NCBI RefSeq assembly: GCF_004786015.1
Contig: NZ_CP032096.1
Location: forward strand, 806,001-870,000
Source of the DNA: Hydrogenovibrio crunogenus
Lineage (GTDB): Bacteria; Pseudomonadota; Gammaproteobacteria; Thiomicrospirales; Thiomicrospiraceae
Reading direction: 5' to 3'
Length of the DNA: 64,000 nt
Shown: one piece after another, positions 1 to 64,000 of the stretch
How positions within the stretch are numbered: the stretch's first letter is position 1
Layout: each line of letters opens with the position of its first letter
Notes under the pieces: generated by a model
Told to the model about the DNA's origin: nothing
What the model saw: the letters and a program-made list of their open reading frames with translations, nothing else
Database searches by the model: none
Made by a program: the position numbers and the translations under genes

Positions 1-546
1 GGTTCGGATGCGAATGCGGCCCTATATTGGTTAACACGCATGTTGGATGGCGGGGTCGATGCTCGTTACCTAGCTCGCCGTCTGATCCGTATGGCCAGTG
101 AAGACATTGGTAATGCGGATATTCGAGCGTTGGATGTCACAGTCAATGCTGCGGAAGCTTACGAACGTTTGGGTTCGCCAGAAGGTGATTTGGCGTTGGC
201 GCAAGCTGCCGTTTATCTGGCCGTGGCGCCGAAATCGAATGCCGTGTATATGGGCTATAAAGCCGCCCTGAAAGATATTAAAGAGCATGGCTCTTATGAA
301 GTCCCCTTACACTTACGAAATGCGCCGACTAAGCTCATGCAGAATTTGAGTTATGGAGAAGGTTACCGCTATGCTCATGACGAGCCGGAAGCCTATGCGG
401 CCGGAGAAAGTTATTTCCCAGAAGAAATGTTGGAAAGAGAATATTATCAACCCGTTAACCGTGGGTTGGAAATTAAGATTGCCGATAAAATGCAGCGTTT
501 AGCGCAAATGGATGCGGCCTCACCACTCAAACGGAGACAAGACTGA
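1..546 (+). CDS. rarA: Replication-associated recombination protein A, C-terminal part
   Basis: The frame is open from base 1, so this is the 3' part of a gene that starts before the window. The visible 181 residues match the C-terminal oligomerisation region of RarA/MgsA, including the helix around SEDIGNADIRAL and the run PKSNAVYMGYKAAL, both typical of the family. RarA is a cytoplasmic AAA+ ATPase acting at stalled replication forks; its Walker motifs lie outside the window. The stop codon overlaps the crcB start (TGATG), so the two genes are probably co-transcribed. This is conserved chromosomal backbone. Confidence 0.93.
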   Translation, partial: GSDANAALYWLTRMLDGGVDARYLARRLIRMASEDIGNADIRALDVTVNAAEAYERLGSPEGDLALAQAAVYLAVAPKSNAVYMGYKAALKDIKEHGSYEVPLHLRNAPTKLMQNLSYGEGYRYAHDEPEAYAAGESYFPEEMLEREYYQPVNRGLEIKIADKMQRLAQMDAASPLKRRQD

Positions 547-944
547 TGCAGTCCTTTCACGTATTACAATTGGTTGCCGTAGGCTTTGGCGGCGCGTTGG
601 GCGCTATGGCGCGTTTTGTCGTGTCAAATCAGGTTTATGCTTGGTGGGGGCGAGACTTTGCCTGGGGAACTCTTGTGGTAAACTCGCTTGGTTCTTTCGC
701 CATCGGCTTGTTGATGATTTTGATGATCGATAAGTTCCATGCCTCGGTGGAAATGCGATCCTTCTTGATTGTTGGGTTTTTAGGTGCCTTTACCACCTTT
801 TCAACGTTTTCGTTTGAAACCTACTCCTTTTTGCAGACCGGTGAAATCACCAAAGCCATGCTGAACATCGGTGTGAGTGTACTGACTGGATTATTTGCGG
901 TTTGGTTAGGCATTTGGACTGGTAAACAGTTTTTCAGTCCGTAA
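546..944 (+). CDS. crcB: Fluoride channel FluC/CrcB
   Basis: This 132-residue protein has four hydrophobic helices and the FluC signatures: GGALGAMARF near the N-terminus, GTLVVNSLGSF in helix 2 and the FTTFSTFSFET run of helix 3 that lines the fluoride pore. FluC exports fluoride passively as an antiparallel dimer in the inner membrane, protecting enzymes such as enolase. Length is normal. The start overlaps the rarA stop by one base, suggesting translational coupling. No fluoride riboswitch can sit directly upstream because that sequence is rarA coding DNA. Confidence 0.95.
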   Translation: MQSFHVLQLVAVGFGGALGAMARFVVSNQVYAWWGRDFAWGTLVVNSLGSFAIGLLMILMIDKFHASVEMRSFLIVGFLGAFTTFSTFSFETYSFLQTGEITKAMLNIGVSVLTGLFAVWLGIWTGKQFFSP

Positions 945-1005
945 AATAAACCCTATTTTTAAATCTTGGGTGCATTAGGCTTCCAAGTACAGAGTTATTA
1001 TTTAA

Positions 1006-2304
<1,299 letters not shown>

Positions 2305-2336
2305 CCTTTTTATCAAGGTTCACTTTACCCTCCTTT

Positions 2337-2364
2337 AAAAAACCACCAGGCCTGGTGGTTTTTT
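2337..2364 (+). terminator. Rho-independent terminator of serS
   Basis: A perfect palindrome follows the serS stop: six A, an inverted repeat whose core is ACCAGGCCTGGT, then six T. The same 12-bp palindrome recurs elsewhere in the window, so this hairpin is built from a repeated motif. Confidence 0.9.
2345..2356. repeat. ACCAGGCCTGGT palindrome, copy 1
   Basis: Exact 12-bp palindrome in the stem of the serS terminator, in chromosomal backbone. Confidence 0.9.
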
Positions 2365-2487
2365 CGTTTAAATGGTAAGTTTTTGATTCCTAAGCCCTTA
2401 ATGAAAAAACGGGTTTCAGTGAATGATTCAATTGAAAAATGAAAAGTTTTGTTTTCGAAATTTTTTTGTAAAAAAACCGGGAAATGC

Positions 2488-2515
2488 TTGCAATTATGCG
2501 GGAGGTCTCTATAAT
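2488..2515 (+). promoter_or_regulatory. Sigma-70 promoter of tRNA-Ser
   Basis: A -35 TTGCAA and a perfect -10 TATAAT are separated by 16 bp. The tRNA begins 14 bp after the -10, as expected for a stable-RNA promoter. Confidence 0.8.
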
Positions 2516-2528
2516 ACGCACCTGTTCC

Positions 2529-2619
2529 GGTGGACTGGCTGAGTGGTTGAAGGCGGCGGTCTTGAAAACCGTTGTAGGTTAGTAGCCTACCTGGGGTTCG
2601 AATCCCTAGTCCACCGCCA
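2529..2619 (+). tRNA. serT: tRNA-Ser (anticodon UGA)
   Basis: The 91-nt sequence folds as a class II tRNA. The acceptor stem pairs GGTGGAC with GTCCACC, with a G discriminator and an encoded CCA. The anticodon loop CTTGAAA carries TGA at 2563-2565, the variable arm is long, and the T loop is GGTTCGAATCC. It reads UCA/UCG-type serine codons. Its 3' end is the likely attachment site of the adjoining integrase island; I saw no second copy of the 3' end later in the window. Confidence 0.96.
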
Positions 2620-2626
2620 TATTCTT

Positions 2627-2656
2627 AAAAGGACATCATTTGATGTCCTTTTTTTT
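2627..2656 (+). terminator. Rho-independent terminator after tRNA-Ser
   Basis: Stem AAAGGACATCA pairs with TGATGTCCTTT, followed by a run of eight T. Confidence 0.85.
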
Positions 2657-2753
2657 CGTCTAAAAACCCTTGAATAGAGCGGCTTCAAGCACTTTCTATA
2701 ATTCTTTATCATTTTTTTTAATTCTTATTAATCTGTTGTCTAAAATTTTTTTT

Positions 2754-2794
2754 CGGGTATTCTAACGGGTATCGCAAAAATTGATAACGGGTAT
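2754..2794 (+). promoter_or_regulatory. Three direct CGGGTAT repeats before the integrase
   Basis: CGGGTAT occurs at 2754-2760, 2766-2772 and 2788-2794, starts 12 and 22 bp apart; the last two extend to CGGGTATCG. The third ends 5 bp before the integrase ATG, where a ribosome-binding site should be, and no clear Shine-Dalgarno is seen. The arrangement suggests an operator or recombinase arm sites controlling the integrase. This is inference. Confidence 0.5.
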
Positions 2795-2799
2795 CGTAA

Positions 2800-3936
2800 A
2801 TGCTTAACAATACAAAAGTAAAAAGGCTGAAAGCTGCGGATAAAACGTATCGTGAACTTGATTACGATGGGCTTTATATCGAGGTCAAACCTAATGGCAA
2901 AAAGTTTTGGCGGTACCGATACAAAAAGCCGGACGGCAAAGAATCAATGAAATCTCTTGGTGAATTTCCAAAAGTGGATATTGACCAGGCCCGGGAATCA
3001 CGAGATGCTTTTAGGAAGGGAGAAGAATATTCTTCTCAAAAGGATAACCTGGTCAGTGAAGTTGCTTTAAAGTGGCTCGAGTGGAAAGGGTATAAGTCTC
3101 AAAAAAATTACGATCTCATTAGAAGCAGAATTGAGAATTACATCAATCCTGTTATTGGCAATATGCCAATTAATCATGTTAAGCCTAAAGATATACTCCC
3201 AATCTTAAAAAGAATCGAAAAGCGAGGTCATTTAGAGCTTGCTAGACGTATTCAGCAATTACTAAGTGGTATCTTTAAATATGGTGCGCTTAATTTGCTC
3301 TGTGAAACGAATCCGGCACTTATATTAAGCGGTGCAACCAAGGCACCTAATGTTAAGCACCATCCTGCAATCACAACTGAAGAACCTTTTAAAGATTTGC
3401 TCCAAAAAGTAGATGCTGGTGAATTTATGCGGGTTCCCGCTATAAAGCTTGCTTTACAACTTCAAGCCTACATTTTTTTAAGATCAGAAAGCATGCGCTT
3501 AATAAAGCCTGGTGATGTCGATTTAAAAAACCGGCTGCTCTCTATTCCAAAAACTAAGAATCATCGTGAAATGATAGTGCCACTTTGTGACTCAGCAATT
3601 CAGATCATAGAAGATGCCCTTGAAATGACAGATGGATTTTATTTGTTCAGTGGCATGAGTGTTGGCTCAATGATCAGTGAGAACTCATTAAATAAGCGGT
3701 TGCGTTATTATGGCATTGATAAAGATGAGCATGTATTTCATGGTTATAGAACGACTTTTAGTACCCTTGCAAGAGATAAGCTAAGGCTTGAGGGTGAATT
3801 GATTGAGATTCAGCTAGACCATAATGTTAAATCAAAGGTTCAAGCCGCTTATGACCGTAGTGAGCGACTTGAAGAGCGTTATGAAATGATGGTTAAGTGG
3901 GGAGATTATGTGGATTCGTTGAGGTTTATCAAATAA
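2800..3936 (+). CDS. Tyrosine recombinase (P4-type island integrase)
   Basis: This 378-residue protein has the N-terminal arm-binding domain of P4-type integrases (GLYIEVKPNGKKFWRYRY), a core-binding domain, and a catalytic domain from about residue 200. Catalytic positions are visible: Arg in LRSESMRL, HGYR for the H-x-x-R box, His in LDHNVKSK, and the nucleophile Tyr in QAAYDRSERLEER. Such enzymes integrate and excise islands at tRNA 3' ends, and this one lies 180 bp from the tRNA-Ser 3' end in the usual position. It looks intact. The repeats over its start may regulate it. Confidence 0.93.
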   Translation: MLNNTKVKRLKAADKTYRELDYDGLYIEVKPNGKKFWRYRYKKPDGKESMKSLGEFPKVDIDQARESRDAFRKGEEYSSQKDNLVSEVALKWLEWKGYKSQKNYDLIRSRIENYINPVIGNMPINHVKPKDILPILKRIEKRGHLELARRIQQLLSGIFKYGALNLLCETNPALILSGATKAPNVKHHPAITTEEPFKDLLQKVDAGEFMRVPAIKLALQLQAYIFLRSESMRLIKPGDVDLKNRLLSIPKTKNHREMIVPLCDSAIQIIEDALEMTDGFYLFSGMSVGSMISENSLNKRLRYYGIDKDEHVFHGYRTTFSTLARDKLRLEGELIEIQLDHNVKSKVQAAYDRSERLEERYEMMVKWGDYVDSLRFIK

Positions 3937-4117
3937 GTGTTTATTTGATAATTTTCCCGCCTTAATGAAAATTATTTGGAAAGTTACGATTTTCATCAAA
4001 AGGATGGTCATGCCATTTCTGAAGGTAGATTATTTTATCATCGCCTAAATCAGGATGGCTATCAATGAAATCATGGAAAAGTGACTTCAAATTTATAGCA
4101 GGCATGCCATGTTCAAA

Positions 4118-5434
4118 GGGCCTGTAAACCAAATTGTGTAAACGCTCATAGTTTAAAATTCCCCGAAAAGGAAAATCACTATGAGCAACATCGACCAAGA
4201 AAAACTCAAAGCCATGGCCGCTGAGCTGGCCAAGGATATCAAAACTCAGAGCGACTTGTCTGACCTCTCAGCCAGTCTGCTTAAAATGACCGTTGAAGCC
4301 GCCCTCGGTGCTGAAATGGAAGAGCACCTGGGCTATCCCAAGCACCACAGTTCCGACAGCGACAACAGCCGAAACGGCTATTCATTTAAAACCCTCAAAG
4401 GCGACCATGGCGAAGTGGAAATCGCCATCCCTCGGGATCGCCAGAGTGAGTTTAACCCCACCATTATCAAAAAAGGCGAAACCCGCCTGACCAGCATGGA
4501 TGACCAGATACTGGCGCTTTATGCCAAAGGCATGACCACCCGAGACATTGTGGCAACGTTCAAAGAGATGTATGGCGCTGATGTCTCGCCAACACTGATC
4601 TCCAAGGTCACCGAAGCGGTCATGGAAAAAGTCACCCTCTGGCGTTCTCGTCCGTTGGACGAAGTCTATCCGCTGCTGTATCTCGATGGTATTGTCATCA
4701 AGGTCCGCCAGGACAAACAGGTGGTGCGAAAAACCATGTATGTAGCGCTTGGCGTCAATACCGACGGCCAAAAAGAATGCCTGGGCCTGTGGCTGTCTGA
4801 GACCGAGTCATCCAAGTTCTGGTTGAGCGTTTTAAACGACCTTGAAGCCCGAGGCGTCAAGGACATACTGGTCGCAAGCGTTGATGGCCTGACGGGCTTT
4901 CCTGAGGCCATCAATACCGTCTACCCTCAGGCAGATGTTCAACTTTGCATTGTGCACATGGTGCGCAATTCCCTGCGTTATGTTGGCTACAAAGAGCGCA
5001 AACAGGTCGCCAACGACCTCAAACAGGTTTACCAGTCAGTGACCGAAGAAGAAGCTCTGTTGGCGCTTGAGCAGTTCGAGACCAAATGGGATGACAAATT
5101 CCCCAATATCGGTCGTTCCTGGCGCAACAACTGGGACAATGTGGCCACGCTGTTCCAGTACCCTCAGGCGATCCGCAAGGTGATCTATACGACGAATGCG
5201 ATTGAATCTTTGAACTCGGTGATTCGCAAAGCCACCAAGAATCGCAAGATCTTCAGCCATGATAACTCGGCCTTTAAAATCATTTTTCTGGCCATTGAAT
5301 CGGCCTCAAAAAAATGGACCATGCCGATTCGAGACTGGAAATTAGCCATGAACCAGTTTATGATTCTGCATGAAGAACGCTTGAAACCTTATGTTTGATC
5401 AACCGAGCGTTTACACAGAATTATTTACAGGCTC
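4118..5434 (+). mobile_element. IS256-family insertion sequence, copy 1
   Basis: The 1,317-bp element has inverted ends: GGGCCTGTAAACC at the left and GAGCCTGTAAATAA at the right on the opposite strand, each running on to GTGTAAACGCTC. An 8-bp duplication TGTTCAAA flanks it at 4110-4117 and 5435-5442. Copies 2 and 3 encode the same protein, indicating recent transposition. It interrupts the relaxase-like gene. Confidence 0.95.
4181..5398 (+). CDS. IS256-family (mutator) transposase
   Basis: The 405-residue protein has the mutator transposase layout: N-terminal helical region, AEMEEHLGY, a DDE catalytic core with Asp in LYLDGIVIKV and Asp in VASVDGLTGFPEAI, the CIVHMVRNSLRYV signature, and Glu in TTNAIESLNSVIRK. 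Length is typical. Start ATG follows AAAAGG. Its promoter is likely inside the IS left end. Confidence 0.96.
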   Translation: MSNIDQEKLKAMAAELAKDIKTQSDLSDLSASLLKMTVEAALGAEMEEHLGYPKHHSSDSDNSRNGYSFKTLKGDHGEVEIAIPRDRQSEFNPTIIKKGETRLTSMDDQILALYAKGMTTRDIVATFKEMYGADVSPTLISKVTEAVMEKVTLWRSRPLDEVYPLLYLDGIVIKVRQDKQVVRKTMYVALGVNTDGQKECLGLWLSETESSKFWLSVLNDLEARGVKDILVASVDGLTGFPEAINTVYPQADVQLCIVHMVRNSLRYVGYKERKQVANDLKQVYQSVTEEEALLALEQFETKWDDKFPNIGRSWRNNWDNVATLFQYPQAIRKVIYTTNAIESLNSVIRKATKNRKIFSHDNSAFKIIFLAIESASKKWTMPIRDWKLAMNQFMILHEERLKPYV

Positions 5435-6165
5435 TGTTCAAACTCATATGAGTTTCTTAACGTTTCACTATTTTTAAGTTGGTTGTTACTCGGAGCCGTT
5501 TGGAATTCTGTAGGTGCTTTTGCAGGTTCATTAAGTTCTTTTAGGTATTTGCCCTTGAATTTGAGCTTTTGCCTCTCAGGGTAGTATTGGTCAATGAATT
5601 CAAGCCATTTAAGTTTAATTCTATCTAAAAATTGTGAACTTTTTTCGTTTATAGAAGGAACCTTGGGGTTAGTTTTCTTGAAGTGATTATCTTTGTTCGT
5701 TCCGCCATTTGATGGTCGATCATGAAATTGAATATGAATGTGTTTATATCTTCTATTTTCGCCTGCATGCAAAGCCCATATAACTGGTATGGGCGTTCCA
5801 AAAAAACAATCTGCTAAATGATGAGAAAACACTTTAGCAACGTTTTTAGATTCTTCTAAAGTGATTTTTTGAGGCAAAAATACAATGATATGGCGGAATA
5901 AGACACTGCCTTTTCTTTCTTTTTTATCACATTCATCCCAGAATTCACTGAAATTCTTAGCCCATAAGGGTCGGTTAAGTTTTCCATAGTCTAATAAATC
6001 AGTTTTATTGGTTTGCGAATGTTGGCTACGAAGAATGTACAACATCGTATTTAACGGGGAATATGAACTGAGGTTAGAATTTTTTTTACTAGCCACTAAC
6101 TTTTTTTGATTGCTCATATCCGATAATCGTTTACCCTTAATAATCTTTAAAAATACTTCACTCAT

Positions 6166-6516
6166 TTTAAATCTCCTTTTTTATATGAGTTATATGTATA
6201 TAAGATGTATAAATAAGTTATATAAAATATATAAAGAACTTTTGCTCTTTTATTTCATTGTCTAAATTAATTTTTTAAAAGATATAGTTTTTTTACATTG
6301 ATGATGAAAAAACAAAAAAAATTGATGTCAGTAGATTAGCTCTAAATAAAGCCCTAGCACGGCAGGCGTTTGATATGATGCCAGGAAAAAATTAAAATTT
6401 AATTTCTCGGTGAGAATAAAAAATACAAATTAGTGGTTAAAATGCGTAAAGTAAACCGCATTGAATATATTTGAAATTGAATTAATAAGCCGCAAGGCTT
6501 TTTAAAAAAGGCCAGC
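6166..6516. other. AT-rich intergenic region between relaxase and hsdM
   Basis: A very AT-rich stretch with repeated TATA-like words (two copies of AGTTATAT near 6190-6225) lies just upstream of the minus-strand relaxase. It probably holds that gene's promoter and could hold the transfer origin. An open stretch with coding character, ending at a TAA near 6394 (RLALNKALARQAF), has no start codon and may be a gene relic. A weak ribosome-binding site for hsdM sits at the right edge. Confidence 0.35.
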
Positions 6517-8085
6517 ATGTCAGAAGAAGAAAAAAGACTACTTGAACAACAGCTCTGGAATATCGCCAACGCCTTGCGTGGCAAGATGGATGCCGATGAA
6601 TTTCGGGATTACATCTTAGGGTTTATCTTTTACAAATACCTCTCAGAAAAGCTCTGCCTTTACGCCAACAGCCTAGAAGACGATTTTGATTATGCCTCTA
6701 TCGATGAAACCACCGAAGAAGGCAAAGAGATTGTTGAAGCGGTCGCGCAAGAGACCATTGAAAAGCTGGGCTATGTGTTAAAACCCTCTGAACTCTTTTC
6801 CGCCGTAGCTAAGAAAGGTTCGGCCATTGAAGGCGAATCGACCGATAACTTTATCTTGGGTGAGCTGCAAAACACGCTTAATAACATCGAACAGTCCACT
6901 ATGGGCACGGAGTCCGAAGACGACTTTAATAAACTGTTTGAAGATCTCGACTTAAACTCCACCAAATTGGGTAAAACCGAAAAGCAAAAGAACGAACTGG
7001 TCTCTAAAATCCTCTCGCATTTAGATCAAGTCGATTTCCAGCTCGAAAACGCCAATGCCGATGTATTAGGTGATTCTTACGAATACCTGATTGGGCAGTT
7101 TGCCAGCGGCGCCGGTAAAAAAGCCGGTGAGTTCTATACCCCGCAAACGGTTTCTAGCATTCTCGCTAAGATTGTCACTGACGATAAAAACTATCTGAAA
7201 TCGGTGTATGACCCAACCTGCGGTTCGGGGTCTTTGTTGTTACGTGTTTCCAAAGAAGTGAAAGAAGTCGGGCATTTTTATGGGCAAGAACTCAACCGGA
7301 CTACCTATAACTTGGCGCGCATGAACATGATTCTGCACGATGTGAACTACAAACAGTTCGACATCAGCCAGGACGATACGCTGGAACACCCGCATCACTT
7401 AGGCCAACAGTTTGAAGCCATTGTCGCCAATCCGCCTTTCTCGGCTCACTGGTCTGCCAATCCTTTGTTTTTAAGTGACGACCGCTTTTCACAATACGGC
7501 AAGCTTGCCCCAAAAACCAAAGCCGACTTTGCCTTTGTGCAGCACATGGTGCACCACCTGGCCGATAACGGCACCATGGCGGTGGTGTTGCCGCATGGCG
7601 TATTATTCAGAGGCGCGGCAGAAGGGCATATTCGCCAATACCTAATTGAAGACCGTAATTATCTGGATGCCGTGATAGGTCTGCCTGCCAATATCTTCTA
7701 CGGCACCTCAATCCCCACCTGTATTTTAGTGTTTAAGAAATGCCGAACTAATCCAGACGATATTCTGTTTATTGATGCGTCCAATGGCTTTGAAAAAGCC
7801 AAGAACCAAAACCGACTAAGACCGGAAGACATCGACAAAATCGTCACCACCTATCACAACCGTGAAACGATTGATAAATACAGCTACGTAGCAGGCCTGG
7901 CAGAAATCAAAGAGAACGACTACAACCTCAATATTCCGCGATATGTGGATACCTTTGAAGAAGAAGAACCGGTTGATTTAGCTGCGGTAACCCAACAAAT
8001 CAAAGTCATTGATAAAGAAATGCAACAAACCGACGCGGTGATTGCCGACTACTGCAAACAGCTTGGCATAGAGGCACCGTTTTAA
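6517..8085 (+). CDS. hsdM: Type I restriction-modification DNA methylase, M subunit
   Basis: This 522-residue protein carries the HsdM N-terminal helical domain and then the N6-adenine methylase domain: EFYTPQTV before it, motif I DPTCGSGSLLL, and catalytic motif IV NPPF at residues 305-308. With HsdS it methylates adenine in a bipartite target, and with HsdR it forms the restriction complex. The stop overlaps the hsdS start (TAATG), showing coupling. All key motifs are intact. Confidence 0.96.
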   Translation: MSEEEKRLLEQQLWNIANALRGKMDADEFRDYILGFIFYKYLSEKLCLYANSLEDDFDYASIDETTEEGKEIVEAVAQETIEKLGYVLKPSELFSAVAKKGSAIEGESTDNFILGELQNTLNNIEQSTMGTESEDDFNKLFEDLDLNSTKLGKTEKQKNELVSKILSHLDQVDFQLENANADVLGDSYEYLIGQFASGAGKKAGEFYTPQTVSSILAKIVTDDKNYLKSVYDPTCGSGSLLLRVSKEVKEVGHFYGQELNRTTYNLARMNMILHDVNYKQFDISQDDTLEHPHHLGQQFEAIVANPPFSAHWSANPLFLSDDRFSQYGKLAPKTKADFAFVQHMVHHLADNGTMAVVLPHGVLFRGAAEGHIRQYLIEDRNYLDAVIGLPANIFYGTSIPTCILVFKKCRTNPDDILFIDASNGFEKAKNQNRLRPEDIDKIVTTYHNRETIDKYSYVAGLAEIKENDYNLNIPRYVDTFEEEEPVDLAAVTQQIKVIDKEMQQTDAVIADYCKQLGIEAPF

Positions 8086-9278
8086 TGAGTGATATTAAGA
8101 ATGTGCCTGAATCGAAGACTGTGCGTAGCAAAGCGGAGCCAGAATTGAGGTTTCCTGATTTTAACGGAGTAAATCTATTTCAAGGGCTATTAGGAGAATT
8201 ATCTGATGTGAGAGATGGTACACATGATTCTCCTAAATTTTATGATTCAGGTTTTCCATTGGTAACCTCCAAAAACTTAAAGGCTGATGGAACCTTAGAC
8301 TTAAATGATGTTAATTTGATTTCCAGAGAAGACTACATTTCAATTAACAAGCGTTCAGGGGTTTCAGTTGGAGATATTTTATTTGGAATGATTGGCACAA
8401 TTGGTAATCCCGTGTTACTTAAAGAGGATGGTTTTGCTATAAAAAATGTTGCATTGCTTAAAGAAAAAGAAAAGTTGAAAAATGATTTCCTTATTCATTA
8501 TTTGTCAGGTAGCAATATTGCAAGGCAGTTTTATGTAAATAATGTTGGTGGAACACAGAAATTTATTGCATTGGGACAAATCAGGTCATTAGAAATAAAT
8601 TTTCCACAGTTACCAGAACAACAAAAAATCGCTGATTTTTTAAGTTCGGTCGATAAAAAAATCGAACAGCTCACCGAAAAACACCGCCTGCTCACCGAAT
8701 ACAAAAAAGGCGTCATGCAACAAATATTCACCCAACAAATCCGCTTTAAAGACAACCAAGGCAATGACTATCCTGAGTGGGAACATAGGCCGTTTACTGA
8801 TGTATTAAGTCCAGTTAGTACTAAGAAATTTCAAATTAAAAGCAATGAAATTCAAGATTTGGGAAAATATCCTGTTGTTGACCAAGGGCAGAAAAATATT
8901 GCAGGCTATAGTGATTATGAAGAAAAGTTATTAAAAACGAATAGCTTGATTGTTTACGGTGATCATACGACTGTTGTGAAATTTATAGATTTTGATTTTA
9001 TTGTTGGTGCTGACGGCACTAAAGTTTTAGATGCCTGCTCAAATGATGATTTAAGGTACTTATTCTATAACTTGATGTATAACAATATTTCAGCAGAAGG
9101 TTACAAGCGACATTTTAGTATTTTGAAGAAAATTAATCTTCAAATACCGATATTGGAAGAACAACAAAAAATAGCCAATTTCCTAACCGAAATCGACCAC
9201 AAAATCGACCAGGCCTGGTCAATCCTAGAACAAACCAAAGCCTTTAAAAAAGGCTTATTACAGAAGATGTTTGTGTAA
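8085..9278 (+). CDS. hsdS: Type I restriction-modification specificity subunit
   Basis: This 397-residue protein has the standard two-fold HsdS layout: two variable target-recognition domains (about residues 20-160 and 225-350), each followed by a conserved helical spacer. The spacers begin EQQKIADFLSSVD and EQQKIANFLTEID. Each recognition domain reads one half of the DNA target. A copy of the ACCAGGCCTGGT palindrome lies in the second spacer and encodes DQAWS. It looks complete; I cannot predict its target. Confidence 0.95.
   Translation: MSDIKNVPESKTVRSKAEPELRFPDFNGVNLFQGLLGELSDVRDGTHDSPKFYDSGFPLVTSKNLKADGTLDLNDVNLISREDYISINKRSGVSVGDILFGMIGTIGNPVLLKEDGFAIKNVALLKEKEKLKNDFLIHYLSGSNIARQFYVNNVGGTQKFIALGQIRSLEINFPQLPEQQKIADFLSSVDKKIEQLTEKHRLLTEYKKGVMQQIFTQQIRFKDNQGNDYPEWEHRPFTDVLSPVSTKKFQIKSNEIQDLGKYPVVDQGQKNIAGYSDYEEKLLKTNSLIVYGDHTTVVKFIDFDFIVGADGTKVLDACSNDDLRYLFYNLMYNNISAEGYKRHFSILKKINLQIPILEEQQKIANFLTEIDHKIDQAWSILEQTKAFKKGLLQKMFV
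9208..9219. repeat. ACCAGGCCTGGT palindrome, copy 2
   Basis: Exact copy inside hsdS, extended to a 14-bp palindrome by flanking G and C; read as D-Q-A-W-S. Confidence 0.9.
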
Positions 9279-9341
9279 AAAAATTAGAGTTAAAACATAC
9301 AAGTCAATTAGAAAGAAGCGCTCAAGCAGTAGGGAGCTATA

Positions 9342-9917
9342 GTGAAACAAGCACATGATTTATCTCCAGGACTCTTAAGGCAGAGAAGAAATTTGATGAT
9401 CTCTAGCGCCATTCTATTATTTTTGTCTTTTGCTCAAGCTGACATTCATTCTTTTCAAGTACTTGGTATCAGTGCTACTTTTGGCCGCCCGGAAGCAGTT
9501 GTTTATGCCTTGGCGGTAATCACACTGTATTTTTTTTATAGGTATGTAGTGTACCTCTTGCAAGAACCCGAATTTAAAATTAGCACTGAGTTTTTCAACC
9601 AGCTAAACCGTTATGCCTATCCCAAAATTGTTAGTCTTAGAGATAGAACATATCCTGCAGGTAAAGGATTTGAAATTTATGAGAATCTTGGAGTAAGGAA
9701 GGCAGGCAAATTTTCTTGGGTAATTATGGTGGCTGCAGAAAAAGACCAAATGGGAGGTTTTATTTCAAAAGATTTAATCGTTTCTTTAAAAGAAATTTGG
9801 TGGGAAGCTGTCAAGGCAAGTTTGTTGACTCTTGTTGCCAGAAGTTACTTTACTGATTATTTCTTTCCTTTTTTATTAGCTTTAGTCGCACTTACAGTAA
9901 CCTTTTTAGAGAAATGA
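9342..9917 (+). CDS. Small membrane protein in the hsd operon, unknown function
   Basis: I do not recognise this 191-residue protein. It has hydrophobic segments at about residues 20-35, 48-70 and 168-188 with a soluble middle region of about 90 residues, so a membrane location is likely. The chosen start is GTG, preceded by AGGGAG. It lies 63 bp after hsdS in the same direction, so it is probably read with the restriction operon. A membrane accessory of the restriction system is possible but unproven. Confidence 0.6.
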   Translation: MKQAHDLSPGLLRQRRNLMISSAILLFLSFAQADIHSFQVLGISATFGRPEAVVYALAVITLYFFYRYVVYLLQEPEFKISTEFFNQLNRYAYPKIVSLRDRTYPAGKGFEIYENLGVRKAGKFSWVIMVAAEKDQMGGFISKDLIVSLKEIWWEAVKASLLTLVARSYFTDYFFPFLLALVALTVTFLEK

Positions 9918-9966
9918 CTTAGGATAATGAAATACTACCCATTTGATTAATGTAGGTTAATAATTG

Positions 9967-9978
9967 ACCAGGCCTGGT
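9967..9978. repeat. ACCAGGCCTGGT palindrome, copy 3
   Basis: Exact intergenic copy just upstream of the relic hsdR start. Confidence 0.9.
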
Positions 9979-10025
9979 AGGTTTATTTTTGTGAAGAGAT
10001 TCTTAAAAGTATTTAAAAGTGATGT

Positions 10026-10402
10026 ATGACAAATAAAGTAGAAGACCAACAAGGATTTTATTTTTCTGGCCAGCTTCAGTCTGAAGCGCAGTTAGAAGAA
10101 AATTTAATGCAGCAGTTAGCCAATCAGGGCTATAGCCACGTGGTGATTAAGGATGAAGCTTCTTTATTGGCGAACCTTAAAACCCAATTAGAAAAGCATA
10201 ATAAAACCACTTTTACCGATAATGAATTTGCCAAAATTGTTAATCACCTAAACAAAGCCAACGTATAAGAGCGTGCGCAAACCCTCGGTGATAAGTTCAA
10301 CCTAACCCGTGATGACGGCACAACATTCTTCTTAGAGTTCATCGAACAAATAGAGTGGTGCCAGAACCAGTATCAAGTGACGAACCAAATCACTATGAAG
10401 GG
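10026..10402 (+). pseudogene. Relic 5' end of a second hsdR allele
   Basis: The first 80 codons align with the start of the intact hsdR at 11884 (MTNKVxDxQGFYFSGQLQSEAQLE in both), but with many base changes, so it is not a fresh duplication. A single change turns the TAC of the intact gene into TAA at 10266. Similarity continues past that stop (ERAQTL, DKFNLTRDDG, EQIEWCQNQYQVTNQIT) until about 10400 and then ends abruptly. The 80-residue product would lack nuclease and motor domains. It looks like a leftover of a different hsdR allele, separated from the live gene by fic. Confidence 0.85.
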
Positions 10403-10467
10403 AAAAGGGGATGCTTCCCTTTAGTTAAGTGCTTTAATACTTCATCAGTCGGTGTTTATTTATAAGC

Positions 10468-10479
10468 ACCAGGCCTGGT
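10468..10479. repeat. ACCAGGCCTGGT palindrome, copy 4
   Basis: Exact intergenic copy, 14-bp palindrome with its flanks, followed by GGTTT; may act as a weak terminator before fic. Confidence 0.9.
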
Positions 10480-10613
10480 GGTTTCGTAAAAGAGTTTGGA
10501 TCAATCGGTAAACTAAACGGCAAAACAATCGGCAAAATAATTTTATATTATTTCATTTATGTGGTTTAATCTATTGAAATATAAGTAGTTAGATAAAATG
10601 AGAAAACGGCAAA

Positions 10614-11807
10614 ATGCAGAGATTAACGCCTTACTTACCTTCAAGTGAACACGCTCAAACACCTGCGCTTTATAAGCAGGCAGATGATTTGGTGATGGCG
10701 TGTGCAGGTCTGTCAGCGGGGTTGCATGTCAATATTTTAAGTGAAATTAAGCGTATCACGTTTTTGGTAAATAACTATTATTCAAACCAGATAGAGAGTG
10801 AAGGCACGCATCCTGTTGATATTTATAAAGCGATGATTAATGATTTTTCTCAACAAGATGCGGAGAAGAGCAAACAACATTTGGCGTTGGCTTATGGTGA
10901 GGCGCAAGAGTTTGTTTATGCTTCGTCCCATGACTTTTCTTGTTTGCAAAATATTTTAGAGGTTCATTCTGTTTTTTATGGTTCTAAACATATTCTAGAT
11001 GAACATCGTGTTGTATTAGATGCGCAGGGAGCCAAGCATCCGATTTATCCAGGACAGATTCGCCAAACACAGGTTGAAGTGGGTCAACACCTTGCGCCAC
11101 CAGCCGAAGATTTAGAAGGGTTATTTCGGGTTTTTAACCAACATTATCGGTTTATGCCGAATGATTTGATGTATCAGAAAATTATTAAAACTTTTGCGGC
11201 CCATCATCGTTTTATGTTTATTCACCCGTTTTTAGACGGTAATGGCCGCACCGGGCGGTTGATGACGGATGGTATGTTAAACCAGGTTTTTCCCGAGACG
11301 TATGGCTTGTGGTCGCTTTCGCGCGGCTTAGCCCGTCATAACCCGGATTATAAAAAATGGTTGGCACGCGCCGATCAGATAAGGCAGGGGACTTTGGATG
11401 GTCGAGGGCAGCGGACTGAAACGGGGCTGATTGAGTTTATCCGTTTTATGATTTTGATGGCGACGGATCAGGTGAGTTATATGGCCGCTATGCTAAAGTT
11501 GCCGGAGTTGCATGAGCGTTTAAAGCAGTTTGTGATGTTGAGCCAAAATGCTTCTCAGTTTGGTTTAACCGTGCCGGTGGATATGCTGAAGCTTATTCCA
11601 ACGCTGTTGGTGGACGGTGAAATTCGTAAGGCAGATTTGCCAGCCTTATTGGGCTGCTCTGAACGCAAGGCCAGAACCATTGCAAAGCGTTTGGTAGAGG
11701 TCGGATTACTTTATGATGAGAGCAAGTTTGCACCTTTAAAATTAAGGTTACCAGAAAGGGCGTTGCCTTATATTTTTCCAAATTTAGTGCCATTTTTAGA
11801 TGAGTAG
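10614..11807 (+). CDS. Fic-domain protein (probable AMP transferase)
   Basis: This 397-residue protein has the complete Fic catalytic motif HPFLDGNGRTGR starting at His 204. An N-terminal SNQIESEG segment resembles the inhibitory helix of class II Fic proteins. The C-terminal 100 residues look like a winged helix. Fic enzymes move AMP or related groups onto proteins and are often toxins or regulators. The gene sits between the relic and intact hsdR genes, so it may have arrived with the foreign hsdR allele. Its target is unknown. Confidence 0.9.
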   Translation: MQRLTPYLPSSEHAQTPALYKQADDLVMACAGLSAGLHVNILSEIKRITFLVNNYYSNQIESEGTHPVDIYKAMINDFSQQDAEKSKQHLALAYGEAQEFVYASSHDFSCLQNILEVHSVFYGSKHILDEHRVVLDAQGAKHPIYPGQIRQTQVEVGQHLAPPAEDLEGLFRVFNQHYRFMPNDLMYQKIIKTFAAHHRFMFIHPFLDGNGRTGRLMTDGMLNQVFPETYGLWSLSRGLARHNPDYKKWLARADQIRQGTLDGRGQRTETGLIEFIRFMILMATDQVSYMAAMLKLPELHERLKQFVMLSQNASQFGLTVPVDMLKLIPTLLVDGEIRKADLPALLGCSERKARTIAKRLVEVGLLYDESKFAPLKLRLPERALPYIFPNLVPFLDE

Positions 11808-11827
11808 GTAGGTTTGACTGAATAGTC

Positions 11828-11839
11828 ACCAGGCCTGGT
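11828..11839. repeat. ACCAGGCCTGGT palindrome, copy 5
   Basis: Exact intergenic copy upstream of hsdR, at the position equivalent to copy 3 before the relic hsdR. Confidence 0.9.
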
Positions 11840-11883
11840 AAATCTGTTTTATAAATAAATTTTAAGTGTATTGAAAGCGATGT

Positions 11884-14754
11884 ATGACAAATAAAGTAGC
11901 AGATTCACAGGGTTTTTATTTTTCGGGCCAGCTTCAGTCTGAAGCGCAGTTGGAGAATAATTTAATTGCGCAGTTAGTCAGCCAGGGCTATGAACGTGTT
12001 GTGATTAAAGATGAAGCCAGCCTGCTCACCAACCTCAAGCACCAGTTAGAAAAACATAATAAAACCACGTTTTCGGATACTGAGTTCAAGAAGATTGTTA
12101 ATCACCTTAACAAAGGCAATGTATACGAGCGTGCGCAAACCCTGCGCGATAAATTCAACCTGACTCGTGATGACGGCTCTCCCTTTTATTTGGAATTCAT
12201 TGACCAAATAGAGTGGTGCCAGAACCAGTACCAAGTGACGAACCAAATCACCATGGAAGGTGAATACCAAAACCGTTATGACGTGACGATTCTGATTAAC
12301 GGTTTGCCCTTGGTGCAGGTTGAGTTAAAACGCCGAGGCTTAGAGCTTAAAGAGGCCTTTAACCAGACTAAACGCTATGACAAACACTCTTATGGATCGG
12401 GTGCGGGCTTATTTCAATACATTCAGTTGTTTGTGATCAGTAATGGCGTGAATACCAAGTATTACGCGAATAATAAAAAACAGTCTTTTAAGCAAACTTT
12501 CTTCTGGTCAGACAAAGACAATAACCAAATCACTCAGCTCGAACAATTTGCCAAAACCTTTTTGGAAAAGTGTCATCTCTCGAAGATGATTACCAAATAC
12601 ATCGTCTTAAACCACACCTTTAAAATCCTGATGGCGTTACGCCCTTATCAATACTACGCGGTGGAAGCGATTATTGATAAAGTGAAAAACTCGGTGCATA
12701 ACGGCTATATCTGGCACACAACGGGTTCGGGTAAAACGTTAACTTCCTTCAAGGCCGCTCAAATCCTGACCAACTTACCCAAAGTCGATAAGGTGGTATT
12801 CTGTGTAGACCGTAAAGACTTGGATTATCAAACCGCCAAAGAATTCAATGCGTTCAGTGAAGGCAGTGTGGACAGTACCGACAATACCCAAAAACTGGTG
12901 AAGCAGCTGGGTGATGACACCAAGCTGATCGTCACCACGATTCAAAAGCTGAATACCGCGATTATGAAAGAGCGGTATAAAGCCGCGATGGAGCCTCTGA
13001 AAGATAAACACATTATCTTTATCTTTGATGAATGTCACCGCAGTCAGTTCGGGGATACCCATAAGCGCATTACCGAGTACTTCAATCATTATCAAATGTT
13101 CGGTTTTACCGGGACACCGATCTTTGTCGAGAACGTCGCCAAGAATCAGCATGGCAAACGCACGACCAAGGACTTGTTTGGTGAGTGTTTACATAAATAC
13201 GTGATTACCGACGCGATTCGAGATGAGAACGTGCTGAAGTTTGCAGTGGAGTACATTAATACTTTTAAGCAGCATGACACGATTCGAGATATTGAAGTCG
13301 AAGACATCGATACCAAAGAAGTAATGGAGTCGCCGCAGCGCATTGAAGCGGTGGTGGATTACATTATTGCAAACCATGAGCGGAAAACCCACGCGAAAGA
13401 ATTTACAGGGATGTTGTGTGTGAGTTCTGTGGAGGTGCTAACGACGTATTACGATATCTTCCAACAGAAAAAGCTGGCGGGAGAGCATAATCTAAAAGTG
13501 GGTACTATCTTCAGTTACGCGGCGAATGAAGAAGATAAAGGTGCAGACGACTTTATCACTGAAGAAACCACCGATATGACCGGTAAGAAGGTCAATCAAC
13601 ACAGTCGTGATAAGTTGGAGTCTTACATTGGTGATTACAATGCGATGTTTGGCACCAAGTACACTACTAAGGACAGTAAATCGTTTTACAACTACTATAA
13701 CGAACTTGCTAAACGCGTTAGAGACAAAGAGGTCGATATTCTTCTGGTGGTCAATATGTTTTTAACCGGGTTTGACTCTCCGCCACTCAATACGCTCTAC
13801 GTTGACAAAAACCTCAAATACCATGGATTGATTCAAGCCTTCTCTCGTACCAACCGCACCATGGGTGAGAAGAAGTCTCAGGGTAATATTGTTTGCTTTA
13901 GAAACTTAAAGCAAGCCACGGATGATGCGATTAGTTTGTTCTCAGATAAGAACGCCAAAGACACTATTATCATGGAGCCTTATGAAAACTATGTAAAACA
14001 GTTCAATGAGGCGTTAGAACAGCTTAAGGCCATTGCCCCTGATGTGGATAGTGTTAATGCCTTACAAAGCGAAGAAGACGAGTTTGCTTTTATTAAGGCG
14101 TACCGCGAATTGATGCGTGTTTATAACGTGCTCGTCACCTTTACTGATTTTGAGTTTGATGATGTGGCCATCGAAGAGCAAGAATATACCGATTACGGCA
14201 GTAAATATCTTGACCTGTATGACAAGGTAAAAAGTAACAACCAAAAAGAGAAGGTCTCGATTCTGAATGATGTGGACTTTGAGTTGGAGCTCATTCACCG
14301 AGATGAAATCAATGTCACCTACATTCTAAAACTACTCGGCCAGCTTAAAGACGCACCCAAAGAAGAGCATGAAGCCCGTAAGAAAAACATTATGGATATG
14401 CTCTCTGGGGATGTGCAGATGCGTTCCAAAAAAGAACTGATTGAAAAGTTCATTCATGAAAATTTGCCAGAGGTGCAAAACGGTGGTCAGGTTGAGGAAC
14501 GGTTTAAACAGTTTTGGAAAGAACAAGACTCTGCTGAGATCAAACGGATTTGTGAAGAAGAGAACCTTGATCTTGAAAAGGTTCAAAAGTTGATTTCCAG
14601 TTATCTATTTACTGAAAAACTTCCATATCGAGATGATGTCGTTAAAACGATGAATCAAAAGCCGACCATCTTGAAGCGAAAGACCGTTTCTCAAAGAGTG
14701 CTAGATCAGATGTTGGATTATATTAAGACGTTTATTGATGGTGCGCCGGAATGA
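11884..14754 (+). CDS. hsdR: Type I restriction endonuclease, R subunit
   Basis: The 956-residue protein has the full HsdR layout. The N-terminal nuclease domain contains RYDVTILINGLPLVQVELK, the PD-(D/E)xK core. An SF2 translocase follows, with Walker A TGSGKT at about residue 281 and DECH at about 382, then GFTGTPIF, and a second RecA-like domain containing RTNR. The C-terminal 200 residues are helical and contact HsdM. It pumps and cuts unmodified DNA. It overlaps the next gene by four bases (ATGA). The operon order hsdM-hsdS-(insert)-hsdR suggests that the fic segment was added later. Confidence 0.95.
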   Translation: MTNKVADSQGFYFSGQLQSEAQLENNLIAQLVSQGYERVVIKDEASLLTNLKHQLEKHNKTTFSDTEFKKIVNHLNKGNVYERAQTLRDKFNLTRDDGSPFYLEFIDQIEWCQNQYQVTNQITMEGEYQNRYDVTILINGLPLVQVELKRRGLELKEAFNQTKRYDKHSYGSGAGLFQYIQLFVISNGVNTKYYANNKKQSFKQTFFWSDKDNNQITQLEQFAKTFLEKCHLSKMITKYIVLNHTFKILMALRPYQYYAVEAIIDKVKNSVHNGYIWHTTGSGKTLTSFKAAQILTNLPKVDKVVFCVDRKDLDYQTAKEFNAFSEGSVDSTDNTQKLVKQLGDDTKLIVTTIQKLNTAIMKERYKAAMEPLKDKHIIFIFDECHRSQFGDTHKRITEYFNHYQMFGFTGTPIFVENVAKNQHGKRTTKDLFGECLHKYVITDAIRDENVLKFAVEYINTFKQHDTIRDIEVEDIDTKEVMESPQRIEAVVDYIIANHERKTHAKEFTGMLCVSSVEVLTTYYDIFQQKKLAGEHNLKVGTIFSYAANEEDKGADDFITEETTDMTGKKVNQHSRDKLESYIGDYNAMFGTKYTTKDSKSFYNYYNELAKRVRDKEVDILLVVNMFLTGFDSPPLNTLYVDKNLKYHGLIQAFSRTNRTMGEKKSQGNIVCFRNLKQATDDAISLFSDKNAKDTIIMEPYENYVKQFNEALEQLKAIAPDVDSVNALQSEEDEFAFIKAYRELMRVYNVLVTFTDFEFDDVAIEEQEYTDYGSKYLDLYDKVKSNNQKEKVSILNDVDFELELIHRDEINVTYILKLLGQLKDAPKEEHEARKKNIMDMLSGDVQMRSKKELIEKFIHENLPEVQNGGQVEERFKQFWKEQDSAEIKRICEEENLDLEKVQKLISSYLFTEKLPYRDDVVKTMNQKPTILKRKTVSQRVLDQMLDYIKTFIDGAPE

Positions 14755-15812
14755 GCGAAATAAACAGATTGGATCCAAGGTTTCTAAGGGAGCAAGAACT
14801 GTTGCTTGAGGATATAAATCGTTACGAATTTATAAATGATCAAGGTCAACTTGATTTAAACCACTTTGTAGTTTTTCTTAGCACGCTTTTTATTTATGAC
14901 GGTTTAAGTAAAAAAGAAGTCCCATCTCCAGAAACTATTGCTTCCCTATTGATGGAGCTTTTAGCATCTAAAGGCAGTAAGGAAGATATGAAGCTTTGGG
15001 TTCATAGTCAAAAATTAATTGATTGGAATCTTGAATATGCCCCCGTCTACCCGGATAAAAAAAGAACCCTTATTCATATAGCTGGTCTTATTAATGCAAA
15101 TGTATTAGAAATTTGGATATCTGAAATTGGACATTCTTTGCTAGGTTTGCCAAGAAACTCAGAGTCTTCTTTTTACTACAGTTGGATAAAGCCAGAATGG
15201 GTTTTGGTAAAGGCATTTATTGAAAAACTCCACAATGATTATTGGCAGTTAATGAAGCAGGTTGATCTTGATAGCTTTGATGAAAATGGATATTCTCTTA
15301 TTGAAGCTTTGCATCATTCTTATCAAAATGGCTCTTCATTCGAGCAAGCTACTCAGGAATTAAAGGCTATTCATGCCTCTTATTTGGCAGCACAACAGCG
15401 ATCTCAAGATGCCATCAAATCACACTTTTATTTAGAAGCTATTGCATTGCAAGAAAGTGTGATTAGTCATTTATTAAACCGTTATTTAAGGTCAAAAAGT
15501 ATCAAACTGAATAATGTTAGTTTAAAGGGGTTAATTTTAAGAACTGAAAAGCAGCTAACTAAAGAATCTAAAGATATTTCCCTTTTCGGAAAGCTTGATG
15601 ATTGGAGAAAACAACGAAATAGTGTTATTCATGGCTTTGTAGAAAAAACATCTGAGGATGTTGAAAAATCATTGGATAAGTTTATTGATGAATCATCAAC
15701 TACAGCCATGCTTGGACAAGAGTTAATAAAGTCAGTTATTGATTGGTATGTGGATTTTAGTGTTGATAAGATTGACACTAAGTTTAGATTAGAGCAATCT
15801 GATTTGAATTAG
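14751..15812 (+). CDS. Hypothetical protein with HEPN-like C-terminal domain
   Basis: I do not recognise the family of this 353-residue protein. The start overlaps the hsdR stop (ATGA), so it is translationally coupled to the restriction operon. The C-terminal third is helical and contains RNSVIH at residues 289-294, within WRKQRNSVIHGF, the R-x4-H pattern of HEPN RNase domains. The N-terminal two thirds are soluble and lack a motif I know. A possible role is an RNA-cutting second line of defence tied to the restriction enzyme, as PrrC is tied to EcoprrI; this is inference. A weak hairpin with TTTT follows the stop. Confidence 0.6.
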   Translation: MSEINRLDPRFLREQELLLEDINRYEFINDQGQLDLNHFVVFLSTLFIYDGLSKKEVPSPETIASLLMELLASKGSKEDMKLWVHSQKLIDWNLEYAPVYPDKKRTLIHIAGLINANVLEIWISEIGHSLLGLPRNSESSFYYSWIKPEWVLVKAFIEKLHNDYWQLMKQVDLDSFDENGYSLIEALHHSYQNGSSFEQATQELKAIHASYLAAQQRSQDAIKSHFYLEAIALQESVISHLLNRYLRSKSIKLNNVSLKGLILRTEKQLTKESKDISLFGKLDDWRKQRNSVIHGFVEKTSEDVEKSLDKFIDESSTTAMLGQELIKSVIDWYVDFSVDKIDTKFRLEQSDLN

Positions 15813-16117
15813 AGAGCTCTCTGTTTAGAAGCAGAGCTTTTAAATTGAGTCTTAGGCCAAAAAAAGATTTTTACAGGTTCATACCACCAACTATCAAACT
15901 ATCAATATTTGGTAATACTAAATTGATTTACTCTATGGATTGTCTAAAGTCTTGTTCTAAAGATTGCCATTCCTGTCTAATTGTATCAAGTTTATCAATT
16001 TCTGCATTTAGGTTTAATGTCCCTGAAGTCGATTGTATTTGGAGATAATCAAAAGGGCGTAAACTAAAACTGTTCTGGCTGATTTGTTGTGTTGAAACGG
16101 TTATTGAAGCAATCTCA

Positions 16118-17434
16118 GGGCCTGTAAACCAAATTGTGTAAACGCTCATAGTTTAAAATTCCCCGAAAAGGAAAATCACTATGAGCAACATCGACCAAGA
16201 AAAACTCAAAGCCATGGCCGCTGAGCTGGCCAAGGATATCAAAACTCAGAGCGACTTGTCTGACCTCTCAGCCAGTCTGCTTAAAATGACCGTTGAAGCC
16301 GCCCTCGGTGCTGAAATGGAAGAGCACCTGGGCTATCCCAAGCACCACAGTTCCGACAGCGACAACAGCCGAAACGGCTATTCATTTAAAACCCTCAAAG
16401 GCGACCATGGCGAAGTGGAAATCGCCATCCCTCGGGATCGCCAGAGTGAGTTTAACCCCACCATTATCAAAAAAGGCGAAACCCGCCTGACCAGCATGGA
16501 TGACCAGATACTGGCGCTTTATGCCAAAGGCATGACCACCCGAGACATTGTGGCAACGTTCAAAGAGATGTATGGCGCTGATGTCTCGCCAACACTGATC
16601 TCCAAGGTCACCGAAGCGGTCATGGAAAAAGTCACCCTCTGGCGTTCTCGTCCGTTGGACGAAGTCTATCCGCTGCTGTATCTCGATGGTATTGTCATCA
16701 AGGTCCGCCAGGACAAACAGGTGGTGCGAAAAACCATGTATGTAGCGCTTGGCGTCAATACCGACGGCCAAAAAGAATGCCTGGGCCTGTGGCTGTCTGA
16801 GACCGAGTCATCCAAGTTCTGGTTGAGCGTTTTAAACGACCTTGAAGCCCGAGGCGTCAAGGACATACTGGTCGCAAGCGTTGATGGCCTGACGGGCTTT
16901 CCTGAGGCCATCAATACCGTCTACCCTCAGGCAGATGTTCAACTTTGCATTGTGCACATGGTGCGCAATTCCCTGCGTTATGTTGGCTACAAAGAGCGCA
17001 AACAGGTCGCCAACGACCTCAAACAGGTTTACCAGTCAGTGACCGAAGAAGAAGCTCTGTTGGCGCTTGAGCAGTTCGAGACCAAATGGGATGACAAATT
17101 CCCCAATATCGGTCGTTCCTGGCGCAACAACTGGGACAATGTGGCCACGCTGTTCCAGTACCCTCAGGCGATCCGCAAGGTGATCTATACGACGAATGCG
17201 ATTGAATCTTTGAACTCGGTGATTCGCAAAGCCACCAAGAATCGCAAGATCTTCAGCCATGATAACTCGGCCTTTAAAATCATTTTTCTGGCCATTGAAT
17301 CGGCCTCAAAAAAATGGACCATGCCGATTCGAGACTGGAAATTAGCCATGAACCAGTTTATGATTCTGCATGAAGAACGCTTGAAACCTTATGTTTGATC
17401 AACCGAGCGTTTACACAGAATTATTTACAGGCTC
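16118..17434 (+). mobile_element. IS256-family insertion sequence, copy 2
   Basis: Same 1,317-bp element and ends as copy 1. It is flanked by a 9-bp duplication GCAATCTCA at 16109-16117 and 17435-17443, within the normal 8-9 bp range of IS256. Confidence 0.95.
16181..17398 (+). CDS. IS256-family (mutator) transposase
   Basis: This 405-residue product is identical to that of copy 1, with the same DDE core and promoter region. Confidence 0.96.
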   Translation: MSNIDQEKLKAMAAELAKDIKTQSDLSDLSASLLKMTVEAALGAEMEEHLGYPKHHSSDSDNSRNGYSFKTLKGDHGEVEIAIPRDRQSEFNPTIIKKGETRLTSMDDQILALYAKGMTTRDIVATFKEMYGADVSPTLISKVTEAVMEKVTLWRSRPLDEVYPLLYLDGIVIKVRQDKQVVRKTMYVALGVNTDGQKECLGLWLSETESSKFWLSVLNDLEARGVKDILVASVDGLTGFPEAINTVYPQADVQLCIVHMVRNSLRYVGYKERKQVANDLKQVYQSVTEEEALLALEQFETKWDDKFPNIGRSWRNNWDNVATLFQYPQAIRKVIYTTNAIESLNSVIRKATKNRKIFSHDNSAFKIIFLAIESASKKWTMPIRDWKLAMNQFMILHEERLKPYV

Positions 17435-18591
17435 GCAATCTCATTGATCAGGTTAGGCGGTAATTTTTTAGAATGATGTGCTTCAGCATGACTGGTAAAC
17501 GCAGCTAATTTTTCTATTTCATCAAGCTTAAGATTCTTTAGTTCATGTAGATGAAACAGTTTTACTTTATTTTTAGCATGGACAGGTTTGTTTTTATTGA
17601 TGACTAAAATACTGGCATTAAAATGTGCGTTTTTAAAATACAAGTTAGCTGGCAAAGCAATAATCATTTCAACTAAATCTTTTTTAACAAGCTGTTCGCG
17701 AAATTCATAATCAAAAGTGGTTCGATGGAAAAAACCATCTTCAATCAACAAGACCGCCACGCCATTATCATTCAAGATTTCTAATATAGCCTCAACCCAG
17801 GCTGTTGAATGTGTTTTTGCTTTTCTCGTGTCGTGATTAACGGTTCCAGTCGACGATGCAATTGAGCTTAAAACGGCATCATATTTTTCTTTTTTTGGCT
17901 TGTGATTTTGAAGAAGTTTGACAGGTGTTGTAGTCACCGTTTGTTGAACAATATTTGGTTCATTAGATTGCAAGTCATGTTGATCAAGCATGACTACATT
18001 CCAAAATAATTTGGCTACCTCTCTCTCAAGCTGAGTGTCAGAATTTAAACCGATTTTAGAAAAGGGGAGTGGTGGCCACGAAAATACCAAGTCTCCTGTT
18101 CTAGAGAGAGGGTCAAGTAGGCTCGTTTGTTCTTTATCTGAAGTTAGGTTTAGCAAAACAGACTGCATTAACCGCCTAATAACGACAGGCGTAAAGTTGA
18201 CCCCTGTTCGTCTTGGGTTGTCATCCATAAATTTTCTGAGTTCTAAAGAAAGATTATCTGTCGTCAGTGCAATCGTTGTTAAAGAAACAATCATTTTTGC
18301 ATCTAAGTTATCGAATAAATCGGTATATAAATCATTGCTTTTAGCAAAACGATGCACTTCATCTTTTAGTCTATTTTTTGTCTCAGTTGCTTTCAGTGTT
18401 GCCATTTCGGTATGAGAACGATTGTTATGACGACCTTTTATTAATTCAGTTAAACCTAATTCCACGCTCGTCTCATCAAGTTCGTTTAATGAGACTAGGG
18501 CAAGCTTGATTTGCAGTAAAACATACACGATTTCACAAGGGTCTTGGTTTTGAATCGCTTGCTTAAAGTTTTTTGAAAAGTTGTTATCCAT

Positions 18592-19206
18592 TTACTTTGT
18601 ATCCTTATTCGAGCGTTGCAACACATCGAATAGCTTGGTTTCTGCAACCACTTTTTGTTGATTGAATAATTCCAGTGTTTTCTTCTGTAGATCAGCATAA
18701 CGATAAAACATAGAAACCAGCGCTTTTTGATCGGATTGACAAGGAATTGCAATTGGATGCTCTAGCAGTTTTTTTAACGTGATCAGCATCGTGTTAGAAC
18801 GCGTTGCTGCAATGACATTCTCCTTAAAAAAGGAGGAGTTGAAGTAAGACACCAGAATTTCAGGTTGCAGGAAATCTGTATTTACTCTCATGATGACAAA
18901 GTTAGAGCTCGCAATATAGCTTTGCTTTGTATCCGCTTCACTTTGCTTAAATAACCCTGCCTTAAAAACATTTCCTCGTATTTGTATCACGATGTCGTTA
19001 TCGAGTAACAAGAACTTCTCAGCAGAACCTGGAACTATCCATGTTGTCTGAGCCAGTTCCGATTCAAACTCTCCATATTCATTGATTGATTGTCCCGTTA
19101 TGAGTCCCATCTCAACTCCATCTGTAAAGGAATCTTTAGAGATTTTTGAGGTGTTGATTCCAGTAAAAGCAGTGACACAATCTTTTAGTTTCATTTGGTT
19201 TCTCAA
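18592..19206 (-). CDS. HsdS-like protein with a single recognition domain
   Basis: This 204-residue protein resembles one half of a type I specificity subunit: a recognition domain (about residues 1-145) with ITLKKLLEHPIAIP near its end, then one helical spacer containing LQKKTLELFNQQK. Its stop adjoins the start of the HsdM-like gene, so the two form an operon. Half-size S subunits can dimerise to read a symmetric target. No R subunit accompanies this pair. With the partner lacking motif IV, a binding rather than methylating role is possible. Confidence 0.7.
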   Translation of the reverse strand: MRNQMKLKDCVTAFTGINTSKISKDSFTDGVEMGLITGQSINEYGEFESELAQTTWIVPGSAEKFLLLDNDIVIQIRGNVFKAGLFKQSEADTKQSYIASSNFVIMRVNTDFLQPEILVSYFNSSFFKENVIAATRSNTMLITLKKLLEHPIAIPCQSDQKALVSMFYRYADLQKKTLELFNQQKVVAETKLFDVLQRSNKDTK

Positions 19207-19396
19207 TCTAATTTATTGATATTAACTTTTGCTATGTGTGGCAATCATACTGAATTATATTTTAAATAGTAGGGTGGATACTAAAAAATAATTGACATGC
19301 ACTCAAGAAAATCACAGTATATACCCAACTATTAACAAAAAGACTTTATAAGATTTGGTTTTGTAAGTTTTTTTGAGGGTTTGGTAACAGGAGAAA

Positions 19397-20449
19397 ATGA
19401 TGGAAACAGAAATGGTTTGGGGTAGAGCTGGCTGTACAACAAATGACAGATTACAAGAATTAGCTAATCAATTAGCTTCAAAGGGTAAGTTTGCAATAAT
19501 CAGTTCTAACAGTAGTTTCGAATTTATGAAAAAAGAGTCTGGCAATAGGGGAGCAAAAGATAACTTTGCAAAGATTAAGGAGTTCTATTACGAAGGGAAG
19601 CACTATAAAAAAGTGGCAAAAGTGACTCAACAGCTTTTGAAAGAGCTTAATAAACTTAAGAAACGTTTTCCAAATTTTATCGAAGTGATTATGCATATTG
19701 AAAACCACCTGACATTAAAAACTCTAGGGAATAAGAACATTCAAATTGATCCTCTTTATATTTGGGGTGAGCCAGGGATTGGTAAAACAGAATTTGTATT
19801 CGCACTGAGTGAGGTGTTTGGGGTTGATTTAGAAAAGTGCAATGCGGGACAGCTTGGTGGAGCAATTGCATTAGCAGGGTCAGAACCACAATGGTCTGAT
19901 TCAGCACCTGGTCTCATTGTTCAAGGGATGATGCGTTCAGAAAATGCCAATTTTATTTTTTTTATGGATGAGTTGGAAAAGGTGAATCACAGTGGAAATA
20001 ACGGGAATCCGCTCAATGCTCTTTATGACTTATTAGAAGAGCGTTCTGCAAGTCAGTTTGTCGATCAAGCTTTTACAAGTGCGGTTTTATTTGATGCATC
20101 TGCTTTGATTTTTATGGCCTCTGGAAATAGCACTGAAGGAATTCATCCAGCATTACTTTCACGTTTAAATGTCTTTGAAGTTCCTTTGCCAACTATCGAA
20201 CACATGAAATCCATTATTCAAAACATTCATGTATCGATTTTAGAAGGTAGTGATTGGGGTAGTTTTTTTGATACTAAATTAAGTGAAGAGGTTATTGATG
20301 TCTTGATTAAAGATCAAAGATCAGTTCGACAGGTCAAAAAAAGTCTGAAAAATTCTTACGTTAATGCATATCAAAATAAGCGTAGTTACCTGATCGTTGA
20401 TGACCTAGAAATTATTCAAGATAAGACTGTTCCAATGGGATTTTATTAG
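19397..20449 (+). CDS. AAA+ ATPase, unknown role
   Basis: The 350-residue protein has an N-terminal region of about 110 residues with no motif I know, then a AAA+ module. Walker A is GEPGIGKTEF (about residues 123-132), Walker B is FFMDEL, sensor 1 is FMASGNS and the arginine-finger region is LLSRLNVFEVP. The module resembles MoxR/Lon-type ATPases but no protease domain is present. It is divergent from the HsdS-like gene (190 bp apart) and points toward the recombinase-like gene. It could be a DNA-processing or defence ATPase; function not known. Confidence 0.7.
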   Translation: MMETEMVWGRAGCTTNDRLQELANQLASKGKFAIISSNSSFEFMKKESGNRGAKDNFAKIKEFYYEGKHYKKVAKVTQQLLKELNKLKKRFPNFIEVIMHIENHLTLKTLGNKNIQIDPLYIWGEPGIGKTEFVFALSEVFGVDLEKCNAGQLGGAIALAGSEPQWSDSAPGLIVQGMMRSENANFIFFMDELEKVNHSGNNGNPLNALYDLLEERSASQFVDQAFTSAVLFDASALIFMASGNSTEGIHPALLSRLNVFEVPLPTIEHMKSIIQNIHVSILEGSDWGSFFDTKLSEEVIDVLIKDQRSVRQVKKSLKNSYVNAYQNKRSYLIVDDLEIIQDKTVPMGFY

Positions 20450-20504
20450 CGAAAGGGTATTTAAAGAAATATATATGTAACGAGTATTTTAAGGTGTTTT
20501 TACA

Positions 20505-21521
20505 ATGATGAAGCGAACTGAGAAAGCGTATCTGGAGCGAGCAGAATCGATTAAGAAACGTTTTGAAAATGAGACGGGAAAGGATTTACATAAAAGTATT
20601 TCAGCTTTTTTTGACTGGATTGAGAATCATACTTCGGATTGGTCTCCCTCTACACGGAGGCAATATAAATCTGCGCTCAGTTTTTGGTGTGAACAGGAAG
20701 GTATTGAATTGGATAGCAATATTTTTTCTCAGGGTTTCCGGTCAAATGTTTCTAAAAAAGAAGTCCGCAAAAAACACGGAAAAAGAACTTCCGCCCAGAA
20801 ATTAAAGAGTATGAATCCTAAAGTTTGGCGCCACGTTCGATTTGAATTAGAAAACTCTCGCTCAAGAGCCGCAAATCTTACATTAAATATATTAAAAGCA
20901 TCCGCTTACTTTGGGCTAAGACCTGTGGAATGGGCTTATTCAGAATTTGTATTCGAATTAGCAGGTGGTAAAGGTTGCGGAATTAATATCAGAAATGCCA
21001 AAGCAACTCAAAATCGTTCGTTTGGGGAGTATCGAGTCGTTGTGATGGATGATGTTCAAGATGAATACATGTCTTTGTTTAAAGAAGCAGTTTCTTCAGT
21101 GGGTGAAGTTTTTGAACACTTCAATCAACTAAAGGTTGGTCTTAATGGTGCAGAAGACCTTGAACCGATAAACGAAGAATATAGACGTCAAGTTGACCTT
21201 GAGCTACGAGCTTGCAGGTTTTTATTAGGTCAAATAAATACACGATTAGAACAACAGAAAATCATTAAAAAAGGTCAACGAATCACTTTATATTCAGGAC
21301 GCCATCAGTTTGCAGCAAATGCAAAACTTGCTGGATTAAAGCCAATAGAGATTGCAGCATTGATGGGACACGGTGCACAGGATACGAATGAAAAGTTTTA
21401 TGGCCGTAAAGTTAATGGCAGTGGTGGTTTTGGAGTATGTGCTTCTAGTGATGATATGGAAGCGATAAATGACAGGAATAAGGATAAACAATGTGAAATT
21501 GAAGTCGGTTTGTCACGCTAA
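20505..21521 (+). CDS. Tyrosine recombinase-like protein
   Basis: This 338-residue protein has a SAM-like core-binding domain (residues 20-110, SPSTRRQYKSALSFW) and a recombinase catalytic domain. Arg in FGLRPVEW, Lys/Arg near NAKATQNRSF, LYSGRHQF in place of the H-x-x-R box, LMGHGAQDT and Tyr in NEKFYGR are visible. The first His of the H-x-x-R box is Tyr; other catalytic positions remain, so activity is plausible. It is a second recombinase on this island and does not resemble the tRNA-linked one. It may act on its own att sites or resolve multimers. Confidence 0.75.
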   Translation: MMKRTEKAYLERAESIKKRFENETGKDLHKSISAFFDWIENHTSDWSPSTRRQYKSALSFWCEQEGIELDSNIFSQGFRSNVSKKEVRKKHGKRTSAQKLKSMNPKVWRHVRFELENSRSRAANLTLNILKASAYFGLRPVEWAYSEFVFELAGGKGCGINIRNAKATQNRSFGEYRVVVMDDVQDEYMSLFKEAVSSVGEVFEHFNQLKVGLNGAEDLEPINEEYRRQVDLELRACRFLLGQINTRLEQQKIIKKGQRITLYSGRHQFAANAKLAGLKPIEIAALMGHGAQDTNEKFYGRKVNGSGGFGVCASSDDMEAINDRNKDKQCEIEVGLSR

Positions 21522-21716
21522 AAAAACACAAGTGGCATATCTAATGCACTCAGCTAGAACATAAGGTCGGTAATTAATGGGCACATTAAGCGTACAAGCT
21601 TTTCACAGTGAATTGATTGTACAACTTAATTTGTTTTTTTTCGATTTTGCAAAATGGATTATCTAACTGTTAGAAACGATATTGATAAATTGGTTACGTG
21701 AGTTAAAGGAGAGGAT

Positions 21717-22289
21717 ATGGGGTTTTATGAAGAATTGAATGAACTCAAGCAAAAGTTTAAACGAGAGTTAGAAGTCGGTGCTTCGATTCAATCGATTGTT
21801 ATAAATAACTTTTCAACTTTAAAAAGTTTGTTGCGAACTAGAAAAGAAGGGAGTTCAGGCCCTTTTACAACAAGACAGCTCGCAGATTGTTTTGGCATCG
21901 GATATTTCGCTTTACGTGGCGCATTGAGGCGAGCTGAAAACAAGGTAGAGAGTAAACATATTAGTTATTCGAAGAAGAATAGAGAGGTTAACAAGCCACT
22001 TGTAAAACGAGTCGCTATGCAGGAATGGCAGCAAGTATATGAATCAGATTTAGCGGTTACGAGATTGAGTCAAAGTTTAGAAGCGCTGCTAAAGGTTATT
22101 GATTCAAAACAGAGCTTCTTACTTGATTTAGAAGATGGTTCAGATTTATACAAAATGGTTTATCGAGAAAAAAGGGATGATTTTGTTATTTTTGATGCTT
22201 TTGCGAAAGAAGGCAAATCAAAGATTTCAAAACAAATGAAGTTTAGTAAAGATACAGGTTTTTCTAAAAAAGGAATTAATTATGAGTAA
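21717..22289 (+). CDS. Putative helix-turn-helix protein upstream of a ParA-like gene
   Basis: I do not recognise this 190-residue protein. Residues about 50-75 (FTTRQLADCFGIGYFALRGAL) fit a helix-turn-helix. The tail is rich in Lys and Ser. The last codons overlap the next gene by eight bases, so the two are coupled. A DNA-binding adaptor next to a ParA-like ATPase is the usual layout of partition modules, for example StbA/StbB. AAAGGAGAGG before the start is a strong ribosome-binding site. Confidence 0.5.
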   Translation: MGFYEELNELKQKFKRELEVGASIQSIVINNFSTLKSLLRTRKEGSSGPFTTRQLADCFGIGYFALRGALRRAENKVESKHISYSKKNREVNKPLVKRVAMQEWQQVYESDLAVTRLSQSLEALLKVIDSKQSFLLDLEDGSDLYKMVYREKRDDFVIFDAFAKEGKSKISKQMKFSKDTGFSKKGINYE

Positions 22290-22980
22290 AACGATCTATA
22301 TAAGTCACGGTGATAAAGGTGGGTGTGGAAAGAGTTTATTGGCAATGATTATTGCCAGTATTTTATCAGTAAAGAAAATGCCTTTACTACTAGTAGAAGC
22401 TGATGCAAATCAGTCGGGTGGTCAGCCAGATGTTGCCCCTAGGTTTGAGAATGATGATTACGCTGAAGTGGTAATGGCGCCTATTTCAGGTCAGGAATCA
22501 GCCGAAGATTTAATTGCTGATCTTTTTGAAATTATTGAGCAGACAGATGTTGAACATATTGTAATTAATACCCCTGCTGGTGCAAGTGAAACACTTGAAC
22601 AAGTTGGAGAATTAATCGGTTTAGCTTGTAAAAGTCTAGGTTATCGTTTGGTTATTTTTTACAACATTTTCAAAACAGAAGTTGCAGTTAAACAAGCTGA
22701 ATTAGTATTAGAGGGGAATTTGGTTAAACACGCTGATGAACTATATTTAGTTAAAAATGCGTTTTTTGGAATCCCTGAATTATCATCAAGAATAAGTTTA
22801 TTAGAAAGTTTTGAAATTCCTGTTTTACATAAAAATGTCATGGAAAAATTAGGTGACAGACAAAATTTTGCAAAGGCTCTTAAAACGTTTCCAATAATGC
22901 AAAGAATTCAGGTAGAACAGTTTTTTAAATCTCTTCAGAACCAAGGCTTTTTTGAAGTATTGAAGCTGGAAGAGCAATAA
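22282..22980 (+). CDS. ParA/MinD-like ATPase
   Basis: The 232-residue protein has the deviant Walker A box KGGCGKS at residues 12-18, LLLVEADANQ for the switch I region, and VINTPAG where ParA proteins have a conserved DxPPG-like loop. Such ATPases position plasmids, islands or protein complexes. The proline-glycine loop is altered but the signature lysines remain. Together with the HTH gene upstream and the coiled-coil gene downstream it may be a partition or stabilisation module of the island, similar in size to StbB; this is inferred from context. Confidence 0.75.
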   Translation: MSKTIYISHGDKGGCGKSLLAMIIASILSVKKMPLLLVEADANQSGGQPDVAPRFENDDYAEVVMAPISGQESAEDLIADLFEIIEQTDVEHIVINTPAGASETLEQVGELIGLACKSLGYRLVIFYNIFKTEVAVKQAELVLEGNLVKHADELYLVKNAFFGIPELSSRISLLESFEIPVLHKNVMEKLGDRQNFAKALKTFPIMQRIQVEQFFKSLQNQGFFEVLKLEEQ

Positions 22981-22998
22981 TTTTTAGGCGTAAGAAAC

Positions 22999-23445
22999 AT
23001 GAATACACAAAAACAATATTGGAAAATGATGCGCAGTAACCGCAAAACAGCACAAAATTATCTTCAATATCATATTAAAAACATGATTGATAAACATCCA
23101 TATAGAGATGAAATGATGAAAAGATTATACGAATTTGAAAATGATCAATCGCTTCTGTTTTTAATTTCATTCATGGGGCATTCACTGGATCAAAATCATA
23201 AGGTGCTTGAATCAATAGACACTCATCAACAAGAACAGTTACAGACATTAAATGAGTCAATGTCGGCGATTGAAGAGAGTATGAATAATTTATATGAGTT
23301 TTATCACAAGCAGTTCGAAGAGTTTTCGTATAAATTTTTAAGTTTAGATAAGCGAATCAATGAACTCACTAATAAGCTGCGAAGAAGAGCACCAAGAAAA
23401 AACAAATTCCAGCGTTTGATGGATTGGTTTAAGTCTTTAGTGTGA
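22999..23445 (+). CDS. Small coiled-coil protein
   Basis: This 148-residue protein has no family I recognise. Residues 70-130 are rich in heptad-like Leu, Glu and Gln (SIDTHQQEQLQTLNESMSAI), suggesting a coiled coil, and the C-terminus is basic (RRRAPRKNKFQR). It begins 18 bp after the ParA-like gene with AGGCG upstream and is probably in its operon. A partner of the ATPase is a reasonable guess. Confidence 0.5.
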   Translation: MNTQKQYWKMMRSNRKTAQNYLQYHIKNMIDKHPYRDEMMKRLYEFENDQSLLFLISFMGHSLDQNHKVLESIDTHQQEQLQTLNESMSAIEESMNNLYEFYHKQFEEFSYKFLSLDKRINELTNKLRRRAPRKNKFQRLMDWFKSLV

Positions 23446-23547
23446 TAAATAAATAGTATTGCTATTAAATAAAAGTAGAAGTTTATTGGTCAGGAGTATT
23501 GACGTTACGAGTAAAATTTTTTGGATTTTGTGTGTGGATTAATTTAA

Positions 23548-24354
23548 ATGGACAATCAAGTAAACATAAGCATTCATCAAAAAATAAATAAAAATAGGAT
23601 GGGTCGCGACTTTATTATTGGTGATATTCACGGCCATAAAAAACGATTGTTTAAGGCATTAGAAAGTGTCAACTTTGATGAATCAAAAGACCGTTTATTT
23701 GCACTAGGTGATTTAATTGATCGTGGTAAAAATAGCTTAGCAGTGCTAACAATGCTTTATGAAAAACCTTGGTTTTATTCAATCAGGGGTAATCACGAGC
23801 AAATGCTTATCGAGCGCTTTGATTTACCATTTGCCAAGCCGCTTTATATGAGCGCTGTAAGAACACAATCCGATGCGATAAAAGATCATCGTAATAATGG
23901 TGGTAAGTGGTTTGATAAGCTTTCAAGCGAAGTTGCAAAGCAACGTATTCATCAAAACCTGTCACAACTGCCTTATGCGATAACGCTGGAAACAGAGCTT
24001 GGAGAGATAGGACTTGTTCATGCAGAAGTGCCTGGAAGGTTTGATTCTTGGGCGGCATTTATTGATGGACTCATCCAAAACAAAAAAGTGCAGGAAGAAG
24101 CCATTTGGAATCGACTAGCGATTGAATCGGTTTGGAGTGTTGAACGGGATTGTTACTGGGTACCAGAGTTTCAAGATGAACCAAAGTTTGTAAAAGAGGT
24201 GATTGCCACAGTGCATGGACATACTCCAGTAAAAACACCTGTAATATGGGGTAATCAGGTCTGGATAGATACTGGACATTTGGGTGAAGCATTAACCATT
24301 GTTCAGGCTGAGGACATTTTAGGGTTATTTAATAATGAAAATTGTACATATTAG
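23548..24354 (+). CDS. PPP-type serine/threonine phosphatase (lambda-phosphatase-like)
   Basis: The 268-residue protein carries the three PPP metal motifs GDIHGH, GDLIDRG and RGNHE, plus a distal VHGHT. It resembles phage lambda protein phosphatase and PrpA/PrpB. Internal Met at MGRDFIIGD could be the true start; the first 22 residues are not family-like. The end overlaps the next gene by 20 bases. It is the first of three metallophosphoesterases in a row. Substrates are unknown. Confidence 0.85.
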   Translation: MDNQVNISIHQKINKNRMGRDFIIGDIHGHKKRLFKALESVNFDESKDRLFALGDLIDRGKNSLAVLTMLYEKPWFYSIRGNHEQMLIERFDLPFAKPLYMSAVRTQSDAIKDHRNNGGKWFDKLSSEVAKQRIHQNLSQLPYAITLETELGEIGLVHAEVPGRFDSWAAFIDGLIQNKKVQEEAIWNRLAIESVWSVERDCYWVPEFQDEPKFVKEVIATVHGHTPVKTPVIWGNQVWIDTGHLGEALTIVQAEDILGLFNNENCTY

Positions 24355-24973
24355 TGACAGTCATGGAAGACATAGAAATCTAACAGAGGCCATAGAAGCC
24401 ATTGAAAGGATTGATGTGTTAATCCACTCTGGAGATTTTTCAGATTACGGAATTAAAGAAGAAACCGAATTTTTTCTTGAGTGGTTTAAATCGATGCCTG
24501 CCAAACATAAAATTTTAATTGCAGGTAATCATGACGATACGTTCTTTCATTCTTCAAATGTGAGTAAGGAATTCGATTTAACAGGGATTGATTATTTACA
24601 AGATGAGCTGATTGAAATTGATGGCGTGACGTTTTATGGCTCTCCCTGGACGCCTTCTCCATTCGGAGGAAGTTTTACGTTTTATCCGGGAGAAGGTGAA
24701 ACGATTTGGCAAAAAATTCCAGATGATGTGGATGTTCTGATTACACATGGACCTAAATTTAAAACTTTAGATCTAGTCGAGAAGTATGACAGAACTCAAA
24801 GGTTGGGTTGCCCAAGTCTAGCAGAGCGGATTGATCAATTAGACAACCTTAAAGCGCACTTATTTGGACATATTCATGAAGCAAAAGGCATAATGACTGA
24901 CAACGGCATTCAATATTCCAACTCAGCAACCGGGTTACATGTTTTAGAGTTAGACGAAGTTGGAAGCGAATGA
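24335..24973 (+). CDS. Calcineurin-like metallophosphoesterase, first of a pair
   Basis: This 212-residue protein has the metallophosphoesterase motifs HISDSHG, HSGDFSD, AGNHDD, THGP and FGHIHE, giving a complete two-metal site. It resembles the MPPED1/MPPED2 group, with FYGSPWTPSPFGGSF. Its closest relative in the window is the next gene, with which it shares the motif spacing and GSPxTP loops. It overlaps the end of the phosphatase gene. Likely a cytoplasmic phosphodiesterase of unknown substrate. Confidence 0.85.
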   Translation: MKIVHISDSHGRHRNLTEAIEAIERIDVLIHSGDFSDYGIKEETEFFLEWFKSMPAKHKILIAGNHDDTFFHSSNVSKEFDLTGIDYLQDELIEIDGVTFYGSPWTPSPFGGSFTFYPGEGETIWQKIPDDVDVLITHGPKFKTLDLVEKYDRTQRLGCPSLAERIDQLDNLKAHLFGHIHEAKGIMTDNGIQYSNSATGLHVLELDEVGSE

Positions 24974-24989
24974 TTGAGGAGTGAAGGAA

Positions 24990-25712
24990 ATGAAGATTGC
25001 ACACATTAGCGACACGCATGGATGTCAACCTAATCTTTTATGGTCGCCTACATGCTCAAACCAAGCACAAGCGACAGGTTTAGACCTTTTAATAAATAAG
25101 TTTGGTGATATTGATGTACTGGTTCATAGTGGCGATTTTATGGCGCATTCACTCTGTGAGAATGAGTTAAAAAACTTTATTGAGTGGTTCGACTCATTGC
25201 CATTTAAACACAAGATTCTGGTGCCTGGAAATCACGATATTCTTTGTGAAGAATTTCAAAATAAGCCTGAGCAAAGAGATAAATTCTTTCCAAAAGGTAT
25301 GCATTTGTTGATTAACGAATCAGTAGAGATTGATGGCATAAAATTTTGGGGAAGCCCTTACACACCTTGGTTTCATGATTGGGGTTTTCAGCTTCATCAG
25401 CACGAAGCTGAAACGTTGTGGCCCAAAATTCCAGATGATGTAGATGTATTGATTACCCATGGACCCGCTAAAGGGATATTAGATGATTTATATGCAGAGA
25501 ATAAAGAAGATCCTCGCATCTCATCTGTTGGCTGTCCATTTTTGTTAAAACGCATTAATGAATTAGATACCCTGAAAGCTCACCTTTTCGGGCATATTCA
25601 TGGTGGCTACGGTCGTTCAGAGCAAAACGGTTACGTTGCTTTAAATAGCGCTATCATGAATGAACGCTATGCGCCTGATAATTTACCACAATATTTAGAG
25701 ATTACTAAATGA
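24990..25712 (+). CDS. Calcineurin-like metallophosphoesterase, second of a pair
   Basis: From ATG at 24990 this is 240 residues; AGGAGTGAAGGA upstream is a strong ribosome-binding site, and an in-frame GTG at 24981 is less likely. Motifs HISDTHG, HSGDFM, PGNHD, THGP and FGHIHGGYG form a full metal site. It is a diverged tandem copy of the preceding gene, with extra residues after the first motif. Both have IPDDVDVLITHGP. Confidence 0.85.
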   Translation: MKIAHISDTHGCQPNLLWSPTCSNQAQATGLDLLINKFGDIDVLVHSGDFMAHSLCENELKNFIEWFDSLPFKHKILVPGNHDILCEEFQNKPEQRDKFFPKGMHLLINESVEIDGIKFWGSPYTPWFHDWGFQLHQHEAETLWPKIPDDVDVLITHGPAKGILDDLYAENKEDPRISSVGCPFLLKRINELDTLKAHLFGHIHGGYGRSEQNGYVALNSAIMNERYAPDNLPQYLEITK

Positions 25713-25737
25713 CTGTACTTCTACAGACTTGGTTGAA

Positions 25738-25896
25738 ATGACGTTAATGAAAAAAACTGAATTTACTGACTCTGATGAATTTCTTATTAAACAATCAGGT
25801 GTTGTCAATGACATTGACAACAGAAGCACAATTCACCTTCGTAGAGATCTCAAACACGCACATTCATTGAGCTCTTGTTCATTCGGGACAGTATAA
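25738..25896 (+). CDS. Possible small protein of 52 residues
   Basis: An open frame from ATG to TAA follows the phosphoesterase by 25 bp. It has no motif I know and contains a perfect palindrome, so it could equally be non-coding regulatory DNA. Confidence 0.25.
   Translation: MTLMKKTEFTDSDEFLIKQSGVVNDIDNRSTIHLRRDLKHAHSLSSCSFGTV
25801..25821. repeat. 21-bp perfect palindrome
   Basis: Two 10-base arms, GTTGTCAATG and its exact reverse complement, flank a single A. The size and symmetry fit an operator or recombination site; no T run follows, so it is not a terminator. Confidence 0.7.
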
Positions 25897-26022
25897 AACT
25901 AATCAAAACTAAGATACTCTCGAGCTGATAAAACGCTAACAATCACTCTCAAATAAAAACTCATACTTATTAGTTTATTTTGTACGCATAATTTATTATT
26001 TTTTTGTTAGGAATGCCTGCGT

Positions 26023-26205
26023 TTGGTAACATGGCTACCAGAGAATGTCATTCGCTGGGCTGGCGGTGAAGGTGGTTCTGGTGGCGTACCGGATGGTCAG
26101 GATGCTAATGCACCATCGAGTCTTACCAATAAAGAGGTAAGTTCAGGCCCGGGTGACAGTAGTTCCAGTTCTGCTAGTCAATCAGCAGTAGATTCAAATG
26201 CTTAA
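26023..26205 (+). CDS. Possible small Gly/Ser-rich protein
   Basis: An open frame of 60 codons starts at TTG (26023). It begins MVTWLPENVIRW and ends in a Ser/Gly-rich tail. There is no clear ribosome-binding site; an ATG at 26014 opens a different, very short frame. Before the transposon inserted, this lay just upstream of the gene now at 63604, so it may belong to an island operon. I do not recognise it, and region 25897-26022 holds nothing I can name. Confidence 0.3.
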   Translation: MVTWLPENVIRWAGGEGGSGGVPDGQDANAPSSLTNKEVSSGPGDSSSSSASQSAVDSNA

Positions 26206-26230
26206 ATTATTAAAAATAAGAGGGTAAACA

Positions 26231-26235
26231 CATGC
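26231..26235. repeat. Target duplication CATGC, left copy
   Basis: Matches 63603-63607 at the other end of the transposon; 5 bp is the size made by Tn7-like elements. Confidence 0.8.
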
Positions 26236-26313
26236 TGTCAGTTATCACTAAACCTGCTACTTTTTCATAAAAGACGCTACCAAAGCTTTGTTGATAAAAA
26301 TCATGCTGGTTCC
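26236..26313 (+). repeat. Left end of the Tn7-like transposon with TnsB-type sites
   Basis: The terminus begins TGTCAGTT. Sites: TAAACCTGCTACT at 26249-26261 (exact inverse of 63502-63514), AAAGACGCTACC at 26270-26281, and a weaker ATCATGCTGG near 26300. The promoter of the first cargo gene must overlap these sites. Confidence 0.82.
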
Positions 26314-26342
26314 GTTCCTTATTTTTCATATAAGGCGGCATC

Positions 26343-28256
26343 TTGAATTACCCTCCTATAGCTTCTTTTCCAAATGACCAACAATTAAGAGTTGTCTGGG
26401 GGTTTGGTTCTGTACATGTAAGCCACAATTTAAGCACGGCTCCACATTTCCTAGTCTCATTGAGAAGCATTGTAGATAATCGACTTGATGAATATGAAAC
26501 AGTTTACAAAATCCCATTAGCTCAAGCGGATATTGTTCGACTCGGTACCGTATGGTTAGGTCAACGACGTGTTGAAGGTTTTTGGGCGCAATATTCTAAG
26601 ACTTATGAACGCTCTGTAGTTTTTGATTTTGATTTTATTAACTCTCCGCCTTCCTCAATCGAATTTTCCGAAAAAGACCCATCGACAGACTACTATCAAA
26701 TACCCCCATTTGCCTATTCATTGGCATTTGGTACCAAGTCAAAAATAAATACTAAACTTAAAAGTAGTGATAACTTGAATGAAGAGGAAACAAGAGACCT
26801 TAAAAGACAAGCTGTATATTTAGGTCAAATGTCTAAATCTAAATTAACAAAACTAATTTCGAATGATGAATGTACTGTTTTAATTCCTTCCATTGAGTTT
26901 TTAACTAGTTGTTATACCCCACGAGAGCAACAGCTGAGAAACAAGGTTGTAAACCTTAACTTAGATGATGCGTTAGCTGATTATATTGATTTGGACGAAT
27001 CAGGTGAAAATAAGCTCGGTGAATATGACCTATATATGAAGTCTAGAAAGCATCAAACAAACCTAGCATTTTTAGGGTATGCCCACGGCAATGCTGTTAC
27101 TAAAGAACGACTCAGAGTTCTAAGAAATAGCTTAACTAAAGCTAATAAAGACCCGTCAGGACGTAATTATCCTGACCGCCATCCGGATGTTCTTCCTTAT
27201 CACCCTGAGAGTATGCGGTTGAGTGGCGATGGAATTTGGATTGATGACCAAACTTTCTTGATGTTAAGAGTAAGAGGATGTTCTTTGCCAACAACGCATA
27301 AGATTAATCAAGTACTTATGGAAACGATTTATACAGGACTAGAAGACGATCCAATCCAGGGTACTGGTGAGAATAATGGTGGTGGCTTTACAGCTGGAGG
27401 TGCTATTGGTAACTTTCAGGATGTGCCAATAATTCCTGGTACCGATCCAAACGTTAACGCCGCTGGTGCTCATATTTTAAGTGAAGTGATGATTTTAGGT
27501 AAATCGCCAGATGTTGAAGATTTTGTAGAGACAACGCAGAGCGATATAAAGCGAAGAAATAAGAATAGAGCTGATGGGCAAAAACTAAGAGGTCTTTCTT
27601 CTGGAGAGTTAAATAGTAGTAAGAACTCTGAAGGGATTGGGCAATTAAAGCAATCTGAAAGAGGCGGCGATACGACTGAATACGTTAACCAACTTGAAAT
27701 TCTTGATACGGTAAAAAATGCTCTCCTGTCTTTATTCGCGAGCCAAAAAATTAAAGAATTAGAATTCTTAGATTCACTCACAAACTTGAATTTAATGCCT
27801 GCTTTTGTGTCATTTCCAACCAAATTAATTGGGCAAAAAAATAACAGTAGCTGGGCTGTCTATTGTAAAAACCAGTATAACCAAGTTATAACGAGAGTTG
27901 CCTTGTTAGTTAAAATGACAATGCCTGATGGAACGGTATTATTTTTCTTTGAAATTCAGAGGAAGCCTAATGAAAAAGGTTTTAGCGGGTTAATTTTTGA
28001 AACTTATGATAATACCGTTTCGTCGAGCCAGCTATATGAGTTTCTGTCTAAAGTTGTTGAATATCAGGGTAAGTTTCGTCGTCGTGTTAAAAGCACATCT
28101 ACGATAGAGGGTGAAAAACGAAAAACTTCTCAGAGAAAAGAGTTACCTAGTTTTATTAAAAAATCGGTGATTTTTGAGCATCGTAAAGGCTCAAGGACTT
28201 GGGAGGATAAAATTCTTTTTGAACTTATAGGTTATTCAAGTAAGGCATCGCAATAA
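26343..28256 (+). CDS. Large unknown protein at the transposon left end (possible TnsE-like protein)
   Basis: This 637-residue protein is the first gene inside the left end, reading inward, with a TTG start after AAGGCGG. I cannot place it firmly. It has an N-terminal beta-rich region, then YYQIPPFAYSLAF (about residue 120), a middle PYHPESMRLSG and RVRGC segment, a Gly/Asn-rich low-complexity linker (about 340-360), and a C-terminal domain containing SWAVYCKNQYN and FFFEIQRKPN. The order, and the segment after an IP-x-x-x-x-A/S-x-F pattern, faintly recall TnsE, which steers Tn7 to conjugating DNA. That is a weak hypothesis; it may instead be cargo. No transmembrane segment or signal peptide is seen. 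Confidence 0.45.
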   Translation: MNYPPIASFPNDQQLRVVWGFGSVHVSHNLSTAPHFLVSLRSIVDNRLDEYETVYKIPLAQADIVRLGTVWLGQRRVEGFWAQYSKTYERSVVFDFDFINSPPSSIEFSEKDPSTDYYQIPPFAYSLAFGTKSKINTKLKSSDNLNEEETRDLKRQAVYLGQMSKSKLTKLISNDECTVLIPSIEFLTSCYTPREQQLRNKVVNLNLDDALADYIDLDESGENKLGEYDLYMKSRKHQTNLAFLGYAHGNAVTKERLRVLRNSLTKANKDPSGRNYPDRHPDVLPYHPESMRLSGDGIWIDDQTFLMLRVRGCSLPTTHKINQVLMETIYTGLEDDPIQGTGENNGGGFTAGGAIGNFQDVPIIPGTDPNVNAAGAHILSEVMILGKSPDVEDFVETTQSDIKRRNKNRADGQKLRGLSSGELNSSKNSEGIGQLKQSERGGDTTEYVNQLEILDTVKNALLSLFASQKIKELEFLDSLTNLNLMPAFVSFPTKLIGQKNNSSWAVYCKNQYNQVITRVALLVKMTMPDGTVLFFFEIQRKPNEKGFSGLIFETYDNTVSSSQLYEFLSKVVEYQGKFRRRVKSTSTIEGEKRKTSQRKELPSFIKKSVIFEHRKGSRTWEDKILFELIGYSSKASQ

Positions 28257-28505
28257 GCGGGATTTATTAAAAAAGTTAATATTATGATGAAATTAAAGCT
28301 AAATGATGTGACATAAAAAGAATGTATAGACGTTAAGAAAGAAAAGCCTCTTGAAGTCGAAAGTGCATTGTTAGAGCTTTTAGTGCAGGTTTGAGTTTTT
28401 AAGTGTACAAAGCCATTGGCTCAACGGTTGTAAAAATTAATGACAGAGTTTTAGTAATTTAACTAAAGACATCTATTCTCATAATGTAAATAAAGGTTGT
28501 TATTT

Positions 28506-28691
28506 ATGTCTGAAAAAATAGAACTTCAGAGTGAAGACAATTTTAGAAATACTAAGAACCCTAAAAAGCGAGTGAAATATCTAACTGAGTTTTGTCATGA
28601 TTTGTTGAAAAAAGGGAATATGGTTGAGGCGAAGTATTTTGTAGATAAGCTTATTGAAATAAATCCTAACCATCCAAAAGCTTTGAAGCTT
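28506..28691 (+). pseudogene. Truncated TPR-like gene fragment
   Basis: About 62 codons of a charged, helical protein end in MVEAKYFVDKLIEINPNHPKAL, a typical TPR hairpin. The frame then runs directly into the complement of a tRNA gene and stops at 28754. A junction between two unrelated sequences lies at about 28690. The 28257-28505 stretch upstream has no gene I can support. Confidence 0.6.
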
Positions 28692-28716
28692 GCTCTACCG
28701 ACTGAGCTATGTGGCC
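28692..28716 (-). pseudogene. 5' fragment of a tRNA gene (tRNA-Phe-like)
   Basis: On the minus strand the 25 bases GGCCACATAGCTCAGTCGG followed by TAGAGC are a 5' acceptor strand and a complete D arm. The anticodon and T arms are absent; unrelated DNA follows. The 5' sequence most resembles tRNA-Phe genes of some gammaproteobacteria, but isoacceptor identity is uncertain. Confidence 0.8.
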
Positions 28717-28732
28717 AAAATATAATTTGCTT

Positions 28733-28761
28733 ATTGTGTAGAGGGGCTTTGTAAGTGTCAA
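28733..28761 (-). promoter_or_regulatory. Promoter of the truncated tRNA
   Basis: On the minus strand a perfect -35 TTGACA is followed by 17 bp and a -10 CACAAT; the tRNA 5' end lies 16 bp after the -10. The promoter therefore came with the tRNA fragment and may still transcribe a hybrid RNA. The 28762-29134 stretch beyond has two GTGACAAATC copies and no gene I can support. Confidence 0.6.
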
Positions 28762-29134
28762 ATTTTATTTGAAGAAATTTCTGTATTTTTTTGTGTGACA
28801 AATCAGTGACAAATCGAAAACAAAAATCTTTGTTAATTTGCAACTTTGGTAGGAGGAATATTGTGCTTAAGCTAAACGCCATGAGTTTACTTATTTTTTA
28901 AAAAAAACAACTTGAAATTGTGTTGGTATTTATTAATTTTAGAAAAAAATTAAGGGCTTAAAATTTGTTTTATGAAGCAGTCGTTTTGAGAGGTAAAAAT
29001 CCTTAAAAATTAATTAATTATTTGCTGGGAAAGCAGCGCTTTTAAATGCTGTTTCTGTTAAAATTTAAGGGTATTTTGTTGTATTAATATGGTGCCTTTT
29101 TAGTTAAGGCTCTTTTACTTTTTAAGGTTTTTTT

Positions 29135-29749
29135 ATGAGCATTAAACAAATTCCAGCATCTGATTTTAAGCTAGCCGTTATTGATAGTTCTTTGCATAAT
29201 CCAATAGCCGTTTTTTTTACGGCAAGTTGGTGCGAGCCTTGTCAGGAAGTGAATGCATTGTTAGAAACTGTTGCCAAGGAATATGAAGAGCGTCTTAATA
29301 TTGCGGTTATTGATATTGATGATAAAGAGGTCGATCAAGTTTTAGATGACTGTAAGGTTGAGTCGATTCCTGATTTAAAACTGTTTCATAAAAAAGAACT
29401 GGTGGCGCAAGCTAAGGGTGTGTTGTCTAAGGTGCAAATAGATAAATTATTAGAGCCTTATGTTTTAACAGAGCAACAACATCGTATTCATGTTTTAGAA
29501 AAACAAATTGAGATATTACTGGCTTCAGAACAGTATGAAGAAGCGCAAAGTATTGTGGGAATTTACAGCTCTAAATACCCGCTAGATCAAGAAGTAAAAT
29601 TGATTGAAATAGCTATTGCGGTAAAAATGAATCTTATCGACTTGGCTAGCCAACTTATTCAAGCGTTACCAACAACGTTAAAAGAAAATGCCAAGGCTAA
29701 AGAAGTGATTGGTTTGATAGAAAATATGCAACATCAAACGGTTCAATAG
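29135..29749 (+). CDS. Thioredoxin-fold protein with TPR-like tail (CnoX/YbbN-like)
   Basis: Residues 1-110 form a thioredoxin domain with the redox pair in ASWCEPCQE and the cis-proline in VESIPDLKLF. Residues 120-200 are helical and TPR-like, as in YbbN/CnoX chaperedoxins, though the protein is shorter (204 residues against about 280). The CxxC pair is intact, suggesting true redox activity. It lies 14 bp upstream of hypF and is probably co-transcribed, so it may protect hydrogenase maturation cysteines; that role is inferred. Confidence 0.8.
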   Translation: MSIKQIPASDFKLAVIDSSLHNPIAVFFTASWCEPCQEVNALLETVAKEYEERLNIAVIDIDDKEVDQVLDDCKVESIPDLKLFHKKELVAQAKGVLSKVQIDKLLEPYVLTEQQHRIHVLEKQIEILLASEQYEEAQSIVGIYSSKYPLDQEVKLIEIAIAVKMNLIDLASQLIQALPTTLKENAKAKEVIGLIENMQHQTVQ

Positions 29750-29763
29750 TTAGGCCTTATTAG

Positions 29764-32175
29764 ATGTTTGCTTTTTGCAATATTCGAGTAACTGGCTGTG
29801 TTCAAGGTGTAGGATTTAGGCCGTTTATTTGGCAGTTAGCAAAACAGTTTGAAGCGACGGGTTGGGTATTAAATGATTCGGAAGGTGTTTTGATTGATAT
29901 CAAAATACATAATGTACAGTTACAGCGCTTTGTTGATGAGATTAAAAAAAATGCTCCGGCTTTGGCAAGTGTTGAAACGGTAGCCGTAACGAATATTGTT
30001 AGCCCTCAACAAATTGAAAAGCTAAACACGGTAAGTGGTTTTGATATTGTAGAAAGTAAAACAGGCGTGATGAATACTGTTGTATTGCCTGATGCGGCCA
30101 CTTGTGATTTATGTCGTTCTGAGATAAATGATCCCAAAAACAGACGTTATGGTTATGCGTTTACCAACTGCACACTTTGCGGGCCAAGATATTCCATTAT
30201 TAAAAACATGCCTTATGATCGAGCACAGACATCTATGGCTGATTTTGAAATGTGTGATGCATGCTTGGCTGAATATAACAATCCTGCGGATAGACGTTTT
30301 CATGCACAACCCAATGCTTGCCCTGATTGTGGGCCTAAATTGTATTTGGCTAAACACGGCGAAATAAAAGAAAATCAAAATTACCAGGCCTGGTCATTTG
30401 AGGATTTAGATTCTGATTCAATGTTTGACCAGGCCTGCTTATTTTTAAAACAAGGCAAGATTTTAGCTGTAAAAGGCTTAGGTGGTTATCACTTGGTGTG
30501 TGATGCTATGAATGATAAAGCTTGCAATTTATTGCGTGAACGTAAATATCGTCCAGCTAAGCCATTTGCTTTAATGGCGGCAGATATTGAAAGTGTTGGC
30601 CATTATTGTGATGTTGGAAACAGCGCTAAAACTTGGTTAAGTTCGGTACAGTCGCCCATTGTTTTAATGCCTAAGTTAACCAAAAATACTTCACCATATT
30701 CCCTTTCAGAATCCATTGCTCCTAATCAATCAAAACTTGGTTTTATGTTACCGAGTAATCCATTGCATATTTTATTAATGCAAAAGTGGCAAAAAGAATC
30801 GGGGCATGGAGTATTGGTTTTTACTTCTGCAAACCGTTCTGGCATGCCGCAAGCTTATTTGCAAGAACATGAAAAGGCTTTATTAGATTTGGCAGATCAT
30901 TTATTGACTCATAATCGTCCGATTGTAAGACGTTTAGAAGATTCGGTTGTTTTAATTACGCCAGATGATGACTTTTTGGTGTTGCGGCAGTCTAGAGGGT
31001 TTTCGCCTTTTAAAGTGAATTTACCTAAAGGATTTGAAGTAGATACTGCTACGATTTCAGCGGGTGGTGATTTAAAAAATTCAATAGCCATTAGGCATCA
31101 CGGGCAAATTATTCTGTCTCATTATTTGGGAGACTTAGCTAATTTTGATGTACAAACCGCATACAAAGAAGCGTTGGATGATTTGACTAAGCTGTATCAA
31201 TTAAGGCCTGAAAAAATTCAAACGGATTTGCATCCAGGTTATTTTTCAAGTGGATTTATGGATGATTTTAGTCGAAATCATGGTTTAAAAAACAATCCTG
31301 TTCAACATCACCACGCGCATTTTAATGCCTGTATGGTTGAAAATGGTATACCTGATTCTGGTGCAAATTACTTGGGTGTTATTCTTGATGGTTTGGGGTA
31401 CGGTGAAGAAAACCATTTTTGGGGTGGTGAGTTTTTGTATGGTAATTATCATGCCGTTAACAGAGTGGCTTCACTTCAAGCTAAGCCGTTATTGGGTGGC
31501 GATAAAGCAAATAAAGAGCCTTGGCGAAATTTATATGCTTATTTAAGAGATTTAAAAGATTTTGCTGGGTTAGATGTTTTATTGAATGAATATAAATCGG
31601 CACAAAGTTTGGCAAAACTCAAAAACAAGCCGATTGATTTATTGGAACAGATGTTTAAACAGTCTATTAATTCACCAATGTCTTCATCAGCGGGCCGTTT
31701 ATTTGATGCCGTTTCAGCTTTATGTAATATCTGTTTTGAACAAGTGAGTTATGAAGGCCAAGCAGCGACGGAATTTGAGGCTTATGTTTCAAAAGAAGGC
31801 GTTCTTAAAAATAAAGACTTGGGTTATTTATGTGAGATTGTGAGTAATAGTCGCGAAAGTGAACAGGAATTAAATTACCTGCTTTCTGTTGGTTCTATTT
31901 TTAAAGCGGTTTTAGTTGATATTGAGCAGGGCGTTTTGTTAGAGGATATTGCTTGTCGTTTTCATATTGGTTTTGCTAATGGAATCGTGAGTATGATTAG
32001 TAAACTAAAAAATGAATATGATTTTGATTCGGTTGTATTTAGTGGTGGGGTTTGCCAAAACAGTTGGTTAATTTATTTAATTGAACACGCAATGCCAAAA
32101 GAGATTGCTGTTTTAAAACATCGAATGTTGCCTGCTAATGATCAGTCAATAGCAATAGGCCAAGCCGTTAAGTAA
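29764..32175 (+). CDS. hypF: Hydrogenase maturation carbamoyltransferase HypF
   Basis: The 803-residue length is usual. Domains in order: acylphosphatase (VTGCVQGVGFRPF), two zinc-finger pairs (CDLCRSE, CTLCGPR, CDACLAEY, CPDCGPK), a YrdC-like domain (KGLGGYHLVCDA), and the Kae1-like domain with HHHAHFNACM and FSGGVCQNSWL. HypF moves carbamoyl phosphate via carbamoyl-AMP to the C-terminal cysteine of HypE, making the CN ligands of the NiFe site. It is separated from the other hyp genes by hyaABC. A palindrome copy lies between the zinc fingers and the YrdC domain. Confidence 0.97.
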   Translation: MFAFCNIRVTGCVQGVGFRPFIWQLAKQFEATGWVLNDSEGVLIDIKIHNVQLQRFVDEIKKNAPALASVETVAVTNIVSPQQIEKLNTVSGFDIVESKTGVMNTVVLPDAATCDLCRSEINDPKNRRYGYAFTNCTLCGPRYSIIKNMPYDRAQTSMADFEMCDACLAEYNNPADRRFHAQPNACPDCGPKLYLAKHGEIKENQNYQAWSFEDLDSDSMFDQACLFLKQGKILAVKGLGGYHLVCDAMNDKACNLLRERKYRPAKPFALMAADIESVGHYCDVGNSAKTWLSSVQSPIVLMPKLTKNTSPYSLSESIAPNQSKLGFMLPSNPLHILLMQKWQKESGHGVLVFTSANRSGMPQAYLQEHEKALLDLADHLLTHNRPIVRRLEDSVVLITPDDDFLVLRQSRGFSPFKVNLPKGFEVDTATISAGGDLKNSIAIRHHGQIILSHYLGDLANFDVQTAYKEALDDLTKLYQLRPEKIQTDLHPGYFSSGFMDDFSRNHGLKNNPVQHHHAHFNACMVENGIPDSGANYLGVILDGLGYGEENHFWGGEFLYGNYHAVNRVASLQAKPLLGGDKANKEPWRNLYAYLRDLKDFAGLDVLLNEYKSAQSLAKLKNKPIDLLEQMFKQSINSPMSSSAGRLFDAVSALCNICFEQVSYEGQAATEFEAYVSKEGVLKNKDLGYLCEIVSNSRESEQELNYLLSVGSIFKAVLVDIEQGVLLEDIACRFHIGFANGIVSMISKLKNEYDFDSVVFSGGVCQNSWLIYLIEHAMPKEIAVLKHRMLPANDQSIAIGQAVK
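30383..30394. repeat. ACCAGGCCTGGT palindrome, copy 6
   Basis: Exact copy inside hypF, read as Y-Q-A-W-S; a near copy (ACCAGGCCTGCT) follows at 30428-30439. Both lie in a variable linker. Confidence 0.9.
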
Positions 32176-32245
32176 GTTTTTTAAGAGGAGGTTTGTTTTT
32201 TACAGGCCTGGTAAAATCTTTAATACCAATATTTGAAATCAAACA

Positions 32246-32272
32246 TAAAAAAACCTCGCAGTAACTACGAGG
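32246..32272 (-). terminator. Terminator of the hyaABC operon
   Basis: On the minus strand, CCTCG, a 9-base loop, CGAGG and a run of seven T. It lies between convergent hypF and hyaC. Confidence 0.8.
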
Positions 32273-32317
32273 TAAGACTGAGGGAGGGTACTACTATTAA
32301 TTTTTAATTATGTGGGA

Positions 32318-33004
32318 CTATCTTTTATCTTTGAAGAAACGCCAACCGCTAATCATGGTGCTAACCATTGATTGACGAGACATGATATCTTCACGAATGG
32401 CAACGTAAACGTGAGCAATGACAAAAACAGTGATTATCCATAATCCAAGTCTGTGCCATGAATGGACATCTTGGCTTTGACCAAATAGTGGAATTACCCA
32501 GCCAAAAAGAGTGTCCTGCCAACTGCCTAAGCCTGCACCTTCTGAATACAGAGCAAAGCCAGTAAAAATCATCATGATTGAACCTAAAACAAAAATAAAG
32601 AACATAGCAAACTGCGCCATTGGGTTGTGTCCTTCATGTTTTGTTGGTTCTTTCTTTAAGAATGCATACCATTTGAGTTCGTCAATAAAGCCGGCCCACC
32701 ATGATGCGCGCCAAATAGGGATGTAGAATAATTCTCTAGCGTGAGAATTACCGACAATCGCCCAATAGATTCTTCCTAAGAAGCCAACGGCAAATATATA
32801 AGCTGCAGAGAAGTGAAGAAAGCGGATGGTTCCCATTACATAATGGTCCGACGCTTCACCGCTAAGAGTTGGTAAAGGATTACCAATAAAGTAACCTGTT
32901 ACCGCAAGTACAAGAATGGCAAGCATATTAATCCAGTGCCATAGTCGTACAGGAGCTTCATAGACATAAACCTTTTCAACTCCTGTTAAGTTTTCATGAG
33001 ACAT
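32318..33004 (-). CDS. hyaC: [NiFe]-hydrogenase b-type cytochrome subunit
   Basis: This 228-residue membrane protein begins with the family signature YVYEAPVRLWHWINM and has four hydrophobic helices. Conserved His (RLWHW, RFLHF, WHRLGLW, AHVYV) ligate two b haems. It anchors the HyaAB dimer to the periplasmic side of the membrane and passes electrons to the quinone pool. It is the last gene of hyaABC, 47 bp after hyaB, followed by a hairpin terminator. Confidence 0.95.
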   Translation of the reverse strand: MSHENLTGVEKVYVYEAPVRLWHWINMLAILVLAVTGYFIGNPLPTLSGEASDHYVMGTIRFLHFSAAYIFAVGFLGRIYWAIVGNSHARELFYIPIWRASWWAGFIDELKWYAFLKKEPTKHEGHNPMAQFAMFFIFVLGSIMMIFTGFALYSEGAGLGSWQDTLFGWVIPLFGQSQDVHSWHRLGLWIITVFVIAHVYVAIREDIMSRQSMVSTMISGWRFFKDKR

Positions 33005-33051
33005 TTTATTCTCCTTTATGCTCTCTTAGTTGCCTAAGAGAGCAATCCGTT

Positions 33052-34887
33052 TTATCTAACCGTTACTGTTGCCATGTCTTGGCCGTCTTCACTCATAACG
33101 TGAGTTGAACAAGCTAAACAAGGGTCAAAACTATGCAAGGTTCTAAGGATCTCAACTGGCTGTTCTGGATTAGCCATTGGAGTGCCCATTAGAGAGGCTT
33201 CAAATGCCCCAATATTACCTTCTGGATCACGAGGAGAGCCGTTCCATGTTGTTGGAACAACGGCTTGATAGTTTTTGATTTTGCCATCTTCAATAACAAT
33301 CCAGTGAGCCAGTGCTCCACGTGGAGCGGCAACCGTTCCAACCCCTTTAGCAAACTTAGGCCAAGTGACAGGATCCCATTTCTCGGTATTTGCTGTAGAT
33401 GAATCGCCATTTTTAATATTGCTAATAAGTTGGTTGAAATCATCAAGCATCATATCGCCACAGTATTCTGATTCTAAAGCTCGGGCTAAAGTTCTTCCGA
33501 TGGTTGAACCTAAAAAGACTTTTAGATCAGTGATGTCAGTATGGTTTGGATCAAGAATACGACATACAGCATTAAAACGATCTAATGACGTTGTAATTTG
33601 ATTCGTAACGTACTCAACACCTTGTGCGTATGCCAAGATATAACGAGCAAGAGGCCCAACCTCAACAGCATGGCCTCTCCAACGAGGAGATTTGATCCAT
33701 GAATATTTAGCAGATTCATCCAGTTCTTTAATATCCGTTTTTGTACCAACGGTATTTCCGCCAAGTTCATAATTAGGTTCAGTAATACCATCCCAAGGAT
33801 GTAATCCTTTGGTTTCATCGGGGTAGCTATACCAAGAGTGAGTGACAAACTCTTGAACTTGTTCTGGATCTTTTGGATCGACAGGGTGAACAGTAGACCA
33901 ATCACCACCAATGATTGCACCACCAGGTAGCTGATCAGTTGATTTATCACCATACGCTTTAGGATAAGCGCCATAATCCATTACATCGGTAGCAGAAAGC
34001 CCGCCACCATATAGCCAATCTTTATAGAAAGCGGCAATAGCAATAACATCAGGTACATATACGTTTGTGTTGAATTTACGTCCTTCTTGAATTCTTGCTT
34101 CCACAAAATTAAGGCGTTCCATATTAATTGGCGCACCTGCAGACATATCTCCATCCATGTTTATTGCACAAGGAACACCACCAACCATATAGTTAGGGTG
34201 TGGGTTTTTACCACCAAAAATAGCGTGAATTTTAACAATTTCTTTCTGGAAATCTAACGCTTCTAAATAGTGAGTAACCGCCATTAAATCTGCTTCTGGC
34301 GATAATTTATAAGCTGTACTATCCCAGTAACCATTTTTAAAAATACCCAGTTGACCAGATTCAACAAATTTTTGAATACGAGTTTGAATGTCTTTAAAGT
34401 AGCCAGGGCTAGACATTGGGTGTGATGGCGATACAATTTTTTGTAGCTCAGACGTTGCTTTAGGGTCTGCTTTAAGTGCATTTACAGGGTTAACCCAGTC
34501 AAGTGCATGCAGGTGATAAAAGTGAACGATGTGATCGTGAATTTGTAATGTTTTTGCCATGATTTCACGAATTAAGACGGCGTTTTGAGGGATTTCTATA
34601 TCTAGAGCATCTTCAACGGCGCGAACAGAAGCAAGTGCATGACAACCTGTGCATACGCCACAGATACGTTCTACAAATGCCCATGCATCACGAGGGTCGC
34701 GACCTCTTAATATAACTTCTAAACCACGCCACATAGTGCCTGTTGATACGGCATTTTGAATAACGTTGTTTTCATCAACGTTTACTTCACAGCGCATATG
34801 CCCTTCGATACGAGTAACAGGGTCAACCACTACTCGGCGTCCACCGTTATTCATTTCATAATTATTTGGTGTTTTTAAAATAGACAT
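33052..34887 (-). CDS. hyaB: Uptake [NiFe]-hydrogenase large subunit
   Basis: This 611-residue protein carries the NiFe-site motifs [10 protein letters not shown] (Cys76, Cys79) and DPCLACSTH (Cys590, Cys593). A 15-residue tail after His596 is the peptide removed by endopeptidase HyaD. It oxidises H2 in the periplasm, exported together with the Tat-signalled small subunit. The 47 residues of C-terminal context match group 1 enzymes. It follows hyaA by 2 bp, so they are coupled. Confidence 0.97.
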
Positions 34888-34889
34888 GC

Positions 34890-35975
34890 TTATTCATCTC
34901 CCTTTTTCTGAGAAGCTTTGACTGCACTCATTGCAGCGTGTGCAACAACGGCGGCACCAACAACACCTACAGCGGCGGTACCAATTTTGTCGGCAGTAGA
35001 TTCAATACCAAATGCATTCATTTCAGTGTCACGAGAATAGAAAGAGCCTTTATCCCAGAAGCCATCTTCTGAACAACCAATACAACCATGACCAGCTTGG
35101 ATAGGGAAAGATGTTCCCTCATTCCAGCGTACAGTAGAGCATGCGTTATATGTTGTAGGGCCTTTACAGCCTACTTTATATAAGCAGTAACCTTTACGAG
35201 CACCTTCATCATCCCATTCTTCTACAAATTGACCTGCGTCAAAGTGAGGGCGGCGATAGCATTTGTCATGGATTCGTTGTGAATAAAACATTTTAGGACG
35301 ACCTTGTCGGTCAAGTTCTGGAATCTGGTCAAATGTAAGCATGTAGGTAATAACACCTGTCATAACTTCTGCAATAGGTGGGCAACCAGGTACTTTAATA
35401 ATAGGTTTGTCATAGCCTGCACCTAAAAATTTGTGTACTGGGGTTGCTTGTGTAGGATTTGGTTTAGCGGCCTGTACGCAACCCCACGAAGCACATGAAC
35501 CCCAAGAGATGATTGCTTTGGCATCTTCAGCCATCCATTTTAACTGTTCAGAAAAAGGTTTACCGCCAATGATACAAGACATTCCATCTTGGTTAAGAGG
35601 TGGGTTACCTTCAACTGCTAAAATGTAATTGCCTTTATATTTTTCTTTGATTTCGCTCAGAATCGCTTCAGCTTGATGACCGGCAGAGGCCATTAACGTA
35701 TCGTCATAATCTAAAGAGATCATTGATAACACAACATCTTTAGCTAAAGGATGAGCTGCTCTAATAAATGACTCAGAACAACAGGTACATTCTAACCCGT
35801 GCAACCAAATAACAGGAGTACGAGGTTTGGTTTCCATTGCTGTGGCAATTTTGTTTGCATAGGCTGGTCCAAGGCCTAGCGCTGCGGCAGTCAAGCTGCA
35901 ATATTTTAAAAAGCTACGACGTGTAATTCCTTGTCGGCGCATGACTTCGTAAAATGTTTCAACAGATGATGACAT
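34890..35975 (-). CDS. hyaA: Uptake [NiFe]-hydrogenase small subunit, oxygen-tolerant type
   Basis: This 361-residue protein has a twin-arginine signal ([10 protein letters not shown], Arg19-Arg20) and a C-terminal membrane anchor (about residues 320-345). The proximal cluster region has CTCC (Cys63, 65, 66), and GSCASWGC carries a further cysteine. Those extra cysteines, in place of Gly, are the known mark of the [4Fe-3S] cluster of group 1d oxygen-tolerant hydrogenases. It also binds a medial and a distal cluster. Upstream are a ribosome-binding site (GAGGA) and a sigma-54 promoter. Confidence 0.96.
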
Positions 35976-36080
35976 AAGTAATCCTCTAGTATTTTTTTAG
36001 AATGCCAGTCACGGTTTATTTTTGTGCTGACATCTCATGAATTAATTCCAGAATGAAATCTGAAAATCTGGAGGTAATCC

Positions 36081-36096
36081 AGCAGTGGAAGTGCCA
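36081..36096 (-). promoter_or_regulatory. Sigma-54 promoter of hyaABC
   Basis: On the minus strand TGGCAC and CTGCT are separated by 5 bp (consensus TGGCAC-N5-TTGCW; only the first base of the second box differs). The hyaA ATG is about 100 bp downstream. HoxA, encoded in the cluster, is an NtrC-type activator with an intact GAFTGA loop, consistent with this promoter. Confidence 0.78.
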
Positions 36097-36199
36097 AAAG
36101 TCTATTTAGTTATAAAAAACAATAAGATAGGTTAAAAAATGGTAAAAATGGCAAAAATAAATTGAGATAGTTATTTCCAATTATTGTTTTAAACGGTAA

Positions 36200-36239
36200 C
36201 TAAGTATTCGTAATTTTGTATTTCTATAATTGTACTTAG
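36200..36239. promoter_or_regulatory. Inverted repeat in the hyaA-hyaD intergenic region
   Basis: CTAAGTA at 36200-36206 is repeated inverted at 36233-36239, about 100 bp upstream of the sigma-54 boxes. AACTAAGTAT recurs near 36312. Position and symmetry suit an activator (HoxA) or IHF-type site. Confidence 0.4.
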
Positions 36240-36276
36240 GTTTTAGTTTTGTTTATGTGGGTATAGTAACTTTTGA

Positions 36277-36306
36277 TTGGAATAAAAAAAGACTAATTCG
36301 TATCAT
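36277..36306 (+). promoter_or_regulatory. Possible sigma-70 promoter of hyaD operon
   Basis: TTGGAA, 18 bp, then TATCAT; the GTG start of hyaD is 33 bp downstream. Confidence 0.4.
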
Positions 36307-36338
36307 TGTGAAAACTAAGTATACATATTGGAATAAAA

Positions 36339-37031
36339 GTGAAAACTTTAATACTCGGAATAGGAAACTTGCTTTGGGCTGACGAAGGTTTTGGAATTCG
36401 TTGTGTAGAAGCTATGGATGCACTATATGAATTTGATGACTCTGTAGAGCTTATGGATGGTGGTACCCAAGGTATTTATTTAGTTCACCATGTTCAAGAT
36501 GCTGATAATTTAATTGTATTTGATGCAATTGATTATGGACTTGAGCCGGGCGAAGTTAAGGTGATTCGTGATGATAAAGTGCCTAATTTTATGGGGTGTA
36601 AAAAAGTCAGTTTGCACCAAACAGGATTTCAAGAAGTTCTATCAACAGCAAAATTGATGGAAAATTATCCAAAAAATATAGCACTTATTGGGGTGCAGCC
36701 AGAATTGATTGAAGACTTTGGTGGGTCTTTAACGCCTAAAGTAGAAGCGCAATTGGAAAACTGTATTGAAATAGCTGTTGAGATTGTTAAAAGCTGGGGG
36801 GTAGATGTTATTAAGCGCCCAGAACCTGAGTTAAGTCTTGTGCAGAAAGAATTAGATAAAACAAAGTATGAACAGGAGCGACCTGCTGAAGACGTGGCTT
36901 TACGTGTTGGTGATGAACGCGTGCTTGTTGATGATCAATTTAAGTTAAGAGACCAGCCGTTACACCAAGGTATTAGCAATGTTAAAAGCGTACCGATTGA
37001 TGGGCGTAAACTTTTTGAGAGTAAGTCGTAA
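36339..37031 (+). CDS. hyaD: Hydrogenase maturation endopeptidase
   Basis: The N-terminal 160 residues match the HyaD/HupD protease: GIGNLLWADEGFGIR with the nickel-binding Glu, DAIDYG with Asp, and the SLHQTGFQEVL signature with His. It cuts the C-terminal tail from the large subunit once nickel is in place. At 230 residues it is about 35 longer than usual, with an extra charged tail. GTG start, preceded by GGA. The end shares one base with the next ATG. Confidence 0.94.
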   Translation: MKTLILGIGNLLWADEGFGIRCVEAMDALYEFDDSVELMDGGTQGIYLVHHVQDADNLIVFDAIDYGLEPGEVKVIRDDKVPNFMGCKKVSLHQTGFQEVLSTAKLMENYPKNIALIGVQPELIEDFGGSLTPKVEAQLENCIEIAVEIVKSWGVDVIKRPEPELSLVQKELDKTKYEQERPAEDVALRVGDERVLVDDQFKLRDQPLHQGISNVKSVPIDGRKLFESKS

Positions 37032-37333
37032 TGTGTATTGGTGTTCCAATGAAAATTTTATCGTGTGATGAATTGGTCGCTGTTTGTCGTAATGATGAAG
37101 AAAATAGAGATGAAACTGTTGATTTATCCCTGATAGGGACACAAAAAGCAGGCGACTGGGTTTTAGTCTTTATGGGGGCGGCTCGAGAAGTTATTGAGCC
37201 AGACTTATTAGAATCGGTGCTTCAGGCAAGAAAGGCTATGTTTGCAGCGTTAAATGGTGGTGATGTAGATGCATATTTTGCTGATCTTGTTGGTCGAGAG
37301 CCTGAATTGCCAGATTTTTTAAAGAACAAATAA
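37031..37333 (+). CDS. hupF: HypC-family chaperone HupF/HoxL
   Basis: This 100-residue protein begins with MCIGVPMKI, the HypC-family N-terminus with essential Cys2, and has a longer C-terminus than the housekeeping HypC at 43352. HupF/HoxL is the second, hydrogenase-dedicated HypC-type chaperone, helping protect the large subunit during aerobic maturation. Having both HypC and HupF is typical of oxygen-tolerant hydrogenase clusters. Confidence 0.9.
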   Translation: MCIGVPMKILSCDELVAVCRNDEENRDETVDLSLIGTQKAGDWVLVFMGAAREVIEPDLLESVLQARKAMFAALNGGDVDAYFADLVGREPELPDFLKNK

Positions 37334-37344
37334 GAGTAAAGACT

Positions 37345-37755
37345 ATGCCTAGAAGTTTAATTAAACAAATCACAAGCGATTATGGTTACCCTGTTTTAAA
37401 TAGCGATAACTACGATGAATTTGTAAACAATCAAAAAGTTTCTGTTATTTATTTTGGCGGTGATCCAAAAAGATACCCTGAATCAAATGACGTTATTGTT
37501 GTTTTACCAGAGCTTGAAAAAGCATTTAAGAACCAATTTAGCGTTGCTGTTGTTTCAGAGGACGATGAACAAGAGTTATCTAAAAAATATGGTTTTAATA
37601 TGTGGCCTGCTCTTATTTTTTTAAAAAATGGGAAATATATCGACATGATGACCCGTATTCAAGATTGGTCGGATTATATGCGTGAGATTCCTATTATTTT
37701 AGAGAAAGAACCGTCTTATGCGCCATCAATTGGTATTAGTGTAGAAGTCAATTAA
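37345..37755 (+). CDS. hyaE: Thioredoxin-like accessory protein HyaE/HupG
   Basis: This 136-residue protein matches the HyaE/HupG/HoxO family: a thioredoxin fold without a CxxC pair (IYFGGDPKRYPES at that position) and MWPALIFLKNG with the cis-proline. It acts as chaperone for the Tat-exported small subunit. Sits between hupF and hupH in the order usual for hup clusters. Confidence 0.9.
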   Translation: MPRSLIKQITSDYGYPVLNSDNYDEFVNNQKVSVIYFGGDPKRYPESNDVIVVLPELEKAFKNQFSVAVVSEDDEQELSKKYGFNMWPALIFLKNGKYIDMMTRIQDWSDYMREIPIILEKEPSYAPSIGISVEVN

Positions 37756-37768
37756 AGGAACTAATGAT

Positions 37769-38641
37769 ATGAGTCAGTACACAGATTTAAGTATACCAGT
37801 CAGTGTTGTAGGGCCAGGCACACAGCCTAGTGAAGAAGATGGCATGCAGCTAGATTATATGAAAATGCCAAATGATATGAGTGTCTTTAATGCCCCAATT
37901 ATTATGGACGATAATATCGAATCCTACCCTGTTGTTGAAGACCTAATGAATCAGTTAATGAATGCGCTTACTCATTTTAAAGAAGGTGATGATGCTGTTC
38001 GTTTTGATTTTGCAACGTTTGAAGAAAAAGACATTCAGTTTATAAATAAGTTTTTAGGTGAGGGTGAAGTTGCTGTTATTTTTAATGAAGAGAATCGTCA
38101 GTTAAGAATTCAAGAAACGGTTTTAGCCGGTGTTTGGCGTATTGCAGGGCATGAAGATGGCAATATTATTCAAGCTATTGAAGTTGGAACGGTTCCTGTT
38201 GCCATTAGAAATGATACTTTTGCAAAGGCAAATTCAATTATTACGCTTCCTAAAGAGCAGCCTGCAGGCACAATTAATGCGCCGTCTCTATTAACCGAGT
38301 TGAGCGATAAATCTTTTGCATACCTTGTTGGCGATGAAGCACATGTTGTTAATCTAACACTGTTACCTCAGTCTCCAGAAGATTTGGATATGTTAGGCGA
38401 ATACCTTGGTGAAGGACCAACGGTTTTTTTAAGCCGAGGTTATGGTAGCTGCCGAGTGACTTCAACAAATTTAAAACATGTATGGTGGGTTCAATATTTT
38501 AATTCAGAAGATAAATTAATTTTAAATACTCTTGAAGTTGTAGATGTTCCAATCGTCACTCAAGCCTCAATAGAAGATATTAGAGAGAGTAGCGGGCGTA
38601 TAACTGAAATGGTTGAGTCGGTAAAGACAAATGATAAGTAA
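37769..38641 (+). CDS. hupH: Hydrogenase accessory protein HupH/HyaF
   Basis: This 290-residue protein matches HupH/HyaF/HoxQ: an N-terminal PVSVVGPGTQPSEEDG segment and two related domains ending in VWRIAGHEDG and VWWVQYFNSED. It helps mature the small subunit. It overlaps the rubredoxin start by 11 bases. Confidence 0.92.
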   Translation: MSQYTDLSIPVSVVGPGTQPSEEDGMQLDYMKMPNDMSVFNAPIIMDDNIESYPVVEDLMNQLMNALTHFKEGDDAVRFDFATFEEKDIQFINKFLGEGEVAVIFNEENRQLRIQETVLAGVWRIAGHEDGNIIQAIEVGTVPVAIRNDTFAKANSIITLPKEQPAGTINAPSLLTELSDKSFAYLVGDEAHVVNLTLLPQSPEDLDMLGEYLGEGPTVFLSRGYGSCRVTSTNLKHVWWVQYFNSEDKLILNTLEVVDVPIVTQASIEDIRESSGRITEMVESVKTNDK

Positions 38642-38852
38642 AAGCTTTGAGGGTTCTTATCTTGGTGATGATTCACAAATAACCGATGAAACCAAGATGG
38701 AATGCAAAATCTGTTGGTATGTATATGACCCTGCACAAGGTGATGATTATTGGCAGGTGCAACCAGGAACACCATTTACTCAGTTGCCAGCAGAGTGGCG
38801 TTGTCCTGAATGTGATGGCGAAAAAGACCAGTTTATGGTTATTAAGGATTAG
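38631..38852 (+). CDS. hupI: Rubredoxin HupI/HoxR
   Basis: This 73-residue protein has a 23-residue N-terminal extension, then the rubredoxin fold: CKICWYVYDPAQGD and WRCPECDGEKDQF give the two CxxC pairs that bind one iron. HoxR/HupI-type rubredoxins are encoded with oxygen-tolerant hydrogenases and are needed for proper cluster assembly in air. The start overlaps the hupH end. Confidence 0.94.
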   Translation: MISKSFEGSYLGDDSQITDETKMECKICWYVYDPAQGDDYWQVQPGTPFTQLPAEWRCPECDGEKDQFMVIKD

Positions 38853-38854
38853 TT

Positions 38855-39499
38855 ATGCAAAATGGATTTGATGCTAATGAATGGGTAAATTTAATGCAAA
38901 AGCATTACGACTCTGTTTATCAGAAAAGTATGAAAGCAATTCCCATTTGCAACTCAACCATTTTAATTGAAATACCCGTATTACAACAGCTTGCCGATGG
39001 CCGTTATTTAGGTGTTATTGTAACCCCTTGGTTTATTAATGCAGTATTTAAGTTAGTAGATAAAGAAGGTAATGATGCTCATAAAACGCAATTTACCGCC
39101 AAAGTTTCTGAATGTGTTACGTTAAAGTTTCCGTCTGGTCAATATGAGTTTATTGTGAATTACCAACCTGAGGTTGGCTATTTTTATACTTGCTCCTTAA
39201 TGTCTGACATGCACGCGCTAGAGAGCCATAAAGTCGCTGTTGATTTTGCTTTAGAGTGTTTTAAATTGATTTTTAATGAAGAGGCTAAAGAGCAAACCAA
39301 TCAACAACAAGCCATTAAAAAAATCAGAATGGGACAAGCGATGATTGCGGAATCGCAAGATGGTCAAATTCAAATTGTCGATAAGCCTAAACCTAAACCA
39401 ACAAAAACAGTGCAAGAAAAATTAGACACGCCTGTGTCAAGAAGAGGGATGTTTGGTTTAAAAGGTCAAGATAACCCTGAAATAGAGAACCGAGAATAA
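38855..39499 (+). CDS. hupJ: Hydrogenase assembly chaperone HupJ/HybE-like
   Basis: This 214-residue protein matches the HybE/HupJ/HoxT family: an N-terminal helix and LGVIVTPWFINAVF, with a FPSGQYEFIVN core. The C-terminal 50 residues are charged and end in SRRGMFGLKG, a tail seen in several HupJ proteins. It probably escorts the large subunit before Tat export. It begins 2 bp after the rubredoxin stop. Confidence 0.88.
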   Translation: MQNGFDANEWVNLMQKHYDSVYQKSMKAIPICNSTILIEIPVLQQLADGRYLGVIVTPWFINAVFKLVDKEGNDAHKTQFTAKVSECVTLKFPSGQYEFIVNYQPEVGYFYTCSLMSDMHALESHKVAVDFALECFKLIFNEEAKEQTNQQQAIKKIRMGQAMIAESQDGQIQIVDKPKPKPTKTVQEKLDTPVSRRGMFGLKGQDNPEIENRE

Positions 39500-39501
39500 T
39501 C

Positions 39502-40575
39502 ATGCAAGGCCATGTGAATATTGAACGCTCTCCTTTGGCTATTGAATCAAGAAGGCCGTTTAAGTTACAAAAAATATTTACAGGGAAAAGCCCTGCACAA
39601 GTAAATGAATTTGTGGGATTAGCATATAGTTTGTGCGGAGAAGCTCAAAAATTTGCATCTACTTTAGCGTTATTTGACATTACCGAGAGTGAAAAAAGAA
39701 GCTTTAAAAAATTGGTGTGTATTGAAGTGTTAAAAGAGCACTACCTATCCATCGCGCAACTTTTTAATACTCAGGGAATATTAACGACAGCACAATTGTC
39801 TTTAGCGTTAAAAGGCGTTGGTCATTGGACAGCAACGGCAAAAAGAAGTGCTACACCAAAAGAGTTTGAATTGCTGTTAAAACAGATTCGTGTGCAATTT
39901 AATGACTTATTAAAAATGGATGTTTTTGAGGTCGATTTTGATGACGAACTAAAATTTTTGCTTAATAACACAGGGCCACTTGCACAAATTTGGAATAATA
40001 ATGAATTAAATAATATTGCATTTGACGTAGTTTCTTTTTATGAAAATCAAACGGTTATGCAAAGTATTCTAAATGCTAATGATTGGACTATATGGGTGGC
40101 TAAACCAAGTTTAGACGGTGTTGCTATGGAAAATTCGGTTTTTACAAGAGTAAAAAACAGACATGCTTGGATAGAAAAAATTGAAAAAACAAATGCTTTT
40201 TTTGCCCGAGTATTAGCCAAAGCCATTGATGCTCAAAACATCTTTAAAGAATTAAAGGTAGATTTATTTGATAACAACACCTTGTCTGATAGTAATCTGT
40301 TTGGTGTTCTTAAGAATGAAAAGGCTGTATTAAGTTGGGTAGAAACGGCAAGAGGCCGTTTAATGCATTTAGCTAAAATTGATAAGCAAACCAATATTGT
40401 AAAAGACTATGCGATTTGTGCGCCAACAGAATGGAATTTTCATTCTAATGGGGTTGCACATAAGTGGTTATCTCAACTCGATGCAGGGCCACAATGGAAT
40501 AAAAATGCTCGTTTGATTGCACAATTAATTGACCCATGTGTACCCATTGAAATTGAGGAAAAAAGCTATGCATGA
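39502..40575 (+). CDS. hupK: Hydrogenase accessory protein HupK/HoxV
   Basis: At 357 residues it is a relative of the hydrogenase large subunit that lacks the four NiFe cysteines: ICAPTEWNFHSNGVAHKWL mimics the late large-subunit motif. HoxV/HupK is a scaffold on which the Fe(CN)2CO group is assembled. It overlaps the hypA start by eight bases. Confidence 0.88.
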   Translation: MQGHVNIERSPLAIESRRPFKLQKIFTGKSPAQVNEFVGLAYSLCGEAQKFASTLALFDITESEKRSFKKLVCIEVLKEHYLSIAQLFNTQGILTTAQLSLALKGVGHWTATAKRSATPKEFELLLKQIRVQFNDLLKMDVFEVDFDDELKFLLNNTGPLAQIWNNNELNNIAFDVVSFYENQTVMQSILNANDWTIWVAKPSLDGVAMENSVFTRVKNRHAWIEKIEKTNAFFARVLAKAIDAQNIFKELKVDLFDNNTLSDSNLFGVLKNEKAVLSWVETARGRLMHLAKIDKQTNIVKDYAICAPTEWNFHSNGVAHKWLSQLDAGPQWNKNARLIAQLIDPCVPIEIEEKSYA

Positions 40576-40909
40576 GATGTCGATTTGTGAAGGGATTTTG
40601 CTCACATTAGAAGAGCAATCTAGTGTTCAAAGTTTTAAAAAAGTTAAAAAAGTTTGGTTAGACATCGGGGCTTTTTCGGGTGTTGAAAAACAGGCGTTAT
40701 TGTTTGGCTGGGAAGTGGTTACCAAAAATACACTTGCTCATGACTCAGAACTTATTATTAATGATATAGCGGGTCAAGCGTGGTGTCTTGGATGTTCAAC
40801 CACTGTTGATATTGTAAATAGATATGATGATTGCCCTTTATGTGGAAGCCATATGCTTCAAGTGACGGGTGGCGAAGAGCTTAAAATTAAAGAATTAGAG
40901 GTAGATTAG
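40568..40909 (+). CDS. hypA: Nickel-insertion protein HypA
   Basis: From ATG at 40568 this is 113 residues beginning MHEMSICEG; His2 is the known nickel ligand, which fixes this start over the upstream TTG-type frame at 40529. A zinc site is formed by CLGCST and CPLCGS. HypA delivers nickel with HypB to the large subunit. It overlaps hupK. Confidence 0.95.
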
Positions 40910-40911
40910 TT

Positions 40912-41832
40912 ATGTGTACAGTTTGCGGATGCGGTGAAGGCGAAGTTTCAATTGAAGGTAGTCATGCTCATCATCATGATCATTCACACAATCATGACCA
41001 TTCACATGATCATAATCACGAACATAGTCATGAACATACCCATGCACAAGAAGAAAATGGTGATTTAAATTACGGGGCAGGTCCAGCGCATGCCCATGCT
41101 CCAGGAATGAGTCAAAGCAGAATGGTAGAAATTGAGCAAAACATTCTGTCTAAAAATGACGAGTATGCTCACCAAAATCGCCATAGTTTTGCGCATAAAG
41201 GTATTTTTGCCCTAAACCTTGTTTCAAGCCCTGGTTCAGGAAAAACAACGTTGTTAACAGACACTATGTTACGCCTAAAAGATAAATTGCCTTTAGCGGT
41301 GATTGAAGGTGATCAGCAAACGGCTAATGACGCTGATCGTATTAGAGAAACAGGGGTTCCCGCTATTCAAGTTAATACGGGCAAAGGATGTCACTTAGAT
41401 GCTCATATGGTTGGCCATGCTACAGAACATTTAGGCCTTGATAATTACAGTGTATTGTTTATTGAAAATGTAGGTAATTTAGTGTGTCCATCTGCTTTTG
41501 ATTTGGGTGAAGATCATAAGGTGGCGATTCTTTCTGTCACCGAAGGTGAAGATAAACCAATTAAATATCCAGATATGTTTGCAGCTTCGAGCGTAATGTT
41601 ATTGAATAAGGTGGATTTACTGCCTTATTTAGACTTTGATGTGGATGCGTGTATTCGTTATGCACAAAAAGTGAATCCTGAAATTGAAGTGATTCAAGTA
41701 TCAGCTAAGAGCGGTGAAGGAATGGATGACTGGGTTAACTGGTTATTAAATAAACGCAAAGCTCGTTTGCAAGCAGAAAAATCAAAAATGAAAGCGCAAA
41801 TGAATGCTTTAGAACAAGCTATTGAGGCCTAA
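40912..41832 (+). CDS. hypB: Nickel-binding GTPase HypB
   Basis: This 306-residue protein begins with the high-affinity nickel motif CTVCGCG, followed by a His-rich stretch (about residues 18-45) for nickel storage. The SIMIBI GTPase domain has P-loop [17 protein letters not shown], and NKVDLLP, with a conserved KGCHLDAHM metal site. It works with HypA. The next gene starts 1 bp after the stop. Confidence 0.96.
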
Positions 41833-41833
41833 A

Positions 41834-43324
41834 ATGTTACAAGAAAAGCCAAGTGTTCTCGTTGTCGATGACGATATGAAGTCGGTTGAAACTATTAAGC
41901 GTACTTTAAAACGTCATTATCAAGTGTTTACAGCAACCTCTGCTGAAGACGCGGAAGAGATTTTACGAGCAGAATATATTCAAGTTGTCATAAGTGACCA
42001 CAGAATGCCTGGTGAAACTGGTGTTGAACTTCTTGTTAGAGTCAAAGAAAAATGGCCAGAAGTGATTCGTATGCTTATCTCTGGTTATTCAAGTCTTGAA
42101 GATACTATTTCAGGTATTAATGATGCTGGAATTTATCAATATATTGAAAAACCATGGCAACCAGAACAACTACTCATGGTGGTTCAAAACGCCATTGAGC
42201 TTTACGAGTTACAACGAGAAAACCGGTTACTTTCTGTTGAATTGAAAGTAGCGCCGACCTTATTAGAAAAAGAGAATGAAAGTAAGCGTGAAGAACTGAC
42301 TCAAGTCTATTCTTGTGATGACATTATTCGTTCAACGGGAGGCGTGCTTGATAAAGCGATAGATAAACTTTGCCAAGTCACTAACTATGACATGCCAATT
42401 TTAATAACAGGTAAGTCAGGAACGGGTAAAGAGTTGTTTGCTAGAGCTTTACATTACAACTCACATAGAGCAAATAAACCTTTTTTAGCCGAAAACTGCG
42501 GAGCCTTGCCGGATCAGTTGCTTGAAAGTGAACTGTTTGGGTATAAAAAAGGCGCATTTACAGGTGCTTATATGGACCATGTTGGTTTAATTGAGCAAGC
42601 AAATGGTGGAACGCTTTTCTTAGATGAAATCGGCGAGGTTTCCCCCGCTTTTCAAGTGAAATTATTGCGTGTACTTCAAGAGGGAGAAATACGCCCTGTT
42701 GGTCAATCAAAACCGAGAAAAGTAAATATTCGTATTGTTGCAGCAACCAATCGTAATTTAGAAGAAGAAGTTAAAGCGGGTCGCTTTAGAGAAGATTTGT
42801 ATTACCGTTTAGTGGGGTACGTTATTAATTTACCTTCATTAAATGAACGTAAAGAAGATATTCCATTATTAGCTAAAAGCTACTTAGAGCAATTATGCCA
42901 ACAGTATGGACGCGACAATCACGGCTTTACCGAAGAGACCATGAAATGTCTTATGGATTATCGCTGGCCTGGCAATATTCGTGAACTGCAAAATGAGATT
43001 GGTAGAACATTTATGTTAACGCCTGCCAATGAGCCACTAAGAGCAGAGTTTTTAACGCCAAGAGTTTTACAGGCTGTTCCAGAAGAAATGGAAATGGAAA
43101 TGAACTGGATTTCGGGTGTAAATGGTTCATTAAAAGACAAAGTTGCACAGCTAGAAGAAAAAATTATTAGAGAGTCTTTAATTCGACTTCGTTGGAATAA
43201 AACCAAAGTGGCTGAAGAATTAGGGTTATCTCGTGTTGGTTTAAGACAAAAAATGGAACGTTTTGGAATAGAAGAGACAGCTAAGGCCTCAGTTAAAGGC
43301 AAGCAAGAAGCTATTGCAGTTTAA
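41834..43324 (+). CDS. hoxA: NtrC-type response regulator HoxA/HupR
   Basis: From ATG at 41834 (GAGG 6 bp upstream) this is 496 residues. The receiver domain has the phosphoacceptor Asp55 in ISDHRMPG. The AAA+ domain has Walker A TGKSGTGKE, an intact GAFTGAY loop that contacts sigma-54, and GTLFLDEIGEV. The C-terminal Fis-type HTH is NKTKVAEELGLSRVGLRQKM. In known systems HoxA activates the hydrogenase sigma-54 promoter and is controlled by kinase HoxJ, encoded at 53781-55127. The target is probably the promoter at 36081-36096. Confidence 0.95.
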   Translation: MLQEKPSVLVVDDDMKSVETIKRTLKRHYQVFTATSAEDAEEILRAEYIQVVISDHRMPGETGVELLVRVKEKWPEVIRMLISGYSSLEDTISGINDAGIYQYIEKPWQPEQLLMVVQNAIELYELQRENRLLSVELKVAPTLLEKENESKREELTQVYSCDDIIRSTGGVLDKAIDKLCQVTNYDMPILITGKSGTGKELFARALHYNSHRANKPFLAENCGALPDQLLESELFGYKKGAFTGAYMDHVGLIEQANGGTLFLDEIGEVSPAFQVKLLRVLQEGEIRPVGQSKPRKVNIRIVAATNRNLEEEVKAGRFREDLYYRLVGYVINLPSLNERKEDIPLLAKSYLEQLCQQYGRDNHGFTEETMKCLMDYRWPGNIRELQNEIGRTFMLTPANEPLRAEFLTPRVLQAVPEEMEMEMNWISGVNGSLKDKVAQLEEKIIRESLIRLRWNKTKVAEELGLSRVGLRQKMERFGIEETAKASVKGKQEAIAV

Positions 43325-43351
43325 CGGTTACTTTAAAGAAGAGAGAACAAC

Positions 43352-43642
43352 ATGTGTTTAGGTATTCCAGGACAAATTATTGAAATTACCGATTCAGAAA
43401 ATCAGTTGGCTTTGGTTGAAGTTTCAGGCGTTAAGCGAGAGGTGAATGTTGCGTGCGTTGTAGAAACTGGTCAGCCAGTAGAAAGCTGTATTGGTTACTG
43501 GGCATTGATTCATGTTGGCTTTGCTATGAGCCGAATTGATGAAGAAGAAGCGAAAAAAACATTGGCCATTCTTGAAGAGCTCGGCGAGGTACAAGAAGAG
43601 TTAGAAGCGATGCATAAAAGCCAAGAATCTCTAAGAGTATAG
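43352..43642 (+). CDS. hypC: Hydrogenase maturation chaperone HypC
   Basis: The 96-residue protein begins MCLGIPGQI with essential Cys2, and has the HVGFAMSRID motif near the end of the fold. It carries iron and CO2 with HypD and delivers the Fe(CN)2CO unit to the large subunit. Confidence 0.95.
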   Translation: MCLGIPGQIIEITDSENQLALVEVSGVKREVNVACVVETGQPVESCIGYWALIHVGFAMSRIDEEEAKKTLAILEELGEVQEELEAMHKSQESLRV

Positions 43643-43646
43643 AACG

Positions 43647-44378
43647 ATGTCTCAAGAAACCGATATTCTTAAAGCGCTATACCCTTTTGCAGAACCAAAG
43701 GAAAGTAGCAAAGAAACTTTGCAAGATTCACAAAATGAAATTACCAGGCCTGGTAATTTTGAAGTTGAAGATTCGGTACTCATTACGTCAATTCAAGAAA
43801 AAGTAAATGAAAGTTTAGACGTTAAAAAGACTTATTTTAAAGAGAATGAAACGGCACTGTTAGAGGCTTCTAAACTGATTGCCCATGTATACCGTCAAAA
43901 AGGAAAAATGTTAACGATGGGTAATGGAGGTTCAAATTGCGATGCCTCTCATTTAGCGGTTGAGTTTTTACACCCAGTTACCGCAGGAAGACCAGCATTA
44001 CCCGCTATAAATTTAGGTGCAGATTCCACAATGGTGACTGCGGCAAGTAATGATTTAGGCTATAAAAATGCGTTTGTTAGACAGCTTATTGCACATTCAA
44101 GAGAAGGGGATGTATTAATTGGTTTTTCAACAAGTGGTTGTTCAGAAAACTTAATGCATGGTTTTAAAAAAGCCAAAGAATTAGGGTTACATACCATTGC
44201 GTTTTCTGGAATGGATGGTGGTGATATGGCTCAAAGTCGGTTTGTGGATATTAACTTAATTGTTGGCTCAAGTAGTATTCATCGAATTCAAGAAAGCCAC
44301 TTAACAACCTATCACATTTTATGGGATTTAGTTCATTCACTACTTGCGAATGATCGACAAAGTCAGGTAAACAAATAA
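43647..44378 (+). CDS. SIS-domain (GmhA-like) protein within the hyp operon
   Basis: This 243-residue protein has a variable 50-residue N-terminal extension and then a SIS domain of the phosphoheptose-isomerase type: GNGGSNCDASHLAVEFLHP, STSGCSENLMHG and SSSIHRIQESHLTTYHILWDL. It sits between hypC and hypD, sharing a base with hypD, so it is an integral member of the operon. GmhA makes heptose for lipopolysaccharide, but the context suggests a maturation role. SIS proteins near hyp genes are seen in other bacteria; I know no settled function. A palindrome copy lies in its N-terminal extension. Confidence 0.85.
   Translation: MSQETDILKALYPFAEPKESSKETLQDSQNEITRPGNFEVEDSVLITSIQEKVNESLDVKKTYFKENETALLEASKLIAHVYRQKGKMLTMGNGGSNCDASHLAVEFLHPVTAGRPALPAINLGADSTMVTAASNDLGYKNAFVRQLIAHSREGDVLIGFSTSGCSENLMHGFKKAKELGLHTIAFSGMDGGDMAQSRFVDINLIVGSSSIHRIQESHLTTYHILWDLVHSLLANDRQSQVNK
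43743..43754. repeat. ACCAGGCCTGGT palindrome, copy 7
   Basis: Exact copy in the SIS gene, read as T-R-P-G, a different frame from the copies in hsdS and hypF. Confidence 0.9.
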
Positions 44379-45514
44379 TGAAATATGTAGATGAATTTCG
44401 AGATGGTGAACAGGCTCGTCAAATCGCCAAAAAAATCAGCGCCTTGGTTAAAGAATTGGGCGTATCTAAAAAAGAACCTCTGCAGTTTATGGAAGTGTGT
44501 GGCGGACATACACATTCAATTTTTCGCTATGGTTTAACCCAGTTTTTACCTGATGAAATTGAGTTTGTTCATGGCCCAGGTTGCCCTGTATGTGTTTTAC
44601 CCATGGGCGTGGTGGATGATTGTGTTTCTATTGCAGAAAGAGACAATGTTATTTTTACAACGTTTGGTGACGCAATGCGTGTACCAGGGTCTAAAAAAAG
44701 TTTATTGCAAGCTAAGGCAGAAGGCTCTGATATTCGAATGGTCTATTCTCCGCTTGATGCTTTGCAAATAGCAAAAGATAACCCAGATAAAGAAGTTGTG
44801 TTTTTTGGTTTAGGGTTTGAAACCACCATGCCAAGTACCGCTTTAACTATTTTGCAAGCAGACAAAGAAAATATTAATAACTTTGCTTTATTTTGTAATC
44901 ACATAACCATTATTCCAACCATTAAAGCCATGTTAGATTCGCCAGATATGCGTTTAGACGGATTTTTAGGGCCTGGTCATGTCAGTATGGTGATTGGCAC
45001 ACAGCCGTATGAATTTATAGCGAGAGATTATCACCGACCATTGGTGAATGCAGGTTTTGAACCTTTAGACATCTTACAATCGGTATATATGCTCGTTAAA
45101 CAGCTATTAGAGAAGCGTTGTGAGGTAGAAAATCAATATAAACGCATTGTGCCACCAGAAGGCAATAAAGTGGCCTTACAGTCTATTGCAGAAGTCTTTG
45201 AGTTAAGAGAGTTTTTTGAATGGCGGGGCTTAGGTTCTATTGATCATTCTGGTGTGCGTATAAAACCTAAATATGCTCAATATGATGCTGAACTGAAATA
45301 TGAGCTACCTAAACTCAAAATTGCCGACCCAGATTCCGCACAGTGTGGAGAAGTGGTAACAGGTGTGATTAAACCGAATGAATGTAAATTGTTTGGTAAA
45401 GCATGTACGCCAGAAACGCCAATTGGCGCATTAATGGTTTCAACAGAAGGCGCGTGTGCAGCGCACTATCACTATGGGCAGATTGAAATTCCGTTATCGG
45501 AGGTTGGCAGATGA
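44378..45514 (+). CDS. hypD: Hydrogenase maturation protein HypD
   Basis: The 378-residue protein has the HypD signatures FMEVCGGHTHSIFRYG, HGPGCPVCVLPMG, GFETTMPSTAL and the C-terminal [4Fe-4S] cysteines (CGEVVTG, CKLFGKACTPETPIG). HypD is the redox scaffold on which CN and CO are attached to iron. It overlaps hypE by four bases (ATGA). Confidence 0.97.
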   Translation: MKYVDEFRDGEQARQIAKKISALVKELGVSKKEPLQFMEVCGGHTHSIFRYGLTQFLPDEIEFVHGPGCPVCVLPMGVVDDCVSIAERDNVIFTTFGDAMRVPGSKKSLLQAKAEGSDIRMVYSPLDALQIAKDNPDKEVVFFGLGFETTMPSTALTILQADKENINNFALFCNHITIIPTIKAMLDSPDMRLDGFLGPGHVSMVIGTQPYEFIARDYHRPLVNAGFEPLDILQSVYMLVKQLLEKRCEVENQYKRIVPPEGNKVALQSIAEVFELREFFEWRGLGSIDHSGVRIKPKYAQYDAELKYELPKLKIADPDSAQCGEVVTGVIKPNECKLFGKACTPETPIGALMVSTEGACAAHYHYGQIEIPLSEVGR

Positions 45515-46572
45515 GTGATATTGAAGACAAAAAAAATAGCTTAATAGAAAAAATGGGATCTGAAATTATTACGCTTGCACACGGAAGTGGTGGTAAAGCA
45601 ATGCAGAAGCTGATTGATCAAGTTATTTTAGGATTCTTTGGTCAACCAAACCAAGGCCCATTAGAAGATCAAGCGATTTTTGATTTATCGGCCTATCCTA
45701 ATCACTCTATTGCGTTAACGACGGACTCTTATGTAGTCACGCCCTTGCAGTTTCCTGGTAGTAGTATTGGACATTTAGCGGTAAATGGAACGGTTAACGA
45801 TATTTCGGTTTCAGGTGCTATTCCATTGTATTTAACCTGTGGACTAATTCTCGAAGAAGGGCTGCTTTTTAAAGAATTAATTGAAGTCATCGCCGATATG
45901 GCTGAAGCCGCAGAGCAAGCTAAAGTAAAAATTGTAACAGGTGACACCAAAGTGGTAGACAGGGGCAGTTGCGATAAACTGTTTATTAATACGGCTGGTG
46001 TTGGTGTCGTAAATAATTCCTTAAATATTCGAATTCCCAATATAGAAGTGGGCGATAAAGTCATTATTAATGGTGATATCGGTGACCATGGCGTAGCTAT
46101 CTTAGCCGCTCGTGGTGAATTGGATTTACAAACAACGATTACTTCGGATTGTCAGCCCTTAAATGGTTTGATTCAGACGTTGTTAGCGGAAGGTATTCCA
46201 ATTAAAGCCATGCGAGATGTTACCCGAGGTGGATTAGCGACAGTACTGAATGAGTATGCTCAAGGTGTTAATTTGGGGGTTCTTATTCAAGAAGCTCAAA
46301 TACCGATGAAAACCGAGGTAAGAGGCGTTTGTGAAGTCTTAGGTTTAGACCCTCTTTACTTAGCAAATGAAGGCAAGTTGGCTGCTGTGGTACCCGCTGA
46401 ATATGCCGATAAGGCCGTTGAAATCATGAGCAAACATCCAGCAGGACAAAACAGCTGTATTGTGGCTGAAATTGTAGAAGATCATGCTGGCCGAGTGGTG
46501 ATGCAGTCAGACTTTGGCGGTAAACGTGTTGTCGATATGCTCGTTGGCGAACAACTGCCCAGAATTTGTTAA
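45511..46572 (+). CDS. hypE: Hydrogenase maturation protein HypE
   Basis: The 353-residue protein has LAHGSGGKAMQKLI, the PurM-type ATP-binding core (TTDSYVVTP, GDTKVVDRG, DVTRGGLATVLNE), and ends in the essential PRIC, whose Cys receives the carbamoyl group from HypF and is dehydrated to thiocyanate. Confidence 0.97.
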   Translation: MSDIEDKKNSLIEKMGSEIITLAHGSGGKAMQKLIDQVILGFFGQPNQGPLEDQAIFDLSAYPNHSIALTTDSYVVTPLQFPGSSIGHLAVNGTVNDISVSGAIPLYLTCGLILEEGLLFKELIEVIADMAEAAEQAKVKIVTGDTKVVDRGSCDKLFINTAGVGVVNNSLNIRIPNIEVGDKVIINGDIGDHGVAILAARGELDLQTTITSDCQPLNGLIQTLLAEGIPIKAMRDVTRGGLATVLNEYAQGVNLGVLIQEAQIPMKTEVRGVCEVLGLDPLYLANEGKLAAVVPAEYADKAVEIMSKHPAGQNSCIVAEIVEDHAGRVVMQSDFGGKRVVDMLVGEQLPRIC

Positions 46573-46588
46573 ATAAAGGAATATTGAT

Positions 46589-47242
46589 ATGGAATTTGGT
46601 TTATTAGTTATTTTTTACTACGGAATTTTACACGCTTTTGGGCCTGACCATTTAACGGCAATTGCGGATTTTGCGATTGGTAAAAACCGTAAAAAAACCC
46701 TAATGATAACCGCCAGTTTTGCTATTGCACATGGTTTATCGTTATTTATTTTCGCTAAGATTTTACAAACTTTTGAAGTATCTGAAACCATTTTAGGTTA
46801 TGGCGATGTAATTGCATCCAGTGTTATTTTAGGGATTGGCGCGTATTTGTTATTTATGGTTTTTACCAATAGGATTCACCTTAATAAACATATGCACGGT
46901 GATAAAGAACATGTACATATTTGGTTTGGTAACAAACATAAACATGATACTCAAGCTAAAGACAAAACCATGCTGGCATCAGCGATCTCTATTGGTGCTT
47001 TAATGGGGATTGGCGGAGTAAGAGGTATGTTAATTACTTTGGCAGCACTATCTGGTCAAGTTGTGAGTTTATGGATGGTTGTTAGCTTTTCTGCAGGCGT
47101 TTTTGTAGTGTTCATGGTCTTTGGATTATTTATTGCCGCGATTAATGAAAAATTACTTACGAGTCAAAAGAATGTTCGCAATATTTTTACTTTAGCAGGC
47201 CTGGTATCGGTTTTTGTAGGTAGCAAAATGTTGCTTGGCTAG
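46589..47242 (+). CDS. NicO/UreH-like membrane permease (probable nickel uptake)
   Basis: This 217-residue protein has six hydrophobic helices. Helix 1 contains HAFGPDHLTAIADF, similar to the H-x-x-x-x-DH metal motif of nickel/cobalt permeases. A His-rich cytoplasmic loop (HMHGDKEHVHIW, HKHD) probably senses or holds metal. It follows hypE by 16 bp, and nickel supply for the hydrogenase is the likely role. Confidence 0.75.
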   Translation: MEFGLLVIFYYGILHAFGPDHLTAIADFAIGKNRKKTLMITASFAIAHGLSLFIFAKILQTFEVSETILGYGDVIASSVILGIGAYLLFMVFTNRIHLNKHMHGDKEHVHIWFGNKHKHDTQAKDKTMLASAISIGALMGIGGVRGMLITLAALSGQVVSLWMVVSFSAGVFVVFMVFGLFIAAINEKLLTSQKNVRNIFTLAGLVSVFVGSKMLLG

Positions 47243-47277
47243 TGGTGTTTTTTAATTTTATTTAGGGTGTATATTTT

Positions 47278-48039
47278 ATGAAAGAGAATTCATGGTTAAA
47301 TTTACCAAGTTTATCAATGCCTGTTAAGGCTTTGTTTACAGGGTATATATTTGTTGTTGGTTTAGGCTTAATGATGGCAGGTGCTCAAATTATGCTGACC
47401 CATGGTATGGCTGACGGTAAGTTTGGTTTATCTGTTGATGATATTGTGTACAGTTATTATGGAAACCGCGATGGCTCTAAATTAGAAAGTAAATTGAATG
47501 GTTCTATGAAAGAACACGCTACACCAGAAGAACGCTTAACCATGATTAAATGGGCACGAAACGGCGCAGAAAAAACAGAATGGCAAACAACAATAAAACC
47601 CATTGTTGATGCTAAATGTGCCATGTGTCATGCTCATATACCAACAATCCCTAATATCACTAAATTTGACGAGCTTGAAAAAGTGGCTGCTGTTGATCAT
47701 GGGGCTGATTACACATCTTTAACCCGTGTTTCACATATTCATTTATTTGGTATTTCGTTTATCTTCTTTTTTGTTGGGTTAATTTTTTCAATGGCGGTTG
47801 GTTTTAATCGAATTACTAAAGCCATTATTATTTTTATACCGTTTGCTTTCTTGATTTTAGATATCGCTTCTTGGTGGTTAACCAAAATGAATCCAAACTT
47901 TGCCTACTTTGTTATTATTGGCGGTTTTGGATATAGCCTAGCATCTGCGATTATGCTTTTTACCTCTTTATATCAGATGTGGATAATGCCATTAAGAGGC
48001 CAATCATCAACGGAAAATACTTGGACAGAAAAAGTGTAG
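47278..48039 (+). CDS. Membrane protein with c-type haem motif
   Basis: This 253-residue protein has an N-terminal helix (about residues 18-38), a periplasmic-type domain with CAMCH at about residues 118-122, and three more helices (150-240). CxxCH is a covalent haem c site. Proteins of this layout are conserved near hydrogenases and in sulfur oxidisers, but I know no established role. It ends the hyaD-to-hyp operon and may carry electrons between the hydrogenase and the respiratory chain. Confidence 0.6.
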   Translation: MKENSWLNLPSLSMPVKALFTGYIFVVGLGLMMAGAQIMLTHGMADGKFGLSVDDIVYSYYGNRDGSKLESKLNGSMKEHATPEERLTMIKWARNGAEKTEWQTTIKPIVDAKCAMCHAHIPTIPNITKFDELEKVAAVDHGADYTSLTRVSHIHLFGISFIFFFVGLIFSMAVGFNRITKAIIIFIPFAFLILDIASWWLTKMNPNFAYFVIIGGFGYSLASAIMLFTSLYQMWIMPLRGQSSTENTWTEKV

Positions 48040-48055
48040 TTTATTACGCTTAAAC

Positions 48056-48083
48056 AGAAAGGGCGTTTTACAAGCCCTTTTTT
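48056..48083 (+). terminator. Terminator of the hydrogenase maturation operon
   Basis: AAAGGGC pairs with GCCCTTT, followed by further T, 17 bp after the stop. Confidence 0.85.
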
Positions 48084-48213
48084 ATGGAAGATCCTTTATA
48101 TGTGTAAAGTTTGAGATAGAAAGAAATTTTAACCATTCTTAATTATATCTTGACTCGAAAAAAGGTCTCTTTTGTCAATATTGACGATCTATTAATATTG
48201 TAAAGAATGACAC

Positions 48214-48251
48214 GTCAAAAACTACCATAGTGACGGAGGGTAGTTTTTGAC
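48214..48251 (-). terminator. Long inverted repeat after the carbonic anhydrase gene
   Basis: GTCAAAAACTACC is repeated exactly inverted at 48239-48251, with a 12-base loop. It lies 30 bp beyond the stop of the minus-strand gene and could form a terminator or a transcript-stabilising hairpin. A short palindrome GTCAATATTGAC lies at 48174-48185. Confidence 0.6.
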
Positions 48252-48280
48252 ACTTTGAGTGAATGTTACTTGTTCGATTT

Positions 48281-48862
48281 TTAAACAGGCTTTCCGGCTT
48301 CGGTTGCCTCAGGAACTTCTACAAGACTTCCTGATTTACAATCATAAATATAGCCATAGATAGGAATATCACCGGGAACCATTGAGTTGTTTCTAATTCG
48401 TTGAACATCCGCCAAGACGCTTTTCGCTTGATCACTAATGGTAAGCCACTCGATGTACTTGCCATCTGTTGTTCCGCCACCTGCATTGCAATCATGCCAG
48501 CCAGACGCATCTACGCTTGCGGTTTTTAGGCTGCTTGACAATAGGTCACCCATAATTTCATTATTGAATGTTTCCATCCCACAATCCGTATGATGAATAA
48601 CAAACCATTCTTTAGTGCCAAGTAACTTATATGATATTACCAAGGATCGTATTGCATCATCACTGGCTCTACCACCCGCATTACGAATTACATGAGCATC
48701 TCCTTCTGCAAGGCCTGCATATTTAGCAGGGTCTAAGCGAGCATCCATACAGGTAAGAATTGCAAACTGTCGGCCTGGAGGCATTGGAAGATTGCCTTTA
48801 TCACCGAAGTTAGCCACATAATCAGCATTTGCTGAGATGACTTCATTAACTACTTTACTCAT
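48281..48862 (-). CDS. Beta-class carbonic anhydrase
   Basis: This 193-residue protein has the beta-CA zinc residues: Cys in [11 protein letters not shown] with the Asp/Arg pair, then His and Cys in [21 protein letters not shown] matches the family. It interconverts CO2 and bicarbonate, useful to an autotroph growing on hydrogen. There is no signal peptide, so it is cytoplasmic. GGAG lies upstream of the ATG; its 235-bp upstream gap (48863-49097) has no other feature I can name. Confidence 0.92.
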
Positions 48863-49097
48863 CTTTATTCTCCTTTGAATATTGCCGCATATTTTTATTA
48901 AGAAGGATTCCAGTGCGGCAAATTTGGAAGCCTAATACTTAAATAACTACGAGAGTTTACTTTTTAATGGTTTATTTATAAGGCCTAAAGGTGACTGCAT
49001 TGCAAACGTTTAGGCTCGTTTTAAAGGTGCCAACTATTAAAGCTGGCTAAGTTCTGGGGTGGTCTTGCAAAGATTTATAATAATTTTGTAAATACGT

Positions 49098-50282
49098 TCA
49101 TTTTGTAAGGACCGTGCGTTTAATAAATACTGTAAACCCCATGCCTAAAAAGGCACTAACAAGCCATAGCCAACCGTGCAAACTACCAGAAATAATGGCG
49201 CTAAAGAAACCGCCAATGTTACAACCAAAAGATACAGTTGCTCCATATCCCATTAGGGAACCCGCAATGATTGGGATTAAAATATTTGTAAAGCGAATGC
49301 TGCGAACGCCCTGCGTTTTAACGTTTGATTTAACTTGCGTTAAGTTTTTTGAAAGGTGATAGCTCGCCACACCAAGAAACATTCCTAGTGTGGTTAATAA
49401 GATGCTGTCATTTGTCCAGTTCTTTGATAATGCAGCGTCATTAATCGCCGTGAACTCCCAAAAATCCCATTCAATGGGTAGCCCCGTTTCTTGAATAGCG
49501 ATAATGCCTAATTTAGGAAAAATCCAGCTAATAGACCACGGGTGAGAGGACAAGAGTAAAACAATAAAATTTAATATAACCAATAAAAATGAAGCCCAAA
49601 ATACGGGAGATATCTTGAGTTGTTTCAACGTATTTTGGGTTTTAAATATTGGTGATACAATATTGTGGTGATGTTTTTCATACTGAACTAAGCCGTAGTA
49701 AAGTAATGAGATAATACTTAAGTTAGCGAAAAGTCCTAATCCCCAAGGTATATTGGTCGCAAAAGAGAATACGCCCCAAGTTTGAAGGTTTAACCATTTT
49801 TCTATGTGTGAGGCGGCAAAAGTACCACCAATAATCATCCATAAGAAAACCCAGTAATAGCGTATTTTAAATTCGCCAAGTAAGCGAATCGTGCCTGATG
49901 AACAGCTACTTGCTATGGTCATGCCTATACCAAACATAAATGCGCCAAGTGCAACATTAATGCCTATTGGTCTAATGGCTCCTGCAACATTAAACCCAAA
50001 TTGGGGCAAAAGATTTAATGCAGGAAAAAACAGTAAAGAACCTAAGGCCAAAAGCCATAAATGAGATCGAGTGCCTAAGGTTTTTTTGTGTAACCAAAAA
50101 TCTTGCCAGTAACCTGTAAAGCCAAAGTGAAAGTGTATAAAGACCAAACCAATTAAAAAGCCCGTAAGAAGCAGTTTGCCTTGGTTACCTGTGTATAGCC
50201 AAATGCTTAAAAATAGAGTGATTAAAAAAATAGGTATAAGCCACTTTTTATAGGGTGTTGCGTGATAAATTGTAAAAATCAT
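49098..50282 (-). CDS. YeeE/YedE-family transporter (sulfur compound uptake)
   Basis: This 394-residue protein has about ten hydrophobic helices in two halves. The family cysteine motifs are present twice: IASSCSSGTIRLLGE and SFGCNIGGFFSAI. TsuA-type members import thiosulfate through these cysteines. It diverges from a CysB-like regulator gene, which fits sulfur-dependent control. A rhodanese or TusA partner is not adjacent. Confidence 0.88.
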   Translation of the reverse strand: MIFTIYHATPYKKWLIPIFLITLFLSIWLYTGNQGKLLLTGFLIGLVFIHFHFGFTGYWQDFWLHKKTLGTRSHLWLLALGSLLFFPALNLLPQFGFNVAGAIRPIGINVALGAFMFGIGMTIASSCSSGTIRLLGEFKIRYYWVFLWMIIGGTFAASHIEKWLNLQTWGVFSFATNIPWGLGLFANLSIISLLYYGLVQYEKHHHNIVSPIFKTQNTLKQLKISPVFWASFLLVILNFIVLLLSSHPWSISWIFPKLGIIAIQETGLPIEWDFWEFTAINDAALSKNWTNDSILLTTLGMFLGVASYHLSKNLTQVKSNVKTQGVRSIRFTNILIPIIAGSLMGYGATVSFGCNIGGFFSAIISGSLHGWLWLVSAFLGMGFTVFIKRTVLTK

Positions 50283-50420
50283 TTTATATTCCTCTTTAAT
50301 GTAGAGAGGATTTTATGGGTAATTTGCTCACGCGTGATTGATGAATATAGATGTAACCATCACTTTATTAGATGGTTCAGATGATAAATAATATAAAAAG
50401 ATACCTAAAGGGTTTAAGTT

Positions 50421-51320
50421 GTGACTATAAATCAAGTAAAGCTGTTAATTGAGCTGTATAAAAACGGATTGAATTTATCGATAGCTTCTGAAAAATTAAA
50501 TATCGTTCAATCAGCAGGTAGTCGCCAGTTAAAGCTACTTGAAGAAGAATTGGGTTTTCCCATTTTTATTAGAAAAGCGAACAGATTGGCGGAATTTACT
50601 CAGGCAGGAGAACAAGTTCTTGAACAGGCAAAAATGATTTGTTTGGCTGAACGCAATATTAAAATGTTATCTGACTCATTTAATCCAAATATGGAGGGTA
50701 GTATTCGTTTAGGTACCACGCATACTCAAGCACGTTATATTCTTCCAAATGTATTAATGAATTACAAAACAAAACATCCGCAAACTAAATTGCATATTGA
50801 AGAGAGTTCGCCAGAAAATCTATATTCGTTTTTGCAGAGAGATCAAATTGATATTGCGATTTGTTCAGAGTTAATTTCTAAACAGGATGACTTGGTTTCT
50901 CAAAAAGCCTATGAGTGGGAACACGTTATGATTGCGCCACATAATCATCCTATATGGAAAAGGAATCTATCTATTGAAAGTTGTGTGAATTATCCTATTT
51001 TGTCGTATATAAAAGGCTTTACCCACAGTGATAAGGTATTACATGCATTAAGAGAGGTTCAGCCAGGATTTGAGTTTGATATTGTGGCTTCAGATGCGGA
51101 TGTGATTAAAACCTATGTAAAGAATGGTTTTGGCATAGGAATCATTGCTGAAATGGCATTAGAAGACCTGGATGCTAAACATTTTAAGACCTATCGGCTA
51201 GGGGCAGAAGTTGGTTATTCTTCTACCTATTATGCGTATTTAAAAAAACGTTTTTTACCTTCTTATATGGAGGCATTTTTAGACACGTTTATAAAAGCCG
51301 TAAGTCATAAATTTCATTAG
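50421..51320 (+). CDS. LysR-family regulator, CysB-like
   Basis: This 299-residue protein has an N-terminal winged HTH (LSIASEKLNIVQSAGSRQLKLLEEELG) and a C-terminal ligand domain with GTTHTQARYILPNVL, the CysB/Cbl signature that binds sulfur-metabolism effectors. It is divergent from the YeeE/YedE gene with 138 bp between, the standard arrangement for a LysR regulator and its target. Confidence 0.9.
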   Translation: MTINQVKLLIELYKNGLNLSIASEKLNIVQSAGSRQLKLLEEELGFPIFIRKANRLAEFTQAGEQVLEQAKMICLAERNIKMLSDSFNPNMEGSIRLGTTHTQARYILPNVLMNYKTKHPQTKLHIEESSPENLYSFLQRDQIDIAICSELISKQDDLVSQKAYEWEHVMIAPHNHPIWKRNLSIESCVNYPILSYIKGFTHSDKVLHALREVQPGFEFDIVASDADVIKTYVKNGFGIGIIAEMALEDLDAKHFKTYRLGAEVGYSSTYYAYLKKRFLPSYMEAFLDTFIKAVSHKFH

Positions 51321-51343
51321 TTTTTATTGTTGTTACAACGGGC

Positions 51344-52795
51344 TTAATGCACCGTGCAAACCATGCACGGATCAAATGATCGCACGATATGCTGAACAGA
51401 TACTGGGCTGGTTTCATCTTGACGTTTTAAAGCGCCTACTAAAGCTTGTTCTAAGGGGCCAGGTATTCCATTTTGATCACGAGGTGAAAAGTTCCAAGTG
51501 GTTGGTGCAATCACTTGAAAATTTTTAATGACATCATTTTCAAGCTCTAGCCAATGACCTAGACTTCCTCTTGCGGCTTCTACCAGACCAATTCCTCGGT
51601 TAGATTGAATGCCTTGAGGTTGCAGGCAAAATGCTTTTTCATTTGTAAATCCTGTATCGAGCCAACTTTCGGCTAGGGTAATAATTTTCACTAACTCGTA
51701 AACACGTGCCACAATTCGAGTGTAAACCGTGCTGCCATATTGCTTCATTAAATCATCAATTAAAGGCGTTTTATTAACGACTTGTCTTGCCAGCGAGCCT
51801 ACTTCAATGACCTTTTGATCTAAACGCGGGGCCTTGCACCAACTGTAAGTGTTTGGTTTATCTATATCTGGTTGAGTTGTAGAATTCCAAGGGCTTGCAG
51901 ATGGTGCTCCTTGGTAGTGAGAATGGCTAATATCTTCGGTAATAGCGCTGGGATTTATGTCACTTATTTTTCCGTCAATATACAGGCCTGGTAAAAAGGA
52001 TAAATGTTCTTCATGACTAAAACTGCCATAACTCATTAATCTGCCAGGGCTTTTTCCTAATGTTTCTAAGTTAAGGTATTTAGCCACTTCACAGAAAAGG
52101 CCAAAGTCAGACTGGGCGACATTTTTATTATTAAGCCATTGATTAAAGTCGCCTTCATTTTCAAGGTTTAAAAAGGTTTCAAGTTTATCGCCTATTAAAT
52201 GTTCTTCTAAAAAACGTCTAAGTTTACGAGCCATTAAATGTAACTTAGTGGTTTCATTTTCTGAAATAGCGCGACTCGTGCCGCCAGGTTGAATGGCTAA
52301 GGTATGTGGCCAGTGGCCCGCTAAAACGCCCATCATTTTTAACCAGTTGGCTCTTGCCTCAACGGCTTTGCTTGCCGCTTTACCTGTTACTGATTTAAAG
52401 CGTTCCTCTACTTTATTAAACCAAGGTGTATCACGGTAAGTTTCTCGAGCAAAGTCGGGCATAAAAAAAAGATAAAAATGGGTTAATAAGTCAGCCGCAT
52501 TTTCATTTGCAAGCATCAAATTAATGGCTTTTTGGCCATTATCGGTTGGTGTTATGCCATAGATTTGGGAGAGAGATTTGGCTGCGGCAACCGATTGTGA
52601 AACCGAACAAATGCCACAAATTCTTGGAGCATAAATTAGCGTGTCGTTTGGATTTCTTCCAACAAGCATGGTTTCAAACCCTCGGAAAAGAGTTGGTTTT
52701 ATAAAGGCAGAGGCGACTTGATTTCCTTCCATTTCTAATTGAACTTCTAAGTCACCTTCAACTCGGTTAAATGGACCAACAATAATTCGGCTCAC
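51344..52795 (-). CDS. hoxC: Regulatory (H2-sensing) [NiFe]-hydrogenase large subunit
   Basis: This 483-residue protein has RICGICSVSQ and DPCMVCTVH for the NiFe site. The stop codon follows the final His directly; no cleavable tail exists, which is the mark of HupV/HoxC sensor hydrogenases that skip endopeptidase processing. It binds H2 and signals through HoxJ. It overlaps hoxB by four bases. A near palindrome copy (CAGGCCTGGTA) lies inside. Confidence 0.95.
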   Translation of the reverse strand: MSRIIVGPFNRVEGDLEVQLEMEGNQVASAFIKPTLFRGFETMLVGRNPNDTLIYAPRICGICSVSQSVAAAKSLSQIYGITPTDNGQKAINLMLANENAADLLTHFYLFFMPDFARETYRDTPWFNKVEERFKSVTGKAASKAVEARANWLKMMGVLAGHWPHTLAIQPGGTSRAISENETTKLHLMARKLRRFLEEHLIGDKLETFLNLENEGDFNQWLNNKNVAQSDFGLFCEVAKYLNLETLGKSPGRLMSYGSFSHEEHLSFLPGLYIDGKISDINPSAITEDISHSHYQGAPSASPWNSTTQPDIDKPNTYSWCKAPRLDQKVIEVGSLARQVVNKTPLIDDLMKQYGSTVYTRIVARVYELVKIITLAESWLDTGFTNEKAFCLQPQGIQSNRGIGLVEAARGSLGHWLELENDVIKNFQVIAPTTWNFSPRDQNGIPGPLEQALVGALKRQDETSPVSVQHIVRSFDPCMVCTVH

Positions 52796-53784
52796 AGTTT
52801 TTTCCTTTTAATTTGTGGGCTAACAACAATGTGATCTTCCGTTGCATTTTCTTTTAATCTTTTTGGAGTTGCTGATTTTGCTAAAGTAGATAAGGCAATA
52901 AACCAAGCTTTAGGCATATCTGTAGGTAGTCCAACGGGGATGTTTCCAACTTTGGGGGTTTCTTGATAAGAATGATTAAGATGTCCAAAGTCAGGAGAGG
53001 TACAGTCAATACATGGATAGCCACCGCTAGTACAAGATCCAGAACCATTCCAAGGTCGTTCATTGCAATCGGCGTGTGCAACGGTTCCAACACACCCCAT
53101 ATTTTCCATCATGCAGCCTAAGTCTGACGATTTAACTGAACTTGCTTTGAACTCATAAAATTCATTTCTACTACAACCGTGATGAACCAGTTTATCAGCA
53201 TAAAACCTAGGACGACTTAATGGATCTAAATCAGTGGATTTCAATTTTCCTAATGTAATTAATTGTATTGTTTCAGCTACCCAAGCAGGGTGAATAGGGC
53301 AGCCTGAGATATTGATGACCGGTAAGCCAGCATGAGAAAGAAAATCGCTTGGTAAAAGACTGCCAGAGATATTTTGATTATATTGCAGACCTGTTGCATC
53401 AATAATATTATCGCCAGAAGCGGTTATTCCTCCGTAAGCCGCACAAGTACCTACTGCTAAAACGTATTGGGCTTGTTTGGCGAGTTGTTCAATTAAATCT
53501 TTACCAGGAATATTCATACCTGAAATCATGTGATAACGGCCAGTATTATTCGGACCCATAACTACGGAACCTTCTAGGCAGAAGATATCGAGAGGAATTT
53601 TGCCGCTAATTACATCCTGTAAAATGGCTTGTGTTTCGTCGGACGAGTGTTCAGTTAAAGAAGGATGCCATAGCCAGTTTAAGTCCATTTCTTGTGACCA
53701 GCTAAGTAAATCCATCTCTTCTAAACCTAAAAAAGAGAGCGTACAACCACTACATCCGCCTGACTGCATCCAAAGAATATTCAT
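52792..53784 (-). CDS. hoxB: Regulatory [NiFe]-hydrogenase small subunit
   Basis: This 330-residue protein starts [17 protein letters not shown], with no Tat signal, so it stays in the cytoplasm as expected for HupU/HoxB sensors. The proximal cluster uses the standard CxxC and GTCAAYGG, without the extra cysteines of HyaA. Overlaps hoxC and hoxJ by four bases. Confidence 0.95.
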   Translation of the reverse strand: MNILWMQSGGCSGCTLSFLGLEEMDLLSWSQEMDLNWLWHPSLTEHSSDETQAILQDVISGKIPLDIFCLEGSVVMGPNNTGRYHMISGMNIPGKDLIEQLAKQAQYVLAVGTCAAYGGITASGDNIIDATGLQYNQNISGSLLPSDFLSHAGLPVINISGCPIHPAWVAETIQLITLGKLKSTDLDPLSRPRFYADKLVHHGCSRNEFYEFKASSVKSSDLGCMMENMGCVGTVAHADCNERPWNGSGSCTSGGYPCIDCTSPDFGHLNHSYQETPKVGNIPVGLPTDMPKAWFIALSTLAKSATPKRLKENATEDHIVVSPQIKRKKL

Positions 53785-55127
53785 AATGTTGGGGCACTTT
53801 TTTGGAGTTTAATTTCAAAGACAGCACCACCTTCAACCTTGTTCCAGGCTGTTAGTGATCCATGCATGTTTTCAATAATTTGATGACTCATGCTTAACCC
53901 TAATCCAGTTCCTTTGCCTACATCTTTCGTGGTAAAGAATGGGTCAAAAATATTAGGTAGCATACCTTCTGGTATGCCGTTACCGTTATCACGAACTTGA
54001 ACAGATATTCCAGAGTCTGATTCAGTGACTTTTACGTTAATTTGTTTATCTTTAATATTTAAATTTTGTAATTCATCAACAGCATTTTGCAGTAAGTTAA
54101 TAATGACTTGTTGAAATTGATTGGTGGAGCCCATTGCCAGGTAGTCAATATCTTGGCTTGGTTGAAACTCAATTTTAATATTGTGCTGATTCGCGGTATC
54201 TCTTTCCACCCATTTTATGGCTGTGTTTACGGAATCATTAATACTAAATAAAACTTGTTTTTCTCCGTTTGGGTGACTAAAAGATTTTAAATCTTTAACA
54301 ATGCTAGAGATTTGGTCTAGCGCTTTGTTGTTATCTTCAAATATGGCGGGACAATCATTGATGATTTCATTAAAGGTTTCACGTTCTGTCGTATCGAGTT
54401 GGTTTTGAACACTCTGATTTTGATGCACAATGCTTTCAACATCTTGAAAGTATTGTTGTAAAGACCACAAATTACCCTGAATAACACTGATAGGGGTGTT
54501 AAGTTCATGCGCAACGCCAGAAACTAGGCGTCCTAAAGCCGCCATTTTTTCAGAATGAATCATTTTTTCTTTTGTTAAAGCCAGCTCTTCATGTGCTTTT
54601 TTTAACGCATCATAAGCTTCTAAAATCTCGCCAATAGGACGGCCAACAATGACTCGTCCATCAAATGCTTTGGCTTTGTCTATTTGGCAATTACAATTTA
54701 TTGTTATGGACAGTTCTTGGTTACGACCTTTTAAAGTCATTAATTTGTCATGAATCTGTTCTGAGGCTAAGATTGGCTCCATTTCTGGAACGTCTTTGGA
54801 CGTTAGAAAATCTCTAACGGGTTTACCAATTACATCCTGTTCATCGTAGCCGGTCATGGTTAAAAAGGAGTCATTAACCTGCGTAATCATTAATTCTTTA
54901 TTGGTTACGATAAGTACGTCAGACATGGCCGAAATAATATCTGAAATGAACTGATGTGCTTTTTGTAATTCGTCGTTCTGCTGCTCAACCTGTGTTTGGT
55001 ACTCTAAAGACTGTGAGTATGAATCTTCCACAGCTTGTAGTACAGACATCCAGTCTTGTTCATTAAAAGGCTGGCCATCCATATTGTCTAAAATAGGCAT
55101 GTTCACTAAAGGTGTATTGCTAGGCAT
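53781..55127 (-). CDS. hoxJ: Sensor histidine kinase HoxJ/HupT
   Basis: This 448-residue protein has an N-terminal coiled segment (residues 20-60), a PAS domain ([20 protein letters not shown]), a HisKA box with the phosphoacceptor His in [12 protein letters not shown], and an HATPase domain with N box [21 protein letters not shown] and GTGLGLSMS. It lacks membrane segments. In known systems it binds the HoxBC sensor and controls HoxA phosphorylation. It heads the hoxJBC operon. Confidence 0.94.
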
Positions 55128-55571
55128 CTTTTATATATCTTATTTTTAATATCAATTCATTGTATATAAGAATTATAACAATATTGTTTATTTGTCTTCC
55201 ATTTAACCCATTTTCAATTTCAATAATGACTGAGTAAAGAGTTTATCAACGTTTTTAATTAGAAGCTTTTACACAAATAAGCGATAGGTTTTATTAACTT
55301 GTCAAAAGTGTTTTTCTTTCAAATGTGAAGAAAATATGGAGTTGTATATTACGGGGTATTAAATATGGAAATTAAAGTTAATCTGTAAATATGCAAGAAA
55401 ACGCCAGAATTAAAGGGATAGCGATACTTTGCAATCAATGTGTTTAGTATTTTATTTGGACAATCATCGGTTGTATTGTCCATTGGTACAGTAGTTAGTT
55501 ATTTTTTGTGGGCGTATTATGTACTTATGAATTTTAATAGCCTGTAAGTCAAGGCAAGTATGAGGTATAAG
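55128..55571. other. Intergenic region upstream of hoxJ
   Basis: An AT-rich stretch of about 440 bp. It should contain the hoxJBC promoter, near 55128-55200, but I cannot fix it. I see no gene in it. Confidence 0.3.
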
Positions 55572-55663
55572 ATGTCAATAATCGTTGGTAATGTTTCAAA
55601 ACTAGAAGGTATTGTTAGAGCAATCAATCCAGTTCAGGTTCTACATGTCGTCCAATTAGTTCA

Positions 55664-56980
55664 GAGCCTGTAAATAATTCTGTGTAAACGCTCGGTTGAT
55701 CAAACATAAGGTTTCAAGCGTTCTTCATGCAGAATCATAAACTGGTTCATGGCTAATTTCCAGTCTCGAATCGGCATGGTCCATTTTTTTGAGGCCGATT
55801 CAATGGCCAGAAAAATGATTTTAAAGGCCGAGTTATCATGGCTGAAGATCTTGCGATTCTTGGTGGCTTTGCGAATCACCGAGTTCAAAGATTCAATCGC
55901 ATTCGTCGTATAGATCACCTTGCGGATCGCCTGAGGGTACTGGAACAGCGTGGCCACATTGTCCCAGTTGTTGCGCCAGGAACGACCGATATTGGGGAAT
56001 TTGTCATCCCATTTGGTCTCGAACTGCTCAAGCGCCAACAGAGCTTCTTCTTCGGTCACTGACTGGTAAACCTGTTTGAGGTCGTTGGCGACCTGTTTGC
56101 GCTCTTTGTAGCCAACATAACGCAGGGAATTGCGCACCATGTGCACAATGCAAAGTTGAACATCTGCCTGAGGGTAGACGGTATTGATGGCCTCAGGAAA
56201 GCCCGTCAGGCCATCAACGCTTGCGACCAGTATGTCCTTGACGCCTCGGGCTTCAAGGTCGTTTAAAACGCTCAACCAGAACTTGGATGACTCGGTCTCA
56301 GACAGCCACAGGCCCAGGCATTCTTTTTGGCCGTCGGTATTGACGCCAAGCGCTACATACATGGTTTTTCGCACCACCTGTTTGTCCTGGCGGACCTTGA
56401 TGACAATACCATCGAGATACAGCAGCGGATAGACTTCGTCCAACGGACGAGAACGCCAGAGGGTGACTTTTTCCATGACCGCTTCGGTGACCTTGGAGAT
56501 CAGTGTTGGCGAGACATCAGCGCCATACATCTCTTTGAACGTTGCCACAATGTCTCGGGTGGTCATGCCTTTGGCATAAAGCGCCAGTATCTGGTCATCC
56601 ATGCTGGTCAGGCGGGTTTCGCCTTTTTTGATAATGGTGGGGTTAAACTCACTCTGGCGATCCCGAGGGATGGCGATTTCCACTTCGCCATGGTCGCCTT
56701 TGAGGGTTTTAAATGAATAGCCGTTTCGGCTGTTGTCGCTGTCGGAACTGTGGTGCTTGGGATAGCCCAGGTGCTCTTCCATTTCAGCACCGAGGGCGGC
56801 TTCAACGGTCATTTTAAGCAGACTGGCTGAGAGGTCAGACAAGTCGCTCTGAGTTTTGATATCCTTGGCCAGCTCAGCGGCCATGGCTTTGAGTTTTTCT
56901 TGGTCGATGTTGCTCATAGTGATTTTCCTTTTCGGGGAATTTTAAACTATGAGCGTTTACACAATTTGGTTTACAGGCCC
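55664..56980 (-). mobile_element. IS256-family insertion sequence, copy 3
   Basis: Same 1,317-bp element as copies 1 and 2 in the opposite orientation. TTAGTTCA flanks it at 55656-55663 and 56982-56989 (one extra C at the right junction). It lies inside the Tn7-like transposon. Confidence 0.94.
55700..56917 (-). CDS. IS256-family (mutator) transposase
   Basis: This 405-residue product is identical to the two other copies. Confidence 0.96.
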   Translation of the reverse strand: MSNIDQEKLKAMAAELAKDIKTQSDLSDLSASLLKMTVEAALGAEMEEHLGYPKHHSSDSDNSRNGYSFKTLKGDHGEVEIAIPRDRQSEFNPTIIKKGETRLTSMDDQILALYAKGMTTRDIVATFKEMYGADVSPTLISKVTEAVMEKVTLWRSRPLDEVYPLLYLDGIVIKVRQDKQVVRKTMYVALGVNTDGQKECLGLWLSETESSKFWLSVLNDLEARGVKDILVASVDGLTGFPEAINTVYPQADVQLCIVHMVRNSLRYVGYKERKQVANDLKQVYQSVTEEEALLALEQFETKWDDKFPNIGRSWRNNWDNVATLFQYPQAIRKVIYTTNAIESLNSVIRKATKNRKIFSHDNSAFKIIFLAIESASKKWTMPIRDWKLAMNQFMILHEERLKPYV

Positions 56981-57075
56981 CTTAGTTCACGGTGGTAAGG
57001 CTGATATAGATCAAGTTGGGCTCTAAGATAAAGGAATAATTTTTCTCCTTTTGGGCTGCAAATCAATAGTGAGAG

Positions 57076-57492
57076 TCAACGTTTAATTCCTTCAAAATAC
57101 AGGTTGGAATATTGAAATTCTACCTGGCCTGCTTTTCCATAGCTATTTACGTTGATTATGAAATGAACCGCATTCATTTCATATTCAGCAGAAGATGGAG
57201 TTTTGTATAAAGTCTCCCTTAAATCAAAATCACAAACTGTGCAATGAACAATGTCTAACGGATGAAATAGAACATCTTGAATTCGCACATTAAGAGAGCG
57301 TCACGCTCTAAGCTTGATTCGAAATAGGTATAGGCATCGCTTATATTGCTATGGACGTAACCAGTAATGTTACGATAGTTCAAGGGAATTTTTCTTGCAG
57401 GCACGGCAACTTTCTCATTTATTTTTGGAGAAATCTTGTCAATTTCATCAGTTAGTAAACCAAGTTATTAATTAAGTTTGTAGAAAATGACA
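57076..57492 (-). pseudogene. Relic tnsA 5' end with an old transposon end
   Basis: On the minus strand, from a GTG at about 57417, the frame reads PARKIPLNYRNITGYV and then FESSLERDALLMCEF. The FESSLERD run is shared exactly with the live TnsA (62736-63449). The frame closes soon after; the next 70-residue open stretch (57076-57288, one frame over) has no motif I know. About 60 bp upstream of the GTG, at 57483-57492, TGTCATTTTC is the terminal sequence of many tni/Tn7-type elements. This looks like the right end of an older, different Tn7-like element. Confidence 0.6.
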
Positions 57493-57548
57493 CTTTTGTA
57501 CTCAATATTATCATTTAGTTTTGTATTTGATAAAAAACTGAGCTTTAA

Positions 57549-58868
57549 TTATGGGTGTTTTTTGTGGGTAAGCGGTTGGATAATATAGAAATTTTCATTC
57601 GCAAGTCGTAAATAATATTCTCCAGTCTTATTCTTCAAAATATCATGACGAGAAAGCCTTACGAATTCGGGTATTTCAACTCCATGTAGATATGCAATGG
57701 AAGTTCTAAGCAATTGTTCGTCGGGTATCTCACGCACTTTTGATTCTCTTAGTATGTCAATAAAACGTTGTTTTAGCATTTTTGTGCTCAAGTAAGGACG
57801 TTCAAAAGTAATGGTTTTTGGTATTGAGTCTAAAGAGATGTCGTTGCCGTAAGAATTGTTTAAGAAATTAATAAATCCAGTAATAGCTGCTCTTTGGCCT
57901 GGTGAAGCCCAAAGGAACCCTCGAAGAACGTCCTGTGATGGTTTGTTAAGACTATAATGCACACAATTTTTTAGAAAATTCATGGCAGGCGTCAAGGCTA
58001 ATCTTATTGATCGAATGCTTGTCCTCCCATCTTTTAGTTTTAATTCTAGTTGGTTGTAGTAGCGATTAATCATTCGGCCAAAATTTGAATTTTGCTTAAA
58101 GTAGTTTAAGTACCTATCAATCATATCAAGATTAGAAAATTCATCTCTAATCTTAGAATCAATTTTAATGACTTTAATCTCAGACAAAAATACTGTTACA
58201 AGTAAAAATTGGCGTGTTCTAGCCACTGAAAGTCTGTTAACTATGTCTGTATAGGTTGGGAATGTAGTTAGGCTGTTAGCAAGGTCATTTAACTCATGTA
58301 TGAATTGGAAGTAATATCCAATTTTTATAGCAGTATAGTTAATGCCTTTTCGAGCAATTAACCATTGGCTAAATTCGTTGAATATTCTTTGAAATTCTCC
58401 ATTTAAAAGAGGGCTTAAATAATTCATTCTTCGTTGTAAAGTTCGACTAAAGCTGCAGTCTCGACAAATATGTCCTGAGCCAGCGGGTATTTCCACGGAG
58501 CAATACTTGCAGTATCTAGGAGGCAAGGTTAAGCAGTTCTTGCAGATATGTTTTCTAGATAAGTCATAAAAAAACTCATGTTGGCGTCTAGTGCATAATG
58601 AACAAGCAACCTGTTCAGATCTTCCATAACAGCTTTGGCAAAGTACAGCGGTTGAGCCATTATTTAGATTGCGATTAGAAACATCACGTTTTTTAGTTTC
58701 ACAAGAGCTACACTTTTTAGGTTCCCGAAAATAAATTGAACATGAATTACAGACGGGGCCCAATTCAGTGTTTTTGCGGTTTTTATATTTTTTCTTGCCA
58801 CAGCGTATACAAGGCACATCTTTAGCAATGCGTTTTTTGAGCATGGCACTATCTTTTACAGGAAACAC
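57549..58868 (-). CDS. Zinc-ribbon, inactive tyrosine-recombinase-like protein (TnsF-like)
   Basis: This 439-residue protein has eight CxxC knuckles within the first 140 residues (CIRC, CNSC, CSSC, CQSC, CSLC, CKNC, CKYC, CRDC), forming about four zinc ribbons. Residues about 145-240 look like the SAM-like N-terminal domain of tyrosine recombinases (FSQWLIARKGINYTAIKIGY), and the rest like the catalytic fold, but I see no R-H-x-x-R-Y set. TnsF proteins of Tn6022-like elements are described as inactivated tyrosine recombinases that choose the target. It overlaps tniQ, so it is part of the transposition operon. A later Met (58844) may be the true start. Confidence 0.65.
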   Translation of the reverse strand: MFPVKDSAMLKKRIAKDVPCIRCGKKKYKNRKNTELGPVCNSCSIYFREPKKCSSCETKKRDVSNRNLNNGSTAVLCQSCYGRSEQVACSLCTRRQHEFFYDLSRKHICKNCLTLPPRYCKYCSVEIPAGSGHICRDCSFSRTLQRRMNYLSPLLNGEFQRIFNEFSQWLIARKGINYTAIKIGYYFQFIHELNDLANSLTTFPTYTDIVNRLSVARTRQFLLVTVFLSEIKVIKIDSKIRDEFSNLDMIDRYLNYFKQNSNFGRMINRYYNQLELKLKDGRTSIRSIRLALTPAMNFLKNCVHYSLNKPSQDVLRGFLWASPGQRAAITGFINFLNNSYGNDISLDSIPKTITFERPYLSTKMLKQRFIDILRESKVREIPDEQLLRTSIAYLHGVEIPEFVRLSRHDILKNKTGEYYLRLANENFYIIQPLTHKKHP

Positions 58869-59941
58869 TGCACTTCATTCCATAATTTATCAACCTCATC
58901 TTTTGTTCTAGGTTTGATGGGCTTTGAGCTCTTGGATGATTTTGAACGTTCATGAGTGTTTTTTTCAAGGCTTCGATAGATGGAATCAAAGGTTTCAGAG
59001 AAGTAATGGGAACTTTTTTGAATCAGTAAGGATGGTCTTAGATTAATCTCCCTAAATAATTCCCTCACATCATTAAGTGGCATATCTAAAAGAACTGCAC
59101 AATTGAATAGTATAAAGTGGCGTTCTGAAACAGGTTGATTGATAAATCTGATTTTAGAGTTTGGCGGGAGCGTTAAGTTTGAATCGATGGTACCTAAAGA
59201 ATTAAACAACTTTTCTGCTAAAGCCTTTACTGAACGTGTCTTATGAATGAAGGATGTTAAGGCATTAATCGTCGCGAAAAACTCAATCTTGTCACTTATA
59301 TCCCAAGGGTAGCTTACTTTTTTATTATTCATTGCATCATTCAGAAGTTTTTGAAGCTTAATGACCTTGGGAGAGGCCATTGTTTGTTCAACGGTAGTTA
59401 AGTCATATTGGCATTTGATACAAGATGTTAAATCAGTTGAATGGTAGTTGATGAGATGGGGTGAGATAACGGTGTTGCATTTAGGGCACGAAATACTCAA
59501 TAGATTTCCATGTGTTTCGCAAGCCACATTCCATGCTATACGCCAATTTAGGCGAAAGTAAGTTGTTGGGTTCCTAATGCAGTCAGGGCAGTAATGTAAG
59601 CCATTCACTCTTGAACGATTTCTTGAACTTATTGGAGTAATCCAATCCCACGCGGCAAGCGTATTAGGGGTTGTTTTAAAAAGTTCGGATAATGCATGAT
59701 TTAGAGTAAGGCTCTTAAGGGTATCTATTTCTACCCCCGTTGCTTTTGACAAAAGTAATAAATCTTCATCACTCATAGCCCTGTCAATATCAGCTGTCCA
59801 TATTCGTTTATTAGGCCAAATGGCACCTGAAAACCCTAATGGGTCAGTACCCGTAACAATTGATGTACGAATAATAAATGAACTTAAAATTTCACCTTCA
59901 GCAGGTTTAAGTCTGATAGGGTTAAGCATTATCAAAAACAA
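58856..59941 (-). CDS. tniQ: TniQ/TnsD-family target-site protein
   Basis: This 361-residue protein begins near LNPIRLKPAEGEILSSFIIRTS, typical of TniQ. Zinc-ribbon motifs follow: HYCPDCIRN, CETHGNLLSISCPKC and SCIKCQYDL. TniQ links the target selector to TnsC. It is shorter than Tn7 TnsD (about 500 residues). The start overlaps tnsC by 20 bases; a second ATG at 59929 is equally possible. Confidence 0.88.
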   Translation of the reverse strand: MFLIMLNPIRLKPAEGEILSSFIIRTSIVTGTDPLGFSGAIWPNKRIWTADIDRAMSDEDLLLLSKATGVEIDTLKSLTLNHALSELFKTTPNTLAAWDWITPISSRNRSRVNGLHYCPDCIRNPTTYFRLNWRIAWNVACETHGNLLSISCPKCNTVISPHLINYHSTDLTSCIKCQYDLTTVEQTMASPKVIKLQKLLNDAMNNKKVSYPWDISDKIEFFATINALTSFIHKTRSVKALAEKLFNSLGTIDSNLTLPPNSKIRFINQPVSERHFILFNCAVLLDMPLNDVRELFREINLRPSLLIQKSSHYFSETFDSIYRSLEKNTHERSKSSKSSKPIKPRTKDEVDKLWNEVQCFL

Positions 59942-60842
59942 TTTGCCGTGAGAGTCTAGTATTAGTTGGTTTTACCCACTTAAATTTATTAATAATATCA
60001 ACGGTGATTTCTTCAATATCATGCTCAATTGCATAGGCACAACATTCCTTTAACAAACGATGCAAGTCCCCAATATTGCCACCAGAAAAAGCCAACAATA
60101 ATGGTGCCTTATCTTTAGATGCTAAATTAGAGGGTTTCTTGAGAGGAAATCTTTTTTCAAAAGCAGCTAACAATCCTCTAAAGTTTTTATCCATTCCCCA
60201 CTTTGGAATAACCACTGTATCAAATCGACTTGCGTGCTGAGGGTCATTGGTAAGAATTATTGCTGCATCACTGGTACCTACGCCTACAATTGGTATTTTC
60301 AATTCATTGGATAACGTCGTTTTGAGGGTGTTCATTATTTGTCGTTGCTTAACAGGTGTCGTACTCAGTAAGTTATGGATTTCATCAATAATAATCATCC
60401 TAACATTACATTCACGAAGTATATGTTTAGCCTGATGTTTCAGTTTTGCTGGTGTATCATTGGGTCTAAAAGGTGCCCACATCTGTTCTAGGATGGCAAT
60501 AAATAATCCCTTTTCATCAGCTGTAGTTGGTGCATCTATCAACAGTACGGGGCAATGAGCTGATGACATACCTTCATCATCTTCAATTGTTGTATTCGGG
60601 TGGAGTAGTGAAAACTGTGCTATCAATGATGATTTTCCCATATTGGGTTCAGCAATAATCAAAAGGCTCTGCATTCTCTGCTTTTTAGGTTGATGCAACA
60701 GTTTATTTAGTAGCTGTAATATTTCATTTGAAATATGGTGGTTGATCCAAATATCATTGTCCAGAAACCGAATTCGTTCTTCTTTTGATTGGTGAATGAT
60801 GTTTGTTAATGACTCGTGTAAATGGTCTGTGTTAATTGTCAT
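59922..60842 (-). CDS. tnsC: Transposon AAA+ regulator TnsC/TniB
   Basis: This 306-residue protein has Walker A AEPNMGKSSLI (Lys70), Walker B RMIIIDEIHNLLS and a sensor region GVGTSDAA. It is the size of TniB/short TnsC. It forms filaments on target DNA and hands the site to TnsAB. It starts 14 bp after tnsB. Confidence 0.93.
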   Translation of the reverse strand: MTINTDHLHESLTNIIHQSKEERIRFLDNDIWINHHISNEILQLLNKLLHQPKKQRMQSLLIIAEPNMGKSSLIAQFSLLHPNTTIEDDEGMSSAHCPVLLIDAPTTADEKGLFIAILEQMWAPFRPNDTPAKLKHQAKHILRECNVRMIIIDEIHNLLSTTPVKQRQIMNTLKTTLSNELKIPIVGVGTSDAAIILTNDPQHASRFDTVVIPKWGMDKNFRGLLAAFEKRFPLKKPSNLASKDKAPLLLAFSGGNIGDLHRLLKECCAYAIEHDIEEITVDIINKFKWVKPTNTRLSRQIVFDNA

Positions 60843-60856
60843 TTCAAGTCCTAAAG

Positions 60857-62746
60857 TTAATCAAATTCAGGGATGTCTTCATCCCAAATATCGTCATCAA
60901 TTTCAATTACAGGGGTATTTAGTTTGGGCTTTATAGCTATATCAACTAGTTGGTTTTCATTGTTTTTTAACTTTTGACTCATTCGACGAGCTTTTTTCGT
61001 CTTTTTAGTAGATTCTTCTACCATCTCCCTCATTTCTGCATAAACAGTGATTAAAGAGTGTTCTGAGAAAGTGTAATTTTTTTCTTTGATTCTTTTTTTA
61101 ATCGCTAAAAATTCCCATGACGTCATTTTCGGAATAGCTTGGTTAGCTAATGGGATTTTGTAGTATTTTTGTTCTTGAGGTTCATAAAACCAGACATAAG
61201 TTATGTCTCTAGGATCTTGTTTGAAAATAAACTTTTTATTTTTGTTCGTGGTTTTGTCAATTACACGAATGAACTGACGAAGAACATTGTCGTAATAATT
61301 TAAGCCATCGATATTAACGCCATTTTTTTGTACGGTTCTTTTTACCATTGGCAAGAAATCAATCAATATTGTTTCAGGATTGTTTGGTTTAGGCATATAG
61401 CCAATGCCTTCACTGTGAAGTGAACCAAATATTCCCTCATTCCACTTGTCTTCAGGAGTCATTCCTAAAGTAGAGTGTTTTCTTTTGTGATAAACCTTAG
61501 TAATCCAGGTTACAAGCCATTTTTCAAATTCGCTGTAAGTCATGCAAGCATTGCCATCAGAATCATATTCAGCCTTTTCTTTGATATTTGAAAACGTGGT
61601 ACCAGGTATGGAATGGACTGATTTCATAACGGTACCAATCATTCTTTCAATATGACCACCAAAGTTTGGACTTTTTACGGGACGGTATTCAAGGTTAATA
61701 TCATGGGTTAAACATGCCCTTTGTAAAGTTTCAGACCTGAATTCAGCACCATTATCCGTGTGAATCGTAGTCATAAATCCCCAAACAGGCCATGTACTCT
61801 CGACATCGTGCAGAAGTAGCCAGTGATCCTTTGGGTTTATGGAATGTGCGACGCACATTGCAACAGAAGTAGTGCTTGGTGGCTCTAGAGAGAGATAGTA
61901 GCCAGTTATCATTCGGCTATAAATATCTATGGCAACAGTTATAAATGGCCTGCCAATTGGGAGTCTGAACTCATCATCTACCAGAATTAAATCTACAGGT
62001 GTATGGTCAATTTGCACAACTTGCAGTGGATAATCAGCAACATACTCACCAGGTGTTGGGGCAAATTTCGTGTTAGCTTGTTTGGAACCATTCCGTCTCT
62101 TTGTTCTATGATATTCAGACTGGTTATTAATGCGTCTTCTTATCGTGCTTTCACTAGGACGATTTAAGTTTTTTTCATCACAAGAGAGGAAAATAGCTTT
62201 AATTACGCTATCTATAGGAGCTCTACTGTTGTTCAGGTAAATGTCATTAATTACTTGTTCTATAATGGCTTCAACCCTTGGTTCAACTAATAGTGTGTTA
62301 GGTTTTCGTCCGTTCTTTTTAGGTAATAGGCCAGTAAGTGTTCCTGTCTCTTGGTAGTTTTTAAACCAACGATATAGTGTTGTGTAGTGAACATTTTGTT
62401 GTTTGGCATGAATTACTATTTCACTTTTCGAAGCTCCATTAACTAAAGGTGTAATAAGATTAAAGCGTCTTTCAATTTCCTTCCAATCGTTATCTGAAAA
62501 ATCTTCAAGGTCTCTGTGGATGAATTTGTTGTCAAACTTATCTTGAGAAGGAGTACTGACTGCTTTTAAATTTGTAATGAGCAGCCTGGACGCTTGACCA
62601 CTTTTAATACTTATTCCGACCAATTCATCAAAGTTAATAATTTGGGTGATTTTATAAATTTCACCTGAGTTGGAGACATATTCACCTAGACGGAAAGAAA
62701 TCTTTCTGCGGTCTGCTTTAAAGCCATTATCGTTTTCAGTCGTCAT
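60857..62746 (-). CDS. tnsB: DDE transposase TnsB/TniA
   Basis: This 629-residue protein has N-terminal HTH domains (KSEIVIHAKQQNVHYTTLYRWF), a RNase-H-like DDE core with Asp in QIDHTPVDL, Asp in IHTDNGAEF and Glu in GHIERMIG, and a C-terminal beta-barrel and charged tail that contacts TnsC. It binds the repeated end sites and joins 3' ends to target. It overlaps tnsA by 11 bases. Confidence 0.95.
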   Translation of the reverse strand: MTTENDNGFKADRRKISFRLGEYVSNSGEIYKITQIINFDELVGISIKSGQASRLLITNLKAVSTPSQDKFDNKFIHRDLEDFSDNDWKEIERRFNLITPLVNGASKSEIVIHAKQQNVHYTTLYRWFKNYQETGTLTGLLPKKNGRKPNTLLVEPRVEAIIEQVINDIYLNNSRAPIDSVIKAIFLSCDEKNLNRPSESTIRRRINNQSEYHRTKRRNGSKQANTKFAPTPGEYVADYPLQVVQIDHTPVDLILVDDEFRLPIGRPFITVAIDIYSRMITGYYLSLEPPSTTSVAMCVAHSINPKDHWLLLHDVESTWPVWGFMTTIHTDNGAEFRSETLQRACLTHDINLEYRPVKSPNFGGHIERMIGTVMKSVHSIPGTTFSNIKEKAEYDSDGNACMTYSEFEKWLVTWITKVYHKRKHSTLGMTPEDKWNEGIFGSLHSEGIGYMPKPNNPETILIDFLPMVKRTVQKNGVNIDGLNYYDNVLRQFIRVIDKTTNKNKKFIFKQDPRDITYVWFYEPQEQKYYKIPLANQAIPKMTSWEFLAIKKRIKEKNYTFSEHSLITVYAEMREMVEESTKKTKKARRMSQKLKNNENQLVDIAIKPKLNTPVIEIDDDIWDEDIPEFD

Positions 62747-63449
62747 AATAAACTCCTTCCAAGTAGGATTGATCGATGTTCAGCCAAATTGTTGTAGATT
62801 GATTAAGCGGTCGTCCAATGTCACAACCTAGTTTTTTGACAGAAATTAAGTGCCAAATTTGTGCTAAAGCGATTCCACGTTCTTCCTTGGTTACATATAG
62901 ATGGGCTAACAGATAGTCAATTGATGTATGACCAATATCTTTAAGATGTTGAATGATTCTGATTTCCTCAAAAGTGTCATATTCTCTGCGTTTGTATTGG
63001 CTTAAAAAGTTAATATTTTTAAATTCTAAAGTTCTGATTCGTGATTCATCGTAGATGCGATAATTCATATCGTTTTCTTTAGCAAAGCGGAGTCCGACAC
63101 GGAATTTCGGACGTAATTTATCGAAATCTTTAATGATTTTTCTTCTAGGCTTTACTTCAATTATCAGAGGTTTTGGATCGGGAATTGTTTGCCAAGAGGA
63201 TTGGCTTGTAGCGAAGTTAACTAGAAAATCTGGTGTGTAAGTTGTTGGGCGATTGTTTTTATTGATGTATTCAATCGTAAAGGGTTGTTCAATAACATCA
63301 ATTACAGATTCATTAAACTCAAGCACTCTTAACAAGTCTCTTTCAAGTGATGACTCAAAAGAAATACTCTTTTCTCCTCGGAATGAAAAAACACCTGATA
63401 AACTACCGTATGTATAGCCAATTTTGCGATTTTTATGAGAAAACTTCAT
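62736..63449 (-). CDS. tnsA: TnsA endonuclease
   Basis: From ATG at 63449 (AGGAAT upstream) this is 237 residues; the longer frame from 63551 would read through the end repeats. The nuclease domain has FESSLERDLL, TYTPDFLV and IIEVKPR (Glu, Asp, Glu-x-Lys). The C-terminal half is a winged-helix domain. TnsA cuts the 5' ends, giving cut-and-paste transposition. It is the first gene of the operon and closest to the right end. Confidence 0.92.
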   Translation of the reverse strand: MKFSHKNRKIGYTYGSLSGVFSFRGEKSISFESSLERDLLRVLEFNESVIDVIEQPFTIEYINKNNRPTTYTPDFLVNFATSQSSWQTIPDPKPLIIEVKPRRKIIKDFDKLRPKFRVGLRFAKENDMNYRIYDESRIRTLEFKNINFLSQYKRREYDTFEEIRIIQHLKDIGHTSIDYLLAHLYVTKEERGIALAQIWHLISVKKLGCDIGRPLNQSTTIWLNIDQSYLEGVYYDD

Positions 63450-63470
63450 AATATTCCTGGTTGGTAAGGT

Positions 63471-63602
63471 TGTAGCACTGTTTGTGACGGAATGTAAAGG
63501 TAGTAGCAGGTTTAATGATAATAGTAGCAGGTTTTTTGACCATGATTCCATCTAACTCATTGATTATTTCAAAAATAGTAGCATATTTAACGAAAACTGT
63601 CA
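63471..63602 (-). repeat. Right end of the Tn7-like transposon with TnsB-type sites
   Basis: Sites: TGTAGCACTGTTT (63471-63483), AGTAGCAGGTTTA (63502-63514), AGTAGCAGGTTTT (63523-63535), AGTAGCATATTTA (63577-63589). The terminus reads TGACAGTT from outside. Four closely spaced sites on this side match the usual right-end layout. Confidence 0.85.
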
Positions 63603-63607
63603 CATGC
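63603..63607. repeat. Target duplication CATGC, right copy
   Basis: Matches 26231-26235; the ATG inside it is the start codon of the interrupted gene. Confidence 0.8.
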
Positions 63608-64000
63608 TGGGTGATTTTGGTGGTAACTTTTATGACAAGGTAATTAGTGATCAAAAAAAGTTTAAACGTGATTTAAAGAAGGCCTGGCAAGACGGTCTGG
63701 AAGAGGGCAGGCAAAAACGCCTTGCCAGAGAAGAAGCTGAAAAAAAGAAACGTTTGATAAAGAATGGGAAAAAGAGAACTATAATGGTGAGATCCTACCT
63801 AATTACGGTGAAACTCAGCTTGAATATGATAATAGAAGCAGGGTTATGAAAAAAGTAAAATTAGTATTTGAATGGGGTGTATTTACTGCAATGATTGTCG
63901 CATCAGTTTGGTATGGTTTTTTTTCTGCTGATGCTGAAAATGAGAATCTCATTATTGGTCAAAGTATTCTAGTATCTCTTGTGACTTTTGGTTTACTTTC
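63604..64000 (+). CDS. Island protein, split by frameshift; partial at window end
   Basis: The frame from ATG at 63604 is rich in Lys, Arg and Glu (KKFKRDLKKAWQDGLEEGRQ) and ends at 63849. In the -1 frame, open from just before 63741 to the window edge, it continues as FDKEWEKENYNGEI and later VFEWGVFTAMIVASVWYGFF, a membrane helix. A run A AAA AAG at 63741-63747 lies at the switch, a classic -1 slippery site. Either a programmed frameshift or a mutation joins the two. With the transposon removed, AGAGGG lies 7 bp before its ATG. I do not recognise the family. Confidence 0.45.

Follow-up and report, generated by a model that had tools for sequence, protein, structure and literature searches.

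What kind of protein is encoded by the gene nearest to the left end of a Tn7-like transposon when, searched alone, it matches nothing in Pfam, NCBIfam, PADLOC or PDB? The question is raised by the genome of the vent bacterium Hydrogenovibrio SP-41, in a stretch of 64,000 nucleotides (contig NZ_CP032096.1, positions 806,001 to 870,000), here called the window, in which a Tn7-like element of 37,367 bp occupies positions 26236-63602 between two copies of a 5-bp target duplication. The answer proposed here is that the protein, 637 residues long, is very probably a highly diverged, remote TnsE from the Tn6022-like group of Tn7 transposons, one that probably targets the element to plasmids and to other DNA whose replication is unusual. 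The parts of the element and its immediate borders are, in window coordinates:

26231-26235, left copy of the target-site duplication, CATGC.
26236-26342, left end, with the terminus TGTCAGTT... and a TnsB-like repeat, ACCTGCTACTTTT, at 26252-26264.
26343-28256, forward strand, the very probable tnsE (remote, Tn6022 type), 637 aa, TTG start.
29135-55127, hydrogenase gene cluster II of SP-41, the cargo: hypF, hydrogenase subunits, maturation protease, sigma-54 regulator, sensory hydrogenase, histidine kinase and others (PMC6501319).
55700-56917, reverse strand, Mutator-family (IS256-like) transposase inside the element, identified through an ORF of the same length (405 aa) at 4181-5398 that has a Pfam match.
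56977-57407, reverse strand, pieces of tniQ (56977-57276) and tnsA (57279-57407), joined together and left over from another Tn7-like element.
57549-58868, reverse strand, tnsF, 439 aa, homologous to the gene after tniQ in related comM-inserted elements.
58856-59941, reverse strand, tniQ, 361 aa (PF06527).
59922-60842, reverse strand, tnsC of the TniB family (PF05621).
60857-62746, reverse strand, tnsB (rve, Mu-transpos_C).
62736-63551, reverse strand, tnsA (PF08722, PF08721).
63499-63602, right end, with the terminus ...AACTGTCA and TnsB-like repeats at 63574-63586, 63520-63532 and 63499-63511.
63603-63607, right copy of the target-site duplication, CATGC.

The open reading frame at 26343-28256 is present as the first-pass annotation described it, starting exactly 107 bp inside the left terminus and reading inward, with the sequence AAGGCGG a few bases 5' of its start codon. 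Comparison with a 94%-identical copy from a Thiomicrorhabdus MAG gave a dN/dS of approximately 0.19 over 390 codons, and the gene has thus been under purifying selection and is, by this measure, more than a chance open reading frame; the Thiomicrorhabdus copy carries a frameshift in the assembled contig. The promoter of the gene had been proposed to overlap the TnsB sites. A TnsB-like repeat (26252-26264) does stand in the 107-bp leader, but a simple scan found no sigma-70-like promoter there on the tnsE strand, and this proposal was not borne out.

The far end of the element carries a tnsA-tnsB-tnsC-tniQ-tnsF operon with a short TniQ, and the element is therefore classified as a Tn6022-like transposon, an assignment made on its parts and its relatives. 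The target duplication of 5 bp is accompanied by repeated TnsB-like sites at both ends, four in total (ACCTGCTACTATT and variants), with one clear copy on the left and three on the right. TniQ is complete, whereas TnsF lacks approximately the first 54 residues, and with them the first zinc-finger segment that its relatives have, and has a C-terminus that looks complete. Since TnsF is short while TniQ is complete, the pathway into comM may be weakened in this element. Insertion in comM, a mark of the Tn6022-like group, does not apply to the window copy, which resides in a tRNA-Ser island. The family has, however, also been described as entering conjugal plasmids (PMC11406308), so comM is not its only class of site. 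The Tn7-like remnant inside the element (56977-57407) adjoins the IS256-like copy and resembles the element in the comM gene of SP-41, its TniQ piece being 52% identical over 100 aa and its TnsA piece 84% identical over 43 aa.

The left-end position, which the first-pass annotation had proposed as a check, was found in every complete case examined among related Tn7-like transposons. In four complete elements (G015, G032, G053 and G057) tnsA-tnsB-tnsC-tniQ-tnsF lie at one end and tnsE at the opposite end on the other strand, the same arrangement, with tnsE near the left end, as in the window. All four split comM, the N-terminal part of which adjoins the tnsE end and the C-terminal part the tnsA end. 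The Thiomicrorhabdus NP51 MAG contig (L002) has its 94%-identical tnsE and a nearly identical left end directly in comM. In a plasmid of Acinetobacter portensis tnsE occupies one end and TniQ-TniB-TnsB-TnsA the other, converging, and this element is outside comM. Relatives of the window family on plasmids come from Acinetobacter, Aliarcobacter and one Proteus; altogether they were detected in 150 plasmid records, 75 of them typed conjugative. Further relatives occur in genomes of the same family as the host, and the viral contigs that were scanned contained no relative of the window protein.

Similarity to TnsE had been noticed earlier by eye and considered weak. As a single sequence the window protein scored 22.5 against canonical TnsE, with a null maximum of 23.8, and did not beat the shuffled controls; the case for TnsE therefore rests on the family to which the protein belongs. 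An alignment of nine members of this family (A1) was compared using hhalign with an alignment of eight canonical TnsE proteins (A2), the latter being true TnsE as judged from matches to PDB entries 5d16, 5d17 and 9d5l. The two profiles matched with a probability of 94.1%, an E-value of 1.3e-7 and a score of 67.9 over 381 columns, while the controls scored 17-18 (reversed alignments) and no more than 22.6 (60 column-shuffled alignments), so that the similarity first seen by eye is upheld. Removal of the window protein left the score unchanged (68.2), and addition of a second, very divergent homolog from SP-41 raised the probability to 96.6% and the score to 85.7. The match is collinear, running from the "IPxxE" segment as far as the C-terminus with 15% identities and leaving the N-terminal approximately 165 residues uncovered, and the C-terminal region, for which Tn7 TnsE has a solved structure, falls inside the matched span. 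The IP-x(4)-A/S-x-F motif noticed in the first-pass annotation is located within the TnsE-aligning stretch. None of the nine family members exceeded the cut-off of PF18623 (TnsE_C), a search with which matched genome G204 and not SP-41. The only match of the family profile in PDB, to a phage collar protein, was of low complexity and was discarded. AlphaFold models made from the single sequence, with no alignment, were poor (mean pLDDT of 31.8 for the full-length protein and 54.8 for the C-terminal part), and Foldseek searches with the C-terminal part returned no significant match and none to TnsE.

How does this protein compare with those already described? Tn7 TnsE (PF18623; PDB 5d16, 5d17) belongs to the same kind of element and shares the collinear profile match. 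The window protein differs in having no direct sequence match to it and in being approximately 100 residues longer, and its gene is outside any tnsABCDE operon. The segment that aligns with the sliding-clamp motif keeps its position (IPSIEFLTSCY in the window protein, IPQLELARVLF in Tn7 TnsE), but the Q and the final LF are not retained; the consensus of the clamp motif is itself loose (PMC5371812). Much closer in arrangement are proteins of Tn6022-like transposons, encoded near the left end, that Faure et al. (2023; PMC10293859) have already reported as remote TnsE and detected only "weakly". Their genes, too, stand at the left end on the strand opposite to the core genes, the set tnsA-tnsB-tnsC-tniQ-tnsF lying far away at the other end. 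They also have relatives in comM, and ordinary TnsE models fail to reach them. The window protein differs from them in host lineage and is only approximately 21% identical to the Acinetobacter members, and its element lies in an integrative island and has a shortened TnsF. The kind of protein has thus been known since 2023, and what is new is the assignment of a formerly unannotated SP-41 gene as TnsE.

A second gene of this kind was found in the same genome. The comM gene of SP-41 is split by another Tn7-like element, the TnsB of which is approximately 37% identical to that of the window element. The comM stretch that is occupied in the relatives is uninterrupted in SP-41, and the second element is inserted further downstream. 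Its first left-end gene (L043:1654-3456; G000:C1:223653-225455) encodes a very divergent TnsE-like protein of 600 aa. Like the genes of the comM-inserted relatives, it is the first gene in the left end of a Tn7-like element in comM, and its product has a profile match to both TnsE groups, but it is missed by an ordinary HMM built from the family of the window protein. No TnsF was detected in the second element. Two TnsE genes so different from each other in one genome are reported here for the first time.

Function can be approached by comparison with Tn7, the TnsE of which recognises lagging-strand replication structures, makes contact with the sliding clamp and guides the transposon into conjugating plasmids (PMC11406308; PMC5371812). 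N-terminal PriB-like single-strand-binding domains have been described for TnsE (PMC10293859). Elements of the Tn6022 type reach comM through TniQ and TnsF, and conjugal plasmids presumably through TnsE (PMC10293859; PMC11406308). By homology, the window TnsE would probably recognise structures of lagging-strand or conjugative replication and recruit TnsC, which in turn would engage the TnsAB transposase. The element would thereby be sent into plasmids and other DNA that replicates in an unusual way, while TniQ and TnsF would serve a second pathway, into comM.

The target in which the window copy actually resides is an island, as the first-pass annotation had proposed in speaking of a nested insertion: the 21-bp attachment repeats of a tRNA-Ser gene (2529-2619) delimit the island that holds the transposon. 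The right repeat (65169-65189) is just outside the window, an integrase gene is found at 2800-3936, and the island corresponds to the 62.6-kb SP-41-specific region described earlier (PMC6501319). Two features of the island outside the transposon are of importance here:

2600-2620, forward strand, attL of the host island, the 3' end of tRNA-Ser, repeated at 65169-65189.
26023-26205, forward strand, left flank of the transposon, a candidate C-terminal remnant of a DotA/TraY-family conjugation gene.

The insertion point coincides with the start codon of an island gene and closely follows the end of another. The left-flank remnant is 52% identical over 21 aa (E-value 0.028) to an ORF in L070 that matches DotA/TraY (TIGR04346) at 5.8e-43. 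By itself the 60-aa remnant had no NCBIfam match, and the two flanking remnants had no match among plasmids. The 21 residues are suggestive of the tail of a DotA/TraY conjugation gene beside the insertion.

Several other genes of the island were recorded. ORFs for Mutator/IS256-like transposases of the same length (405 aa) are present three times, once in the transposon (55700-56917) and twice in the island outside it (4181-5398 and 16181-17398). Type I restriction-modification genes are found at 6517-9278, 11884-14754 and 17425-19206; among them are a partial methylase of 388 aa and, on the opposite strand, a short specificity-like ORF. An AAA ATPase that weakly matches TRIP13 of defence systems (19397-20449) is followed by an unknown protein of 338 aa and, further on, by a weakly ParA-like protein (22282-22980).

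It is plausible that TnsE placed the window copy in the island, and in SP-41 this may be put in a wider, tentative form. There, two Tn6022-like transposons whose TnsE proteins differ greatly might divide the classes of targets, one having taken comM and the other, damaged at the zinc-finger end of its TnsF, having moved its hydrogenase cargo by means of TnsE into an integrative conjugative island. A less probable alternative accepts the TnsE homology and has the island reached otherwise, by TniQ and the shortened TnsF choosing a new site, by low-fidelity transposition or by recombination with other Tn7-like remnants. The missing first zinc-finger segment of TnsF and the remnants of a second Tn7-like element inside the transposon are in keeping with such routes, and causation by TnsE is not something that is visible in a sequence. 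On the other hand, tnsABC, tniQ and tnsE all look intact and the 5-bp target duplication is clean, relatives of the window TnsE are common on conjugative plasmids, and the likeness of the island site to the comM site is at chance level (129 of 500 shuffles were as good).

It is improbable that the protein, though homologous to TnsE, no longer selects targets and has taken on another role, for example as a regulator binding the left end. The letters of the clamp motif are indeed not conserved and the sequence is very divergent from canonical TnsE, but the C-terminal region is inside the matched span, the gene is under purifying selection, and Tn6022-like elements are found on conjugative and other plasmids. 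Least probable by far is ordinary cargo, a gene of unknown function that came first at the left end by chance, a reading which agrees with the failure of the single sequence to match a family in any of the four databases but not with an end position and orientation constant in the four other complete elements, in L002 and in the Acinetobacter plasmid element, nor with a significant, controlled and collinear TnsE profile match; on the same position and match a defence gene was ruled out as well.

With the window gene taken as a remote tnsE, the finding bears on both the host and the transposon family. Hydrogenase cluster II of SP-41 has been published as part of a horizontally acquired island in a study in which Tn7 was never mentioned (PMC6501319), and it is recognised here as the cargo of a Tn6022-like transposon. 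This names the vehicle of that transfer, the Tn6022-like transposon, which lies nested within the tRNA-Ser island. TnsE is nearly universal in comM-targeting elements, and mechanistic information exists for no TnsE besides that of Tn7 (PMC11406308), so the divergent TnsE proteins of SP-41 provide useful material for the question of how TnsE works outside Tn7. If the two transposons do divide their targets, SP-41 would be a natural example of hydrogen metabolism being spread by TnsE.
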